Shown piece by piece: positions 1 through 48,850 of a stretch of DNA of 48,850 nt (its first letter is position 1; the number at the start of each line of letters is the position of its first letter). A program made the translations under genes and the position numbers. A model generated the notes under the pieces. The model worked only from the letters and a program-made list of their open reading frames with translations. It was not told the DNA's origin and did no database searches. The DNA is from Sebaldella sp. S0638. Lineage in GTDB: Bacteria > Fusobacteriota > Fusobacteriia > Fusobacteriales > Leptotrichiaceae. The stretch lies in contig NZ_JAMZGM010000023.1 in the NCBI RefSeq assembly GCF_024158605.1, positions 1 to 48,850 on the forward strand, in the 5' to 3' direction.

Positions 1-74
1 TCATTTCGGACACCTGCCTTCTCTCAATTAGTTTACACAATCAAGATTTTTGTGTCCACTTTTTCATACTAACA
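1..74 (-). mobile_element. End of an IS3-like insertion sequence (partial)
   Basis: On the minus strand the sequence from position 74 begins TGTTAGTATGAAAAAGTGGA. This resembles the inverted repeats of IS3/IS150-type elements, which start with TG and have an AAAAAGT(T)GGAC core. About 50 bases further in, an AGGTG ribosome-binding site stands six bases before an ATG at positions 4-2, which would be the first codon of the transposase OrfA running off the window. The exoprotein reading frame at 41-3580 loses its family-like sequence exactly at this boundary. The family assignment is inference from the end sequence alone, because no transposase residues are visible. Confidence 0.5.
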
Positions 75-3000
75 CCACTTCCATAAAAATTACCTAAGTT
101 TATATATTTACTTCTTGTTTCAAGAAGATATTTTGATGTTGGATCGTTTGACATATTAAAAAGACTGCTTTGTGCTGCCAAAGGATTTATCGGTAATACT
201 CCTGTTGCTTTTATATCAAGTATCGGATCCATATTCTTTACTATATTTATTATTCCCGAACCGTTACTTACTCCTGTATTCACAGTTTTTCCTGCCACCA
301 ATCCACCGCTTGTTGTACTCCCTGTGATTATTTGTGAATCTCTGTCTATTTCTGCCGTTAATATCAGGTTGCCTGTAGTTATTATGAGATTTCTCGCTTC
401 TATTACACTTGCTTGCCCTGTTACATAAGATAAATCTCCATTTTTTACTAATCTTCTGTATCTTACCGGTCTTGTTGTACTGTTTATTCCATGCCACTCT
501 ACTTCTTCATATCCGTCTTTAAGCTGGATTCCTGTCCCAAGTGTTGTTGTATTTGTTATTGTCCCCACTGTGAGTTCTGCTGTATTTCCTGCTGATATTT
601 TTCCATCCTTATTATTTAATTCATTTCCTGTTATTTGAATGTTATTTCCTGCCGAGATATTGGCATAAGTTGTTTGAGCATTGCTTTTTAGTATCCCTTT
701 TATTGATTCTCCCGGATACATAAGTGTATCTGATGCTGCTACTCCAAATTCTCCATCTGTTACAAATCTTGAATGTATTTCTGATCCGTAATAGTAATCA
801 AGTAAAGAATTAAATCCTCCTTGTGCATTTGCCATACTTAGTATTGAATTGAAATGATTTACTCTTCCTGCATTTGATCCTGCATTTTCTTCTCTTCCAA
901 ATGCCCATTTACTGTTGAACTCAGCTTCTGTGTAGATTTGTCCGTCCCAAGTCTTATAGTATATCTCATAATCTGTTAACCCGGTTACTTTTCCTATATT
1001 ATCTATTTTGGTTACTTCCATAGAGATATCTCCGGAACTCTGTATCATTCCTGTCTGATTCAGAAGATAGTTTCCCTTTAGATTGATAAGTCCTGTTGAT
1101 AGAAGTTCTCCACTCAAATTTTCAAGCGTATTAAATTTTATATCTAATAACTCTCCACCATATATTGCCATACCTACATTATTAGTTATCTTATCTGTCG
1201 CTATCAGTCCAAGCTGTTCTGAAAAGGCTATTAACTCATTATTTACTATGTTATAAGCACTTATTCTTCCATTTTCTCCTGTTATCATACTATTATTTAC
1301 TACAGTTCCTGTTCCTTCTAAAACTATTATTTCAGAAGCCAGTTCTGTATTATTAATGATGTCTCTTCCTTTTATCTCTATATACCCTGCTCCTGTTGTC
1401 TCTCCTGAATTAAGTATATCAAGACCATTCACCTGAAGATAGTCCTCGCCATGTAATGTTCCATTCAGTGTCAGGTTTCCTCCAGATGTTAGCACTACAC
1501 TGTTTCCTCTTATCAAGCCTGTATTTCCATAACCTGATAGATTTCCCATATCTACTGATGCTGATTCTATTGTTCCGCTGTTTGTTAGGTTTGTATTATT
1601 AAGTTCTACTTTTTGATTCGACCCTATATATCCTCCAACATTGTTAATGAAGGCATTATTAGCTTTAAGCACTCCGTCAGCTGCAAGTGTCCCAGAATTA
1701 GTCAAACTTAAAGTTATTAGCTCCATATTTGTAGCACTTATATAGTTTTGGTTCGTTATATTATTTCCTTTTAATTTTGCATTATCCAACACTATTATCT
1801 GGTTACTGCTAATGATATTTCCAGATACATCTACATCCAGATTTTCTGTTAATATTTCTCCGCTATTTGTAAATGTTGTTCCTCTTGATACTATTTTATC
1901 TGAGACTTTTAAAGTACCAGTATTTGTTATATCTTTTGCAGTTAATGTACCACCTGCATTCACGATATTATGGTTTTCAAAATTCTCGTTTACTGTAAAA
2001 TCTCCATTTGTATTTGCTGTACCTCGATTTACTACATTTCCTGCTGCACTTATTCCAGCTCCTGTATTTATCTTCCCAGTTGTTTTGTTATCTATATTTT
2101 TTGTAGTAAGCTTTTCGTTAGTTAATATTTCGCCATTATTATCAAGATTTTCTGTTTCTATCTTTCCCTCAGCTACGATATTTCCTGTATTATTAGTATC
2201 TTTTGCCGACAAATCTCCTGCTGTCTGAATATTACCAGAGTTATTGAGATTCTTTTCTATCTTTATACTATCTTTTCCGTATAAAGTTCCTTGATTTGTC
2301 GTATTTCCTTTTATATTCAGATTCTTATCAGAAAAAACTTTCCCTGTATTAGCAACATCTCCACCTACAGTTACATTTCCTTCACTCTGCATATCTGACT
2401 TATTTGTTAGACTCTTACCTACTTTTATTTCATCTTTTCCATAAACCAGATCAGAAGCTTCAAGATTACCTTTTACTTCGAGTGATCCTTCTGATAAAAG
2501 CTGTCCATTACTCTTAGTATCTCCGCCTACAGTAATATTTCCTTTTGAATACACTGTTACATTACTTTCAAGATCCCCAGTTACTTCCAGTTCACCAGCC
2601 TGAGTCCCTGATCCTTTCAGTGAAGTTTTATCAGCTTCTATCTTCACTTTACCTTCTGAATAAGTCGAAGACTCCTGTGTAAATTCCTTAGCTTTTATAT
2701 CTATACTTTCCTTAGCCTGCATTCTATTAGTAACTATCGTTCCATCTGCATTTATTCTCAATACACGCTCAGAAATAACATCTCCGTTAACTCCAACATT
2801 ACCATTTACTGCTACTATCTTTATCTGATTCCCGTATACACTTCCAAAGGCTGATGATGATATCAAAAGTTCGTTATTATTTGTTCCTTGCTTTGTATAC
2901 TCCTTTGTATCAGGATTATAGTCAAAATTCCCGGCTATCAAGTCTACCTCTGCATCTTTAGCATGTATCTGACCATCTATATTTATATTCTTTGATAGTA

Positions 3001-3580
3001 ATGCAAGATATCTCACACCCTCTGCATTTATTCCGTCACGCCCTACTGTTATATCTCCACCCCTAATATTAAAAGGAAGAAGATTCCCATTTCCGTCTAC
3101 ATCCACTCTTGATGTAGTGAACATCACTTTATCAAAATTTATAAATCCTGTATTGTTCAAATAGAATCCATTCGTTGATAAGAAAACCATGTCTGTCTTA
3201 TTACTTGACATCACCTCAAGAAATGCTTCTATTTCTACCCTGTTCAGTATCAGCCTTGCTGCCTGTTCTCTACTAAGATTAGGATTAGCTGCCATCATTC
3301 CTGCTAGATAACTTCTTCCTACACCTTCACCAAAGTTATTAAATACTACTCCTTCTTTAGTTTGGAAGTTCTCAAAATCATTTACGCTTATACCTTTATT
3401 ATTCGGTGTATTTATATTTATTATTGCAGCCTGTCCATTTTGAGCTCTGTCTATACTTGTATTTTGATTTGCATTTCTATCTAACTTTATATCTGCGAAC
3501 ATAAAGCTATTCAGCATTCCCAATAAAAGACCTATTGCTATGTTCCTGTTTACGAACCTTTCCCATTTACCTTTCTTCAC
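41..3580 (-). CDS. TpsA/FhaB-like filamentous haemagglutinin exoprotein, truncated at its C-terminus
   Basis: This is a two-partner-secretion exoprotein of 1179 residues. The start is GTG at 3580 with AGGAGGG five to six bases upstream. A signal peptide (about residues 1-29, cleavage after FMFA) is followed by a TPS domain, with the typical NGFYLNNTGFINFDK segment near residues 137-151. Then come hundreds of residues of short beta-helix repeats of the type 'xGNLxxxGxIxxxGxLxxK', as expected for a surface adhesin. Near residue 1165 the text NLGNFYGS, which in this family normally leads into a long C-terminal region, runs into GVSMKKWTQKS and a stop. Those last residues are encoded by the apparent IS end. 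The intact protein was therefore probably longer and this copy is likely interrupted. No TpsB outer-membrane transporter is in the window. Confidence 0.85.
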   Translation of the reverse strand: MKKGKWERFVNRNIAIGLLLGMLNSFMFADIKLDRNANQNTSIDRAQNGQAAIININTPNNKGISVNDFENFQTKEGVVFNNFGEGVGRSYLAGMMAANPNLSREQAARLILNRVEIEAFLEVMSSNKTDMVFLSTNGFYLNNTGFINFDKVMFTTSRVDVDGNGNLLPFNIRGGDITVGRDGINAEGVRYLALLSKNINIDGQIHAKDAEVDLIAGNFDYNPDTKEYTKQGTNNNELLISSSAFGSVYGNQIKIVAVNGNVGVNGDVISERVLRINADGTIVTNRMQAKESIDIKAKEFTQESSTYSEGKVKIEADKTSLKGSGTQAGELEVTGDLESNVTVYSKGNITVGGDTKSNGQLLSEGSLEVKGNLEASDLVYGKDEIKVGKSLTNKSDMQSEGNVTVGGDVANTGKVFSDKNLNIKGNTTNQGTLYGKDSIKIEKNLNNSGNIQTAGDLSAKDTNNTGNIVAEGKIETENLDNNGEILTNEKLTTKNIDNKTTGKINTGAGISAAGNVVNRGTANTNGDFTVNENFENHNIVNAGGTLTAKDITNTGTLKVSDKIVSRGTTFTNSGEILTENLDVDVSGNIISSNQIIVLDNAKLKGNNITNQNYISATNMELITLSLTNSGTLAADGVLKANNAFINNVGGYIGSNQKVELNNTNLTNSGTIESASVDMGNLSGYGNTGLIRGNSVVLTSGGNLTLNGTLHGEDYLQVNGLDILNSGETTGAGYIEIKGRDIINNTELASEIIVLEGTGTVVNNSMITGENGRISAYNIVNNELIAFSEQLGLIATDKITNNVGMAIYGGELLDIKFNTLENLSGELLSTGLINLKGNYLLNQTGMIQSSGDISMEVTKIDNIGKVTGLTDYEIYYKTWDGQIYTEAEFNSKWAFGREENAGSNAGRVNHFNSILSMANAQGGFNSLLDYYYGSEIHSRFVTDGEFGVAASDTLMYPGESIKGILKSNAQTTYANISAGNNIQITGNELNNKDGKISAGNTAELTVGTITNTTTLGTGIQLKDGYEEVEWHGINSTTRPVRYRRLVKNGDLSYVTGQASVIEARNLIITTGNLILTAEIDRDSQIITGSTTSGGLVAGKTVNTGVSNGSGIINIVKNMDPILDIKATGVLPINPLAAQSSLFNMSNDPTSKYLLETRSKYINLGNFYGSGVSMKKWTQKS

Positions 3581-4118
3581 TTATTCCCTCCTGTTTTACT
3601 TTTTTCATACTCCCTTTTTTCCTTCCTAAAATTTTGTGATTCTTATTAAATATATTAATTAGCTAACTTATGCAACAAATCTATTAATTTAAAGATCATT
3701 TTATTATCAACTGATACTTTGCCATGATCCAGTTCACTTTTCCCATAACCAAAAATGAGATATCACAAGATATCTTCTTTAAAATATTTAGTACAATGGT
3801 TTGTTCCTTTTATTTTTCCATTTAACTCCATTACCCATTTTTCCTCCCATTTATTTTTTCAAATAAAAAAGGAAAATTAAAATATCTAATTACTATAAAA
3901 ATACTACTCTACTTTTATACTTACTAATGATTCCTGAAATTAATTATTGTTCCGCTTCTCATTACTTATATTAAATATTAAACTTTCCATCTAAATTAAA
4001 TCGTTTCATTATTATAACATATCCAAAAATCTCCCGCAACACATTATTAAACAACTTTATAATTATCAAATAAAAACTACAAAAATTCCCGAAATATTTA
4101 TTTACCAAAAAACACCAC
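3581..4118. other. AT-rich intergenic region with a small coding-like remnant
   Basis: These 538 bases lie between the exoprotein start and the end of the next gene. They hold the exoprotein ribosome-binding site and a 7-base inverted repeat, AGATATC-acaa-GATATCT (3758-3775). On the minus strand at 3655-3762 there is an open stretch of about 36 codons without a convincing start, ending in IDLLHKLAN and a stop. It could be a gene remnant. No confident promoter or terminator was found. Confidence 0.5.
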
Positions 4119-4787
4119 TCAATTCAACACCTTAATCAAAAACTCCTGATACCCTCTCAAATCAGCTTTCGAAATATCCTCCTCAAATTTCGCAGTTGAT
4201 ACATTCCCCTCAAACAGCTCCTCGACCATTTTCTTACTCTTCTTATCAACATAAAGCTTTAAAGATTTTCCATCCTTCAAATCAGCCGAACCATTCTTAT
4301 ATACCAGTTTACTTACGTCACTCTTCACACCGAATTTACTAAAATAACTATCTCTGAATTGATCACTTTTAAACGAAACCACTCCGTTTGCCCTACCGTC
4401 ACTGCCAAAATTTATATTTAAAGTAAATGCCTGTGAATTAATTTTATATCTTTTCAGCTCATGCCTTTCAAAAAACATCTCTAATCTGTCATTTAAAGCT
4501 GTTTGTATGACAGTTTCCCCGTCGAAATACCCGTCAGGTACATTAAACTTAAAAATCAGATCCTTTAATTTCAAATCTGTCTGCCCCGAAAGATACCCGT
4601 TTTTAAGCGTAAAATATCCGCTCCCGCCGGCCAGATCAGCCCTTACTATCCCTGTATAATTCTCACTGTTAAATGTAATAAGTCCGTTTTTCACTTCCAG
4701 TCCTTTATTATTTATATTCACTTCATTTACAGAAGAGTACAAAATCCCTCCAAAAACTAAAATCAAAAACAACAATAACTTTTTCAT
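4119..4787 (-). CDS. Secreted paralogue of the MORN/YwqK-like lipoprotein family, without a lipobox cysteine
   Basis: This 222-residue protein has a clear Sec signal peptide (about residues 1-19). Where its relatives carry a lipobox cysteine it has LYSSVNE, so it is probably soluble in the periplasm or secreted. The body follows the family plan: 'YTGIV', 'GYFTLKNGYLSGQTDLK', 'FKFNVPDGYFDGETVI', then 'GVVSFKSDQF'. These glycine-centred beta-hairpins resemble MORN or YwqK repeats. It is the last gene of a tight operon, 14 bases after the HAD gene ending at 4802. Molecular function is unknown; the assignment rests on similarity to the four lipoproteins at 6703-9560. Confidence 0.75.
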   Translation of the reverse strand: MKKLLLFLILVFGGILYSSVNEVNINNKGLEVKNGLITFNSENYTGIVRADLAGGSGYFTLKNGYLSGQTDLKLKDLIFKFNVPDGYFDGETVIQTALNDRLEMFFERHELKRYKINSQAFTLNINFGSDGRANGVVSFKSDQFRDSYFSKFGVKSDVSKLVYKNGSADLKDGKSLKLYVDKKSKKMVEELFEGNVSTAKFEEDISKADLRGYQEFLIKVLN

Positions 4788-4801
4788 TCTCCCACTCCTG
4801 T

Positions 4802-5632
4802 TTATTTATTTTTTCCATTAATTTCCATTATTTTATCTGCTGCTTCCGCCACACTTCTCACCACAAAAGCTGCCTTCTCTCTTATGCTTTCCTCTGAATG
4901 AGCCATGGCAAAACTATACCTGCATACTTCAAAACCGGGCAGATCATTATATGAATCGCCAATATACGCCGCTTCATCAGGACTTATATCCAAATATTCA
5001 AGAAGTTTCAGTACAGCAGTACCTTTGGAATTATTTTTCGGTCCTATTTCCACACTTCTGCTCCCTGTTATAAAAATCTCACTTCCGTAAAATTCTTTCT
5101 GCATCTCTTCCAGTATCTTATATTTCTTGTCTTTCCCAGTTCCGATATTTATTTTCAGAACTTTTTCTGCATCTGACAATAAAAGTCTCAAATGCATCTT
5201 AGTCAGATACTTTGTATTAAATCTTTTTCTATATAGTAAATTTATAACTCTGCTCACAAAAACCGCAGGTCTGAAATAATTACTCGCTTTATCTGTCACC
5301 AGTACATAAAAATAAATATCCTTTATATATTTTTTCTCCAGTTTTTTTATTATTCTTTGTGCTATACTCTTTTCCAAAAAACTTTCATGTATTATTTCAT
5401 TGTTCGTATTTGATATAACTGCGCCGTTTACACTTATTTTATACAAAGGGATTTTTAGATTTTTTTCCACTTCATATATGGATTTTTCCAGACGTCCTGT
5501 TGCTATCGCCAGCTTAACATTATTGTTCTCTAATTTTTTCAAAGCTTTTTCATTTGCCTGATTTGGCTTCACATGATTTCTTGCTTTATGTATTAACGTC
5601 CCGTCCAGATCAGAGATAAATATTTTTATCAT
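4802..5632 (-). CDS. Cof-type HAD-IIB phosphatase
   Basis: This 276-residue cytosolic hydrolase has all the HAD motifs: DLDGTL (nucleophile Asp8, general acid/base Asp10), IATGR (motif II), a lysine in 'GPKNNSKGTA' (motif III) and GDSYND near residues 225-230 (motif IV, magnesium ligands). The central cap is of the C2B type, as in Cof and YkrA proteins that dephosphorylate sugar phosphates or pyridoxal phosphate. The substrate cannot be read from the sequence. It lies 23 bases downstream of a sibling gene (5656-6492) and 14 bases upstream of the secreted paralogue, so the three are probably cotranscribed. The C-terminus EVCRYSFAMAHSEESIREKA is almost shared with the sibling, which indicates a local duplication. 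Confidence 0.88.
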   Translation of the reverse strand: MIKIFISDLDGTLIHKARNHVKPNQANEKALKKLENNNVKLAIATGRLEKSIYEVEKNLKIPLYKISVNGAVISNTNNEIIHESFLEKSIAQRIIKKLEKKYIKDIYFYVLVTDKASNYFRPAVFVSRVINLLYRKRFNTKYLTKMHLRLLLSDAEKVLKINIGTGKDKKYKILEEMQKEFYGSEIFITGSRSVEIGPKNNSKGTAVLKLLEYLDISPDEAAYIGDSYNDLPGFEVCRYSFAMAHSEESIREKAAFVVRSVAEAADKIMEINGKNK

Positions 5633-5655
5633 TTAAAGTCTCCTATAAATTTATT

Positions 5656-6492
5656 TTAAAGCTCTTTTTCACCGTTTACTCTTAATACTTTTTCTACTGC
5701 ATCTGCCACACTGTCCACCACGAACGCCGCTTTACTTTTTATAAAGTCATCTGCATGAGACATAGCAAAACTGTATTTACATACCTCAAAACCGGAAACA
5801 TCATTATATGAATCACCTATAAAAGCCACTTCGTTTTCCGTGAGATTCTCTTTCTCCATTACCATTTTTATGGCATTTCCCTTAGTATTTCCCTTTGGCC
5901 CTATCTCTATACTCTTCGGCCCAGAAATGGTAATTTCCGCATCAGAATGTCTTTCTCTCAATATTTCCTGAAGAGTATATTTATTTGCCGGATCTGTACT
6001 TACAAGAAGTTTTATGATTTTTTCCTTTCTTTCCGCTAGTTCTTTTACTATATCCCCTGAATAGTGTATTGCATTAAACTGTCGCTGATACTTATAGAAA
6101 TTTGCCATTTTCTTCAAAAAATTAGGATACTTGATATATCTTTTTGCTCCTACAGTCTGTAAAACCATATAATTAAGCTCTTTTATATAATTCTTCTCAA
6201 TATCATTTCTTAGTCTGTCAATCACATCATATGTAAAAGTATTTTCCCTTATGAGAATATTATCCTTTGTGTATATCGTTCCTCCGTTCAAACCTATTCT
6301 GTAATTTCGGGAATCTATATAGCCCTCTATTTCCAGAATATGATAATCAAATCTTCCTGTTGCCACTGCAAATTCAATATCGTTCTCATGTAGGAGTCTT
6401 ATTGCCTTTACATTTCTTTCGTTAGGTTCAATTCCGGTTTTGGGTTCATGAATCAATGTTCCGTCTAAATCAGATATAAATAATTTTATCAT
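5656..6492 (-). CDS. Cof-type HAD-IIB phosphatase, sibling of the downstream gene
   Basis: This 278-residue protein has the same architecture as the 4802-5632 product. DLDGTL is at residues 8-13, VATGR is motif II, 'GPKGNTKGNA' holds the motif III lysine and GDSYNDVSGFEVC is motif IV. The two differ mainly in the cap domain, which suggests different substrates after duplication. It is the first gene of the small operon HAD-HAD-secreted paralogue. It lies 210 bases beyond the end of the lipoprotein gene at 6703 and behind a terminator hairpin, so it should have its own promoter. The phosphorylated substrate is unknown. Confidence 0.88.
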   Translation of the reverse strand: MIKLFISDLDGTLIHEPKTGIEPNERNVKAIRLLHENDIEFAVATGRFDYHILEIEGYIDSRNYRIGLNGGTIYTKDNILIRENTFTYDVIDRLRNDIEKNYIKELNYMVLQTVGAKRYIKYPNFLKKMANFYKYQRQFNAIHYSGDIVKELAERKEKIIKLLVSTDPANKYTLQEILRERHSDAEITISGPKSIEIGPKGNTKGNAIKMVMEKENLTENEVAFIGDSYNDVSGFEVCKYSFAMSHADDFIKSKAAFVVDSVADAVEKVLRVNGEKEL

Positions 6493-6633
6493 TTTCTGTT
6501 TCCCCTTTATTTTTTTATTTCATTATACCATATAGCAGAAGAAAATTATATTCGCGAAAATTTTAAAACAGTATTTAAATCTGCCTTTTTTATTATTTTA
6601 TTAATATTCATATTTATTTCCGGTAAATAAAAA

Positions 6634-6664
6634 TTTGACCTGCTTATTATAAAGACAAGTCAAA
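6634..6664 (-). terminator. Rho-independent terminator of the 6703 lipoprotein gene
   Basis: On the minus strand TTTGACTTG pairs with CAGGTCAAA (one GU pair) around a 13-base loop, followed by TTTTTATTT. It lies 39 bases after the stop of the lipoprotein gene. Confidence 0.7.
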
Positions 6665-6702
6665 ATTTTTATATAATTTTTTTTAATTACGTTATTAATA
6701 AA

Positions 6703-7407
6703 CTAAAACACAAGGCTCATATCCATTTTTTCCCCGTTTATTATAGCCGGAAATACAAGATTTTCATATAATTCCGGTGTAGCTGCCGCTTTCGGAACAT
6801 CTTTCTGAATCAGTTTATCCCCTTGATAAATCTCTGTTACTATTTTATTTTCCTCATTTAAATATAATTTCATTACCATATTATCAAAATCAGCTGATCC
6901 GTCTTTAAAAACAAACGATTTACCATTGGCTGTCATGTCTCCGTTTACTTTACCATCTGCATCTATTGTAAAATTCTGTTTTATTTCTACTCCCATAAAT
7001 TTCAGATCAATCTTTGTTGACTCAGGGCGTCCTGCTTTGAAAACTATATGCACTTCTCCCATTTTATCCATTTGAGCAATGTAATCCCCGTCAAAGTTTT
7101 TATCCACAACAGTAAATTTAGCATATTCACCTGATACGTTTTTTATTTCCGTTACTCCGTCCAAATGTCCATCTTTCAAAGTAAGAAAGCCTTCCCATCC
7201 TGTACCGACCTTTTCTTTCAAATTAGTTTTTATTTTCCCTGTGTAAGGCTGCCCTTTATAAGTGACTATTCCTTTATAAGCCTTACCCTTATAAGTAATT
7301 TCTCCTTTTTCATATTTCAGATTTTTATTTGGAATAGTTACTTCCTTTGGCATACATGAAACTGCAAGCCCTAAAATAAGCACCAGCATTAATAAATATC
7401 TTTTCAT
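6703..7407 (-). CDS. MORN/YwqK-like repeat lipoprotein
   Basis: This 234-residue predicted lipoprotein has a signal peptide with lipobox LAVSC (Cys18). After the cysteine comes the family signature: 'TIPNKNLKYEKGEITYKG', then 'KPYTGKIKTNLK', 'GFLTLKDGHLDGVTEIKN' and 'FTVVDKNFDGDYIAQ'. The G-phi-x-x-x-DG-x-x-x-G pattern resembles MORN or YwqK repeats, short beta-hairpins that often bind lipids or partner proteins. Terminators at 7514-7539 (upstream) and 6634-6664 (downstream) make it a single-gene unit. The function is unknown. The protein should sit in the inner or outer membrane facing the periplasm. Confidence 0.82.
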   Translation of the reverse strand: MKRYLLMLVLILGLAVSCMPKEVTIPNKNLKYEKGEITYKGKAYKGIVTYKGQPYTGKIKTNLKEKVGTGWEGFLTLKDGHLDGVTEIKNVSGEYAKFTVVDKNFDGDYIAQMDKMGEVHIVFKAGRPESTKIDLKFMGVEIKQNFTIDADGKVNGDMTANGKSFVFKDGSADFDNMVMKLYLNEENKIVTEIYQGDKLIQKDVPKAAATPELYENLVFPAIINGEKMDMSLVF

Positions 7408-7513
7408 AAAAACTCCCTTTCTTTATTTGTATTATATTTATCAAAAAACAATATAATTAAAATATAACATATCACACATATAAAATCAATTTAATAAACA
7501 ACAGGAAAATAAA

Positions 7514-7539
7514 AATACCGGAAATACAATCCCGGTATT
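7514..7539 (-). terminator. Rho-independent terminator of the three-gene lipoprotein operon
   Basis: On the minus strand AATACCGG and CCGGTATT form an 8-bp stem around GATTGTATTT, followed by TTTATTTT. It starts 13 bases after the stop at 7552 and separates the 7552-9560 operon from the 6703-7407 gene. Confidence 0.82.
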
Positions 7540-7551
7540 ATAGTTTCTGTT

Positions 7552-8196
7552 TTATTTTAATCCTGCCACAGGCAGTAATTCTTCCTCAAAATCTTTTACT
7601 GTAAACAAAAGTATATTTTCTTCTCTTGCCATTAATTTATCACCTTCATATACTTCCGTAATAAGTTTTTGTTTTGTTTCAGGATCAAGAAACATTTTTA
7701 CCTTTAAAGTATCCTTAACAGCAACACCACCTTGAAAATCAAGCTGCTCTCCGGCCTGCTCTATAAGACCGTTCACATTTCCATCTTTATCAAATATCAG
7801 ATCCTGACTTATATCATTAGGAAATTTCCCTTTCAGTTCTTTTAATTCCCCGTTTTCAAAATTCATCGAAAATTCTCCTATTAAAGGATGTTTCAGGATA
7901 TATTCCCCGTCAAATTTCCCGTCTTTTACATTAAATTTGAAATGAGTTTTCGCGGCATCGTTCTTGAAATCAGTAATTCCGTACAAACGCCCGTCTTTCA
8001 GATCGATAAACCCTTCTTCAAACTGTTCTTTATCAGCAATTTTCTTTAATTTTACTTTTCCGGTATAAGGTTTTTCCTTATATAAAACTATACCATCCTT
8101 ATAACTAAGGTGCTTGTCCGGAACAGTGAGCTCTTTCGGCACCCCGCACGATAAGATTCCAAGCATACATATTATCACAAATAATATCCTTTTCAT
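7552..8196 (-). CDS. MORN/YwqK-like repeat lipoprotein
   Basis: This 214-residue lipoprotein starts at ATG 8196. The open frame continues 17 codons further upstream, but AGGAGG four bases before 8196 decides the start. The lipobox is GILSC. The body has the family plan: 'KHLSYKDGIVLYKEKPYTGK', 'GFIDLKDGRLYGITDFKN', 'FKFNVKDGKFDGEYILK', a 'FENGELKELKG' hairpin and a C-terminal 'TEVYEGDKLMAREE'. It is the third gene of a tandem operon, and its ribosome-binding site directly abuts the stop codon of the gene before it, which suggests translational coupling. Function unknown. Confidence 0.83.
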   Translation of the reverse strand: MKRILFVIICMLGILSCGVPKELTVPDKHLSYKDGIVLYKEKPYTGKVKLKKIADKEQFEEGFIDLKDGRLYGITDFKNDAAKTHFKFNVKDGKFDGEYILKHPLIGEFSMNFENGELKELKGKFPNDISQDLIFDKDGNVNGLIEQAGEQLDFQGGVAVKDTLKVKMFLDPETKQKLITEVYEGDKLMAREENILLFTVKDFEEELLPVAGLK

Positions 8197-8206
8197 TTGT
8201 CCTCCT

Positions 8207-8878
8207 CTACTTTTGAGCTTTATGATCCTCAATGGAACTAAATACAATATCTTCTATTGTTTCCAGATTTATTCCCAGAAATTTTTCTGTTTTGGAATAA
8301 GATTTTCCGTCAACAAAGCTCTCCATTGTTATCATCCAGGTATTCTGATCTATTGAAAATTTTGCCTCTATATCCATATTGCTGTCATTTTCTATCTTTG
8401 CCATACCATCTTTAAATGCAATTATAGTCATGATTTTTTTATTTTCATATTTAAATGTCCCGTTTGCCAGTCCGTTTGTGAATGTAAAGTCATAATCTGT
8501 CTTTTCCTTGTCATTCTTCATCTGCATAGAAAGTATCGTCCCGTTGTCAACATTCAGAACAAGCTCTCCGTCTCCGCTTTTATACAACAGTTCTCCCTGA
8601 AATTTTCCTCCGCTTATATTATATTTTAACAGGAATCCGTCTTTTACATTTCTTATCTCTGCATTTCCATCCAGATGTCCGTCTTTTACATACATATAGC
8701 CTTCATTACCTTTTTGGCTTTTCGGAAGAACAAGCTTACCTGTATAAGGTTCTTTTCTGTAGACAATTATTCTGTCCTGAACACTTAAGTGTTTTTCCGG
8801 CAGAATTATTTCTTCCGGTGCCTTACATGCTGTAATTACCAGTAAAACCGGTAAAATAAATAAAAAAAATCTTCTCAT
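8207..8878 (-). CDS. MORN/YwqK-like repeat lipoprotein
   Basis: This is a 223-residue paralogue with lipobox VITAC (Cys18). Recognisable family segments are 'PEKHLSVQDRIIVYRKEPYTGK', split here by its own substitutions, then 'GYMYVKDGHLDGNAEIRN', 'LKYNISGGKFQGELLYK' and 'FTFTNGLANGTFKYE'. It is the middle gene of the 9560-7552 operon, 16 bases after the first gene. The charged C-terminus (SIEDHKAQK) is not conserved among the paralogues. No enzymatic motif is visible; it is probably a surface or periplasmic binding or scaffold protein. Confidence 0.82.
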   Translation of the reverse strand: MRRFFLFILPVLLVITACKAPEEIILPEKHLSVQDRIIVYRKEPYTGKLVLPKSQKGNEGYMYVKDGHLDGNAEIRNVKDGFLLKYNISGGKFQGELLYKSGDGELVLNVDNGTILSMQMKNDKEKTDYDFTFTNGLANGTFKYENKKIMTIIAFKDGMAKIENDSNMDIEAKFSIDQNTWMITMESFVDGKSYSKTEKFLGINLETIEDIVFSSIEDHKAQK

Positions 8879-8894
8879 TCCTATCTCCTAAGTT

Positions 8895-9560
8895 TTATTT
8901 ATCCTTTCCTTTGCTGTTTTCCTCTAAAATACTTGATATTGCAATTATTCTAAAATATTCCATTCCAAAAACTTTATTGGGTTTCTCGTCTCTCCCCACA
9001 GATTTTCCGTTAATAAAGAATTCCATTCCCATATCTCCGGTTTCCTGATTAACATAATATTTTACTTCTGTGGTAAGACCATCTTCTTCAAGAGTCAGCA
9101 CACCGTCAGAGAACTCAAATTTTTCTCCCTCTGACTCAAACCATCCGTTCGCCAGACCATCCACAAACGTAATGTCATACTTTATACTTTTGGAATAATC
9201 TCCCAAAAGTCTCACTATCTTTCCGTTATTGTAATTTACAGTCATGTTTACGCCCTGATCTGCATTTTTTATAACGGTTTCTCCTTCGAATTTATTATCA
9301 ACTATATTAAACTTTGTATACATCTGCTTTTTATCATTTTTCAGCTCTGTAGGCCCGTCAAGATAACCGTCTTTAAATGAAACAAATCCTGAAACACCGT
9401 TCTTATCTTTTAGATTTATTTTCCCTGTGTATTTTTCATTTTTATAAAGTACAGTTTCATTTTCTATTTTTACATCTTTATCTGGAAGTGTTACTTTCTT
9501 TGAAGTTCCGCAGGATAAAACCATTAAAACCAACAATATTATTAAGATTCCCTTCCTCAT
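8895..9560 (-). CDS. MORN/YwqK-like repeat lipoprotein, first gene of the array
   Basis: This is a 221-residue lipoprotein with lipobox MVLSC (Cys17). AAGGAGG stands four bases before the ATG at 9560, and a TATAAT box at 9600-9595 (minus strand) marks the likely promoter. Family segments are 'LPDKDVKIENETVLYKNEKY', 'GFVSFKDGYLDGPTELKN', 'TKFNIVDNKFEGETVIKN' and 'DITFVDGLANGWFESEGEKF'. It opens a three-gene operon with the genes at 8207 and 7552. All five family members have the same length and segment order, so they arose by tandem duplication. The function is unknown. Confidence 0.83.
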   Translation of the reverse strand: MRKGILIILLVLMVLSCGTSKKVTLPDKDVKIENETVLYKNEKYTGKINLKDKNGVSGFVSFKDGYLDGPTELKNDKKQMYTKFNIVDNKFEGETVIKNADQGVNMTVNYNNGKIVRLLGDYSKSIKYDITFVDGLANGWFESEGEKFEFSDGVLTLEEDGLTTEVKYYVNQETGDMGMEFFINGKSVGRDEKPNKVFGMEYFRIIAISSILEENSKGKDK

Positions 9561-9594
9561 GCGACCTCCTTAAAACTTACCAAATATACATGAA

Positions 9595-9600
9595 ATTATA
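9595..9600 (-). promoter_or_regulatory. -10 box of the lipoprotein operon promoter
   Basis: A perfect TATAAT on the minus strand lies 34 bases upstream of the ATG at 9560. The -35 region is poor (TTTATT at about 17 bases), so this is a moderate prediction. Confidence 0.5.
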
Positions 9601-9715
9601 CCATAGAAATGAAATTAAATAAAGACAGTAGCTGTTCAAAAAATATTTATTATTTCCTCAATTACCGATTATACTAAATTGCTGATATACATATAAGAAT
9701 TATCTGCATATAAAA

Positions 9716-9744
9716 TTGATTTTTTCCCGCAAATAACTTATAAT
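9716..9744 (+). promoter_or_regulatory. Promoter of the MBL-fold hydrolase gene
   Basis: TTGATT (9716-9721) and TATAAT (9739-9744) are separated by 17 bases. The pair lies about 60 bases upstream of the ATG at 9802. Confidence 0.65.
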
Positions 9745-9801
9745 TTTAATAGTTACTTTATTTATTTATTTAATTATTAAAAATTAAGTGAGGTGAAAAA
9801 T

Positions 9802-10533
9802 ATGTCTGTCATAAAAGAACTAAAAATTGATTTTATATCTTCAGGGAAAAAAAACTTTATTTATCCTACTCTGATAAAATATAAAAACGAACTTATACTT
9901 ATTGATACAGGATATCCAAATATGATTTCAAAATTAGAAAAAGCTTTCCAAAACAATGGAGAGTCATTTTCAAATCTCACGCGTATCTGGATTACTCACC
10001 ATGATCACGATCATATAGGTTCGCTTCATGCTATCAGGGAAAAGTATCCGCATATAAAGGTTTATGCCGGTGCCGGTGAAGTTCCGTATATAGAAGGAAG
10101 GGAAATTCCCCTGAGAATGAAACAGGCTGTGGAGCTTCAGACACATCTTTCAGAAGAAGAGCAAAATGAAGGATTGATATTTCAAAAATATTTAAAATCT
10201 GTTGAACCTGACAAGGTAGATTTTCTTCTATATGATGATATGCTGCTTTTAGACGGCAATATAAAAGTTATTGCTACTCCCGGACATACAAAAGGTCATG
10301 TTTCTTTTTATTTTCATGAAGAAAAAACTCTTATTGCAGGCGATGCGCTTGTAATAGAAAACAATAAGCTTGAACTTCCTTTTCCGCAGTTTGCAGAAAA
10401 TCTTGAAACTGCAAAAAACTCAGCAAAAAAGCTGGCACAATGCCCCATAAGCAAAGTGCTTTGCTACCACGGCGGAACAAAAGAGGGCAGTTCTTTTGAT
10501 ATTAAAAAAGAAATACTGAATGCATCTACATAA
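9802..10533 (+). CDS. MBL-fold metallo-hydrolase
   Basis: This 243-residue cytosolic metallo-beta-lactamase-fold hydrolase has the zinc-binding motif THHDHDH at residues 65-71. It is followed by 'PGHTKGHVSF' (histidine ligand), 'AGDALV' (bridging Asp) and 'LCYHGG' (last histidine), the full ligand set for a binuclear metal site. Glyoxalase II, lactonases and many uncharacterised hydrolases share this pattern, so the substrate cannot be assigned. I chose ATG 9802 rather than an in-frame GTG at 9793, because AGGTG at 9791-9795 is the ribosome-binding site and lies six bases before 9802. It is a single gene between its own promoter and two terminator hairpins. Confidence 0.88.
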   Translation: MSVIKELKIDFISSGKKNFIYPTLIKYKNELILIDTGYPNMISKLEKAFQNNGESFSNLTRIWITHHDHDHIGSLHAIREKYPHIKVYAGAGEVPYIEGREIPLRMKQAVELQTHLSEEEQNEGLIFQKYLKSVEPDKVDFLLYDDMLLLDGNIKVIATPGHTKGHVSFYFHEEKTLIAGDALVIENNKLELPFPQFAENLETAKNSAKKLAQCPISKVLCYHGGTKEGSSFDIKKEILNAST

Positions 10534-10539
10534 AAGTAG

Positions 10540-10588
10540 ATAAAAGGATTGCAGCAGATAATTATTTTACCTGATATAATCCTTTTAT
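10540..10588 (+). terminator. Hairpin terminator after the MBL-fold gene
   Basis: ATAAAAGGATT (10540-10550) pairs perfectly with AATCCTTTTAT (10578-10588). It starts six bases after the stop codon. The U-rich part lies inside the 3' arm, so it may act mainly as a 3'-end structure. Confidence 0.6.
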
Positions 10589-10638
10589 ACGGTGAACTGT
10601 TAATAATCATAATATAAACTAATCCATAAATATCAAAG

Positions 10639-10673
10639 GTGCTGTACCAAAACTCTGCGTTTTGATACAGCAC
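10639..10673. terminator. Strong bidirectional terminator between converging genes
   Basis: GTGCTGTACCAAAAC and GTTTTGATACAGCAC form a 15-base stem with one mismatch around a five-base loop (TCTGC). It is followed by TCTTTATTTAT on the plus strand and lies 20 bases beyond the hcp stop on the minus strand. It can serve both the MBL gene and hcp. Confidence 0.85.
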
Positions 10674-10692
10674 TCTTTATTTATATAAATAT

Positions 10693-12348
10693 TCAAGCAA
10701 AAAACTCTCTTAAATCTGTTTCTACATCTGTTATTCCTGTAAGCCCTAACTGTTCATTCAGAAGCTTAGCTACATTTGGTGATATAAACGCCGGTAATGT
10801 AGGCCCGACATGTATATTTTTAATTCCAAGATACAATAATGCAAGTAATACTATTACTGCTTTCTGCTCATACCATGCCACGTTAAATTCTATAGGAAGA
10901 TCATTTATATCATTTGCATTAAATATTTCTTTTAATTTCAATGCTACAACTGCCCATGAATATGAGTCATTACACTGTCCTGCATCAAGTACTCTCGGTA
11001 TTCCGCCTATATCTCCGAGATTTAATTTATTGTATCTGTATTTTGCACACCCTGATGTAAGAATTACTGTATCTTTAGGAAGAGCCTCTGCAAACTTTGT
11101 ATAATATTCTCTGTCATTCATTCTTGCATCGCATCCGCTCATTACTATGAATTTCTTTATTGCACCGGATTTTACAGCATCTACCACTTTATCCGCAAGT
11201 GCAAATACCTGTGCATGTGCAAATCCTCCTACGATTGTTCCTGTTTCTATTTCTTTTGGAGGTTCGCATTTTTTAGCCATTTCTATTACTTCTGTAAAGT
11301 CAAATTTTCCGTTTTCATCAGCTTTCAGTTTTTTCCATTCAGGATAACCTGTAGCATTTAGTGTGAATATTCTATCATTGTATGTAGAGTTAGGTCTTGG
11401 CGGTACAAGGCAGTTTGTAGTAAAAATTACAGGGCCGTTAAATGTTTCAAACTCTTTTACCTGATGATACCAGGCATTTCCATAATTTCCTGCCAGATGT
11501 TTATACTTTTTGAATTCAGGATAATAGTGTGCCGGAAGCATTTCCGAATGTGTATATACATCTACTCCTGTTCCTTCTGTCTGCTCAAGCAGCTCTTTCA
11601 TGTCTTTCAGATCATGACCAGAAATCAAAATTCCCGGATTCTTTCCTACACCTATGTTTACTTCTGTTATTTCAGGGTTTCCAAATGTACTTGTATTTGC
11701 CTCATCTAATAAAGCCATTACATCTACACCGTGTTTCCCGGTATCAAACACAAGATTCGTAAGTTCTTCAGCAGTCAAGCTCTCATCTTCTGTAGCAAGA
11801 AGTGCTTTTTCATAGAAAGCATAAAGATCTTCACTTTCTTTTCCAAGATTAAAAGCATGGAAACCATATGCGGCCGTTCCTTTTAATCCGTACAAAATTA
11901 TCTCTCTTAATGATCTTACATCTTCATTCTCTGTTCTTAACACTCCTACTGCGGGAGCCAGCTGTTCAGCTCCTTCTTTTGTAGTGAATTCCCATGTTGT
12001 CAATGGTTTCCCTTCGAATTTCGGATCAAGAGCCACACCTTCTTTTTCCAGTTCCGCTTTTATACTTTTTCTGTATTCCACGGCTTTTTTAATGTCTTCC
12101 ACCATGTCATCCGCATCAAAGTTAGCATTTGTAATAGTGGAAAAAAGAGCTTTGAACAGAAATCCGTTAATTTCATCTGAAACCTTTTTTACCTTTCTCA
12201 ATTGTGATGAATAGTTAGCCATTCCCTTCAAAGCAAATATTAATGTATCCTGAAGGTTAGCAACATCATCAGTTTTACCACATACTCCTCTTACTGTACA
12301 TCCATGGTTCTTAAATGTCTCCTGACATTGAAAACAAAACATACTCAT
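10693..12348 (-). CDS. hcp: Hybrid cluster protein (hydroxylamine reductase)
   Basis: This 551-residue Fe-S enzyme of anaerobes reduces hydroxylamine and, in current models, nitric oxide, protecting against nitrosative stress. The N-terminal cluster cysteines are Cys5, Cys8, Cys17 and Cys23. The hybrid-cluster ligands appear in 'GHDLKDM', 'THSEMLPAH', 'TTNCLVPP', 'SGCDARMND', '[11 protein letters not shown]' and '[11 protein letters not shown]'. The first cysteine group has the short-spaced form typical of strict anaerobes. The start ATG follows GGAGG by about nine bases. It is the second gene of an operon with the 12426-12881 gene (gap 77 bases) under the palindromic operator at 12943-12958. 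Confidence 0.96.
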
Positions 12349-12425
12349 TCTCTTTACCTCCTAAAAATTCTCTTTAACTTCCATATATAAAAACTTTAAA
12401 AAAATAAAAAAAATTCTCTAAGTTA

Positions 12426-12881
12426 TTATAACATAATTTCATTTTTTATATTACCCTTTAAACCGACAACCAAAATTTTCACCGGCGGCTTTAATTCACT
12501 CTGACTGAGTGCTTCCCTCACTGTCTGCACCAGTCCCATACAGCATGGTACTTCCATTACCAATACTGTGATGGATTTTACTTTTGCATGATCTATAAGC
12601 TGTCTGACTTTTTTCACATATATATCCTGATCTGAATCAAGCTTGGGACAGGCTATAGCCACTGACTTTCCTTTCAGATGATTTGTGTGAAAATCACCCA
12701 TTGCAAAGGCTGTACAGTCTGCCGCTAGTAATAAATCACTTTCCTCATAATAAGGAGCTGCGGGTGAAATCAGATGAAGCTGTATCGGCCATTGTTTTAG
12801 CTGTGAATTTATATCTCCCGATTTATTTTCATCGGTATTTTCATTTAAGCTCATTGTTCTTGAACCTGGACATCCTGCCAT
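12426..12881 (-). CDS. Hcp-companion protein, matching the C-terminal part of ferredoxin-type Hcp partner proteins
   Basis: This is a 151-residue protein starting 'MAGCPGSR' and containing 'QWPIQLHLISPAAPYY', 'LLLAADCTAFAMGDFH', 'KGKSVAIACPKLD' and 'VLVMEVPCCMGLV'. From memory of the family, these segments occur in the C-terminal part of longer 4Fe-4S dicluster proteins encoded next to hcp. Here the N-terminal ferredoxin domain is absent. The ATG has AGGAGG five bases upstream, so this short form looks genuine rather than an artefact of start choice. Five cysteines (residue 4, three internal sites and a CC pair) could hold a metal cluster or act as redox thiols. It is the first gene of the hcp operon and probably an electron-transfer or maturation partner of Hcp. 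Confidence 0.75.
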   Translation of the reverse strand: MAGCPGSRTMSLNENTDENKSGDINSQLKQWPIQLHLISPAAPYYEESDLLLAADCTAFAMGDFHTNHLKGKSVAIACPKLDSDQDIYVKKVRQLIDHAKVKSITVLVMEVPCCMGLVQTVREALSQSELKPPVKILVVGLKGNIKNEIML

Positions 12882-12915
12882 TTTTCCTCCTAAAGTTTTC
12901 TTTACTTACACGGTC

Positions 12916-12958
12916 ATTGTATAATAAATATTTCTTTTTTTTCGTAACCTATGTTACG
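12916..12958 (-). promoter_or_regulatory. hcp operon promoter with a Crp/Fnr-type operator
   Basis: The operator is the perfect inverted repeat CGTAAC-CTAT-GTTACG at 12943-12958. On the minus strand TACAAT at 12921-12916 is a good -10 box, placing the start site near 12909. The operator centre (12950.5) is then at about -41.5, the class II activator position of Crp/Fnr proteins. There is no good -35 box, as expected for an activator-dependent promoter. The operator geometry (5-4-5 or 6-4-6 palindrome) fits this regulator family, and a family member is encoded 620 bases away at 13580. Confidence 0.72.
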
Positions 12959-13033
12959 GTTTATAAAAAAATATAGATTAATTTTTTCATAAATGCTATA
13001 ACATATATAATTATTAACTAAAGGAGTTTTTAT

Positions 13034-13459
13034 ATGAAGAAATTTATGTTTATTATTCTGTCATTATCTTACTTTTCTGCTTTTTCAGATACATATACAC
13101 AGGGCAGATATACTGACCTTGTATTAAATAAAGCAGATAAAAATACTTATGCCTTTATTTTGGAAACTGAATGGGGAGCAACGGATTTTCACGGAAATTT
13201 TATTTCACCCACAGGGGTAAAAATACGTACAGAATTTGGAAAAGCTGTAAAAGAAAATGATTATTATATTTACAGCGGCTATCATATATTTGATGAGAAC
13301 AAAATATGTAAAATAAAATTTTATCCTGCTAAAACAACAGTAAATATAGTAAGTGAAGATTGCGATGATTCTGAATTCAGTGGTTTTTCAGGAAAATTCT
13401 CGAATGTAAGAAAGTCAAGCAAGGAAGAATTAGAAAGATTGAAAAGTCTCACTGATTAA
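13034..13459 (+). CDS. Small secreted protein of unknown function
   Basis: This 141-residue protein has a Sec signal peptide (about residues 1-18, cleavage after 'SAFS'). The rest is a compact, mostly beta-rich sequence with two cysteines that could form a disulphide ('NKICKIKF' and 'SEDCDDSEF'). I do not recognise the family. The ATG is preceded by AAGGAG. It is divergent from the hcp operon and shares the intergenic region holding the palindromic operator, which lies 76 bases before its start, so it may be under the same regulator. The Crp/Fnr gene follows after 120 bases from its own promoter. Confidence 0.75.
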   Translation: MKKFMFIILSLSYFSAFSDTYTQGRYTDLVLNKADKNTYAFILETEWGATDFHGNFISPTGVKIRTEFGKAVKENDYYIYSGYHIFDENKICKIKFYPAKTTVNIVSEDCDDSEFSGFSGKFSNVRKSSKEELERLKSLTD

Positions 13460-13517
13460 TATTTTATAAACTGATCCCTCTAAAAAGACTGTTGTGAAGA
13501 TAGAATTCACGTTCTTA

Positions 13518-13546
13518 TTTACATTCTTATCACATTATTATATAAT
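13518..13546 (+). promoter_or_regulatory. Promoter of the Crp/Fnr regulator-msrB operon
   Basis: TTTACA (13518-13523) and TATAAT (13541-13546) have the ideal 17-base spacing, about 33 bases before the TTG start at 13580. No copy of the GTAAC-N4-GTTAC operator is visible here, so there is no evidence for autoregulation. Confidence 0.75.
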
Positions 13547-13579
13547 AAATTAATATAACTAAATAAGGAGGAATTCTTT

Positions 13580-14242
13580 TTGGAACTTCTAGATACCCTT
13601 AAAAACATTTCCATATTTAAAGATATGGACAAAGAGGAGATAAAGCAGATTATCCTTAAACTAAATTATAAAATAAAAAAATACAAAAAAGATGAAACTA
13701 TCTATTTTAGGGGTGATGAGATAAATTATGCACTTATTAATCTTTCAGGGGAGCTTTATACAGAAATGCAAAAATATAACGGGGATGTTATAGAGGTTGG
13801 TATTATCAAAGCACATGAACTTTTTGTTTCCGCTTTCATTTTCGGGGATTCCAATACCACTCCTGTGGATGTGGTATCAAGAACAGACTGTGACATTCTT
13901 TCGCTTGAAAAAGAAAAGCTTTTAGAGTGTATGCAGGAAAATAAAAAATTTCTCAATAACTTTCTTGATGAAATTTCTAACAAAAGTCAGTTTCTTTCAA
14001 AAAGGCTCTGGTTTAATTTTGTTAACAAAAGTATAGAAGATAAAATCATTGATTATATCGAACAAAACAGCAAAGACAATATTGTTCATTTCAGACCCAG
14101 TATTTCAGAAATTTCAAGAAGATTCGGCGTTACACGCCCTTCCCTGTCACGTGAAATATCTAATTTATGCAGCAAAGGGATATTACAAAGAATAGGAAAA
14201 AACAAATATACTGTTAATCGCAAAGAATTTGATAAAATCTAA
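13580..14242 (+). CDS. Crp/Fnr-family transcription regulator, probably HcpR-like
   Basis: This 220-residue regulator starts at TTG with AAGGAGG eight bases upstream. It has an N-terminal cyclic-nucleotide-binding-type beta-roll (about residues 10-120), a dimerisation helix and a C-terminal winged helix-turn-helix at about 174-195 ('[20 protein letters not shown]'). The Fnr-type N-terminal cysteine cluster is absent, so oxygen sensing through a 4Fe-4S cluster of that type is unlikely. A haem or other cofactor, as proposed for HcpR proteins, is possible. Its closeness to hcp and to a matching palindrome upstream of the hcp operon suggests that it activates hcp. It is followed after 23 bases by msrB. 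Confidence 0.85.
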
Positions 14243-14265
14243 TTTTCCAGACTGGAAGTGATATT

Positions 14266-14691
14266 ATGGATAAAAAAGAACTAAAGGCAAAACTTACCCC
14301 GCTTCAATACAATGTTTCTCAGGAAGGCGGCACAGAACCACCTTTTGATAATGAATACTGGGATAATAAAGAACGCGGACTATATGTTGATATTGTTTCA
14401 GGGGAACCTTTATTTTCCTCAGAGGATAAATTTGATTCCGGTACAGGATGGCCAAGCTTCAGTAAACCTTTGGATGAAAGACTTCTTTCATTTTCAGATG
14501 ATTATAAGCTAAGACTCCCGCGTACAGAAGTCAAAAGTAAAAGTGCAGGAACACATCTGGGACACGTCTTCCCTGACGGCCCTGATCCTACAGGCTTGAG
14601 ATACTGCATGAATTCAGCTTCACTAAGGTTCATTCCTTTGAAAGACCTTGAAAAAGAAGGTTATGGTGAGTTTTTAATATTATTCAAATAA
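14266..14691 (+). CDS. msrB: Peptide methionine-R-sulfoxide reductase, one-cysteine type
   Basis: This 141-residue MsrB reduces the R epimer of methionine sulfoxide in oxidised proteins. The catalytic cysteine is Cys114 in '[14 protein letters not shown]', with the substrate-binding His97 and His100 in '[11 protein letters not shown]'. It is the only cysteine in the protein. The zinc-binding CxxC pairs are missing, and the usual resolving cysteine in 'SGCGWPSF' is replaced by threonine ('SGTGWPSF', residues 58-65). Regeneration must therefore use an external thiol. The gene follows the Crp/Fnr gene with a weak ribosome-binding site (GGAAGTGA), consistent with one operon dedicated to redox or nitrosative stress. 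Confidence 0.93.
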
Positions 14692-14706
14692 AATTTTTTT
14701 AAATGT

Positions 14707-14750
14707 AAAAGAGAACTATCTGCATTAATTATACAGAGCGGTTCTCTTTT
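14707..14750. terminator. Bidirectional terminator between msrB and the YHYH-domain gene
   Basis: AAAAGAGAAC (14707-14716) pairs perfectly with GTTCTCTTTT (14741-14750), with T runs beyond both arms. It serves two converging genes. Confidence 0.8.
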
Positions 14751-14756
14751 TTATTT

Positions 14757-15125
14757 CTACATTAATCCGTTTACCTTTAATAAATAATTCAACCTGTCAT
14801 TATTATAGTTCTTATCATTTAGATACCGTTTTGCAGCACTTTGTGTTCCCGAACCCATAATACCGTCTATGCTTCCTTTGTAATATCCGCTGTCTTTCAG
14901 AAGTTCCTGCATTTCTTTTATTTTATTTTCTGTAGTTGACCGTGATTGTACCGTTACTTTGGGCTTAGAAACTCCAGAGCCGCCGTTATGATAATGATAT
15001 CCGCTGCAAAGACCTTTGGCTCTTGACTTTGCAGAACAGTTATGACCTCCGCTGCCGTCTGTTCTTCCTGAATGCGAATAAGAAACTATACTTACAGTTA
15101 CTAAAAATAATAATAGTTTTTTCAT
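14757..15125 (-). CDS. Secreted YHYH-domain and peptidoglycan-binding protein
   Basis: This 122-residue exported protein has a signal peptide (about residues 1-18), then a YHYH-type domain ('HSGRTDGSGGHNCSAKS', then 'GLCSGYHYHNGG'). A C-terminal peptidoglycan-binding-1-like half domain follows ('IKEMQELLKDSGYYKGSIDG', then 'MGSGTQSAAKRYL'). The two cysteines in the YHYH part could form a disulphide, and the histidines could bind metal. The protein is probably anchored to the cell wall in the periplasm. The role of YHYH domains is not well established. The gene stands alone, followed by the terminator at 14707-14750. Confidence 0.82.
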   Translation of the reverse strand: MKKLLLFLVTVSIVSYSHSGRTDGSGGHNCSAKSRAKGLCSGYHYHNGGSGVSKPKVTVQSRSTTENKIKEMQELLKDSGYYKGSIDGIMGSGTQSAAKRYLNDKNYNNDRLNYLLKVNGLM

Positions 15126-15196
15126 AACACCTCCTGTTTATTCTACCTCAACTTAATTTTACCCTGATTAAATTTTTTGTCAAATTTACTATGCAA

Positions 15197-15225
15197 AAAG
15201 ACTTCTGTTTATTACAGAAGCCTTT
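15197..15225 (-). terminator. Terminator of the autotransporter gene
   Basis: On the minus strand AAAGGCTTCTG pairs with CAGAAGTCTTT (one GU) around TAATAAA, followed by TTGC. It starts 16 bases after the autotransporter stop. Confidence 0.78.
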
Positions 15226-15240
15226 CTTTTCAAATTTTCA

Positions 15241-18200
15241 TTATTTATCTAAAGTATATGAAATTCCTGCTTTAAAATTATGATTTTCATAATTTTCATT
15301 ATTTTCGTATTCGTATCCTGCTTTAAAGGTAACTTTATCAGTCATTTCGTAATTAATATCTATATTTCCGCTCAGATTATTCTGTCCGTAATCTAATTCT
15401 GCCATTTTATAATTATTTACCATTTCTCTTTCTTTATAGTATGTGTCAGTAAAGTTTCTCTCGAATCCTATACCTGCATTCCACTTAAATTTCCCTTCTG
15501 TGTTCATTATACTCAGCTTTATTTTTCCTGCTGTCCCGTCCCCTTTGGCAGAACTAATATCAGCCATATCTTCTGTTCTTATAGTTCCTTCATAAACTGA
15601 TATATATTCCAATCCAAAATCCGGACGTAAAACTATGCCGCTGTTATTCAGTTTTTGGTTATATCCTATAGAAATACCTGTTTTCACTACATTAGAATCA
15701 TATCTGCTTTCTTTTATTCCTGCACCAAGCCAGTCTATTTCCTGACTATGTCTGTTATATCCATATCCTGCATATGCATCAAAAATAAAATTTCCAGCCT
15801 GATATCTTCCGAATATATTAATATTTGAAGAATTTATTTTTTCAGTATCATTATTTGAATATGTCACATCATTGTCAATATAGCCCAGTGTTATTCCCAC
15901 CGCTGCATTTTCATTTGCTTTATACAAAATACTTCCGTTTATTCCGTCAGCCTTTGCATCATAATTGTAATTGTGTGTGCTATTTTCGTTAAAATCAGTA
16001 TTTCCTCTGTTTCCTATATAGTCAAAAGATACTGTTGATTCTCCGGCTTTTATATTTATTCCTGTATCAAGTATCTTTTCAGACACAGAAGTTATTTTAT
16101 TCATATTATCCAGATCCACTCTGTTTCTTGGGACATAATTCATTTTTACCGTTGAAATATTTTTAGGTTTCTGCTCTGAAAATTTAGGATCTACAGTAAT
16201 TTCCGAATTACCTTTTTTATTTTCGTCCTCTGCATTATTTTTTTCCGGAATAATCTTTTCTTCCTCTTTGTTATCGCCCTGATTTTCTTCCGGGATATTC
16301 TGATCTTCCTTTTTCTCATTTTCCGGTTTTTCTTCCGGAGTATTTTCATCTTCTTTCTGACCGTCTTCCGGCTTATTTTCGTTATCATCCGCAGGAACCG
16401 GAGGAAGAGTTTTTACATTGGTATACAGCTCATCCAAAACAGTTACACCGTTTTCTATTCTTGAAACAGTTTCACTGACCCACCCTTCTCCTGCTGTCAT
16501 ATTCCCCGATGTATTAAATTTAAACTGCGGATCCACTGCCTGCTGCTTATTTGATATAATTATACTTTTCACTCTTATCTGGTCACCATTATTCATAAGC
16601 CCTGACTCATCTGTAATACTTTTATCAGTTCTTCCTGCATTATTTAATATTATACTTCCATTTTGAAGATTTACACTTTCTGCTATTATTTTTCCTGTTT
16701 TTTCAGTTTCATTAATTATACTGTCATAATCTACGCCAATATTCACAGTCCCATTTACAATGAGGTTCCCTAAGTTTGTTTCTTCATGTATATTTGAAAG
16801 ATTTTTAGCATTGCCGAATGCCTCTGTGTAATAATTCTCATTCTCTGCCGGCTTCAAATATACATTTCCTTCAAGTATAGAATTCCCCTTTGTAACCAGT
16901 TTACTGAAATCTCTTAATTCCTCAAGCTTTATATTTCCGTTTACTATCACAGTATTATCTTCTGTCGATCCCTGAATTTTACCGTTTATTTCAGTTCCGT
17001 CACGTAATTCCAATACATTGCTTCCATTATTGAATTTTATAGCATAATCTGATCCGCTTATCTTCCCACTGTTCAAAAAATGACCGCTGTATTCATTACT
17101 TCCTGCTGTTATCTCCACTCCGATTCTTGAATTTATTTCACCTGTATTTATTGTTTCTCTGTTATTTTCAGCATAAATCCCTCTATCTCCTCCGATTATT
17201 TTCCCAGAATTCAAAATATGTGAATCCAGAGAACTTATTCCACTACCATTCATGACATTTATCATTCCCTGATTTTCGACATTGCTGTTTACAGCTTCTA
17301 TTCCAGAACCATACTCTACATTTATCATACCGCCTGCTGTATTAATAATAGATGATCCTTCTGACTTTATCCCTGTTCCGCTCCCGAACATATCCACTGA
17401 TCCAAAATTAAATATTCTGCTGTAATTTGCATATATTCCTGCTGCACTCATCCCATATATTTTTCCTGTATTTTCAACATTTGAACCATAAGCAGCAATT
17501 CCTTTATTTTCATAGCCGCCTGTATAAATTGTCCCTGCATTTGTCACATTTGAACCGGCACTTTCTATCCCTATTCCAGTTGTACCTGTGACGTACAGCA
17601 TCCCTTCGTTTCTATTTTCATACATTGAATTCAGAATTCTTATACCTGTTCCATTTTCTAATGTTATATTTCCTGTATTTACATATAATCTACCATTGTC
17701 TGACACTTCTATTCCCACAGAATTATTTCCTGTAAGATACATATCTCCTTTATTTAACAAAGTTCCGCCGTCTGTTGCTTTCAGTCCTGTATTATTTTCA
17801 CCTGCCAATATAAAACCTCCATTTGTAAATTCAGTTTCCTGACCGCTCACATATACGCCTGTTGCACCTGTACCAGCGATATTTATATTATTTCTGTTCT
17901 CACCTTTATTTCCTGAAGCTATGTATATTCCTGTACCATTAGCATTCAAATTTATTTCCCCGTCATTTATTACGTTTGAATTCGCCATATCTGCTAAAAT
18001 TCCCGTACCGGAACCGTTTATTGTAATTGTTCCTGTATTATCCCCTGTGTTTACAGATGAATTTCTTAATACAATTCCAGTACCGTTGTTCACTGTTATG
18101 CTTCCACTGTTATGTATACTTGCCCCCGATTGTGAATAAATCGCTGTGGAGTTATCACCTTCAGCAGTAAGATGAGCAGAGTTATATAAATTCGCGTCAT

Positions 18201-19380
18201 TATTTCCCGCTGCCCCATTACCTATAATTCTCAATAAAATCACATTATTTTTATTTTGATCTGCGGTAATATCTGCATTATTTATCAGTTGTGCAGCAAT
18301 AGAAGCAGCAGGGCTGTAAACCAGAATTCCTGTGGCATTATTTCCTTCAATTGATATTATTCCGTCATTTTTGACTATTGATGCCACCCCGTTAATCCCT
18401 GTCCCATTTTCCTGTACTTTTACAGTACCGTTATTCAGAACTGTTCCCACAGGAAAATTCCCTGCATACATTGTTGACTGAATTCCTGTAGTTTTTGAGC
18501 TTATAACACCATTATTTATTACATCTGTACTTACTGAAAAGACTCCGTTTCCGTTTTCAGTCTCTATAAGACCATCATTTATCACTGTACTTTTATGTGA
18601 AGAATATGAATTCGTGATATATATACCTGTTGTATTATTTGTCCCTCTTATTATTCCGCCAGCAGAATTAATAATCTGAGCCTGATTATTAGCCAAAATC
18701 AGATTACTCTGTTCTGCACCGGTTGTTGTTCCAGAAATTTCCCCGTTGTTGGTAAAAGTATTATACCCGGCTACGTAGACACCCGTACTGCTGCCTCCGC
18801 CGTTCAAACGTATTTTTCCGTTATTTATAGCTGTACCGCCTTGTACATCCACATTACCGCCCACACTTATTCCTGTACCGCTGCCGTTTACTATTATAGA
18901 ACCATCATTTCTGAGTTTCCCTGTAAAATTGTAATACGGCCATCCTGCTGAAGCCATCCCTTTTCCAGAATTTGAAACATTTATAATCCCAGACTGAATA
19001 TTTACCAGCTGTCCTGTCCCGTCTCCTGTAAAAAGACCTATTCCGCCTGTTCCGTTTACATTTATAGTTCCAGAGTTACCGGCTATGCCGCCGTTAGTAA
19101 TTAAAAGCCCGCTGTTATACCATCCGTCAAGATTTATAATATGTTTATTTTCAAAGATAAGACCGTTTTTTATGCTGTAACCGTTTAAAAACTTCGCGGG
19201 ATCCATATAATCAGGATTTCCTCCGCTTTTATATGCTCCGTCTCCGCTCACTCTCATATTATCTGTCGAAGTGGAGTTTACGCTTATATTTTTAGTATTT
19301 CCTGAATTGATAACACTTATTTCCGCAGATGATACAATTGAAATCAATGCCATTAAAAACATTATTTTTTTTATTTTCAT
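15241..19380 (-). CDS. Autotransporter adhesin with a beta-helix passenger
   Basis: This type Va secretion protein has 1379 residues from ATG 19380 (an adjacent in-frame GTG at 19383 is the alternative). A signal peptide ('KKIMFLMALISIVSSA') is followed by about 900 residues of degenerate repeats such as 'NxGxIxxxGxGTGIxxxGSxxxN', typical of a right-handed beta-helix passenger. Then come a glutamate- and proline-rich linker (about 1010-1085, repeated PEE/PEK units) and a C-terminal autotransporter beta-barrel of roughly 270 residues ending 'FKAGISYTLDK'. The last residue is lysine rather than the usual phenylalanine or tryptophan. The protein is probably an outer-membrane adhesin. The gene is monocistronic. 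Confidence 0.92.
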   Translation of the reverse strand: MKIKKIMFLMALISIVSSAEISVINSGNTKNISVNSTSTDNMRVSGDGAYKSGGNPDYMDPAKFLNGYSIKNGLIFENKHIINLDGWYNSGLLITNGGIAGNSGTINVNGTGGIGLFTGDGTGQLVNIQSGIINVSNSGKGMASAGWPYYNFTGKLRNDGSIIVNGSGTGISVGGNVDVQGGTAINNGKIRLNGGGSSTGVYVAGYNTFTNNGEISGTTTGAEQSNLILANNQAQIINSAGGIIRGTNNTTGIYITNSYSSHKSTVINDGLIETENGNGVFSVSTDVINNGVISSKTTGIQSTMYAGNFPVGTVLNNGTVKVQENGTGINGVASIVKNDGIISIEGNNATGILVYSPAASIAAQLINNADITADQNKNNVILLRIIGNGAAGNNDANLYNSAHLTAEGDNSTAIYSQSGASIHNSGSITVNNGTGIVLRNSSVNTGDNTGTITINGSGTGILADMANSNVINDGEINLNANGTGIYIASGNKGENRNNINIAGTGATGVYVSGQETEFTNGGFILAGENNTGLKATDGGTLLNKGDMYLTGNNSVGIEVSDNGRLYVNTGNITLENGTGIRILNSMYENRNEGMLYVTGTTGIGIESAGSNVTNAGTIYTGGYENKGIAAYGSNVENTGKIYGMSAAGIYANYSRIFNFGSVDMFGSGTGIKSEGSSIINTAGGMINVEYGSGIEAVNSNVENQGMINVMNGSGISSLDSHILNSGKIIGGDRGIYAENNRETINTGEINSRIGVEITAGSNEYSGHFLNSGKISGSDYAIKFNNGSNVLELRDGTEINGKIQGSTEDNTVIVNGNIKLEELRDFSKLVTKGNSILEGNVYLKPAENENYYTEAFGNAKNLSNIHEETNLGNLIVNGTVNIGVDYDSIINETEKTGKIIAESVNLQNGSIILNNAGRTDKSITDESGLMNNGDQIRVKSIIISNKQQAVDPQFKFNTSGNMTAGEGWVSETVSRIENGVTVLDELYTNVKTLPPVPADDNENKPEDGQKEDENTPEEKPENEKKEDQNIPEENQGDNKEEEKIIPEKNNAEDENKKGNSEITVDPKFSEQKPKNISTVKMNYVPRNRVDLDNMNKITSVSEKILDTGINIKAGESTVSFDYIGNRGNTDFNENSTHNYNYDAKADGINGSILYKANENAAVGITLGYIDNDVTYSNNDTEKINSSNINIFGRYQAGNFIFDAYAGYGYNRHSQEIDWLGAGIKESRYDSNVVKTGISIGYNQKLNNSGIVLRPDFGLEYISVYEGTIRTEDMADISSAKGDGTAGKIKLSIMNTEGKFKWNAGIGFERNFTDTYYKEREMVNNYKMAELDYGQNNLSGNIDINYEMTDKVTFKAGYEYENNENYENHNFKAGISYTLDK

Positions 19381-19428
19381 CACAACTTTCTATTTTTTCA
19401 GAACTATGTTCCGTTTAATTATCATAGT

Positions 19429-19434
19429 ATTATA
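19429..19434 (-). promoter_or_regulatory. -10 box of the autotransporter promoter
   Basis: A perfect TATAAT on the minus strand lies about 50 bases upstream of the start codon. The -35 match (TATACA, 18 bases upstream) is weak. Confidence 0.5.
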
Positions 19435-19647
19435 TTACGATTTTTTTATTATTGTATACTTACTTTATTCTTTGTTATTCATTAGTTATATATAATGTAA
19501 TTCAAAAAATATAAAAAATATGCAATAAAAAGGAAACATATAATTTTAGAATTATCTTTCTATTTTTTCGGAACACCGATCCAAAAATAATATAAATTTG
19601 TTTTAGCCCTTCCAAATCCCTATGTAATTAAAAATACTCCCATAATA

Positions 19648-19694
19648 AAATGCACCTCTGTCTGTTAGCTTTATCTAACATCCGAGGTGCATTT
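19648..19694 (-). terminator. Terminator of the PTS-mannosidase operon
   Basis: AAATGCACCTC (19648-19658) pairs perfectly with GAGGTGCATTT (19684-19694). An inner TGTTAG/CTAACA pair extends the stem, and T-rich sequence follows on the minus strand. It begins about 50 bases after the mannosidase stop. Confidence 0.85.
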
Positions 19695-19742
19695 CATATT
19701 TTACAAAACCGTTGTCTGCTGCATAAAGAATGAAGTAATTCT

Positions 19743-22433
19743 CTATCCTTTGATTTTTATACTTAAAGCATGACACTTTTCTATATTATCAAGTTTTATA
19801 TCAGAATTATTTCCCAATTCCTTTACAATAGTTTTTTCGTTAAACTTAACTTCTTCCATAGCTTTTATTTCACCATTATAAACAATATTTTCAGAAGCAG
19901 TATTTTCAAAATCAGGATTAAATAATCTGATAATCAGTCCGTCTTCTTTTTCACATTTCTTTACTGTACTCAATACTCCGTTATTCTGACCAAAACTAAA
20001 TAACGAATATTCCTCAGGAAAATCCTTAGCTCCCGGCTGATTTAACAGAAAGAACATATCTACGTTTTTGAAATGAGCTGCCTGGTATCCTGTAAACGGT
20101 GTAAGATATTCTTTTGCTTTTACTGCTATTTTGTTTATATTTTCATCCATAGTGTAAATTTTTACAGCAAAATTAAATTTCAGTTTTTTCAAAAGTTGTG
20201 CATCAGGAGTAGGCCAAGGCATTCCCGAAGGTCTTCCCGGTCTGTCTTTCAAATCAGCTTTCCCCATTTCAGGCACTGATCTGAATAATGTCAGAGCTAT
20301 AGTATTATATCCTTCACCAGTTATCTGATATTCTCTTACACAGTCTGTGAAAACAGCCACACCATAGTCAGCATTTTTCAATGTTACAAATGACTGCATC
20401 GGCTCTATTGTTCTCGGCTTTTCATTCCATCCGTTTTCCTGCCAGTTTTCCACTTCTTTCAGATACGTAGGTCTTTTTATAGTCCCGAACTGCTGATCAG
20501 CAATAGAAAACTCAGAATCTATTCCGGTTTTAAACAGGACTCTTACTCTATGCTCAATAGCTGTATTCTCTAACTCTACATCTGTTTTCAAAAGATCAGA
20601 ACCCATCTCCAGAGTTAGTTTTACATTTACATCTATTTTTTTTGATACTGTATTTTCTACTCTCTCTTTGAGATCTGCTGGTATTTCCAATATTGCAGTA
20701 TAGCTCAGGACACTTATTATATCACTTTTCTGTACTTTAATATTCTTTATTTCATGTTTATTAGAATGTAAAATCCAGTCTTTTCTCGGTTCGGAATAAT
20801 CATATGTATCTCCGTCATCACCGCTGTTTTCAAATACTAAAGAACCCTTTATCCCTTTTTGGTTTATCTTATTAAATATGCTTACTTCGCCATTTTGTGA
20901 AACTTCCACTTTCAGAATATCATTTTCTATCTCAGTAGTTCCTGCTGTTTCTGTAAGCTCTGCCGATGTAAAGTTTTCTTCTTCTTTCTTTACATACAAT
21001 GTTTTATATCCCATAGCTTCTATATCTGTAATATAAAGCAATATTTTCGACGAGAATATTCTCACATCTTCCTGAACCCATCTAGGTTTTTCATTCCCGT
21101 CGAACCCTACTTCAGAAAGCATTTTATTTCTGATTCTTTCAGCAATTTCCTCTGAATGAAGCAGTGTCACGCCAAGCTCTTTTCCCTGAGCATCTGTAAT
21201 AGTGAATTTATCAGATGGTGTAAAGATTTCTAATTCCACAACACCGTTTCTTTTATATGGTGAAAAATTATAAACCTGAAATTGAAAGATATCTTTTTCA
21301 GGAATTTTCATTCCTATAAGTCTCATATTTATTTCATTAAGACTTTCCATTATTTCCTGTGAACGCTTGAATCTGTACCAGATATCCGAGTTTGTATTAT
21401 CAGAATTGCACATTCCGCTGCTGTCATGTGCAGCATTTTCACACATTAATTTCCATACTTTCTCAAATACTTTTGTTTCATATTTGAAACCAAGCTTATA
21501 GGCAATTGAGCTCAAAGGTTCTGATACATTTGTGATAAGGTTTTCAGTTTTATTATTCATTATTTTCAAATCTGCACGTGTTGAAAAAATAGACTTGTGA
21601 ATTCTGCTGTATTCTCCGGATGTCATTTCACCCTTTATAGTATCGTATTCTATATCCTCATTTTCCATCTGCTCCATTACTTTTTCCACTGTAGAAATAC
21701 TAAATTCACAGTCAGGGAAAAGAACCTTCATTTTTTCCATAATTTCAGGAAGATTTTTTCTTATTGGTCTCTGATCTTCTCCGTTATACAATGTAAGAGT
21801 TCCTATTCTTGATCTCTCGTCAGTTTCTTTTTTGAGCCTGTCAATTAACGATCTCAACGATTCTTCTTCACTTGTAAAGTATGTAAAGTTACCATATCTG
21901 TCCAGATAACAGTTAAATACTCTGCTCCCGTCTTCTGACTCCCAGTAATATTCATTCTTAGGATACTGCTCAGCTTTTATTCCCCTTTTAAATGTATTTC
22001 TGTAAATATCAAAACCATTCAAAATCTGCGGCATCTGTGCAGTTTGTCCAAAAGAGTCAGGCATATATCCTACCATCATACTTTTCCCCAGCTCTTCTGC
22101 TCTTGTGATTCCGTAATACAGATTTCTCAGTATTGACTCCCCGCCTATTACCAGCTGGTCTGTCTGTGTATACCATGGCCCCACTGTAAGTCTGTCTTCC
22201 TTAATAAGCTTCTTTATTCTCTCTTCATCTTCAGGATGAAATTCAAGATAATCATCTACTACCGATGTCTGTGCATCGAGTAAGAAATGCGGAAAATTCT
22301 CATTCTCTTCCAGAACGTCCATTACCTCCTTGAAGTCTACAAGAGAATATATAATTGATTTTGAAGTAGTAAAATACCACTCTCTGTCCCAGTGTGTATG
22401 CGGAATAATAGGAAATTTATATTTTTTAGACAT
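19743..22433 (-). CDS. mngB: GH38 alpha-mannosidase, mannosylglycerate hydrolase type
   Basis: This 896-residue glycoside hydrolase family 38 enzyme is close in length to E. coli MngB. The N-terminal 'PHTHWDREW' (residues 11-19) holds the zinc ligands, 'GYMPDSFGQ' contains the nucleophile aspartate, and 'CENAAHDSSGMCNSD' supplies a further zinc-binding histidine. No signal peptide is present, so it acts in the cytosol on a sugar brought in by the adjacent PTS. In E. coli the substrate is 2-O-(6-phospho-alpha-mannosyl)-glycerate. The operon context here (PRD regulator, EIIA, EIIB, EIIC, MngB) supports this type of substrate, but another phosphorylated mannoside cannot be excluded. Confidence 0.9.
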   Translation of the reverse strand: MSKKYKFPIIPHTHWDREWYFTTSKSIIYSLVDFKEVMDVLEENENFPHFLLDAQTSVVDDYLEFHPEDEERIKKLIKEDRLTVGPWYTQTDQLVIGGESILRNLYYGITRAEELGKSMMVGYMPDSFGQTAQMPQILNGFDIYRNTFKRGIKAEQYPKNEYYWESEDGSRVFNCYLDRYGNFTYFTSEEESLRSLIDRLKKETDERSRIGTLTLYNGEDQRPIRKNLPEIMEKMKVLFPDCEFSISTVEKVMEQMENEDIEYDTIKGEMTSGEYSRIHKSIFSTRADLKIMNNKTENLITNVSEPLSSIAYKLGFKYETKVFEKVWKLMCENAAHDSSGMCNSDNTNSDIWYRFKRSQEIMESLNEINMRLIGMKIPEKDIFQFQVYNFSPYKRNGVVELEIFTPSDKFTITDAQGKELGVTLLHSEEIAERIRNKMLSEVGFDGNEKPRWVQEDVRIFSSKILLYITDIEAMGYKTLYVKKEEENFTSAELTETAGTTEIENDILKVEVSQNGEVSIFNKINQKGIKGSLVFENSGDDGDTYDYSEPRKDWILHSNKHEIKNIKVQKSDIISVLSYTAILEIPADLKERVENTVSKKIDVNVKLTLEMGSDLLKTDVELENTAIEHRVRVLFKTGIDSEFSIADQQFGTIKRPTYLKEVENWQENGWNEKPRTIEPMQSFVTLKNADYGVAVFTDCVREYQITGEGYNTIALTLFRSVPEMGKADLKDRPGRPSGMPWPTPDAQLLKKLKFNFAVKIYTMDENINKIAVKAKEYLTPFTGYQAAHFKNVDMFFLLNQPGAKDFPEEYSLFSFGQNNGVLSTVKKCEKEDGLIIRLFNPDFENTASENIVYNGEIKAMEEVKFNEKTIVKELGNNSDIKLDNIEKCHALSIKIKG

Positions 22434-22472
22434 TTTTTCTCCTTTGTTTTATGTATTTCTGATAAAAAGAAA

Positions 22473-22639
22473 AAAGGCAGTCCGGGATATAAAAATCCCG
22501 TTTTTATAATCTGCCCCTTTTACTTATGTTTTATAATTGCGCACATATCTGCAATAACAAAACATTTATACCGGCTGTTTACTCGAATAATCTGAATAAA
22601 AACCGTTGTTAATTACCCCTCTCATATTAATAAGAGGGG
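22473..22639 (-). other. Two RNA hairpins between the EIIC and mannosidase genes
   Basis: The 218-base spacer contains two structures. CCCCTCT/AGAGGGG (22616-22622 with 22633-22639) lies 13 bases after the EIIC stop. A nested hairpin follows, with CGGGAT/ATCCCG (22483-22500) inside GGCAG/CTGCC (22476-22515), ending in CCTTTTTTCTTTTTATC on the minus strand. The second has terminator features, so part of the transcripts may stop before mngB. Confidence 0.65.
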
Positions 22640-22651
22640 CAGAACTTTTTA

Positions 22652-23830
22652 TTAATCTTCGTCTATTACTAATTTTCCTTTTTTAATAAGGCTGTTTCTG
22701 TAGTATACATTTACTACGGCTATTATTACTGCACCTATTGCTATTCCAAGTATATAAACACCCAGATTTTTTACAAGAGGCCAAGCCCATATTGCCGATT
22801 CAGGGAACCATTGTTCTGCACCCAGAATTACACCTGACATAGCTCCGATTATAGAACCTACTACATATAAAGGAATAGTAAAGCTTGGTCTTTCAAGGGC
22901 AAATGGTATTGCTCCCTCAGAAATCCCCATAAATGCAAGAAACATAGATGTTTTTCCTAATTCATAGAATTCATCTTCATATACTTTTCTTCCTACAAGT
23001 TTTCTGTCAATTAATGTTGATAACCCAAGACCTATAGACGGTGTTACTATTGCTATTGTTCTTGCTGTGATTGGAAGTATTTTTTCAGTAGTAAATCCTA
23101 AAGCCACGAAACCTGCTGCTTTATTTACCGGTCCTCCAAGGTCAAACGCTGTTGTTCCCGCAAGTACAAGCGAATATACAAGCTGTCCTGCATTTCCTGC
23201 TGCTTCAAGTACCGATCTTATCTGTAAATTCAGCCATCCTCCTACCGGAGTCAGAACAAAAACCATTAGAACCATACAGAAAAAAGAAGATAATAAAGGT
23301 ATAAGGAATGTACTCTTAAACGCAAGCCATTTATGCGGCATCTGTATTTTTTTATTTAAAAATTTTACACAATATCCTACTGCAAAAGCTATTAATATAG
23401 CTCCTAAAAATCCTGACGGTACTGGAGTTACACCTTCCCATTTTCCGTCAATTAATTTTAATACTGATACTGGTTTATTAGCGATATATCCACCGATAAA
23501 TCCACCTGCAAGTGCTGTTTTACCACCGATTGAGTTAGCTGTAAACGCTGCGAACATTGGTATTGCAAAGCTGAATAATGTAAATCCAAAATTAGACATT
23601 ATATCCGCGAGTCTCATCAGCATTAATGAAGCTCCCGAAAACTGACCTGATGCCACTGCATCTGATATAGACACAGCCGGATCCACTTTAAAAATTACAT
23701 AAGGTATTATCTGAGAAAATGCTCCTATTAGTCCCCCCATTATCAATACGGGTATCATGTATGATATCCCTGTCATTACATGTTTATAAAGCTCTTTTAT
23801 CACTTTATTATTTTTCTTCTTTTTTTCCAT
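22652..23830 (-). CDS. PTS fructose/mannosylglycerate-type EIIC permease
   Basis: This is a 392-residue integral membrane permease of the fructose PTS family. Starting at ATG 23830, after GGAGGGAACT, it begins 'MEKKKKNNKVIKELYKHVMT'. An open extension of 23 codons upstream lacks a ribosome-binding site. About ten hydrophobic segments are visible, including 'GISYMIPVLIMGGLIGAF', 'FIGGYIANKPVSVLK' and 'LGISEGAIPFALERPS' (here 'MGISEGAIPFALERP', the sugar-binding signature of the family). EIIA, EIIB and EIIC are three separate genes here, whereas E. coli MngA carries all three domains in one chain. The protein imports and phosphorylates the substrate for MngB. Confidence 0.9.
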   Translation of the reverse strand: MEKKKKNNKVIKELYKHVMTGISYMIPVLIMGGLIGAFSQIIPYVIFKVDPAVSISDAVASGQFSGASLMLMRLADIMSNFGFTLFSFAIPMFAAFTANSIGGKTALAGGFIGGYIANKPVSVLKLIDGKWEGVTPVPSGFLGAILIAFAVGYCVKFLNKKIQMPHKWLAFKSTFLIPLLSSFFCMVLMVFVLTPVGGWLNLQIRSVLEAAGNAGQLVYSLVLAGTTAFDLGGPVNKAAGFVALGFTTEKILPITARTIAIVTPSIGLGLSTLIDRKLVGRKVYEDEFYELGKTSMFLAFMGISEGAIPFALERPSFTIPLYVVGSIIGAMSGVILGAEQWFPESAIWAWPLVKNLGVYILGIAIGAVIIAVVNVYYRNSLIKKGKLVIDED

Positions 23831-23963
23831 AGTTCCCTCCACTATAATTTCAGTTTTTATTTTCTGATTCTTGGATCTCACCCTTTTAATAAATGACACA
23901 AAATACTAATGTACCAAAAATATTTTCCGGCTGATTTAATCAAACAGCCTGTTCAGCAAAGGA

Positions 23964-24263
23964 TTAGCACTCTTCAAGAATTTCTTTTGCATTTCTGATT
24001 GCTTCTTTCAAAGAAACCTCATGCACATCATATCCGTCAAATCTTTCTACTTCCTGTGGTGTTACTGCAATAGCATGTATTATTGCATCTGCTTCTCTTA
24101 TATCCTTTTTTGTAAGTTCATTCTGAATTCCGTCAGCTCCCTGAGTTTCTATTTTTATTTCGTACCCTAATTCATCTGCTGCCTTTTTTAAAGAATCCGC
24201 TGCCATAAATGTATGTGCCAGACCCATTGGACATGCACAAACCGCTACTATTTTTTTACTCAT
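23964..24263 (-). CDS. PTS fructose-type EIIB component
   Basis: This 99-residue cytosolic phosphotransfer protein has the phosphorylated cysteine as Cys11 in 'CACPMGLAHTFMAA', the signature of fructose and mannosylglycerate IIB domains. It receives phosphate from EIIA (24311-24748) and hands it to the sugar carried by EIIC. The gene lies between the EIIA gene (47-base gap) and EIIC (133-base gap), all in the same direction, in the usual A-B-C order. Confidence 0.93.
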   Translation of the reverse strand: MSKKIVAVCACPMGLAHTFMAADSLKKAADELGYEIKIETQGADGIQNELTKKDIREADAIIHAIAVTPQEVERFDGYDVHEVSLKEAIRNAKEILEEC

Positions 24264-24310
24264 ATTTCTTTCCTCCTGCTAAATTTGTTTTTTATAAATT
24301 AATATATTTA

Positions 24311-24748
24311 TTAACTGTTTATCATTTCCAAAACTTCTTCAAGACTTGCCGTATCCAATTTTTCCCTGAATTTTTCATCAAGAATTTTCTGAGAAAGACC
24401 GGCCAGTACCTCTATGTGCTTCGATGCTTCTCCTGCGGGAACTGCTATTAAAAACACATATTTTACATATTCGTCTTCATCTCCCCAGTTTATTTCTTTT
24501 GTGAGCCTTGCAAAAGCAAGTCTCGCTTCACTTATCCATGATGATTTTCCGTGAGGTATTGCTACGCCGAAACCTACAGCAGTATTATCCATTTCTTCAC
24601 GGGCATATATATCTTTTAAAAAACCGTCAAAATTAGTTACTATTCCTTCTTTTTGAAGTTTTTCAGCCAGACTGACTATTACTTCATCCTTTTTTTCCGT
24701 ATCCATATCTAAAATTATGTTTTCTTTTTTTAACAGTCCTGTACTCAT
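24311..24748 (-). CDS. PTS fructose/mannitol-type EIIA component
   Basis: This 145-residue PTS EIIA-2 protein has its active-site histidine as His66 in 'GVAIPHGKSS'. It takes phosphate from HPr and passes it to EIIB. Its start codon overlaps the stop codon of the regulator gene (ATGA, 24748-24745), which indicates translational coupling. It is the second gene of the operon, after its regulator. Confidence 0.93.
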   Translation of the reverse strand: MSTGLLKKENIILDMDTEKKDEVIVSLAEKLQKEGIVTNFDGFLKDIYAREEMDNTAVGFGVAIPHGKSSWISEARLAFARLTKEINWGDEDEYVKYVFLIAVPAGEASKHIEVLAGLSQKILDEKFREKLDTASLEEVLEMINS

Positions 24749-26835
24749 CTATTCCTCCTATTTATCAAAAAATTTTCTAATTGCTCTCTTGTATTGATTT
24801 TTAAAAGTTCTTTTTCAAATTCGGGATCTCTGAAATAATTATTTAATTCAAGTATCGCATTTATATGTTCATGCTTGGCTACAGATGCCAGGCATATAGC
24901 TATTTTTATTTCTGATCCGAAAAATGAAATGGGATTTTTCAATGAAACAAAACTGAAACCTGTTTTCTTTACACTTTCATTTAGCTTCCCATGTGGAAGA
25001 ATAGTATTTTCACCCATTACCACATAATCCCCGAAATTCCTTATCTGCTCCTTCATTTCCTCTATATAGTCAGAAACTATGTATCCTGAATCTATAAGAA
25101 GTTTTCCGGAATATTCCAATACCTCCTCCCAGTTCTTCAAATCCACATTCAGTGCTGTATTTCTCTTATCCAGCAGTTCCAAAAAATTAGAAGTTTTTTC
25201 TGTTTCTATGTCATTTTTCACATATTCCCTTAGTTGTTTCTTTATGTTTTCTATTATAAGCTCTTCGTTTTCTATATGTTTATTTTCTTTTATTACCTTC
25301 AAAATTTTTGAGATAGGTATTTTAGCTGATTTTTTTGTTAATGCATATTCTTCAAGCTTATCTATATCTTCTTGCTGGAGTATGGGATTTACCTTTACCA
25401 CTTCCAGACCTTCCATCTCTATATCTATTGTAGATACCACCAAATCCACGGATTTTATATATTCAAAGTTTTCCAGCTGGTTAAAAGGTATTATATCCAC
25501 TATATTTACATCAAATTTTTCATTTATATTTTCTGCAAGAAACTGTGAACTGCTGTAACCCAGACCGCATACCAGCAGAATATTACGTTTTTCCTCACCG
25601 AGAAGTTTTTCCTGATTTCTTGTTATTGCCCTCTTAAACATTATTGTAATAAAGGCTATCTCATCTTCGTCAATACTCTCATCCAAAAACTCATTTATTA
25701 CTCCCAGACTGATTCTTGTTTTTTCATAAAGATCAGCATATTCAGTTTTTACATCTTCCAATATGGAAACTTTCAGGCTCATTTTGTTTTTAATCCTGTA
25801 AATCGCCGGTTTCATATGATTTATCAGTTCTTTTATCAAAATCTGGTCATTTTTGAAGTCAGTATCAAATACTTTTGCAGCATCTTCCAGTATTCTTCCT
25901 ACTAGCGTCTCTATTTTCATCCAGTTCAGATAAAACGAAAATTTTGTATTATATGAGTAAGATCCCATGTAAAAATCCGTGAATATTATCTGGTCTTTTT
26001 CTCTGTAATTTACATCTTCATTTTGGAAAATCTCTTTTATTATCTTGTATTCCTCGGTACTTTTTATAAAATTAGAGTTGCTTATATCTTCAGTTATAAA
26101 ATACTTTCCTCTGTTTCTTATACTGGTAATAATCATATGCAGTAAAAGTGCGTCATAAGCTTCGTCAGTGATTATTTTCTTAGTTTTCTGCTGTATTTTT
26201 AAAAGAATATTTTTATAAAGGTTTATATCTTCATTTTGAAAATATTTTTTCTTCTTTTCAAAAATCAAAAGTTTTACTATTTTTAGATTATTTATATCTT
26301 CTCTTTCTATCTCTTCGGTAAAACCGCCGTATTTATGCAGTATGCTTATCATCAGCTGTCTTATGTTACTTTCTTCACCTGTGAGAATATAACCCTGATT
26401 ATTATTAATATCTATTTTTACACCAAACTCTTTGATTTTCTCATTCATATCTTTTATATCTTTTCTAAGAGTTGCTTTACTTATAAGCAGCTCGTCAGAC
26501 AGAGCCTGAAGAGTGAATTTTTCCCTGAAAAGCAATATTTCCAGCAGAAGTATCTCTATTCTTTCTTCACTTGTAAAAATATATTTTTGCGGGAGCATAT
26601 CTTTTATAAGAGAAGTCAGTTCTTCCCGGCTTATATTGGAAACCAGTTTCCCTTCTTCCATTTCAAGAATATTAGTATTTTCACTATTTATAAATTCTTC
26701 ATTTATCTCTTTTATATCATATCTGATACTTCTCTCAGAAACTTGAAAGTGTTCTGAAATATATTTTATATCCATAACTTTGTCATTTTGGAAAACCAGA
26801 TTTAATATCTCAATATGTCTTTGTTTCAAACTCAT
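24745..26835 (-). CDS. PRD-containing transcription regulator (MtlR/LicR-like, with EIIB and EIIA domains)
   Basis: This 696-residue PTS-controlled activator has two N-terminal helix-turn-helix domains ('ISEHFQVSERSIRYDIKEIN' near 30-50, and a second around 105-135). Two PTS regulation domains follow (about 190-400), with histidines such as in 'LINHMKPAIYRIKNKM'. An EIIB-like domain has a cysteine in 'LLVCGLGYSSSQF' (near 420). A C-terminal EIIA domain has 'ILPHGKLN' (His near 615). Phosphorylation of these sites by HPr, and dephosphorylation when sugar flows through the PTS, would set activity. It is the first gene of its own operon, coupled to EIIA, and replaces the GntR-type MngR known from E. 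coli. It begins at ATG 26835 after GGAGGTG. Confidence 0.9.
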   Translation of the reverse strand: MSLKQRHIEILNLVFQNDKVMDIKYISEHFQVSERSIRYDIKEINEEFINSENTNILEMEEGKLVSNISREELTSLIKDMLPQKYIFTSEERIEILLLEILLFREKFTLQALSDELLISKATLRKDIKDMNEKIKEFGVKIDINNNQGYILTGEESNIRQLMISILHKYGGFTEEIEREDINNLKIVKLLIFEKKKKYFQNEDINLYKNILLKIQQKTKKIITDEAYDALLLHMIITSIRNRGKYFITEDISNSNFIKSTEEYKIIKEIFQNEDVNYREKDQIIFTDFYMGSYSYNTKFSFYLNWMKIETLVGRILEDAAKVFDTDFKNDQILIKELINHMKPAIYRIKNKMSLKVSILEDVKTEYADLYEKTRISLGVINEFLDESIDEDEIAFITIMFKRAITRNQEKLLGEEKRNILLVCGLGYSSSQFLAENINEKFDVNIVDIIPFNQLENFEYIKSVDLVVSTIDIEMEGLEVVKVNPILQQEDIDKLEEYALTKKSAKIPISKILKVIKENKHIENEELIIENIKKQLREYVKNDIETEKTSNFLELLDKRNTALNVDLKNWEEVLEYSGKLLIDSGYIVSDYIEEMKEQIRNFGDYVVMGENTILPHGKLNESVKKTGFSFVSLKNPISFFGSEIKIAICLASVAKHEHINAILELNNYFRDPEFEKELLKINTREQLENFLINRRNR

Positions 26836-26865
26836 TTTTTAGACACCTCCATACACTCCACTTAA

Positions 26866-26894
26866 TTTATACCTTCATTTTGAACATTTACCAA
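26866..26894 (-). promoter_or_regulatory. Promoter of the PTS-mannosidase operon
   Basis: On the minus strand TTGGTA (26894-26889) and TATAAA (26871-26866) have a 17-base spacing. The -10 box ends 30 bases upstream of the regulator ATG. Confidence 0.65.
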
Positions 26895-27182
26895 GATTTA
26901 AAGTTTTTCATGAATTAGTGAAAAGAAATTAAGGGGTAAATTTTTCTGTTATGTAATGTTAATTGTGTAGCTGTTTTTTATAAAATAAGTATAGTATATT
27001 TGTTCTGTTTATTTTTATTAATATTTCCGACCTTTTATCTATATTCACTATTCTATTTTATAATTGTAATATCTCTCTTTGTAAACCACTGTTTTTTCTT
27101 TACAATATAAAACAGAAACATTCTTATCCCCATATAAAGTCAGACAATTTATCGCCGGCATTAACACTTACTTCAAATATAA

Positions 27183-27221
27183 AAATAGGATTCTCATAAT
27201 CTTAATATGACAATCCTATTT
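27183..27221 (-). terminator. Terminator of the LacD-type aldolase gene
   Basis: AAATAGGATT (27183-27192) pairs perfectly with AATCCTATTT (27212-27221), 14 bases after the aldolase stop, followed by T residues on the minus strand. Confidence 0.8.
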
Positions 27222-27234
27222 ATATCTCATAATA

Positions 27235-28245
27235 TTATTTTACTTCTATCTTTTCCAATCCCCCGTAGATATTCCACCAAGGTACTGCACTTTTTTCCAG
27301 AATTTCATTTAGTTCAAGAACATTAGCTTTCCCTTCTGTTCTCAGCCATTCTGTCAATCCTTGTAAACCTTTCTCTATATACACCTTCACACCATCCTGC
27401 CATGTTGCTCTTCCGCAAAGCACTCCACTGAAAGGAGTTTTTGCTTCAGCTGCAAGCTTTATAGTTTCACGGAATTGTTCAGCTGTTACTCCTGCACTCA
27501 GATATATAAAAGGCAGTGTAGCGAGATCGGCTGCATCCTGAAAATGTTTTATAGCTTCTTTTTTAGTATAAGCTGTCGCCCCGTCTGTATACCCTTCTGT
27601 AAAGTGTAAATTTATCGGCACTTCAAGTTTTAGGACATCTATGTTATATTGAGGTTTTGTAAGTTCTTTAATTGTATTTTTTACTTTATGCGGTTTTACT
27701 TTTGCATATTCTATGCTTTTTGCATCTTCTATTTTACTGTCATAAGTAACAGGTTCAAGGAAAAATGGTATATCTAATCCTTTACACTCTGCACCCACTC
27801 TTTCTATGAAAGCATGCTTTATATCATTGATTTCCGCAGGTTCGTCAGGATCATAGTAAATCAAAAGCTTTACAGCATTTGCACCATATTCCTTAATTCT
27901 GAGAGCTGACAGATCATCTATCAGATCAGGAAGTCGTCCGGGTTCAGTAGCATCATATCCCGTTTTTTCATATGCCACCAAAAGCCCTGTATCAGGATTT
28001 TTAGCTTTTATTGCTGTAGTTCCATATTCCAAATCCAGCAATATTGCAGATGTAAATGGTGTAAGCTCCTTTGATACTGCTTCCTTAAATTCTTCTATTT
28101 CTTCAAGCTTTACAGAGCTTCCTCTGACTTTGGAAAGCATTTTTTCTATTGAACCACGCTGGTCAATGGCCAAAGCCTCTATTATTCCTTTTTTATTTGA
28201 CAATCTTTTTAATCCTTCAAACTTACCTTTAGTTATCTTTGCCAT
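27235..28245 (-). CDS. lacD: Class I aldolase, tagatose-1,6-bisphosphate aldolase (LacD) family
   Basis: This 336-residue cytosolic aldolase matches the length of LacD (about 326). It has 'IIEALAIDQRGSIEKML' at the N-terminus, 'LLDLEYGTTAI', 'AVKLLIYYDPDE' and 'DVLKLEVPIN', where the lysine is the likely Schiff-base residue, and 'LPFIYLSAGVTAEQF' near the phosphate site. LacD splits tagatose-1,6-bisphosphate into dihydroxyacetone phosphate and glyceraldehyde-3-phosphate. The same family includes YihT-type aldolases for sulfofructose phosphate, so the substrate is likely but not certain. No lacABC genes are adjacent. The gene is monocistronic and starts after AGGAGG. Confidence 0.85.
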   Translation of the reverse strand: MAKITKGKFEGLKRLSNKKGIIEALAIDQRGSIEKMLSKVRGSSVKLEEIEEFKEAVSKELTPFTSAILLDLEYGTTAIKAKNPDTGLLVAYEKTGYDATEPGRLPDLIDDLSALRIKEYGANAVKLLIYYDPDEPAEINDIKHAFIERVGAECKGLDIPFFLEPVTYDSKIEDAKSIEYAKVKPHKVKNTIKELTKPQYNIDVLKLEVPINLHFTEGYTDGATAYTKKEAIKHFQDAADLATLPFIYLSAGVTAEQFRETIKLAAEAKTPFSGVLCGRATWQDGVKVYIEKGLQGLTEWLRTEGKANVLELNEILEKSAVPWWNIYGGLEKIEVK

Positions 28246-28417
28246 TTGAATTCCTCCTAAATTATCAATATATATTATTATTTGTTAAAAACCTGTAAAA
28301 TAGTGTTTCTTTTACAAAAACCGATCTCTCGGATCAATCAGTAAGACGCAAAAATCCTGCACTGTAGTTTTATTTATCAAAACTTACTCAAGAAGTGTAA
28401 ACTTCACATTCACATCA

Positions 28418-29917
28418 TTAAACTATTCCGGTTAACTCCTGATATAGAGTTTTAGCATAAGTATCCGTCATTCCGCAGATATAATCCGTTACCAGTAAAA
28501 GCCTGAGATATAGTTTGTAAGCGAACAGTTTTTCTTCTGATTCACCTTCATTTTTTTTGATATACTTATCAGTATAATATCTGTATATGTGCATATAATT
28601 GTCAGAAATTATATTCAAAAATCTCTTATCTATTCCCTTCAGGTACTTTTCATTCAGCGGAGTATCATAGTACATCACTGCTTTCATAAAATGTTCCAGA
28701 AAAAAACTAATGATATTATGTGCTGTTATCTCCATTTTCATTATTGCAAATGATCTGTAAATCTTCTTAGATGCCAGACCTTTCAGGCTTTTTACCAGTT
28801 CTTTTGAATTGGTTTCCTCAAAAAGATCATATTTATATTCGCCGTGCATAATATCCTCATAGTTATTTATAAATGAAGTAACTGCTGAATTTATCATATA
28901 TCCCTGTGCAAAAATAGTCCATCTTTGCACTGCATACATTTCAGGTTTTTCATAATTCTTTTCTATAGCTCTTTCTTTGTAGTAAACAAGCTTTTGGTAA
29001 CAGCACGAAGAAGGATTTTCTTCATTTTTAAGAGGTTCCACTATTTTTACCAAATCATCATAAGTGATAAAACCTTTCTTAAAGCCATCCTCTATATCAG
29101 CTGTAGAGTATGCTATGTCATCTGCTGCCTCCAGCAGAAATGTCAGGGGATGTCTGCTTATTTTCCCTGTTTCTTTATTTAAGGTTCCAGTTTCTTCTAC
29201 TATTGAATTAAATAAATTTTCTTCTGCAAAATAGTATCCCATTTTTTTATCTTTTATATCACCGCTTTTTTTATTTATCTCAAGCGAGCTTCCCGGATAC
29301 TTAATCAATGTATTCAGCAATGCATATGTAAGATTCATTCCGTTTTCGTCAATAAGAAAATGAAGCTTCGATACAAGTCTTATTGCCTGAGCATTCCCTT
29401 CAAAATTCTTAAAATCCTCGCACATCTGAGGAGTTAGTATTTCGGATAATTTCTGCATTTCATTTGTAAGAGGGCTCTCTACTGTAATTTCATCAAGTTT
29501 TTCATTAAACCAGCTTCTTATGGTATCTTCCCCAAAATGTCCGAAAGGCGGATTTCCTATATCATGAAGAAGTCCTGCACTTGCAAGTATGTCAGAGATA
29601 TAGCCTGCATCTTCCTGTGTAAATTCTTCATCTATTTTATCATTAATCAGCCTGTTCGATATAGACTGTGCTATTGACTTGGCAAAAGATGATACTTCTA
29701 TTGAGTGTGTAAGTCTTGTTCTTACGAAATCATTTTTATCCAAAGGAAAAACCTGTGTTTTATCTTGTAATCTTCTAAAAGAAGCGCTTATTAATATTCT
29801 GTGATAATCCTTTTCAAACTCTGTTCTCAGATCATTATTATTAATACTTTTATTTCGTCCTCTTCTGCTTTTACTTTCCTGTGAAAGCAGATTTTTCCAA
29901 TTCATTCTATTTGTCAT
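28418..29917 (-). CDS. dgt: dGTP triphosphohydrolase (HD domain)
   Basis: This 499-residue protein is close to E. coli Dgt (505). The HD-domain metal ligands are visible in 'TRLTHSIEVSSFAKSIAQ' (histidine), 'LLHDIGNPPFGHFGE' (HD pair plus second-shell histidine) and 'LEAADDIAYSTADIEDG' (distal aspartate). It hydrolyses dGTP to deoxyguanosine and tripolyphosphate, which limits dNTP pools and can defend against phages. AAGGATAG precedes the start, and a TATAAT box lies at 29957-29952 on the minus strand. It is a single gene, divergent from the membrane-protein array. Confidence 0.92.
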   Translation of the reverse strand: MTNRMNWKNLLSQESKSRRGRNKSINNNDLRTEFEKDYHRILISASFRRLQDKTQVFPLDKNDFVRTRLTHSIEVSSFAKSIAQSISNRLINDKIDEEFTQEDAGYISDILASAGLLHDIGNPPFGHFGEDTIRSWFNEKLDEITVESPLTNEMQKLSEILTPQMCEDFKNFEGNAQAIRLVSKLHFLIDENGMNLTYALLNTLIKYPGSSLEINKKSGDIKDKKMGYYFAEENLFNSIVEETGTLNKETGKISRHPLTFLLEAADDIAYSTADIEDGFKKGFITYDDLVKIVEPLKNEENPSSCCYQKLVYYKERAIEKNYEKPEMYAVQRWTIFAQGYMINSAVTSFINNYEDIMHGEYKYDLFEETNSKELVKSLKGLASKKIYRSFAIMKMEITAHNIISFFLEHFMKAVMYYDTPLNEKYLKGIDKRFLNIISDNYMHIYRYYTDKYIKKNEGESEEKLFAYKLYLRLLLVTDYICGMTDTYAKTLYQELTGIV

Positions 29918-29951
29918 TTTCTATCCTTATTATTTTGTATTTTATAAACTA

Positions 29952-29957
29952 ATTATA
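29952..29957 (-). promoter_or_regulatory. -10 box of the dgt promoter
   Basis: A perfect TATAAT on the minus strand lies about 35 bases upstream of the dgt ATG. A TTGCCA occurs 19 bases further upstream, which is a long spacing. Confidence 0.5.
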
Positions 29958-30063
29958 CCACATTTTCATGATTAAGTGGCAAATAAATGATTATTAATTT
30001 TATCTGCCCTCTTTATTTCCGGCATTTTTACTAATTTTTTTAATTATTTCCTATTAAATATGA

Positions 30064-30069
30064 TATAAT
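30064..30069 (+). promoter_or_regulatory. -10 box of the membrane-protein array promoter
   Basis: A perfect TATAAT lies 31 bases before the ATG at 30101. The -35 candidate is weak (TTAATT at 18 bases). No other promoter or terminator is obvious between the seven genes, so this may drive the whole array. Confidence 0.55.
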
Positions 30070-30100
30070 AGTGTAACTAATAATTTGGAGGGATAATTTT

Positions 30101-30484
30101 ATGGATAGTACTGATAGCAGTATAAAATCAATGTATCTTACATTGTTTATTTTAGTTATTATTGAAATAGTTCTTACGCTTCTTTTGGGCAATCTAGTCG
30201 CAATCGCTGTTCTTATAATAGCTTTTATGCTGCGTACAAAATTAATGGAGGCTGGAAAGCCTGCTAGTAAGGGAATTAAATTAACAATCATAGGAAGCGG
30301 AATTCATGCAGCAACTCTTATTTTGGGGATATTTAGTCTGTTCTCGTTTATATTTTATATAATTCCGTTTTTCAATCTTTTTTATTCTATAATTGCTCTA
30401 TTTCTTAACATTGCTGTATTTGTTATATTAATCATCGCTTGTATCATGATTTATAATGAATATGATGCAATTAAAGAAGTATAA
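30101..30484 (+). CDS. Four-helix membrane protein, array member 1
   Basis: This 127-residue inner-membrane protein has four predicted transmembrane segments. It shares a fixed plan with the six following genes: a short polar N-terminus, 'SMYLTLFILVIIEIVLTLLL', then 'GNLVAIAVLIIAF', a positively charged loop ('LRTKLMEAGKPASKGIKL'), a third helix 'TIIGSGIHAATLILGIF', and a last helix ending 'IMIYNEYDAIKEV'. GGAGGG precedes the ATG. I do not recognise the family and no catalytic motif is visible. The glycine-rich third helix and conserved C-terminal 'IYxEYxAI' are the diagnostic features. Confidence 0.8.
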   Translation: MDSTDSSIKSMYLTLFILVIIEIVLTLLLGNLVAIAVLIIAFMLRTKLMEAGKPASKGIKLTIIGSGIHAATLILGIFSLFSFIFYIIPFFNLFYSIIALFLNIAVFVILIIACIMIYNEYDAIKEV

Positions 30485-30540
30485 GTATTTTTTATTTTGA
30501 ACTCAAATCCAATATTTTAAATATAGAAAGGAAATATTTC

Positions 30541-30926
30541 ATGGAAAATAAAGAAAGTATAAAATCTACGTACCTTGTATTGTTCATTCTGGGAATAGTC
30601 GAAGCTGTCCTAGCCTTTTTTCTAGGTAGTATTATAGGAATTGCTGTTTTTATATTTGCACTTATCCTGCGTTCTAAACTGGCAAAAGAAAATCTGCCCC
30701 TACTCCGGGAATTAAATTAATGCTTATAGGAAGCGGAATTCAAATTGGGACTCTTGCCCTTGGATTCATTACTGCGATAGTAGCATTGATTTCTTATTTG
30801 ACTTATTCCAGTGGGATTCTGTTGAATTTTTTCAATGTTTTTATCTCCCTGTTTAATCTGGGAGCATTTGTTGTACTGATCATTGCCTGTGTTTTTGTTT
30901 ACAAGGAATATGATGCAATTAAATAA
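30541..30926 (+). pseudogene. Four-helix membrane protein, array member 2, frameshifted
   Basis: Starting at ATG 30541 (after AAAGGAAA), the frame gives 'MENKESIKSTYLVLFILGIV', helix 2 and 'LRSKLAKENLP', then stops at 30718. The rest of the family sequence ('TPGIKLMLIGSGIQIGT' to 'FVYKEYDAIK', ending at 30926) continues in the -1 frame. The change occurs at a CCCC run at 30697-30700. One extra C would restore the reading LPPTPGIKL. This could be a true mutation, a phase-variable tract or a sequencing error. The full-length product would be about 128 residues with four helices. Confidence 0.8.
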
Positions 30927-30986
30927 TACTAATTTTATGCGAGAATCAAGAAAAATACTTTATTCTTGATTTTGAAGGAGTTTTTA

Positions 30987-31376
30987 TTGAAAAATAATAA
31001 TTTAAAATCACTATACAAAGCACTATTTATTTTAGCAATTATTGAAACTGTATTCTTTTTTTTTCCGGGAAATATTTTATCTCCTGTAGTTTTCATAATA
31101 GTTTTTAAAATTATTTCTCAATTCAGATATTATAATTTTGAAGGCACTATTCCCAAAGGATTAAAATTTCTACTTATTGGAAGCATAATTCATTTTATTT
31201 CTTTCCTCATTCTTGTATATGCTTCTATACTAATTGCAATAAAAGGTTTTCATTCAAATGCCTTTTATCTTCTGCGTACATTGGAAAACATCTTTATAAT
31301 ACTTGTGATTTTCTCATTTATTTTACTTAGTTCAGGATGTATTTTCGCATATAAAGAATACAAAAATATCAAATAA
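30987..31376 (+). CDS. Four-helix membrane protein, array member 3
   Basis: This is a 129-residue paralogue starting at TTG 30987, six bases after AAGGAG. The encoded N-terminus 'MKNNNLKSLYKALFIL' aligns with the other members. The open frame extends seven codons further upstream, but that part carries the ribosome-binding site itself. The protein is more divergent: the loop is 'SQFRYYNFEGTIPKGLKF', and the C-terminus 'CIFAYKEYKNIK' keeps the family ending. Four transmembrane segments are predicted. Function unknown. Confidence 0.75.
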   Translation: MKNNNLKSLYKALFILAIIETVFFFFPGNILSPVVFIIVFKIISQFRYYNFEGTIPKGLKFLLIGSIIHFISFLILVYASILIAIKGFHSNAFYLLRTLENIFIILVIFSFILLSSGCIFAYKEYKNIK

Positions 31377-31406
31377 ATATATTATATTTTAGAAAAGAGG
31401 GGTTTT

Positions 31407-31814
31407 ATGGAAAATAATAATACCAAATCATTATATCTCGCACTATTTATTCTTAGCGTTGTAAACGCTGTATTTTCTACACTTTTTGTAACATTTTCAT
31501 TTGGCTTTTTTATAGATATAGCTGTATTTATATTAATTCTGATAATTTTAAGACCGAAACTGCCTAAAGAAAAGCCGATGCCTTCTGGTATAAAGTTATT
31601 ATTAATATCTTGTATTATACATTTTGTCACTGTTGTTTTACTGTCAATTTCAAGTTTACTGAATTATATTATATCACTTGAAATTGGGCGTGACAGCAGT
31701 AATCTTATATTTCTTCCTGCTAATTTAATTGGTATTTTACTGACAATTGTCTCTATTGTACTCTTAATTATCAGCAGTGTGAAAGTTTATAAAGAATACA
31801 ACTCGATTAATTAA
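31407..31814 (+). CDS. Four-helix membrane protein, array member 4
   Basis: This 135-residue paralogue starts 'MENNNTKSLYLALFILSVVN', with the loop 'LRPKLPKEKPMPSGIKLLLI' and C-terminus 'SVKVYKEYNSIN'. It has four predicted transmembrane helices. An AGAGGGG sequence precedes the ATG, and the gap to the previous gene is 30 bases. Identity with its neighbours is highest in helix 1, the basic loop and the final 'YKEY' motif, which suggests that these parts carry the shared function or contact a shared partner. Confidence 0.78.
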   Translation: MENNNTKSLYLALFILSVVNAVFSTLFVTFSFGFFIDIAVFILILIILRPKLPKEKPMPSGIKLLLISCIIHFVTVVLLSISSLLNYIISLEIGRDSSNLIFLPANLIGILLTIVSIVLLIISSVKVYKEYNSIN

Positions 31815-31847
31815 AAATAAAATTTTATAACAAAAAGGAGTTTTTCA

Positions 31848-32237
31848 ATGGAAAATAACAATAATCTAAAATCTATGTACTTCGTATTATTTATACTTCT
31901 TCTTATAGAAACTGTTTTATTTATTCTTTTTGGAAATATAATGGCTGTTGCTACCTTTATTATAGCCTTGATTTTACGTTCAAAATTACCTAAAGGAACA
32001 CGAACTCCTTCAGGAATAAAATTAGCAATTATCTCCACTGTACTGCACTTTTTAGGTAACTTTTTTTCTATATTTATAGTGATTCTCGCTGAGTTATCAG
32101 AATATTCTGATGGACTTCTGATTTTTTCTCTTATTTGCTTTTTGATTTTTTTTATATACCTCATCGCTACATTTGTATTGCTTATTGTCAGCTGTGTTAA
32201 AATATATTCTGAATACAAAGCTATTGATAATTACTAA
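31848..32237 (+). CDS. Four-helix membrane protein, array member 5
   Basis: This 129-residue paralogue is close to the family consensus: 'MENNNNLKSMYFVLFILLLI', 'GNIMAVATFIIALILRSKLP', 'KGTRTPSGIKLAIIST', and C-terminal 'SCVKIYSEYKAIDNY'. It has four hydrophobic segments, no signal-peptide cleavage site and a strong AAAGGAG ribosome-binding site. The gap to member 4 is 33 bases, so the genes are probably cotranscribed. Function unknown. Confidence 0.78.
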   Translation: MENNNNLKSMYFVLFILLLIETVLFILFGNIMAVATFIIALILRSKLPKGTRTPSGIKLAIISTVLHFLGNFFSIFIVILAELSEYSDGLLIFSLICFLIFFIYLIATFVLLIVSCVKIYSEYKAIDNY

Positions 32238-32258
32238 TTTTAAAAAAGGAGAACAGCT

Positions 32259-32651
32259 ATGAATAACAACAATACCGATTTTAAAGCACTATATTTTGCA
32301 TTGTTTATTCTTGGGATTTTACAATGTGTATTTTCACTTATTACTATTATAATTTTTATGAACATTTTAGCAGGTCTTTTAGATATTGCAATTTTTGTAT
32401 TAATCATTATTCTTTTCATGAAACAGCCTAAGAACACTTCAGGTCTGAAATTAATGATGATTGCTTGTATAATTAATTTTTGTGCTCCATTAATTTATCT
32501 AACTACTATATTATTTTCATTAAATGAAAATTCTATTCCTGTTTTTATGATTTTTTCACATATTCTGTTTTATTCACTATTTATTATCTCATATATTTTG
32601 ATGATTATCGGCTGTATTAAGGTCTATAAAGCATATACAGCCATTAACTAG
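32259..32651 (+). CDS. Four-helix membrane protein, array member 6
   Basis: This 130-residue paralogue reads 'MNNNNTDFKALYFALFILGI', with the loop 'LFMKQPKNTSGLKLMMIACI' and C-terminus 'IGCIKVYKAYTAIN'. It has four transmembrane segments. It starts 22 bases after member 5 and is preceded by AAAAAGGAG. The last motif has A instead of E (YKAY for YKEY). No enzymatic residues are recognisable. Confidence 0.78.
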   Translation: MNNNNTDFKALYFALFILGILQCVFSLITIIIFMNILAGLLDIAIFVLIIILFMKQPKNTSGLKLMMIACIINFCAPLIYLTTILFSLNENSIPVFMIFSHILFYSLFIISYILMIIGCIKVYKAYTAIN

Positions 32652-32683
32652 CTTAAAAACTTAATTATAAAAAGGGGGTTAAC

Positions 32684-33030
32684 ATGAATACTAATAAAGA
32701 TATTCAAAACTTATATTTTACACTATTTATTTTACTTATTGTTGAAATTATTCTGTTTTTGTTTATTGGGCTTCTCATGGCAATAGCAGTCTTTATCATA
32801 TCAATAATAATATATTCAAAATTTCCAAAAAACTGTGCACTTCCTAATGGCTTAAAATTGGCTTTAATAACCAGCGGTGCCCGTATTATAATGCCGGGAA
32901 TATCTGTTATTTTTATATTTTTTTCTCCGCTTACATTTTTTTTATTTTCTTTTGTTATTTAATAATATATATCTACATAATTGTAGCATGTGTAAAAATA
33001 TATAAGGAATATACTGAATTATTCAACTAA
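32684..33030 (+). pseudogene. Four-helix membrane protein, array member 7, frameshifted
   Basis: The frame from ATG 32684 (after AAAGGGGG) encodes 'MNTNKDIQNLYFTLFILLIV', helix 2, a loop 'SKFPKNCALPNGLKLALI' and part of helix 3, then stops at 32962. The missing family C-terminus is intact in the -1 frame: 'IYIIVACVKIYKEYTELFN', ending at 33030. The switch must lie near 32935-32960, which includes a run of eight T residues. As in member 2, one added base would restore a normal protein of about 115 residues. Confidence 0.75.
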
Positions 33031-33042
33031 AATTATATAAAT

Positions 33043-33079
33043 AAAACTATCTGAGTTTTTTGAACTGATTGATAGTTTT
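33043..33079 (+). terminator. Terminator of the membrane-protein array
   Basis: AAAACTATC (33043-33051) pairs with GATAGTTTT (33071-33079), followed by TTTATT. It lies just after the end of array member 7. Confidence 0.8.
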
Positions 33080-33139
33080 TTTATTATTCATTTTTTATAC
33101 TTTAATTCCTGAAAATCAAAAAATTTCCAAATAAAAAAA

Positions 33140-33165
33140 CCACCCTTAGTTCACACTAAAAATGG
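33140..33165 (-). terminator. Terminator of the ribosomal protein block
   Basis: On the minus strand an 11-bp stem (CCATTTTTAGT with ACTAAGGGTGG, three GU pairs) closes a GTGA tetraloop and is followed by TTTTTTTATTT. It begins 18 bases after the rplQ stop and ends the S10-spc-alpha transcript. Confidence 0.9.
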
Positions 33166-33182
33166 AATTCTTATTATATAAA

Positions 33183-33533
33183 TTATACTAATTCAATTAT
33201 TGCCATTTCAGAAGAATCTCCTCTTCTTACATCAGTTTTGATGATTCTTGTATAACCACCGTTTCTTTCAGCATATTTAGGAGCTAATTCTTTAAAAATC
33301 TTTGCTACTGTTTCTTCATGTCTTAAGAAAGCGAAAGCTGTTCTTCTGTTATGAATACTTCCTTTTTTTCCTAAAGTAATCATTTTTTCAGCAAACTTTC
33401 TTAATTCTTTTGCTCTTGTTACAGTAGTTTCTATTCTTTCGTTCTGGATCAGCGATATAGTCATGCTTTTCATCATAGCTTTTCTCTGCGCTGGTCTTCT
33501 TCCTAGTTTTCTATATGATTTATTATGATTCAT
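33183..33533 (-). CDS. rplQ: 50S ribosomal protein L17
   Basis: L17 has 116 residues and starts '[20 protein letters not shown]', the classic N-terminus of the family. It lies near the exit of the polypeptide tunnel in the large subunit. It is the last gene of the alpha operon, 17 bases after rpoA and 18 bases before the operon terminator. The length is that of the short bacterial form, with no C-terminal extension. Confidence 0.97.
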
Positions 33534-33550
33534 TTTACTTTCTTCCCTCC

Positions 33551-34516
33551 TTAGATAGAGTTATCATTTAGGTCAAAGCCTAATTCTTTCATTTTATCTA
33601 TTATTTCATTTAATGACTTTCTTCCCAGATTCTTTATTTTAAGAAGCTCTGCGTAAGTCATTTTTCCTAAGTCTCCAATTGTGTTAACTCCTGCTTTTTT
33701 CAGGCAGTTATATGATCTGACAGTAAAGTCTAGCTCTTCTATCTTCATGTCATCCATATTGTTTTCACTTATTACTTCAATACTTGATTCTACTTCATCT
33801 TCCGATCTGAATTTTTCCATGCTGTTTCCTATGTTAGTAAACGGATTCAGGTGAAAACTTATCAGCTCTACTGCATAAGATAAAGCGTCTCTTATTTCTA
33901 TACTTCCGTCTGTAGTAATATCAAGAGTTAATTTATCGTAATCTGTTGCTCTTCCGACCATTGTATCTTCCACTGAATAGCTGATTTTCTTTATAGGTGT
34001 ATATATCGCATCTACTGCTATATAGCCTATAGGCCAATTTTCAGTTTCTATTTCTTCAGATACAACAAATCCTTCTCCCGAATCAACTAAAAATTCCATA
34101 TTTATTTCTCTTTTAGTTGTAATAGTAGCTATTATCTGATCAGGGTTGATTATTTTCAAACCAGGTTCAAGTACTATATCTTTAGCTGTAATTTCTCTTG
34201 GTCCTTTTACTGATAAAGACATTTTTTTCTCTCCGGGTTCATCTGATTCTACTACAATTTCCTTTATATTCAGGATAACATCCGTAACAGCTTCCTTTAC
34301 ACCTTCTATAGTAGAAAATTCATTAAGAACTCCGTCTATTTTTACTCCTTTTATTGCACTCCCAGGAATTGAAGATAATAGAACTCTTCTTAATGCATTT
34401 CCAATAGTAGCTCCATAGCCTCTATATAAAGGTTCTAATGTATAAATAGCATGAAAATCATCAATTTTATCTTCTTTCAATTTTATACTTTTTGCTATTT
34501 TTTCAATTTTTAACAA
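33551..34516 (-). CDS. rpoA: DNA-directed RNA polymerase subunit alpha
   Basis: This is a 321-residue RNA polymerase alpha subunit. The N-terminal assembly domain includes '[19 protein letters not shown]'. A flexible linker follows near residues 230-250, then an alpha-CTD with the helix-hairpin-helix '[17 protein letters not shown]' that contacts upstream promoter DNA and activators such as the Crp/Fnr protein at 13580. The start is TTG 34516, with GAGGAG about ten bases upstream. It lies between rpsD and rplQ, the standard alpha operon position. Confidence 0.97.
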
Positions 34517-34545
34517 ATTTAATCAACTCCTCGAATTGAAAATTA

Positions 34546-35133
34546 TTATCTTGAATAGAATTCTATTATCATTGCTTCGTTAATTTCGAAATCCACAGCA
34601 TCTCTTGTTGGGTTTTCCATAACTTTTGCCGATAAAGCATTCTCATCCAATGATAACCATCCTGGTACGCTTTTTTGGTTAAGAGAGTCTTTTATTACAG
34701 CTAAATCTCTTGATTTTTCTCTTACTGTAATTACATCTCCCTGTTTTACTCTGTAAGAAGCTATATTAACTCTTTTTCCGTTTATTTCAAGGTGTCCGTG
34801 ACTTACTAACTGTCTAGCTTGTCTTCTTGTAGTAGTCAGTCCTAATCTGTATACTACATTGTCAAATCTTCTTTCAAGATACTGAAGTAATAACTCACCA
34901 GTTACTCCTTCTTTTCTTGTTGCTTCTTCATATAATTTATAAAATTGTTTTTCCATTACTCCGTAAACAAATCTAGCTTTTTGTTTTTCTCTTAACTGAA
35001 TTCCGTAGTCTGTTAATTTCTTATTAGCGTTTGGTCTCAAGCCTCTTTTTGATTTTTTATTTACACCTAAAATGCTTGGATCAATACCAAGAGTTCTACA
35101 TTTCTTAAGAACAGGCTGTCTATCTCTTGCCAT
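34546..35133 (-). CDS. rpsD: 30S ribosomal protein S4
   Basis: S4 has 195 residues and an S4 RNA-binding domain in 'RLDNVVYRLGLTTTRRQARQ' form (here 'RRFDNVVYRLGLTTTRRQAR') plus 'LVSHGHLEINGKRVN'. It nucleates 16S rRNA folding and in other bacteria represses ribosomal protein genes. Only one cysteine (Cys12) is present in the N-terminal region, so the zinc-finger form is absent. The gene lies between rpsK and rpoA. Confidence 0.97.
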   Translation of the reverse strand: MARDRQPVLKKCRTLGIDPSILGVNKKSKRGLRPNANKKLTDYGIQLREKQKARFVYGVMEKQFYKLYEEATRKEGVTGELLLQYLERRFDNVVYRLGLTTTRRQARQLVSHGHLEINGKRVNIASYRVKQGDVITVREKSRDLAVIKDSLNQKSVPGWLSLDENALSAKVMENPTRDAVDFEINEAMIIEFYSR

Positions 35134-35161
35134 CTATCTATTTCCTCCTTATTTTCTTATT

Positions 35162-35554
35162 TTATGGTCTTCTCTTTTTTGGTGGTCTTGCACCATTATG
35201 AGGTACTGGTGTTATATCAACTATTTTAGTTACTTCTAAACCAGCTGCTTGAATAGATCTTATAGAAGCTTCTCTTCCTGATCCAGGTCCTTTTATTTTT
35301 ACCTCAACTTGTTTCATACCGTTTTCCATAGCAGTCACAGCTGCCTGTTCAGCTGCTATTTGTGCAGCAAACGGTGTCCCTTTTTTAGTTCCTTTGAATC
35401 CAGACGTTCCGCCTGATTTCCATATAACTACTTTTCCTTCTGTGTCAGTTATAGTTACTACAGTGTTATTAAATGTAGAATGTATATATGCTATTCCGTT
35501 AGGAATATTTTTTAATTTTTTCTTTTTAGAAGTTACCGATGTCTTCTTAGCCAC
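35162..35554 (-). CDS. rpsK: 30S ribosomal protein S11
   Basis: This is the 130-residue platform protein of the small subunit. Signature segments are '[18 protein letters not shown]', '[19 protein letters not shown]' and the C-terminal '[18 protein letters not shown]'. The start is GTG 35554 after AGGAGG. It is flanked by rpsM (19 bases) and rpsD (28 bases). Confidence 0.97.
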
Positions 35555-35573
35555 TTAAAAATTCCTCCTTATA

Positions 35574-35939
35574 TTATTTTTTCTTAGCTACGGCAGCTTT
35601 TACCGGACCTTTTCTAGTTCTTGCATTTGTTTTTGTCTTTTGTCCTCTTACCGGAAGCCCGTTTCTGTGTCTTAGACCTCTGTAGCTCTTTATGTCCATA
35701 AGTCTTTTGATATTAAGTCTTATTTCTTTTCTAAGTTCACCTTCGATTTTGTACTCATCAACGACATTTCTGATTTGCCCGACTTGCTCTTCTGACAAGT
35801 CCTTAACTTTAATATCTTTGTCAATATTAGCTTTTTCTAAAATTTTGATAGCAGTACTTCTTCCTATTCCAAAAATGTATGTCAGTGAAATCTCAACTCT
35901 TTTATTTCTAGGAATATCTACTCCTGCGATTCTAGCCAA
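35574..35939 (-). CDS. rpsM: 30S ribosomal protein S13
   Basis: This is a 121-residue head protein of the small subunit that contacts the P-site tRNA through its basic tail ('[18 protein letters not shown]'). The N-terminal '[20 protein letters not shown]' and '[18 protein letters not shown]' are diagnostic. The start is TTG 35939, eight bases after AAGGAGG. The 140-base spacer before it (towards rpmJ) may hold an autoregulatory leader. Confidence 0.97.
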
Positions 35940-36079
35940 ATCTTTTCCTCCTTAATAATTTTTTTCTTAATTTGTTAACCTTCATCAATATGCCTTATGT
36001 GATAAAACATAAGAATAAGCTCTACAGCCCAACATACCTTTACAATTTTCATATATATATAAAGACAGTTAAACTCATA
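35940..36079 (-). other. Spacer between rpmJ and rpsM with a hairpin, possible regulatory leader
   Basis: At 140 bases this is the longest spacer in the ribosomal block. On the minus strand CTTATGT and ACATAAG form a 7-bp hairpin roughly 55 bases before the rpsM start. No terminator is visible. In other bacteria S4 binds a leader at this place of the alpha operon, but no such structure can be proven here. Confidence 0.4.
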
Positions 36080-36193
36080 TTATCCTTGAACCTGTTTATG
36101 TTTCGGATTCTCACAGATTACTCTCACTTTTCCGTGACGCTTTATCAATTTGCATTTGTCGCATATTGGTTTCACTGATGCTTTTACTTTCAT
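36080..36193 (-). CDS. rpmJ: 50S ribosomal protein L36
   Basis: This 37-residue protein starts '[20 protein letters not shown]' and ends '[11 protein letters not shown]'. The cysteines at 11, 14 and 27 and the following histidine form the zinc-ribbon of the C+ form of L36. It has AAGGAGAG before the ATG at 36193. It lies between infA and rpsM, as in most bacteria. Confidence 0.96.
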
Positions 36194-36216
36194 AGAAACT
36201 CTCCTTCCACATATTA

Positions 36217-36435
36217 TTATTTCTTTCTGTAAATTATTCTGCCTCTGGATAAGTCATATGGAGAAATCTCCACCGTTACCTTATCCCCAGGAAGAATTTT
36301 TATGTAGTTCATTCTCATTTTTCCTGAGATATGTCCTAGAATTTCGTGTCCGTTCTCGAGCTTTATCTTGAACATCGCGTTTGGTAATGCTTCGAGAATT
36401 TCACCCTCTAATTCTATTACATCTTGTTTAGCCAT
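36217..36435 (-). CDS. infA: Translation initiation factor IF-1
   Basis: This 72-residue OB-fold protein binds the A site of the small subunit during initiation. '[20 protein letters not shown]' and '[15 protein letters not shown]' are family signatures. GAGGTGA precedes the ATG. It lies between map and rpmJ (23-base gap). Confidence 0.97.
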
Positions 36436-36498
36436 AAAAAATCACCTCAGATCCTTGTTATTATATCAAATTTATTGAAATTTGTCTATTATTTTTTC

Positions 36499-37272
36499 TT
36501 ATGATTTCAAACTTAAAATCAGCGGTTTTCCGTCAACAATGGCTATACTGTGCTCAAAGTGCGCAGATCTTTTATAATCTTTTGTTACTGCCGTCCATTG
36601 GTCATTAAGTATTCTCACACGGTAAGTTCCTACATTTACCATAGGTTCAATAGCAATTACCATTCCTTCTTCTATCTTCGGTCCCAGTCCTCTTACACCA
36701 TAGTTAGGCACCATAGGATCTTCATGCATCTCTTTTCCCACACCATGCCCGGCGAAGTCTCTTACTACCGAAAAACCGTTTTTTTCCACATATTCCTGTA
36801 TTGCTGCTGATATATCGCCTATTCTGTTACCTGCCACAGCCTGCTCTATCCCTATTGTTCTTGCGTGTTCAGTCACTTCCAGAAGCCTTTTTGATTCTTC
36901 GTCTATTTCTCCCACGGGAAAAGTCACCGCAGCATCACCTACATAGCCGTCAAGCACTGTTACAGTATCCAGACTTATAATATCGCCTTCTTTTAACAGC
37001 TCGTCTGCTCTTGGTATTCCATGCACTACTTTGTTATTAACAGAAGTACATAAACTCGCAGGATACGGTCTGCTGGTATGACCTCCGCCATACCCTTTTG
37101 TTCCCGGGATTGCTCCCTGACTTCTGATATAGTCTTCTGCTATTTTATCCAGTTCCAGTGTAGATATCCCTGGTTTTATATACTTCGGAATTATATCTTC
37201 ATAAAATCTGGCTATTATTTCATTAGCCTTCTTTATTTTTCTTATTTCATCTAAAGTTTTTATAATTGTCAT
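36499..37272 (-). CDS. map: Methionine aminopeptidase, type I
   Basis: This 257-residue metalloprotease removes the initiator methionine from nascent proteins. The metal ligands are in 'GDIISLDTVTVLDGYVGDAA' (two Asp), 'FAGHGVGKEMHEDP' (His), 'AIEPMV' (Glu) and 'HFEHSIAI' (Glu near the end). The N-terminal zinc-finger extension of some bacterial forms is absent. It lies 11 bases after adk and shares the operon with secY and infA. Confidence 0.96.
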   Translation of the reverse strand: MTIIKTLDEIRKIKKANEIIARFYEDIIPKYIKPGISTLELDKIAEDYIRSQGAIPGTKGYGGGHTSRPYPASLCTSVNNKVVHGIPRADELLKEGDIISLDTVTVLDGYVGDAAVTFPVGEIDEESKRLLEVTEHARTIGIEQAVAGNRIGDISAAIQEYVEKNGFSVVRDFAGHGVGKEMHEDPMVPNYGVRGLGPKIEEGMVIAIEPMVNVGTYRVRILNDQWTAVTKDYKRSAHFEHSIAIVDGKPLILSLKS

Positions 37273-37283
37273 TATATTCTCCT

Positions 37284-37916
37284 TTATAATGAGTCTAGTA
37301 CTCTCAAAATGTCCTCTGTTATTTTTCCTACTGCCTGTTTTCCATCTATTATTACTGTTTTCCCAAGGTTTTTGTAGTAGTCAAATAAAGGTGAAGTCAA
37401 ATCTTTATATTCTTTCAGTCTTGTTTTTACCGCTGTTTCATTGTCATCTTCTCTTTGATAGATATCTTCTTCATTTTCATCTACAGGAGGATTATATTTT
37501 ATATGATATATCTTACCTGTCTTTTTTGACATTCTTCTTCCTGTTATTCTTTCAAGTATTTCACTATCATCTACATCCAGAACCACTACTTTATCAATAC
37601 TCTTTCCCTGTTTCTCCAATATTTTCTGTAGTTCTTCAGCCTGATGCAGTGTTCTTGGAAAACCATCCAGAATAAATCCTTTTGCACAATCTTCTTTTTC
37701 CAGTCTTTCTTCTACTATTCCTATTGTTACATCATCAGGTACCAGAACTCCGTCGTCCATATATGTTTTAGCTTTTTTTCCCAGCTCAGTTCCATTTGCT
37801 ATAGCTGCTCTAAACATATCTCCTGTTGATATCTGCGGGATTCCGTATTTTTCTACGAGTAATTTTGCCTGTGTTCCTTTTCCTGCTCCCGGGGCTCCGA
37901 ATAAAATAATATTCAT
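37284..37916 (-). CDS. adk: Adenylate kinase
   Basis: This 210-residue enzyme interconverts ATP, ADP and AMP. The P-loop is 'GAPGAGKGTQA' (residues 7-17), 'STGDMFRAAI' and 'GFILDGFPRT' form the AMP site, and the long LID domain spans about 120-160. The LID carries 'YHIKYNPPVDENEED' without the zinc-binding cysteines seen in many Gram-positive forms. It is separated from secY by 118 bases that include an intrinsic terminator. Confidence 0.96.
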   Translation of the reverse strand: MNIILFGAPGAGKGTQAKLLVEKYGIPQISTGDMFRAAIANGTELGKKAKTYMDDGVLVPDDVTIGIVEERLEKEDCAKGFILDGFPRTLHQAEELQKILEKQGKSIDKVVVLDVDDSEILERITGRRMSKKTGKIYHIKYNPPVDENEEDIYQREDDNETAVKTRLKEYKDLTSPLFDYYKNLGKTVIIDGKQAVGKITEDILRVLDSL

Positions 37917-38023
37917 ACTCTACCTATCCTTCCTGTTTTTTGTCCCTTCACTTTATTTCTTAAAAGTAACTTACAAAATATCTTATACTTATAAATTTAT
38001 TTAAAAAATAAAATAAAAAGCTG

Positions 38024-38052
38024 GGGCTTATATCTTATTTTGATATAAACCC
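38024..38052 (-). terminator. Terminator overlapping the secY stop codon
   Basis: On the minus strand GGGTTTATATC and GATATAAGCCC (one GU) enclose AAAATAA, which contains the secY stop codon. CAGC, TTTTTATTTTATTTTTT and an AT-rich stretch follow. It lies before adk, so adk-map-infA may depend on readthrough or on an extra promoter. Confidence 0.72.
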
Positions 38053-39324
38053 TTTGTAACTTTTTACTGCTAAATGTGAATCTATTTGTTGTAATAAATC
38101 TACTGCTACTCCTACTAAGATCAGTAAGCTTGTTCCACTCATCAGTACCGGCATTTTCAGGAAATAACCAAAGAAAATATTTGGCAATACCCCTAAAACT
38201 GCAAGGAATACAGCACTTCCAAAAGTAATTCTTGTAGCTACCCCTTCAAGGTAATCCACAGTTTCACTTCCGGGTCTTTTTCCTGGTACCGTTGCTCCTC
38301 CTTGTTTCAAGTTATCTGCTACTTTTTCCGGATCAAAAACTATTGATGTGTAGAAAAATGCAAATACTACTACAAGGACTGCATAAAGTACAAGATATCC
38401 GACTCCTGTCTGAGAGAACAGATTTTTTAGCTTGGCATTCAGACTTGGGTCTTTTACCAGGCCAATTAATACAGACGGCACTGCCATCAATACCGAAGCA
38501 AAGATTATAGGCATTACCCCTGACATATTTATTTTTAACGGCAGAAAAGTTTTTTGTCCAACAGAACTTCTTCCTGTTCTGCCTTTTCCTACATATTGTA
38601 TAGGGATTCTTCTTTCAGCAAGCTGTATAAGTACTATTACTGCTATAAGTATTATAAACAATACCAGTGTTATCAGCATTAGTACCAGACCCATTCCGCC
38701 GCTTGTTGACAGATTTTTTCCAATCTGGAACATTTCAGCTGGGAGTCTTGATACTATACTTAAGAAGATAAGCATAGAAGTCCCGTTTCCAATACCTTTT
38801 AATGATATTCTCTCTGCAACCCACATCAGAAATGCAGTACCGCCGGTCATCAATGTTACTGTTACCAGTGTAAACATCGGTCCCGGTTCATATACCAACT
38901 GCTGCTGCTGCAAAAGAATAGTCAGACCAAAAGATTGAGCTATAGCTACACCTATTGTAAGATATCTTGTCCATTGTGTAACTTTCTCTTTTTCCTTACC
39001 GCCCTCTTTTTGCATCTCCTCTAATTTTGGTACAACTACCCCAAGTAGTTGAAAAATTATTGACGAGTTAATATAAGGTATTATCCCTAAGGCGAACATA
39101 GAGGCATTTTGAAATCCCCCACCCGAAAAAGTATTAATAAATCCTGCAAGCGAGTTTCCCTGCATTGCGCTGGAAAGTCTGCTTACGTCTATTCCCGGCA
39201 CCTGAATATGTACTCCTACTCTGGCAATCAGAAACATGATTAATGTAAATACTACTCTTTTTCTAAGCTCAGGAATTTCAACTATAGATTTTACTTTATG
39301 AACTACTTCTTCTACTAAAGTCAA
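38035..39324 (-). CDS. secY: Preprotein translocase subunit SecY
   Basis: This 429-residue channel protein of the Sec translocon has ten predicted transmembrane helices. 'GVHIQVPGIDVSRLSS' (plug region), 'ALGIIPYINSSIIFQLLGVV' and 'FVPGKRPGSET' (here 'TVPGKRPGSETVDYLEGV', cytosolic loop for ribosome and SecA binding) are diagnostic. The start is TTG 39324 with GAGGTGA upstream. It follows rplO by 36 bases in the spc operon. Confidence 0.97.
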   Translation of the reverse strand: MTLVEEVVHKVKSIVEIPELRKRVVFTLIMFLIARVGVHIQVPGIDVSRLSSAMQGNSLAGFINTFSGGGFQNASMFALGIIPYINSSIIFQLLGVVVPKLEEMQKEGGKEKEKVTQWTRYLTIGVAIAQSFGLTILLQQQQLVYEPGPMFTLVTVTLMTGGTAFLMWVAERISLKGIGNGTSMLIFLSIVSRLPAEMFQIGKNLSTSGGMGLVLMLITLVLFIILIAVIVLIQLAERRIPIQYVGKGRTGRSSVGQKTFLPLKINMSGVMPIIFASVLMAVPSVLIGLVKDPSLNAKLKNLFSQTGVGYLVLYAVLVVVFAFFYTSIVFDPEKVADNLKQGGATVPGKRPGSETVDYLEGVATRITFGSAVFLAVLGVLPNIFFGYFLKMPVLMSGTSLLILVGVAVDLLQQIDSHLAVKSYKGFISK

Positions 39325-39360
39325 GTTATCACCTCATTCTCAAGAAAAAGTAAGAATATC

Positions 39361-39969
39361 TTACTTTTCCTCTTTTTTATTATTCCCGGCAACAGTAGAA
39401 TATGATTTTATTTCTAAAATTTCTACTTTTCCCCCAGCTTTTTCCACTAATTCCTTAGTTTTTCCAGAAATTCTGTGAACTTTGAAATTTAATTTTTTAG
39501 AAACTTCTGCTTCTCCGATGATTTTAAGAATACTTTTGAAATCTTTTTCTTTTACATAAGAATCAATATTTTCTCCAAGATATTCCTTTACTAATTTTCT
39601 CCCTTTCAGGTTTCTTAGCTTTTCATCGCTGTATTTCTTTATGAATCTGGCTCTTTTTACAACTCCGTTATCTACTAATGTAGCAATACTAACTTCGTCT
39701 CCATCTTCAAATCTGTCTACTATATCTTTAATATTTAATACAATAAAGTCTTTTTTAAATGGTGAATTGCTGAATCCTCTCTTTGGAATTCTTCTGATCA
39801 ACGGCATTTGTCCACCCTCAAAAGCTGGTGATACATAACTTCCTGATCTTTGCTTCTGTCCATTATGACCTTTTCCGGCAGTTTTTCCCCAACCAGATCC
39901 GTGTCCTCTACCTATTCTTCTTCTTCCTTTTTTCGAACCTTCTGAAGGTCTTAATTCATTTATGTTCAT
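39361..39969 (-). CDS. rplO: 50S ribosomal protein L15, with an unusual insertion
   Basis: L15 normally has about 145-150 residues; this one has 202. The N-terminal '[20 protein letters not shown]' with the glycine-rich region and the C-terminal '[17 protein letters not shown]' are standard. Between them, about residues 105-150, is an extra basic segment ('[20 protein letters not shown]', '[20 protein letters not shown]') that other L15 proteins lack, and there is a short charged tail ('AGNNKKEEK'). The insert might fold on the surface of the large subunit. The gene lies between rpmD and secY. Confidence 0.95.
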
Positions 39970-39970
39970 C

Positions 39971-40150
39971 CTAAACCTCCTCTACTTGAAGTAAATAAGA
40001 AACTAATTTTATTTTTCCTTCTATATCCGCTGTTTTTTCATGTAATGCACTGTGGCCTATTTTTCTTAACCCAAGTGATTTAACAGTTTCGACATGGTTA
40101 GGTTTTCTTCCATTAATTCCTTTTACTAGCGTTACTCTAATTTTAGACAT
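39971..40150 (-). CDS. rpmD: 50S ribosomal protein L30
   Basis: This is a 59-residue protein: '[20 protein letters not shown]' is the typical N-terminus and '[20 protein letters not shown]' the conserved middle. It is preceded by AGGAGGTAAAATTA. It fits the small bacterial L30 and lies between rpsE and rplO in the standard order. Confidence 0.95.
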
Positions 40151-40168
40151 TAATTTTACCTCCTAGCC

Positions 40169-40675
40169 TTATCCTAAAATCTCTTCTACTGATTTTCCTC
40201 TTAATCTTGCCACATCTTCTACGCTTCTAAGCTGCTTTAATCCTTCGATTGTAGCTCTTGCCACGTTATCTTTATTTTTTGATCCTCTTATTTTAGTAAG
40301 TACATCATGCACTCCAACAAGCTCCAGAATTTCTCTTGTTGCAGACCCGGCGATAACTCCCGTTCCTTTTGATGCAGGTTTTAATAATACACTTGTTGAA
40401 TTATATTTACCTATTTGATCATGTGGAAGTGTTCCACCTTTCAAAGATACAGTTACAAGATTTTTTTTCGCGTTAGCTACCGCTTTTTTGATAGCATCAG
40501 GTACACCATTAGCTTTTCCTAATCCTATACCTACTTTTCCTTTTTCGTTTCCTACAGCCGCTAATACAGAAAAAGATATTCTTCTTCCTCCTTTTACCGT
40601 CTTAGAAACTCTGCTTATTCTTAAAAGACTTTCTTTATATTCACTTTGTTTAGTCTCTCTAGGTTCTCTAGCCAA
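40169..40675 (-). CDS. rpsE: 30S ribosomal protein S5
   Basis: This is a 168-residue protein important for decoding accuracy. 'RRISFSVLAAVGNEKGKVGI' and 'GIGLGKANGVPDAIKKAV' are S5 signatures, and 'GTGVIAGSATREILELVGV' is the C-terminal domain. It begins at TTG 40675 after GGAGGACTTG. It lies between rplR and rpmD. Confidence 0.97.
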   Translation of the reverse strand: MAREPRETKQSEYKESLLRISRVSKTVKGGRRISFSVLAAVGNEKGKVGIGLGKANGVPDAIKKAVANAKKNLVTVSLKGGTLPHDQIGKYNSTSVLLKPASKGTGVIAGSATREILELVGVHDVLTKIRGSKNKDNVARATIEGLKQLRSVEDVARLRGKSVEEILG

Positions 40676-40693
40676 AACAAGTCCTCCTTTTTT

Positions 40694-41062
40694 CTAGAAT
40701 TTTAATCCTGCTTCTCTTGCAGCATCTGCTAGGGCTTTCACTCTACCAGTATAAACATATCCCGATCTGTCGAATACCACTTCAGTGATTCCTTTATCCA
40801 TCGCTCTTTTTGCTATTGCTTCACCGATTTTTTTAGCAGCTTCCATGTTACTTCCGTTAGCTACACCAGCTTTTAATTCTTTGTCAATACTTGACGCAGA
40901 TGCAATAGTTTTTCCAGTCGAATCATCTATTACTTGAACAAAAATATTAGTTAAGCTTCTGAAAACAGATAATCTAGGTCTTTCAGCAGTTCCAACTATT
41001 TTGTTTCTGATTCTACCGTGCTTTTTTTGTCTAGCTTTATTTCTATTTAATTTTTTTACCAC
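40694..41062 (-). CDS. rplR: 50S ribosomal protein L18
   Basis: This is a 122-residue 5S rRNA-binding protein. '[20 protein letters not shown]' and '[20 protein letters not shown]' are the family signatures. It starts at GTG 41062, ten bases after AGGAGG. It lies 13 bases after rplF. Confidence 0.97.
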
Positions 41063-41075
41063 TATGAACTACCTC

Positions 41076-41609
41076 CTATCCTTTCTTACCTTCTTTTCTT
41101 CTTATTTGCTCATCAGCATATTTTACACCTTTTCCTTTGTATGGTTCAGGTGGTCTTTTTGCTCTGATATTAGCGGCTATCTGCCCTACTAATTCTTTAT
41201 TTATACCTTCTACTGATATTTTTGTGTTTCCGTCTACTTTAAAAGTGATTCCTTCTACAGGTTCTATTTCTACCGGATGAGAAAATCCTAATGATAATGT
41301 CAGCCCTTTTCCTGCTGCCTGTACTCTGTATCCTACTCCCACAAGTTCTAATTTCTTTTCGAATCCTTGGCTTACACCAACAATCATATTATTCAAAACT
41401 GCTCTTGTTGTCCCGTGTAGTGCTCTGATATTTGGCAGATCATTTGGTCTTGTTATATTTATATCACCGTTATCTACTTTTACAGTTATTTCCGGGTTGA
41501 ATTCTCTCTCTAACTGTCCTTTAGGTCCTTTTACAGTTATCTTATTCCCATCTTGCTTTAATTCAACTCCGCTAGGTATAGTTATAACTTTTCTACCTAC
41601 TCTCGACAT
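41076..41609 (-). CDS. rplF: 50S ribosomal protein L6
   Basis: This 177-residue protein has two tandem L6 folds. '[20 protein letters not shown]' starts the first, and the C-terminal '[20 protein letters not shown]' is the conserved L6 motif near the sarcin-ricin loop. AGGAGG lies upstream of the ATG. It lies between rpsH and rplR. Confidence 0.97.
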
Positions 41610-41642
41610 TTGTTTTTCCTCCTAATATATAAAATGCGTAAA

Positions 41643-42038
41643 TTACCACACGTAGCAAAGAACTTCTCCGCCTACGCTATGCTTTCTGCATTCCTTGTCT
41701 GTAATAACACCTTTTGGCGTTGAGACAATTGCAATTCCCAATCCACCTAATACTTTAGGTAAATCTTCCACACCTGAATAAACTCTTCTTCCAGGTTTTG
41801 ATATTCTTTTTAGTCCTTTTATTACATTTTCACCGTCAACATATTTAAGCGCAACGACTACATCTTTTTTAGAACCATCTTCTTTTATTTCAAAATCTTT
41901 TATATATCCTTCATTTTTTAATATGTTAGCTATTCCAAGTTTCATGTTCGAATAAGGAATTTTAACACTTTCATGCTTAGCACTATTAGCATTTCTAATT
42001 CTTGTAAGCATATCTGCAATAGGATCTGTTAAGTTCAT
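41643..42038 (-). CDS. rpsH: 30S ribosomal protein S8
   Basis: This 131-residue protein is a central assembly factor of the 16S rRNA platform. '[20 protein letters not shown]' and '[20 protein letters not shown]' are diagnostic. The C-terminal 'GGEVLCYVW' matches the family ending. The gene follows rpsN in the spc operon. Confidence 0.97.
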
Positions 42039-42060
42039 TAAATGTGCCTCCTTTCAATTT

Positions 42061-42348
42061 TTACCAGCTTGATTTTTTTATCCCAGGAATTAATCCTTCT
42101 CCTGCTAACTTTCTGAATACAACTCTCGAAATTCCAAATTCTCTCATGTATCCTCTTGGTCTTCCGTTTACCTGACATCTGTTTCTAAGTCTAGTAGGTG
42201 ATGCATTTCTAGGTAATTTAGCAAGCTCTTTTATTGCTTCTTTATCGCCTTTTCTGATTCTTTCTTTTAGCTCGGCTCTTTTTGCTGCGTATTTATCTAT
42301 AGTTTTTGCTATTTTCAGGTTTTTTTCCATCATTGCTATTTTAGCCAT
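42061..42348 (-). CDS. rpsN: 30S ribosomal protein S14, zinc-independent form
   Basis: This 95-residue protein is of the longer C-minus type. Only one cysteine occurs in 'RNRCQVNGRPRGYMREFGIS' and no CxxC pairs are present, so no zinc finger is formed. The conserved C-terminus 'LAGEGLIPGIKKSSW' is complete. L36 (36080) keeps its zinc-ribbon cysteines, so this genome mixes the two states. Confidence 0.97.
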   Translation of the reverse strand: MAKIAMMEKNLKIAKTIDKYAAKRAELKERIRKGDKEAIKELAKLPRNASPTRLRNRCQVNGRPRGYMREFGISRVVFRKLAGEGLIPGIKKSSW

Positions 42349-42365
42349 CTTGTTTCAACACCTCC

Positions 42366-42920
42366 TTATTTTTGGAATGGCATACCGAATGCTGCCAGTA
42401 ATGCATGTCCTTCTTCATCAGTTTTCGCTGTAGAAACAATAGTTATCCCTAATCCAAACATTTTATCTACTTTGTCTATTTCTATTTCAGGAAAAACTAT
42501 TTGTTCTCTTATTCCTAAAGTATAGTTTCCTCTTCCGTCGAATCCTTTTTTAGAAACTCCCTCGAAATCTCTAACTCTTGGAAGGGCTACTGTTACTAAT
42601 CTATCTAAAAATTCATACATTTTTTCTTTTCTAAGAGTAACTTTTGCACCGATTTTTTGTCCTTCTCTTAATTTGAATCCTGCTTCAGATTTTTTTGCTT
42701 TTCTTGCAACAGGTTGCTGTCCTGTGATTATTTTAAGATCGTTAATTGCTGCGTCTAGTAATTTAGCATTTCCAGCTGCTTCACCAACTCCGATATTTAC
42801 GATTATTTTGTCCAGTTTAGGTACTTCCATTATGTTTTTCATGTTTAATTCCTTAAATAATGCAGGTACAATCTCTTCTCTATACATAGTGTATAATCTT
42901 GGTATATATTTTTCAGCCAC
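42366..42920 (-). CDS. rplE: 50S ribosomal protein L5
   Basis: This 184-residue protein binds 5S rRNA in the central protuberance. '[20 protein letters not shown]' and '[12 protein letters not shown]' (here '[20 protein letters not shown]') are signatures. It starts at GTG 42920 ('[16 protein letters not shown]', read as Met), preceded by AGGAGG. It lies between rplX and rpsN. Confidence 0.97.
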
Positions 42921-42938
42921 TGTATGTTATCCTCCTTC

Positions 42939-43307
42939 CTATATTTCTTTTCCAGAAACTACTGAAATTCTTACTTTTTTATCATTTTTGAATTCTTTTC
43001 TCACTCTAGTACCTTTTTTTGCTTTTTCATCCCAAAGCATTACTTTTGATGCAAAAATAGGCATTTCTTTCTCTACAACTTCTCCTTGTGGGTTCATTTG
43101 ATTAGGCTTTATAAATTTCTTTCTTACATTTACACCCTCTACAATTACTTTTCCTGTGCTTCTCATTACTCTTAGCACTTTTCCCACTTTGTCCTTGTCT
43201 CCTGGCTTTTCAGCAGCATCTTTCGATCTTCCGCTTACTACTACTACCATATCTCCTGTTTTCACATGTAATTTTTTAGGTACCGATTTTACTTTTGATT
43301 TTATCAC
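42939..43307 (-). CDS. rplX: 50S ribosomal protein L24
   Basis: This 122-residue protein has a KOW domain ('KTGDMVVVVSGRSKDAAEKP', 'GDKDKVGKVLRVMRSTGKVI'). It is about 15 residues longer than usual because of an insert after 'SGRSKD' and a C-terminal tail. It initiates assembly of the large subunit. The start is GTG 43307 after AGGAGGA. It lies between rplN and rplE. Confidence 0.96.
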   Translation of the reverse strand: MIKSKVKSVPKKLHVKTGDMVVVVSGRSKDAAEKPGDKDKVGKVLRVMRSTGKVIVEGVNVRKKFIKPNQMNPQGEVVEKEMPIFASKVMLWDEKAKKGTRVRKEFKNDKKVRISVVSGKEI

Positions 43308-43322
43308 AGCAAATCCTCCTTC

Positions 43323-43691
43323 CTATAATACTTCTGGTGCAAGAGATACTATTCTCATAAAGTTTTTCGCTCTCAATTCTCTTGCCACTGGGCCAAATAT
43401 TCTTGTTCCTCTTATTTCAAGGTTTGCGTTTAATACAACTGCTGCATTGTCATCAAACTTTATATATGAACCGTCTGCTCTTTTTAATTCTTTTCTTGTT
43501 CTTACTACAACTGCTTTAACTACGTCTCCCTTTTTTACGTTTCCATTAGGAATAGCCTCTTTAACAGAAGCAACTACTATGTCTCCGATTCTCCCGAATC
43601 TTCTTCTTGATCCGCCAAGAACTCTTATTACCATAATTTTCTTTGCACCTGTATTATCAGCAACGTTAAGTACTGTTTGTTGTTGAACCAT
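43323..43691 (-). CDS. rplN: 50S ribosomal protein L14
   Basis: This 122-residue protein starts '[20 protein letters not shown]' and ends '[13 protein letters not shown]', both typical of L14, which forms an intersubunit bridge. It is the first gene of the spc part. The gap to rpsQ is only 14 bases, so no promoter is evident there. Confidence 0.97.
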
Positions 43692-43705
43692 CCTAATCCT
43701 CCTCT

Positions 43706-43966
43706 CTACTTAGCTCTTTCTAAAATAGTTACTACTCTCCATCTTTTGTCTTTACTTAGTGGTCTAGTTTCCATTATTCTTACTTTATCTCCGACGTTAC
43801 AATCATTGTTTTCGTCATGTGCTTTATATTTTTTTGAAACTTTTAGTCTTTTTTTGTATAATTTATGAAATTTCATTGTTTCTTCAATAACAACTACTGT
43901 TTTTTCCATTTTATCAGAAACAACTATACCTTCTCTAACTTTTCTATAGTTACGTTTGATTTCCAC
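43706..43966 (-). CDS. rpsQ: 30S ribosomal protein S17
   Basis: This 86-residue OB-fold protein contains '[19 protein letters not shown]' and '[20 protein letters not shown]', the S17 signatures. It begins at GTG 43966 with AAGGAGG upstream. It is the last gene of the S10 part, after rpmC (16 bases). Confidence 0.97.
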
Positions 43967-43982
43967 AGTCTACCTCCTTCAA

Positions 43983-44174
43983 TTATCCGTTTTTCTTTTC
44001 AGTAAGTATTGTTTTTATTCTTGCTATTGTTCTCTTCATATCTCTGATCTGAGCTGTGTTTTGCAACTGTCCTAAAGAGTGCTGAAATTTTAAATTAAAC
44101 AATTCCTCTTTTAAGTTTTTCTCTTGTGATATTAATTCATCGATAGACAAATCTCTAATTTCTTTAGATAACAT
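43983..44174 (-). CDS. rpmC: 50S ribosomal protein L29
   Basis: This 63-residue two-helix protein at the tunnel exit contains 'EIRDLSIDELISQEKNLKEE', 'LFNLKFQHSLGQLQNTAQIR' and the typical 'DMKRTIARIKTIL'. Its ATG overlaps the stop codon of rplP (TAATG), so the two are probably translationally coupled. Confidence 0.97.
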   Translation of the reverse strand: MLSKEIRDLSIDELISQEKNLKEELFNLKFQHSLGQLQNTAQIRDMKRTIARIKTILTEKKNG

Positions 44175-44599
44175 TAATTATCACCACCCATTTCTTCTTT
44201 TTTTACAAACTTACACTTTATAGGTAGTTTGTGTGCAGCTTTTCTTAGAGCTTCTTTTGCTCTTTCTTCAGGTACTCCGCCAACCTCAAACATAATTTTG
44301 TCTCTTTTTACTACTGCTACCCAACCTTCAGTATTTCCTTTACCTTTACCCATTCTTGTTCCTTCTGGTCTCTTTGTATAAGGCTTATCAGGAAAAATTC
44401 TGATCCAGATTTTCCCTTCCCTTTTGAAGGTTCTATTTATTGTTACCCTGCACGCTTCGATTTGTCTTGATGTTATCCATCCAAATTCTTTTGCTGCAAG
44501 ACCGTATTCACCAAAGTCTACATTGTTTCCTTTTGTAGCAACTCCGCCGATTTTTCCTCTGAATTGTTTTCTGTATTTCGTTCTTTTAGGTATTAACAT
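44174..44599 (-). CDS. rplP: 50S ribosomal protein L16
   Basis: This 141-residue protein near the peptidyl-transferase centre contains '[20 protein letters not shown]', '[19 protein letters not shown]' and '[17 protein letters not shown]'. Its first base overlaps the last base of rpsC, and it overlaps rpmC at the other end, which gives a compact rpsC-rplP-rpmC module. Confidence 0.97.
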
Positions 44600-45255
44600 T
44601 ATGCATTTCCTCCTTCCTTCTTGCTAGGAAGTACTTCTCCATTAAATATCCATACTTTAATCCCTAATGCACCGTATGTAGTGAATGCTGTAGCTGTAGC
44701 ATAATCAACATCAGCTCTTAAAGTGTGTAATGGTACTCTTCCTGATAATGTCCATTCGCTTCTCGCGATTTCTGCTCCGTTTAGTCTTCCAGAAACAGCT
44801 ATTTTGATCCCTTTTACTCCTGATTTCTCAGCTCTTTGAATTGCCTGGCTTACAGCTCTTTTATAAGCAACCCTTTTTTCTATTGCTGTAGCTATGCTTT
44901 CAGCAACTAACTGTGAATTTTTGTTAGGATTTTTTACTTCCTGTACTTTTACCTGTACTTTTTTCCCAGTCAGATTTTCTATTTTTCCTTTTAATGCTTC
45001 TATTTCGGCACCTTTTCTACCTATTAGTATCCCGGCTTTCCCTGTATCTATGATTATTGTAAGTTCAGTCGGTGATGTTCTCTCTATTTGAATGCTCGAA
45101 ACACCTGCATGATAATAATTCTTTTTAATAAATTCTCTTATTTTCAGGTCTTCGTGAAAATTATTTAAATATTCCTTACCTTCTGCAAACCATTTAGAAT
45201 CCCATGTTCTAGTAATTCCTAATCTAATTCCCCTAGGATCAACCTTTTGTCCCAC
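44599..45255 (-). CDS. rpsC: 30S ribosomal protein S3
   Basis: This 218-residue protein at the mRNA entry channel has an N-terminal KH domain with '[19 protein letters not shown]' and a C-terminal domain with '[20 protein letters not shown]'. The start is GTG 45255 ('[19 protein letters not shown]' follows). It lies between rplV (16-base gap) and rplP (1-base overlap). Confidence 0.97.
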
Positions 45256-45271
45256 AGAAATACCTCCTTAA

Positions 45272-45607
45272 TTAATTTCTTTCGCTCACTTCTACTGTGA
45301 TATGAGCTGTTGGCTTTCTAATTATATCTGCTCTTCCCATAGCTCTTGGGTTTACTCTCTTTAGTACCGGTCCTTTATCTACAAGTATTCTTGATACATA
45401 TAGTTTATCAGGATCCATTCCAAAGTTATGTTCTGCATTTGCTATAGCAGACTTTAGTGTTTTTTCTATATAAACTGCCGCTTTTTTATTTGTAAATTTA
45501 AGCATTGCTAACGCCGGTAAAGCGTCTTTTCCTCTTACAATGTCAGCTACCAATCTAGCTTTCTGAGGACTTAATCTTTGATAACGAAGTTTTGCTACCA
45601 CTGCCAC
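45272..45607 (-). CDS. rplV: 50S ribosomal protein L22
   Basis: This is a 111-residue protein lining the exit tunnel. The open frame runs six codons further upstream to 45625, but an AAGGAGG at 45620-45614 lies inside that stretch, six bases before GTG 45607. The true start is therefore GTG 45607, giving '[20 protein letters not shown]'. '[20 protein letters not shown]' and '[20 protein letters not shown]' are the conserved parts. Confidence 0.95.
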
Positions 45608-45631
45608 GATAGGCCTCCTTTCCAACCCTTA

Positions 45632-45910
45632 CTATTTTCTCTTAGCGTCTTTTTTTGCATCTTTTCCGTGTCCGTAAAACGTTCTAGTAGGTGCGAATTC
45701 TCCTAATTTATGACCTACCATTTCTTCAGTTACGTAAACTGGTATATGTTTTTTTCCGTTATATACTGCAAAAGTTTGTCCAATAAATTGTGGGAAAATT
45801 GTCGATCTTCTTGACCATGTCTTAATAACTTGTTTTTTCTCACCCATTGCTTCTACTTTTTTTAGTAAGTATTCATCAACAAATGGTCCTTTTTTTAGTG
45901 AACGAGCCAT
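45632..45910 (-). CDS. rpsS: 30S ribosomal protein S19
   Basis: This 92-residue head protein contains '[20 protein letters not shown]', '[20 protein letters not shown]' and '[19 protein letters not shown]', all standard. It lies between rplB (20-base gap) and rplV. Confidence 0.97.
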
Positions 45911-45930
45911 TTATCTCCTCCTTAGTTTAT

Positions 45931-46758
45931 TTATTTTTTTCTCTTTCTTACTATAAATTTATCGCTTAATTTCTTACCTCTAGTTTTCTTACCTAATGTT
46001 GGTTTACCCCAAGGTGTAACAGGAGCTTTTCTTCCTATAGGCGATCTTCCTTCTCCCCCTCCGTGTGGGTGATCTACCGGATTCATCGCTGATCCTCTAA
46101 CATGAGGTTTTCTTCCTAAGTGTCTGTTTCTTCCTGCTTTACCTAATGATACAAGCGAATGTTCCGAGTTTCCTACAGAACCTATAGTAGCTGTACATTC
46201 TCTGTGTATTAGTCTTAATTCTCCAGATGGAAGTTCCACGTGTGAGTAAACTCCGTCTTTCGCTACCAGTCTTGCAGATGTTCCTGCTGATCTTGCCAGC
46301 TGTCCGCCTTTTCCGGGTATTAATTCCACATTATGAATAACTGTACCTATTGGTAAGTCTTTTAGTTTTAAAGCATTTCCAGGTTTGATTTCCGCACCTT
46401 CTCCTGATAACACAGTATCTCCTTTTTTCAAACCGTTCGGAGCAAGAATATATCTTTTTTCCCCATCAACATAGTGTAGTAGAGCAATATTTGCAGTTCT
46501 GTTAGGATCATATTCTATTGTTGCTACCTTTGCAGGTATTCCGTTTTTATCTCTTTTCCAGTCAATTACTCTGTAAAGTCTCTTATGTCCTTTATGTCTG
46601 TTTCTACCAGTTCTGTGACCGTAGTTGTCAATCCCGTAAGATGAATTTAACGGTTCTACTAATGATTTTTCTGGTCTTACTTTATCCAGATCATTATTGA
46701 CTAATATAGACATATGCCTTGTACCATTAGTCATTGCTTTTAATTTTTTAATTGGCAT
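45931..46758 (-). CDS. rplB: 50S ribosomal protein L2
   Basis: This 275-residue protein is essential for the peptidyl-transferase centre. The conserved '[20 protein letters not shown]' contains the functionally important histidine, and '[20 protein letters not shown]' is the N-terminal OB region. The length is standard. It lies between rplW and rpsS. Confidence 0.98.
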
Positions 46759-46798
46759 ATTAATACTTCCCTCCGTGTTATTTATTTATTTATTTTTC

Positions 46799-47083
46799 TT
46801 AAAACTCAAATCCTGCGATTTCATCTCCGTCTTTAAGTTTAACCATAGCTTTTTTTACTATAGGTGTTTTATACATAGAAAATCTGAATCTTTTATTTTT
46901 AGATTTTACTGTAAGTGTATTCACGCTTACTACTTTTACATCAAATAATTTTTCCACAGCTTGTCTGATTTCGATTTTGTTTGCTCTTCTGTCTACTTCG
47001 AAAACATATTCGTTGTTTTCTCTTCTGATCATTTCACCTTTTTCAGATTTAACCGGTCTTTTTATTACATCATATAAATTCAT
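46799..47083 (-). CDS. rplW: 50S ribosomal protein L23
   Basis: This 94-residue protein at the tunnel exit docks trigger factor and SRP. 'YDVIKRPVKSEKGEMI' and 'NKIEIRQAVEKLFDVKVVSV' are signatures. It starts one base after the rplD stop, so the pair is probably translationally coupled. Confidence 0.97.
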   Translation of the reverse strand: MNLYDVIKRPVKSEKGEMIRRENNEYVFEVDRRANKIEIRQAVEKLFDVKVVSVNTLTVKSKNKRFRFSMYKTPIVKKAMVKLKDGDEIAGFEF

Positions 47084-47084
47084 A

Positions 47085-47723
47085 TTATGCTAGCACCTCC
47101 TCGATCTGTGCAAGTGCTTCTTTTGTCATGATTATTTTGTCCTGTTTTAATAACCAGTAAACACTTAACTCATTTGGCATTAGTACATATGATTTTTCTA
47201 TATTTCTTATAGACAGATATGCGTTATATTCATTCTCTATGTATAAGTCATTTAGTATGTACAGCTGTTTTGTTCCTGCCATATCTAATTTTTTAGAAAA
47301 ATCAATAATTGTTTTAGTTTTCGGCTTTTCTAATTCAAAAGCATCTATTACGATGATTCCTCCATTTTGAGCCTTAGCTGATAAAGCTGATCTTATAGCT
47401 AATTTTCTAACTTTTTTATTTACTTTTTTTACATAGTCTCTTGGTTTCGGTCCGTGTGAAACACCTCCGCCAACCATGTGAGGAGCTCTTGTTGATCCTT
47501 GTCTTGCTCTTCCAGTACCTTTTTGTCTGAAAGGCTTTCTTCCTCCTCCTCTTACTTCAGCTCTAGTCTTTGTAGAAGCCGAACCTTGTCTTACTTCTGC
47601 TAGTTCTGCAGTTAACACTTCGTGCATTACTGCTTTGTTAGGCTTTATACCAAATATTTCTTCTTTTACATCAACAGTTCCTGCTTTTGAACCGTCAATA
47701 GTATATATATCTAAAACTGGCAT
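47085..47723 (-). CDS. rplD: 50S ribosomal protein L4
   Basis: This 212-residue protein has a tunnel-lining loop, '[20 protein letters not shown]'-like (here '[19 protein letters not shown]'), with '[20 protein letters not shown]'. In E. coli L4 also represses the S10 operon; whether it does so here cannot be seen, since the operon leader is not in the window. It lies between rplC (25-base gap) and rplW (1-base gap). Confidence 0.97.
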
Positions 47724-47748
47724 TTTGTCCTCCTCTCTTTCTTCTCAA

Positions 47749-48375
47749 TTAGTATTTTTTCACTGATTTTTTTATTATTAAGTATCCGTTTTTAGGACCC
47801 GGTATTGCACCTTTTACTAATAACAGGTTATTTTCCACATCAAATTTTACTACTCTAAGGTTTTGAACAGTAACATTTTCATTTCCTAATCTTCCTGCCA
47901 TTTTCTTACCTTTTGGTACATTACTGTTTGATGCAGCACCACCGGCATTCGATCCTCCAAGTCTGTGGTTTCTAGAAACCCCGTGAGTTGCTCTGTTTCC
48001 TCCGAAGTTATGTCTTTTCATAACCCCTGCTGTTCCTTTACCTTTTGAAACACCAGAAACATCTACGAACTCTATTCCTTCGAATGAATCTACTTTGATT
48101 TCCTGTCCTAATGCATAACCATCTAAATTGTCAGTTTTGAATTCTTTTAAGAATTTTTTTGGAGTTACTCCTGCTTTTTTAAATACTCCCATTTCAGGTT
48201 TTATAGTATTTTTTTCTTTTTTCTCGTCGTAACCTAAAGTTAACGCGTTATATCCGTCTTTTTCAACGTTCTTTTTTTGGATAACAAAGTTAGGTCCTGC
48301 TTCTATTACTGTAACAGGTATTAATTTTTCACCTTCAAATATTTGTGTCATCCCTATTTTTTTTCCTAGTAACAT
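47749..48375 (-). CDS. rplC: 50S ribosomal protein L3
   Basis: This 208-residue protein starts 'MLLGKKIGMTQIFEGEKLIP' and has the loop 'GVMKRHNFGGNRATHGVSRN', which reaches the peptidyl-transferase centre. GGAGGAAAAAATA precedes the ATG. It lies 62 bases after rpsJ and 25 bases before rplD. Confidence 0.97.
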   Translation of the reverse strand: MLLGKKIGMTQIFEGEKLIPVTVIEAGPNFVIQKKNVEKDGYNALTLGYDEKKEKNTIKPEMGVFKKAGVTPKKFLKEFKTDNLDGYALGQEIKVDSFEGIEFVDVSGVSKGKGTAGVMKRHNFGGNRATHGVSRNHRLGGSNAGGAASNSNVPKGKKMAGRLGNENVTVQNLRVVKFDVENNLLLVKGAIPGPKNGYLIIKKSVKKY

Positions 48376-48437
48376 TATTTTTTCCTCCTTAATATATTGG
48401 TTGACTGAACTATTTTATAAGCCAACTTGTATTAAGC

Positions 48438-48743
48438 CTATAATTGCTTTATTTCGATTCCTACGCCTGATGGCAGACTTAATGAAGTTAATGCTGAAAT
48501 TATTTGCTGACTAGAGTTTTTGATCTCTACAACTCTTCTGTGCACTCTCATTTCAAACTGCTCTCTTGAATCTTTATTTACATGCACTGATCTTAATACT
48601 GTGTATTTTTTTGTCTTAGTTGGTAAAGGAAGGGGCCCAGTTACCTCTGAGCCATTCTTCTTAACAACTTCAGCTATTTTCTTTGCTGATTGATCCAGCA
48701 ATTTATGATCATACGATTTAAGATATATTCTTAATTTATCCAA
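48438..48743 (-). CDS. rpsJ: 30S ribosomal protein S10 (NusE)
   Basis: This 101-residue protein is also the NusE antitermination factor. 'LRIYLKSYDHKLLDQSAKKI' and 'GPLPLPTKTKKYTVLRSVHV' are diagnostic. The start is TTG 48743 after GGAGGG. It follows the tuf gene by 23 bases, so the S10 operon has no separate promoter in view. Confidence 0.97.
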   Translation of the reverse strand: MDKLRIYLKSYDHKLLDQSAKKIAEVVKKNGSEVTGPLPLPTKTKKYTVLRSVHVNKDSREQFEMRVHRRVVEIKNSSQQIISALTSLSLPSGVGIEIKQL

Positions 48744-48766
48744 AGTTTTCCCTCCTACTTAATAAA

Positions 48767-48850
48767 CTATTTCGTAATAGTAGCAACTACACCAGAAGCA
48801 ACCGTTCTTCCACCTTCTCTGATGGCGAATCTTAATCCTTCTTCCATTGC
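48767..48850 (-). CDS. tuf: Elongation factor Tu, C-terminal end (partial)
   Basis: The last 27 codons of a tuf gene enter from the right edge. They encode 'AMEEGLRFAIREGGRTVASG' and 'VVATITK', which match the EF-Tu C-terminus. EF-Tu delivers aminoacyl-tRNA to the ribosome. Its position before rpsJ is the common str-S10 junction order. Confidence 0.95.
   Translation of the reverse strand, partial: AMEEGLRFAIREGGRTVASGVVATITK

Follow-up and report, generated by a model that had tools for sequence, protein, structure and literature searches.

A tandem array of diversified small membrane proteins at the dgt-rplQ site of Sebaldella, tentatively read as a polyimmunity locus

In Sebaldella sp. S0638, a row of related small genes fills the interval between dgt and rplQ, which raises the question of how a tandem series of predicted membrane proteins arose at this site and what it might do there. 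The stretch analyzed (48,850 nucleotides, hereafter the window) belongs to contig 23 of a 4.27 Mb genome in 292 contigs (G000), from the genus that also holds the termite-gut species Sebaldella termitidis. Seven homologous units lie in tandem on the plus strand at 30101-33030, separated by gaps of 21-60 bases and flanked by the minus-strand genes dgt and rplQ; gaps and position agree with an earlier sequence-only reading. A purine-rich ribosome-binding stretch precedes every unit (7/7), and in the window as well as in S. termitidis the interval from dgt to rplQ holds family units only, with no toxin gene. Seven genes had been counted previously. The seven units stand, but only five of them (units 1, 3, 4, 5 and 6) are intact open reading frames of 127-136 codons, while units 2 and 7 are frame-broken.

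Unit 1 (W1, 30101-30484, 127 residues) groups in the tree with the first S. termitidis unit, T1 (support 97/93), to which it is 55% identical. Unit 2 (W2, 30541-30926) consists of two reading frames of 59 and 68 codons in different frames, split near the middle; its N-part is 72% identical to T2 of S. termitidis, and its C-part is 54% identical to W1 and 42% to T2. Unit 3 (W3, 30987-31376) is intact from a TTG start, with a longer TTG start possible at 30966, and forms a long branch whose placement in the tree is unsure. Unit 4 (W4, 31407-31814, 135 residues) is 55% identical to T4, its best partner over the whole gene. Unit 5 (W5, 31848-32237, 129 residues) carries E21 in its first and H67 in its third hydrophobic stretch, and unit 6 (W6, 32259-32651, 130 residues) has Q and N where others have this buried pair. 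Unit 7 (W7, 32684-33030) reaches a stop after 92 codons and continues with its tail in another frame. Sequencing error may account for the breaks in units 2 and 7, which were seen in one assembly of one isolate.

The array had been described as lying between one promoter and one terminator, and both elements are probable. An extended -10 element (TGnTATAAT, plus strand, 30061-30069) has a conserved counterpart upstream of the array in S. termitidis; a consensus promoter scan gave no excess (32 sites versus 26.9 +/- 5.4 in shuffles), and this element is no excess match. At 33043-33079 on the plus strand, a probable intrinsic terminator hairpin followed by a T run was found (fold z -3.16), which a consensus terminator scan missed. 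Its sequence is largely kept in S. termitidis and in genome G001, but the S. termitidis counterpart has a fold z of only -1.91.

To describe the encoded family, 12 complete members were compared, namely the five intact window units, four S. termitidis units and three copies from a second locus, with units 2 and 7 excluded. Each opens with a polar stretch, followed by a hydrophobic pair, a basic loop containing G-x-K, another hydrophobic pair and a tail resembling YKEYxxI, as had been proposed. The four helices of that proposal are approximate, as a simple counter returned four in 7/12 members, five in 4/12 and three in 1/12. Kyte-Doolittle hydropathy together with the positive charges suggests four helices, the N- and C-termini and the basic middle loop lying in the cytoplasm. 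A Y ahead of the first hydrophobic stretch and the G-x-K ahead of the third are present in 12/12 members, and the tail E and the tail Y each in 11/12. A buried E in the first stretch occurs in 8/12; the four members with another residue there are units 4 and 6 and the copies at the second locus of G000 and G003 (S. termitidis). A buried H in the third stretch is present in 11/12. The intact window units are 29-40% identical to one another. This identity, the 55% identity of two of them to S. termitidis units and a dN/dS of 0.35-0.36 for these pairs show that the array is not a product of chance, and the alternative of random frames without conservation in relatives was thereby not borne out.

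Database searches yielded no significant match in Pfam (8 pieces; 13 alignment members) or NCBIfam (6 pieces), and a profile search of PDB sequences returned nothing at E up to 10. The best Pfam resemblances, none of them significant, were to DUF996 (E 0.011, 2/13 members), DUF6476 (0.011), DUF4870 (0.075, 1/13) and MARVEL (0.094, 2/13). DUF996, DUF4870 and MARVEL are short multi-helix membrane proteins and in this respect resemble the family, from which the E-values set them apart. In PHROGs, the two best matches (E 0.0016 and 0.002) each involved 1/13 members and have no known function. Neither DUF443 nor the SMR family profile was among the Pfam matches of the 13 members at E up to 5, in a search whose filters dropped most matches above about 0.1. 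A conserved glutamate in TM1 is a trait of the SMR family; here, E was found in only 8/12 complete members. No known immunity domain was present in family members (Pfam, NCBIfam). The family, which the sequence-only reading could not place, thus appears on profile searches to be an undescribed one of small membrane proteins. In literature on Sebaldella, on orphan and pore-forming immunity, on CDI orphans of Fusobacteria and on tandem small membrane arrays, the array was not described in titles or abstract openings among the matches listed.

The distribution of the family was narrow. A 13-row profile matched 3/98 Fusobacteriota genomes (G000 included) at E 0.01 or better, all of them Sebaldella, and gave no match outside the array site and the second locus. 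Three of the four Sebaldella genomes were matched, the fourth (G001) being 86% complete. A 6-row profile matched 4/60 genomes, the fourth through a weak match; a weak match in genome G007 (E 0.006, with stops) vanished with the 13-row profile and was dropped. Two weak matches in the window's own genome were also discarded: one (contig C32, 18166-18324, E 0.009) lies antisense within a 904-codon reading frame, and the other is on contig C9 (E 1.34). With unit 5 as query, neither the 50,697 phage records nor the 72,556 plasmid records gave a match, and the G002 copy gave none in plasmid records. Two degenerate-peptide scans of genome contigs gave 24 and 31 stretches, of which 0 and 1 were confirmed, the one being the locus of G002 itself, and one such scan of viral contigs gave 73 stretches with 0 confirmed. 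Within Fusobacteriota, the family is by these profiles apparently restricted to the genus Sebaldella.

The copy-number comparison across related genomes that had been called for is one between species, and it showed four states of the dgt-rplQ site: seven units (G000), four units (S. termitidis, G003), relics (G001) and another gene (G002). In the S. termitidis type strain, whose dgt is 94% identical to that of the window, four intact units occupy the same site. Judged by gene order and best match, units 1, 2 and 4 pair with T1, T2 and T4 (55%, 72% over the N-part and 55% identity), and unit 3 pairs with T3 by position only (33%). Among the 12 complete members, the tree supports two groupings only, W1 with T1 and the two close second-locus copies with each other; since it leaves W4 and T4 unresolved, their pairing rests on identity and order. 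Mosaic exchange between paralogues was considered and set aside, since, with the genes divided into thirds, W1 and T1 match each other best in at least two of them, as do W4 and T4; the best partner of unit 2 is ambiguous in the 3' parts. A short stretch 3' of T4 resembles the tail of unit 7 (3/1000 shuffles as good). In G001, with a dgt 95% identical to that of the window, only 450 bases separate dgt and rplQ, and they contain a relic of the unit 7 tail (1/1000 shuffles as good) and a likely head relic (2/1000 shuffles against unit 5, 13/1000 against unit 7 and 789/1000 against unit 1). In G002, the site holds a 264-codon minus-strand gene instead, followed by the rplQ end. On the simplest history, the array predates the split of G000, G001 and G003, with units 5-7 later lost from S. 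termitidis and almost every unit from G001; units 5 and 6 may instead have been gained in G000. As dgt adjoins rplQ in 4/4 Sebaldella genomes, whether the array is present (two), reduced to relics (one) or replaced (one), dgt is not tied to the array, and its vicinity looks coincidental, as had been suspected.

A lone family copy was detected at a second locus in G000, G003 and G002, in the last as the single copy seen in an 87%-complete genome. One flank of this locus is a thiamine-binding-protein gene (Pfam) of an ABC group, and the other consists of what we take to be glycerol catabolism genes; in the 86%-complete G001, the thiamine-binding gene was not found. The S. termitidis copy adjoins a CdiI_3 immunity gene (E 2.8e-33), a neighbor of 1/3 second-locus copies. 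CdiI_3 occurs once in G003 and once, on another contig, in G002, and is absent from G000 and G001.

The number and divergence of the repeats had been taken to suggest recent, ongoing amplification. The rates were determined by the Nei-Gojobori method, which is crude at these distances. Ten pairs of intact window units gave dN 0.57-0.77 and dS 0.89-1.86, values of dS that are near saturation and noisy (0.89 between units 3 and 6, with saturation in 2/36 pairs), compared with dN 0.34 for W1/T1 and 0.31 for W4/T4 and dS 0.87-0.97 for both. Because dN within the array is above and dS not below that of the S. termitidis pairs, none of the duplications clearly postdates the split of the species, and recent tandem amplification was rejected on this comparison. 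The recent events that are visible, relics and frame breaks, point to loss.

Both S. termitidis pairs are constrained, yet they change far faster than the flanking genes: dN/dS was 0.35-0.36 (W1/T1 0.35) versus 0.02-0.05 in five flanking genes, whose dN was only 0.007-0.041 at dS 0.27-1.24. At the second locus, the family copy gave 0.17 versus 0.01-0.05 in three neighbors; a TatD-like gene nearby also gave 0.17, so that the family is not alone in its raised rate. With W1/T1 and W4/T4 pooled, the segment from the outer half of TM3 through the loop to the outer half of TM4, which is predicted to face outward and whose boundary was chosen after viewing the alignment, gave dN/dS 0.80 (73 codons) versus 0.23-0.24 for the rest. 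In the second-locus pair, this segment gave 0.32 versus 0.12 and 0.19 elsewhere. No segment of these three pairs exceeded a dN/dS of 1, hence there was no sign of positive selection.

How can a single-promoter array of diversified, genus-restricted proteins, duplicated long ago, changing rapidly and being lost and decaying at a fixed chromosomal site, be understood? We tentatively propose, by analogy, that it could be a homogeneous polyimmunity locus of membrane immunity proteins working like a tsaI string, a reading that we rank first but hold as possible rather than probable. Each protein would then act as an immunity-type shield in the inner membrane. Its constant cytoplasmic face, comprising both predicted cytoplasmic ends and the basic middle loop, would hold or assemble the protein, and its fast-changing part, made up of the outer halves of TM3 and TM4 and the loop that joins them, would meet a membrane-acting antibacterial toxin of neighboring cells; we infer one variant per toxin type. 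Such a reading is supported by the tandem same-strand units with small gaps and no toxin gene between them, by the differing content of one site (seven units, four, relics or another gene), by the raised dN/dS of the array pairs with its concentration in the outer segment, and by the CdiI_3 gene beside the S. termitidis second-locus copy. Against it stand the lack of a known immunity domain and of a recognized toxin gene beside any copy, the lack of a relative in the phage and plasmid records, whereas immunity genes often travel, and the fact that an outer loop can be weakly constrained without any toxin. The post hoc boundary of the outer segment, in which dN/dS stays below 1, CdiI_3 as a neighbor of one second-locus copy in three and the equal rate of the TatD-like gene weigh in the same direction.

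Two known systems resemble the array. The tsaI strings of Staphylococcus aureus encode DUF443 proteins that confer immunity to the membrane-depolarising toxin TspA; they are tandem, non-identical genes for polytopic membrane proteins with five predicted TMs, of which the first two are conserved and the rest varies, present in 2-16 copies per strain with little recombination between paralogues and adjoining the toxin gene tspA (PMC9484751). The array shares the tandem non-identical polytopic proteins, the variable copy number, the conserved and fast-varying parts and the scarcity of recombination; it differs in having no DUF443 match, roughly four helices instead of five TMs and no recognized toxin gene adjoining. 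Homogeneous polyimmunity loci (SUKH, Imm11 and others) are described as genes of the same orientation with short gaps, no toxin between them and copy numbers varying between relatives (PMC3482391), all of which holds for the array and its close relatives. Different from these loci, the array members contain no known immunity domain, have dgt and rplQ rather than a recombinase as neighbors, and neither belong to a known immunity family nor have a recognized toxin gene beside any copy elsewhere.

The same evidence could also be explained by a lineage-specific family of membrane physiology (a tetraspan scaffold, stress or envelope protein) that expanded ancestrally, is now weakly selected and is being lost, its outer variation reflecting tolerance. 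This is a real possibility, albeit short of a probable one: decay is seen in broken units 2 and 7 and in the relics of S. termitidis and G001, the family occurs in a single genus among 98 genomes of the phylum, and the faint resemblances to DUF996, DUF4870 and MARVEL are generic, but the dN/dS of 0.23-0.24 in the conserved parts and the invariant Y, G and K (12/12) argue that function is kept. It seems unlikely that the proteins assemble, as non-identical subunits, into a single hetero-oligomeric complex of the membrane, or that they are a family of small transporters with a Glu-His pair buried in the middle of the membrane. Although the buried E (8/12) and H (11/12) and the co-directional genes between one probable promoter and one probable terminator would fit, the E is replaced in four copies, the site holds 7, 4 or 0 units, G002 has a single copy, and CitMHS (0.056, in one of 13 members) was the sole transporter-type Pfam match at E up to 5.

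Least convincing are phage-defence or surface-variation genes toggled on and off by homopolymer slippage, which we regard as improbable. The break of unit 7 does lie within a stretch with runs of seven and eight T, and intact unit 3 contains a T9 run; unit 2, however, is broken without any run of at least seven A/T or at least five G/C. The neighbors dgt and rplQ do not favor such a role, and the phage-defence part of the sequence-only reading found no backing in PADLOC, where no match of the 13 members was better than E 0.017 (CARF_HEPN model, 1/13) and no known anti-phage system was recovered.

Returning to membrane immunity, a wider form of this proposal, which we consider rather doubtful, is a new class of immunity array in Fusobacteriota, made of roughly four-helix shields of the inner membrane, that would have arisen in Sebaldella at the fixed dgt-rplQ site, would keep its cytoplasmic face, diversify its outer face against membrane-acting toxins of gut neighbors and be lost where competition relaxes. 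In either case, the analysis defines a protein family that, within the phylum searched, was seen in a single genus and has both a conserved and a fast-changing side. It also shows, at one and the same chromosomal site, a natural series of four states (7, 4, relics, none). Should the proteins be immunity factors, polyimmunity loci would extend to Fusobacteriota and would also cover membrane proteins that have no known relatives; otherwise, the array would be a compact example of birth and death within a family of small membrane proteins.

Among large TPS proteins are CdiA toxins and also adhesins. In G000, 10 TPS domains such as occur in CdiA-like exoproteins were detected, one of them in the window at 2735-3493; contact toxins are therefore likely part of the biology of this bacterium, which speaks for the immunity reading. 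TPS-domain matches numbered 10 in G000, 6 in G003, 8 in G002 (1 below the cut-off) and 3 in G001, and these counts do not track the copy number of the family. Against the immunity reading, the profile placed a family member at 0/10 TPS-locus 3' ends (five in G003 and five in G000, out of 16 TPS matches in both). At nine of these loci, the crude helix count of the next same-strand reading frame of at least 70 codons was 0-2; at the tenth (L054) it was 3, which by the same counter lies within the family range of 3-5.

A domain match placed a two-partner-secretion (TPS) domain at window 2735-3493 (E 2.4e-21), inside a 1179-codon ORF on the minus strand (41-3580), and this domain is one of 10 such domains in the Sebaldella sp. 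S0638 genome. On a 54,160-base replicon of S. termitidis, the end of a TPS-domain ORF is directly followed by the gene for a 108-aa protein with three hydrophobic stretches (1848-2174 of the stretch L054, minus strand), which is possibly a membrane immunity protein of a kind other than the array family.

At the second locus of S. termitidis, the family copy is adjoined by a CdiI_3 immunity gene (7233-7634 of the stretch L025, minus strand), near which no toxin gene was recognised within the stretch of L025 that was read. In the Sebaldella genome G002, the place of the array between dgt and rplQ is taken by a 264-codon gene (3936-4730 of the stretch L048, minus strand) for which Pfam gave no match.

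A 1380-codon ORF called in the window (15241-19383, minus strand) gave zero Pfam matches at E 0.001. Genes for a GH38 alpha-mannosidase, PTS IIC, PTS IIA, a PRD regulator and a DeoC/LacD-family aldolase were found upstream of dgt (window 19743-28245, minus strand) and likely form a sugar-use group.
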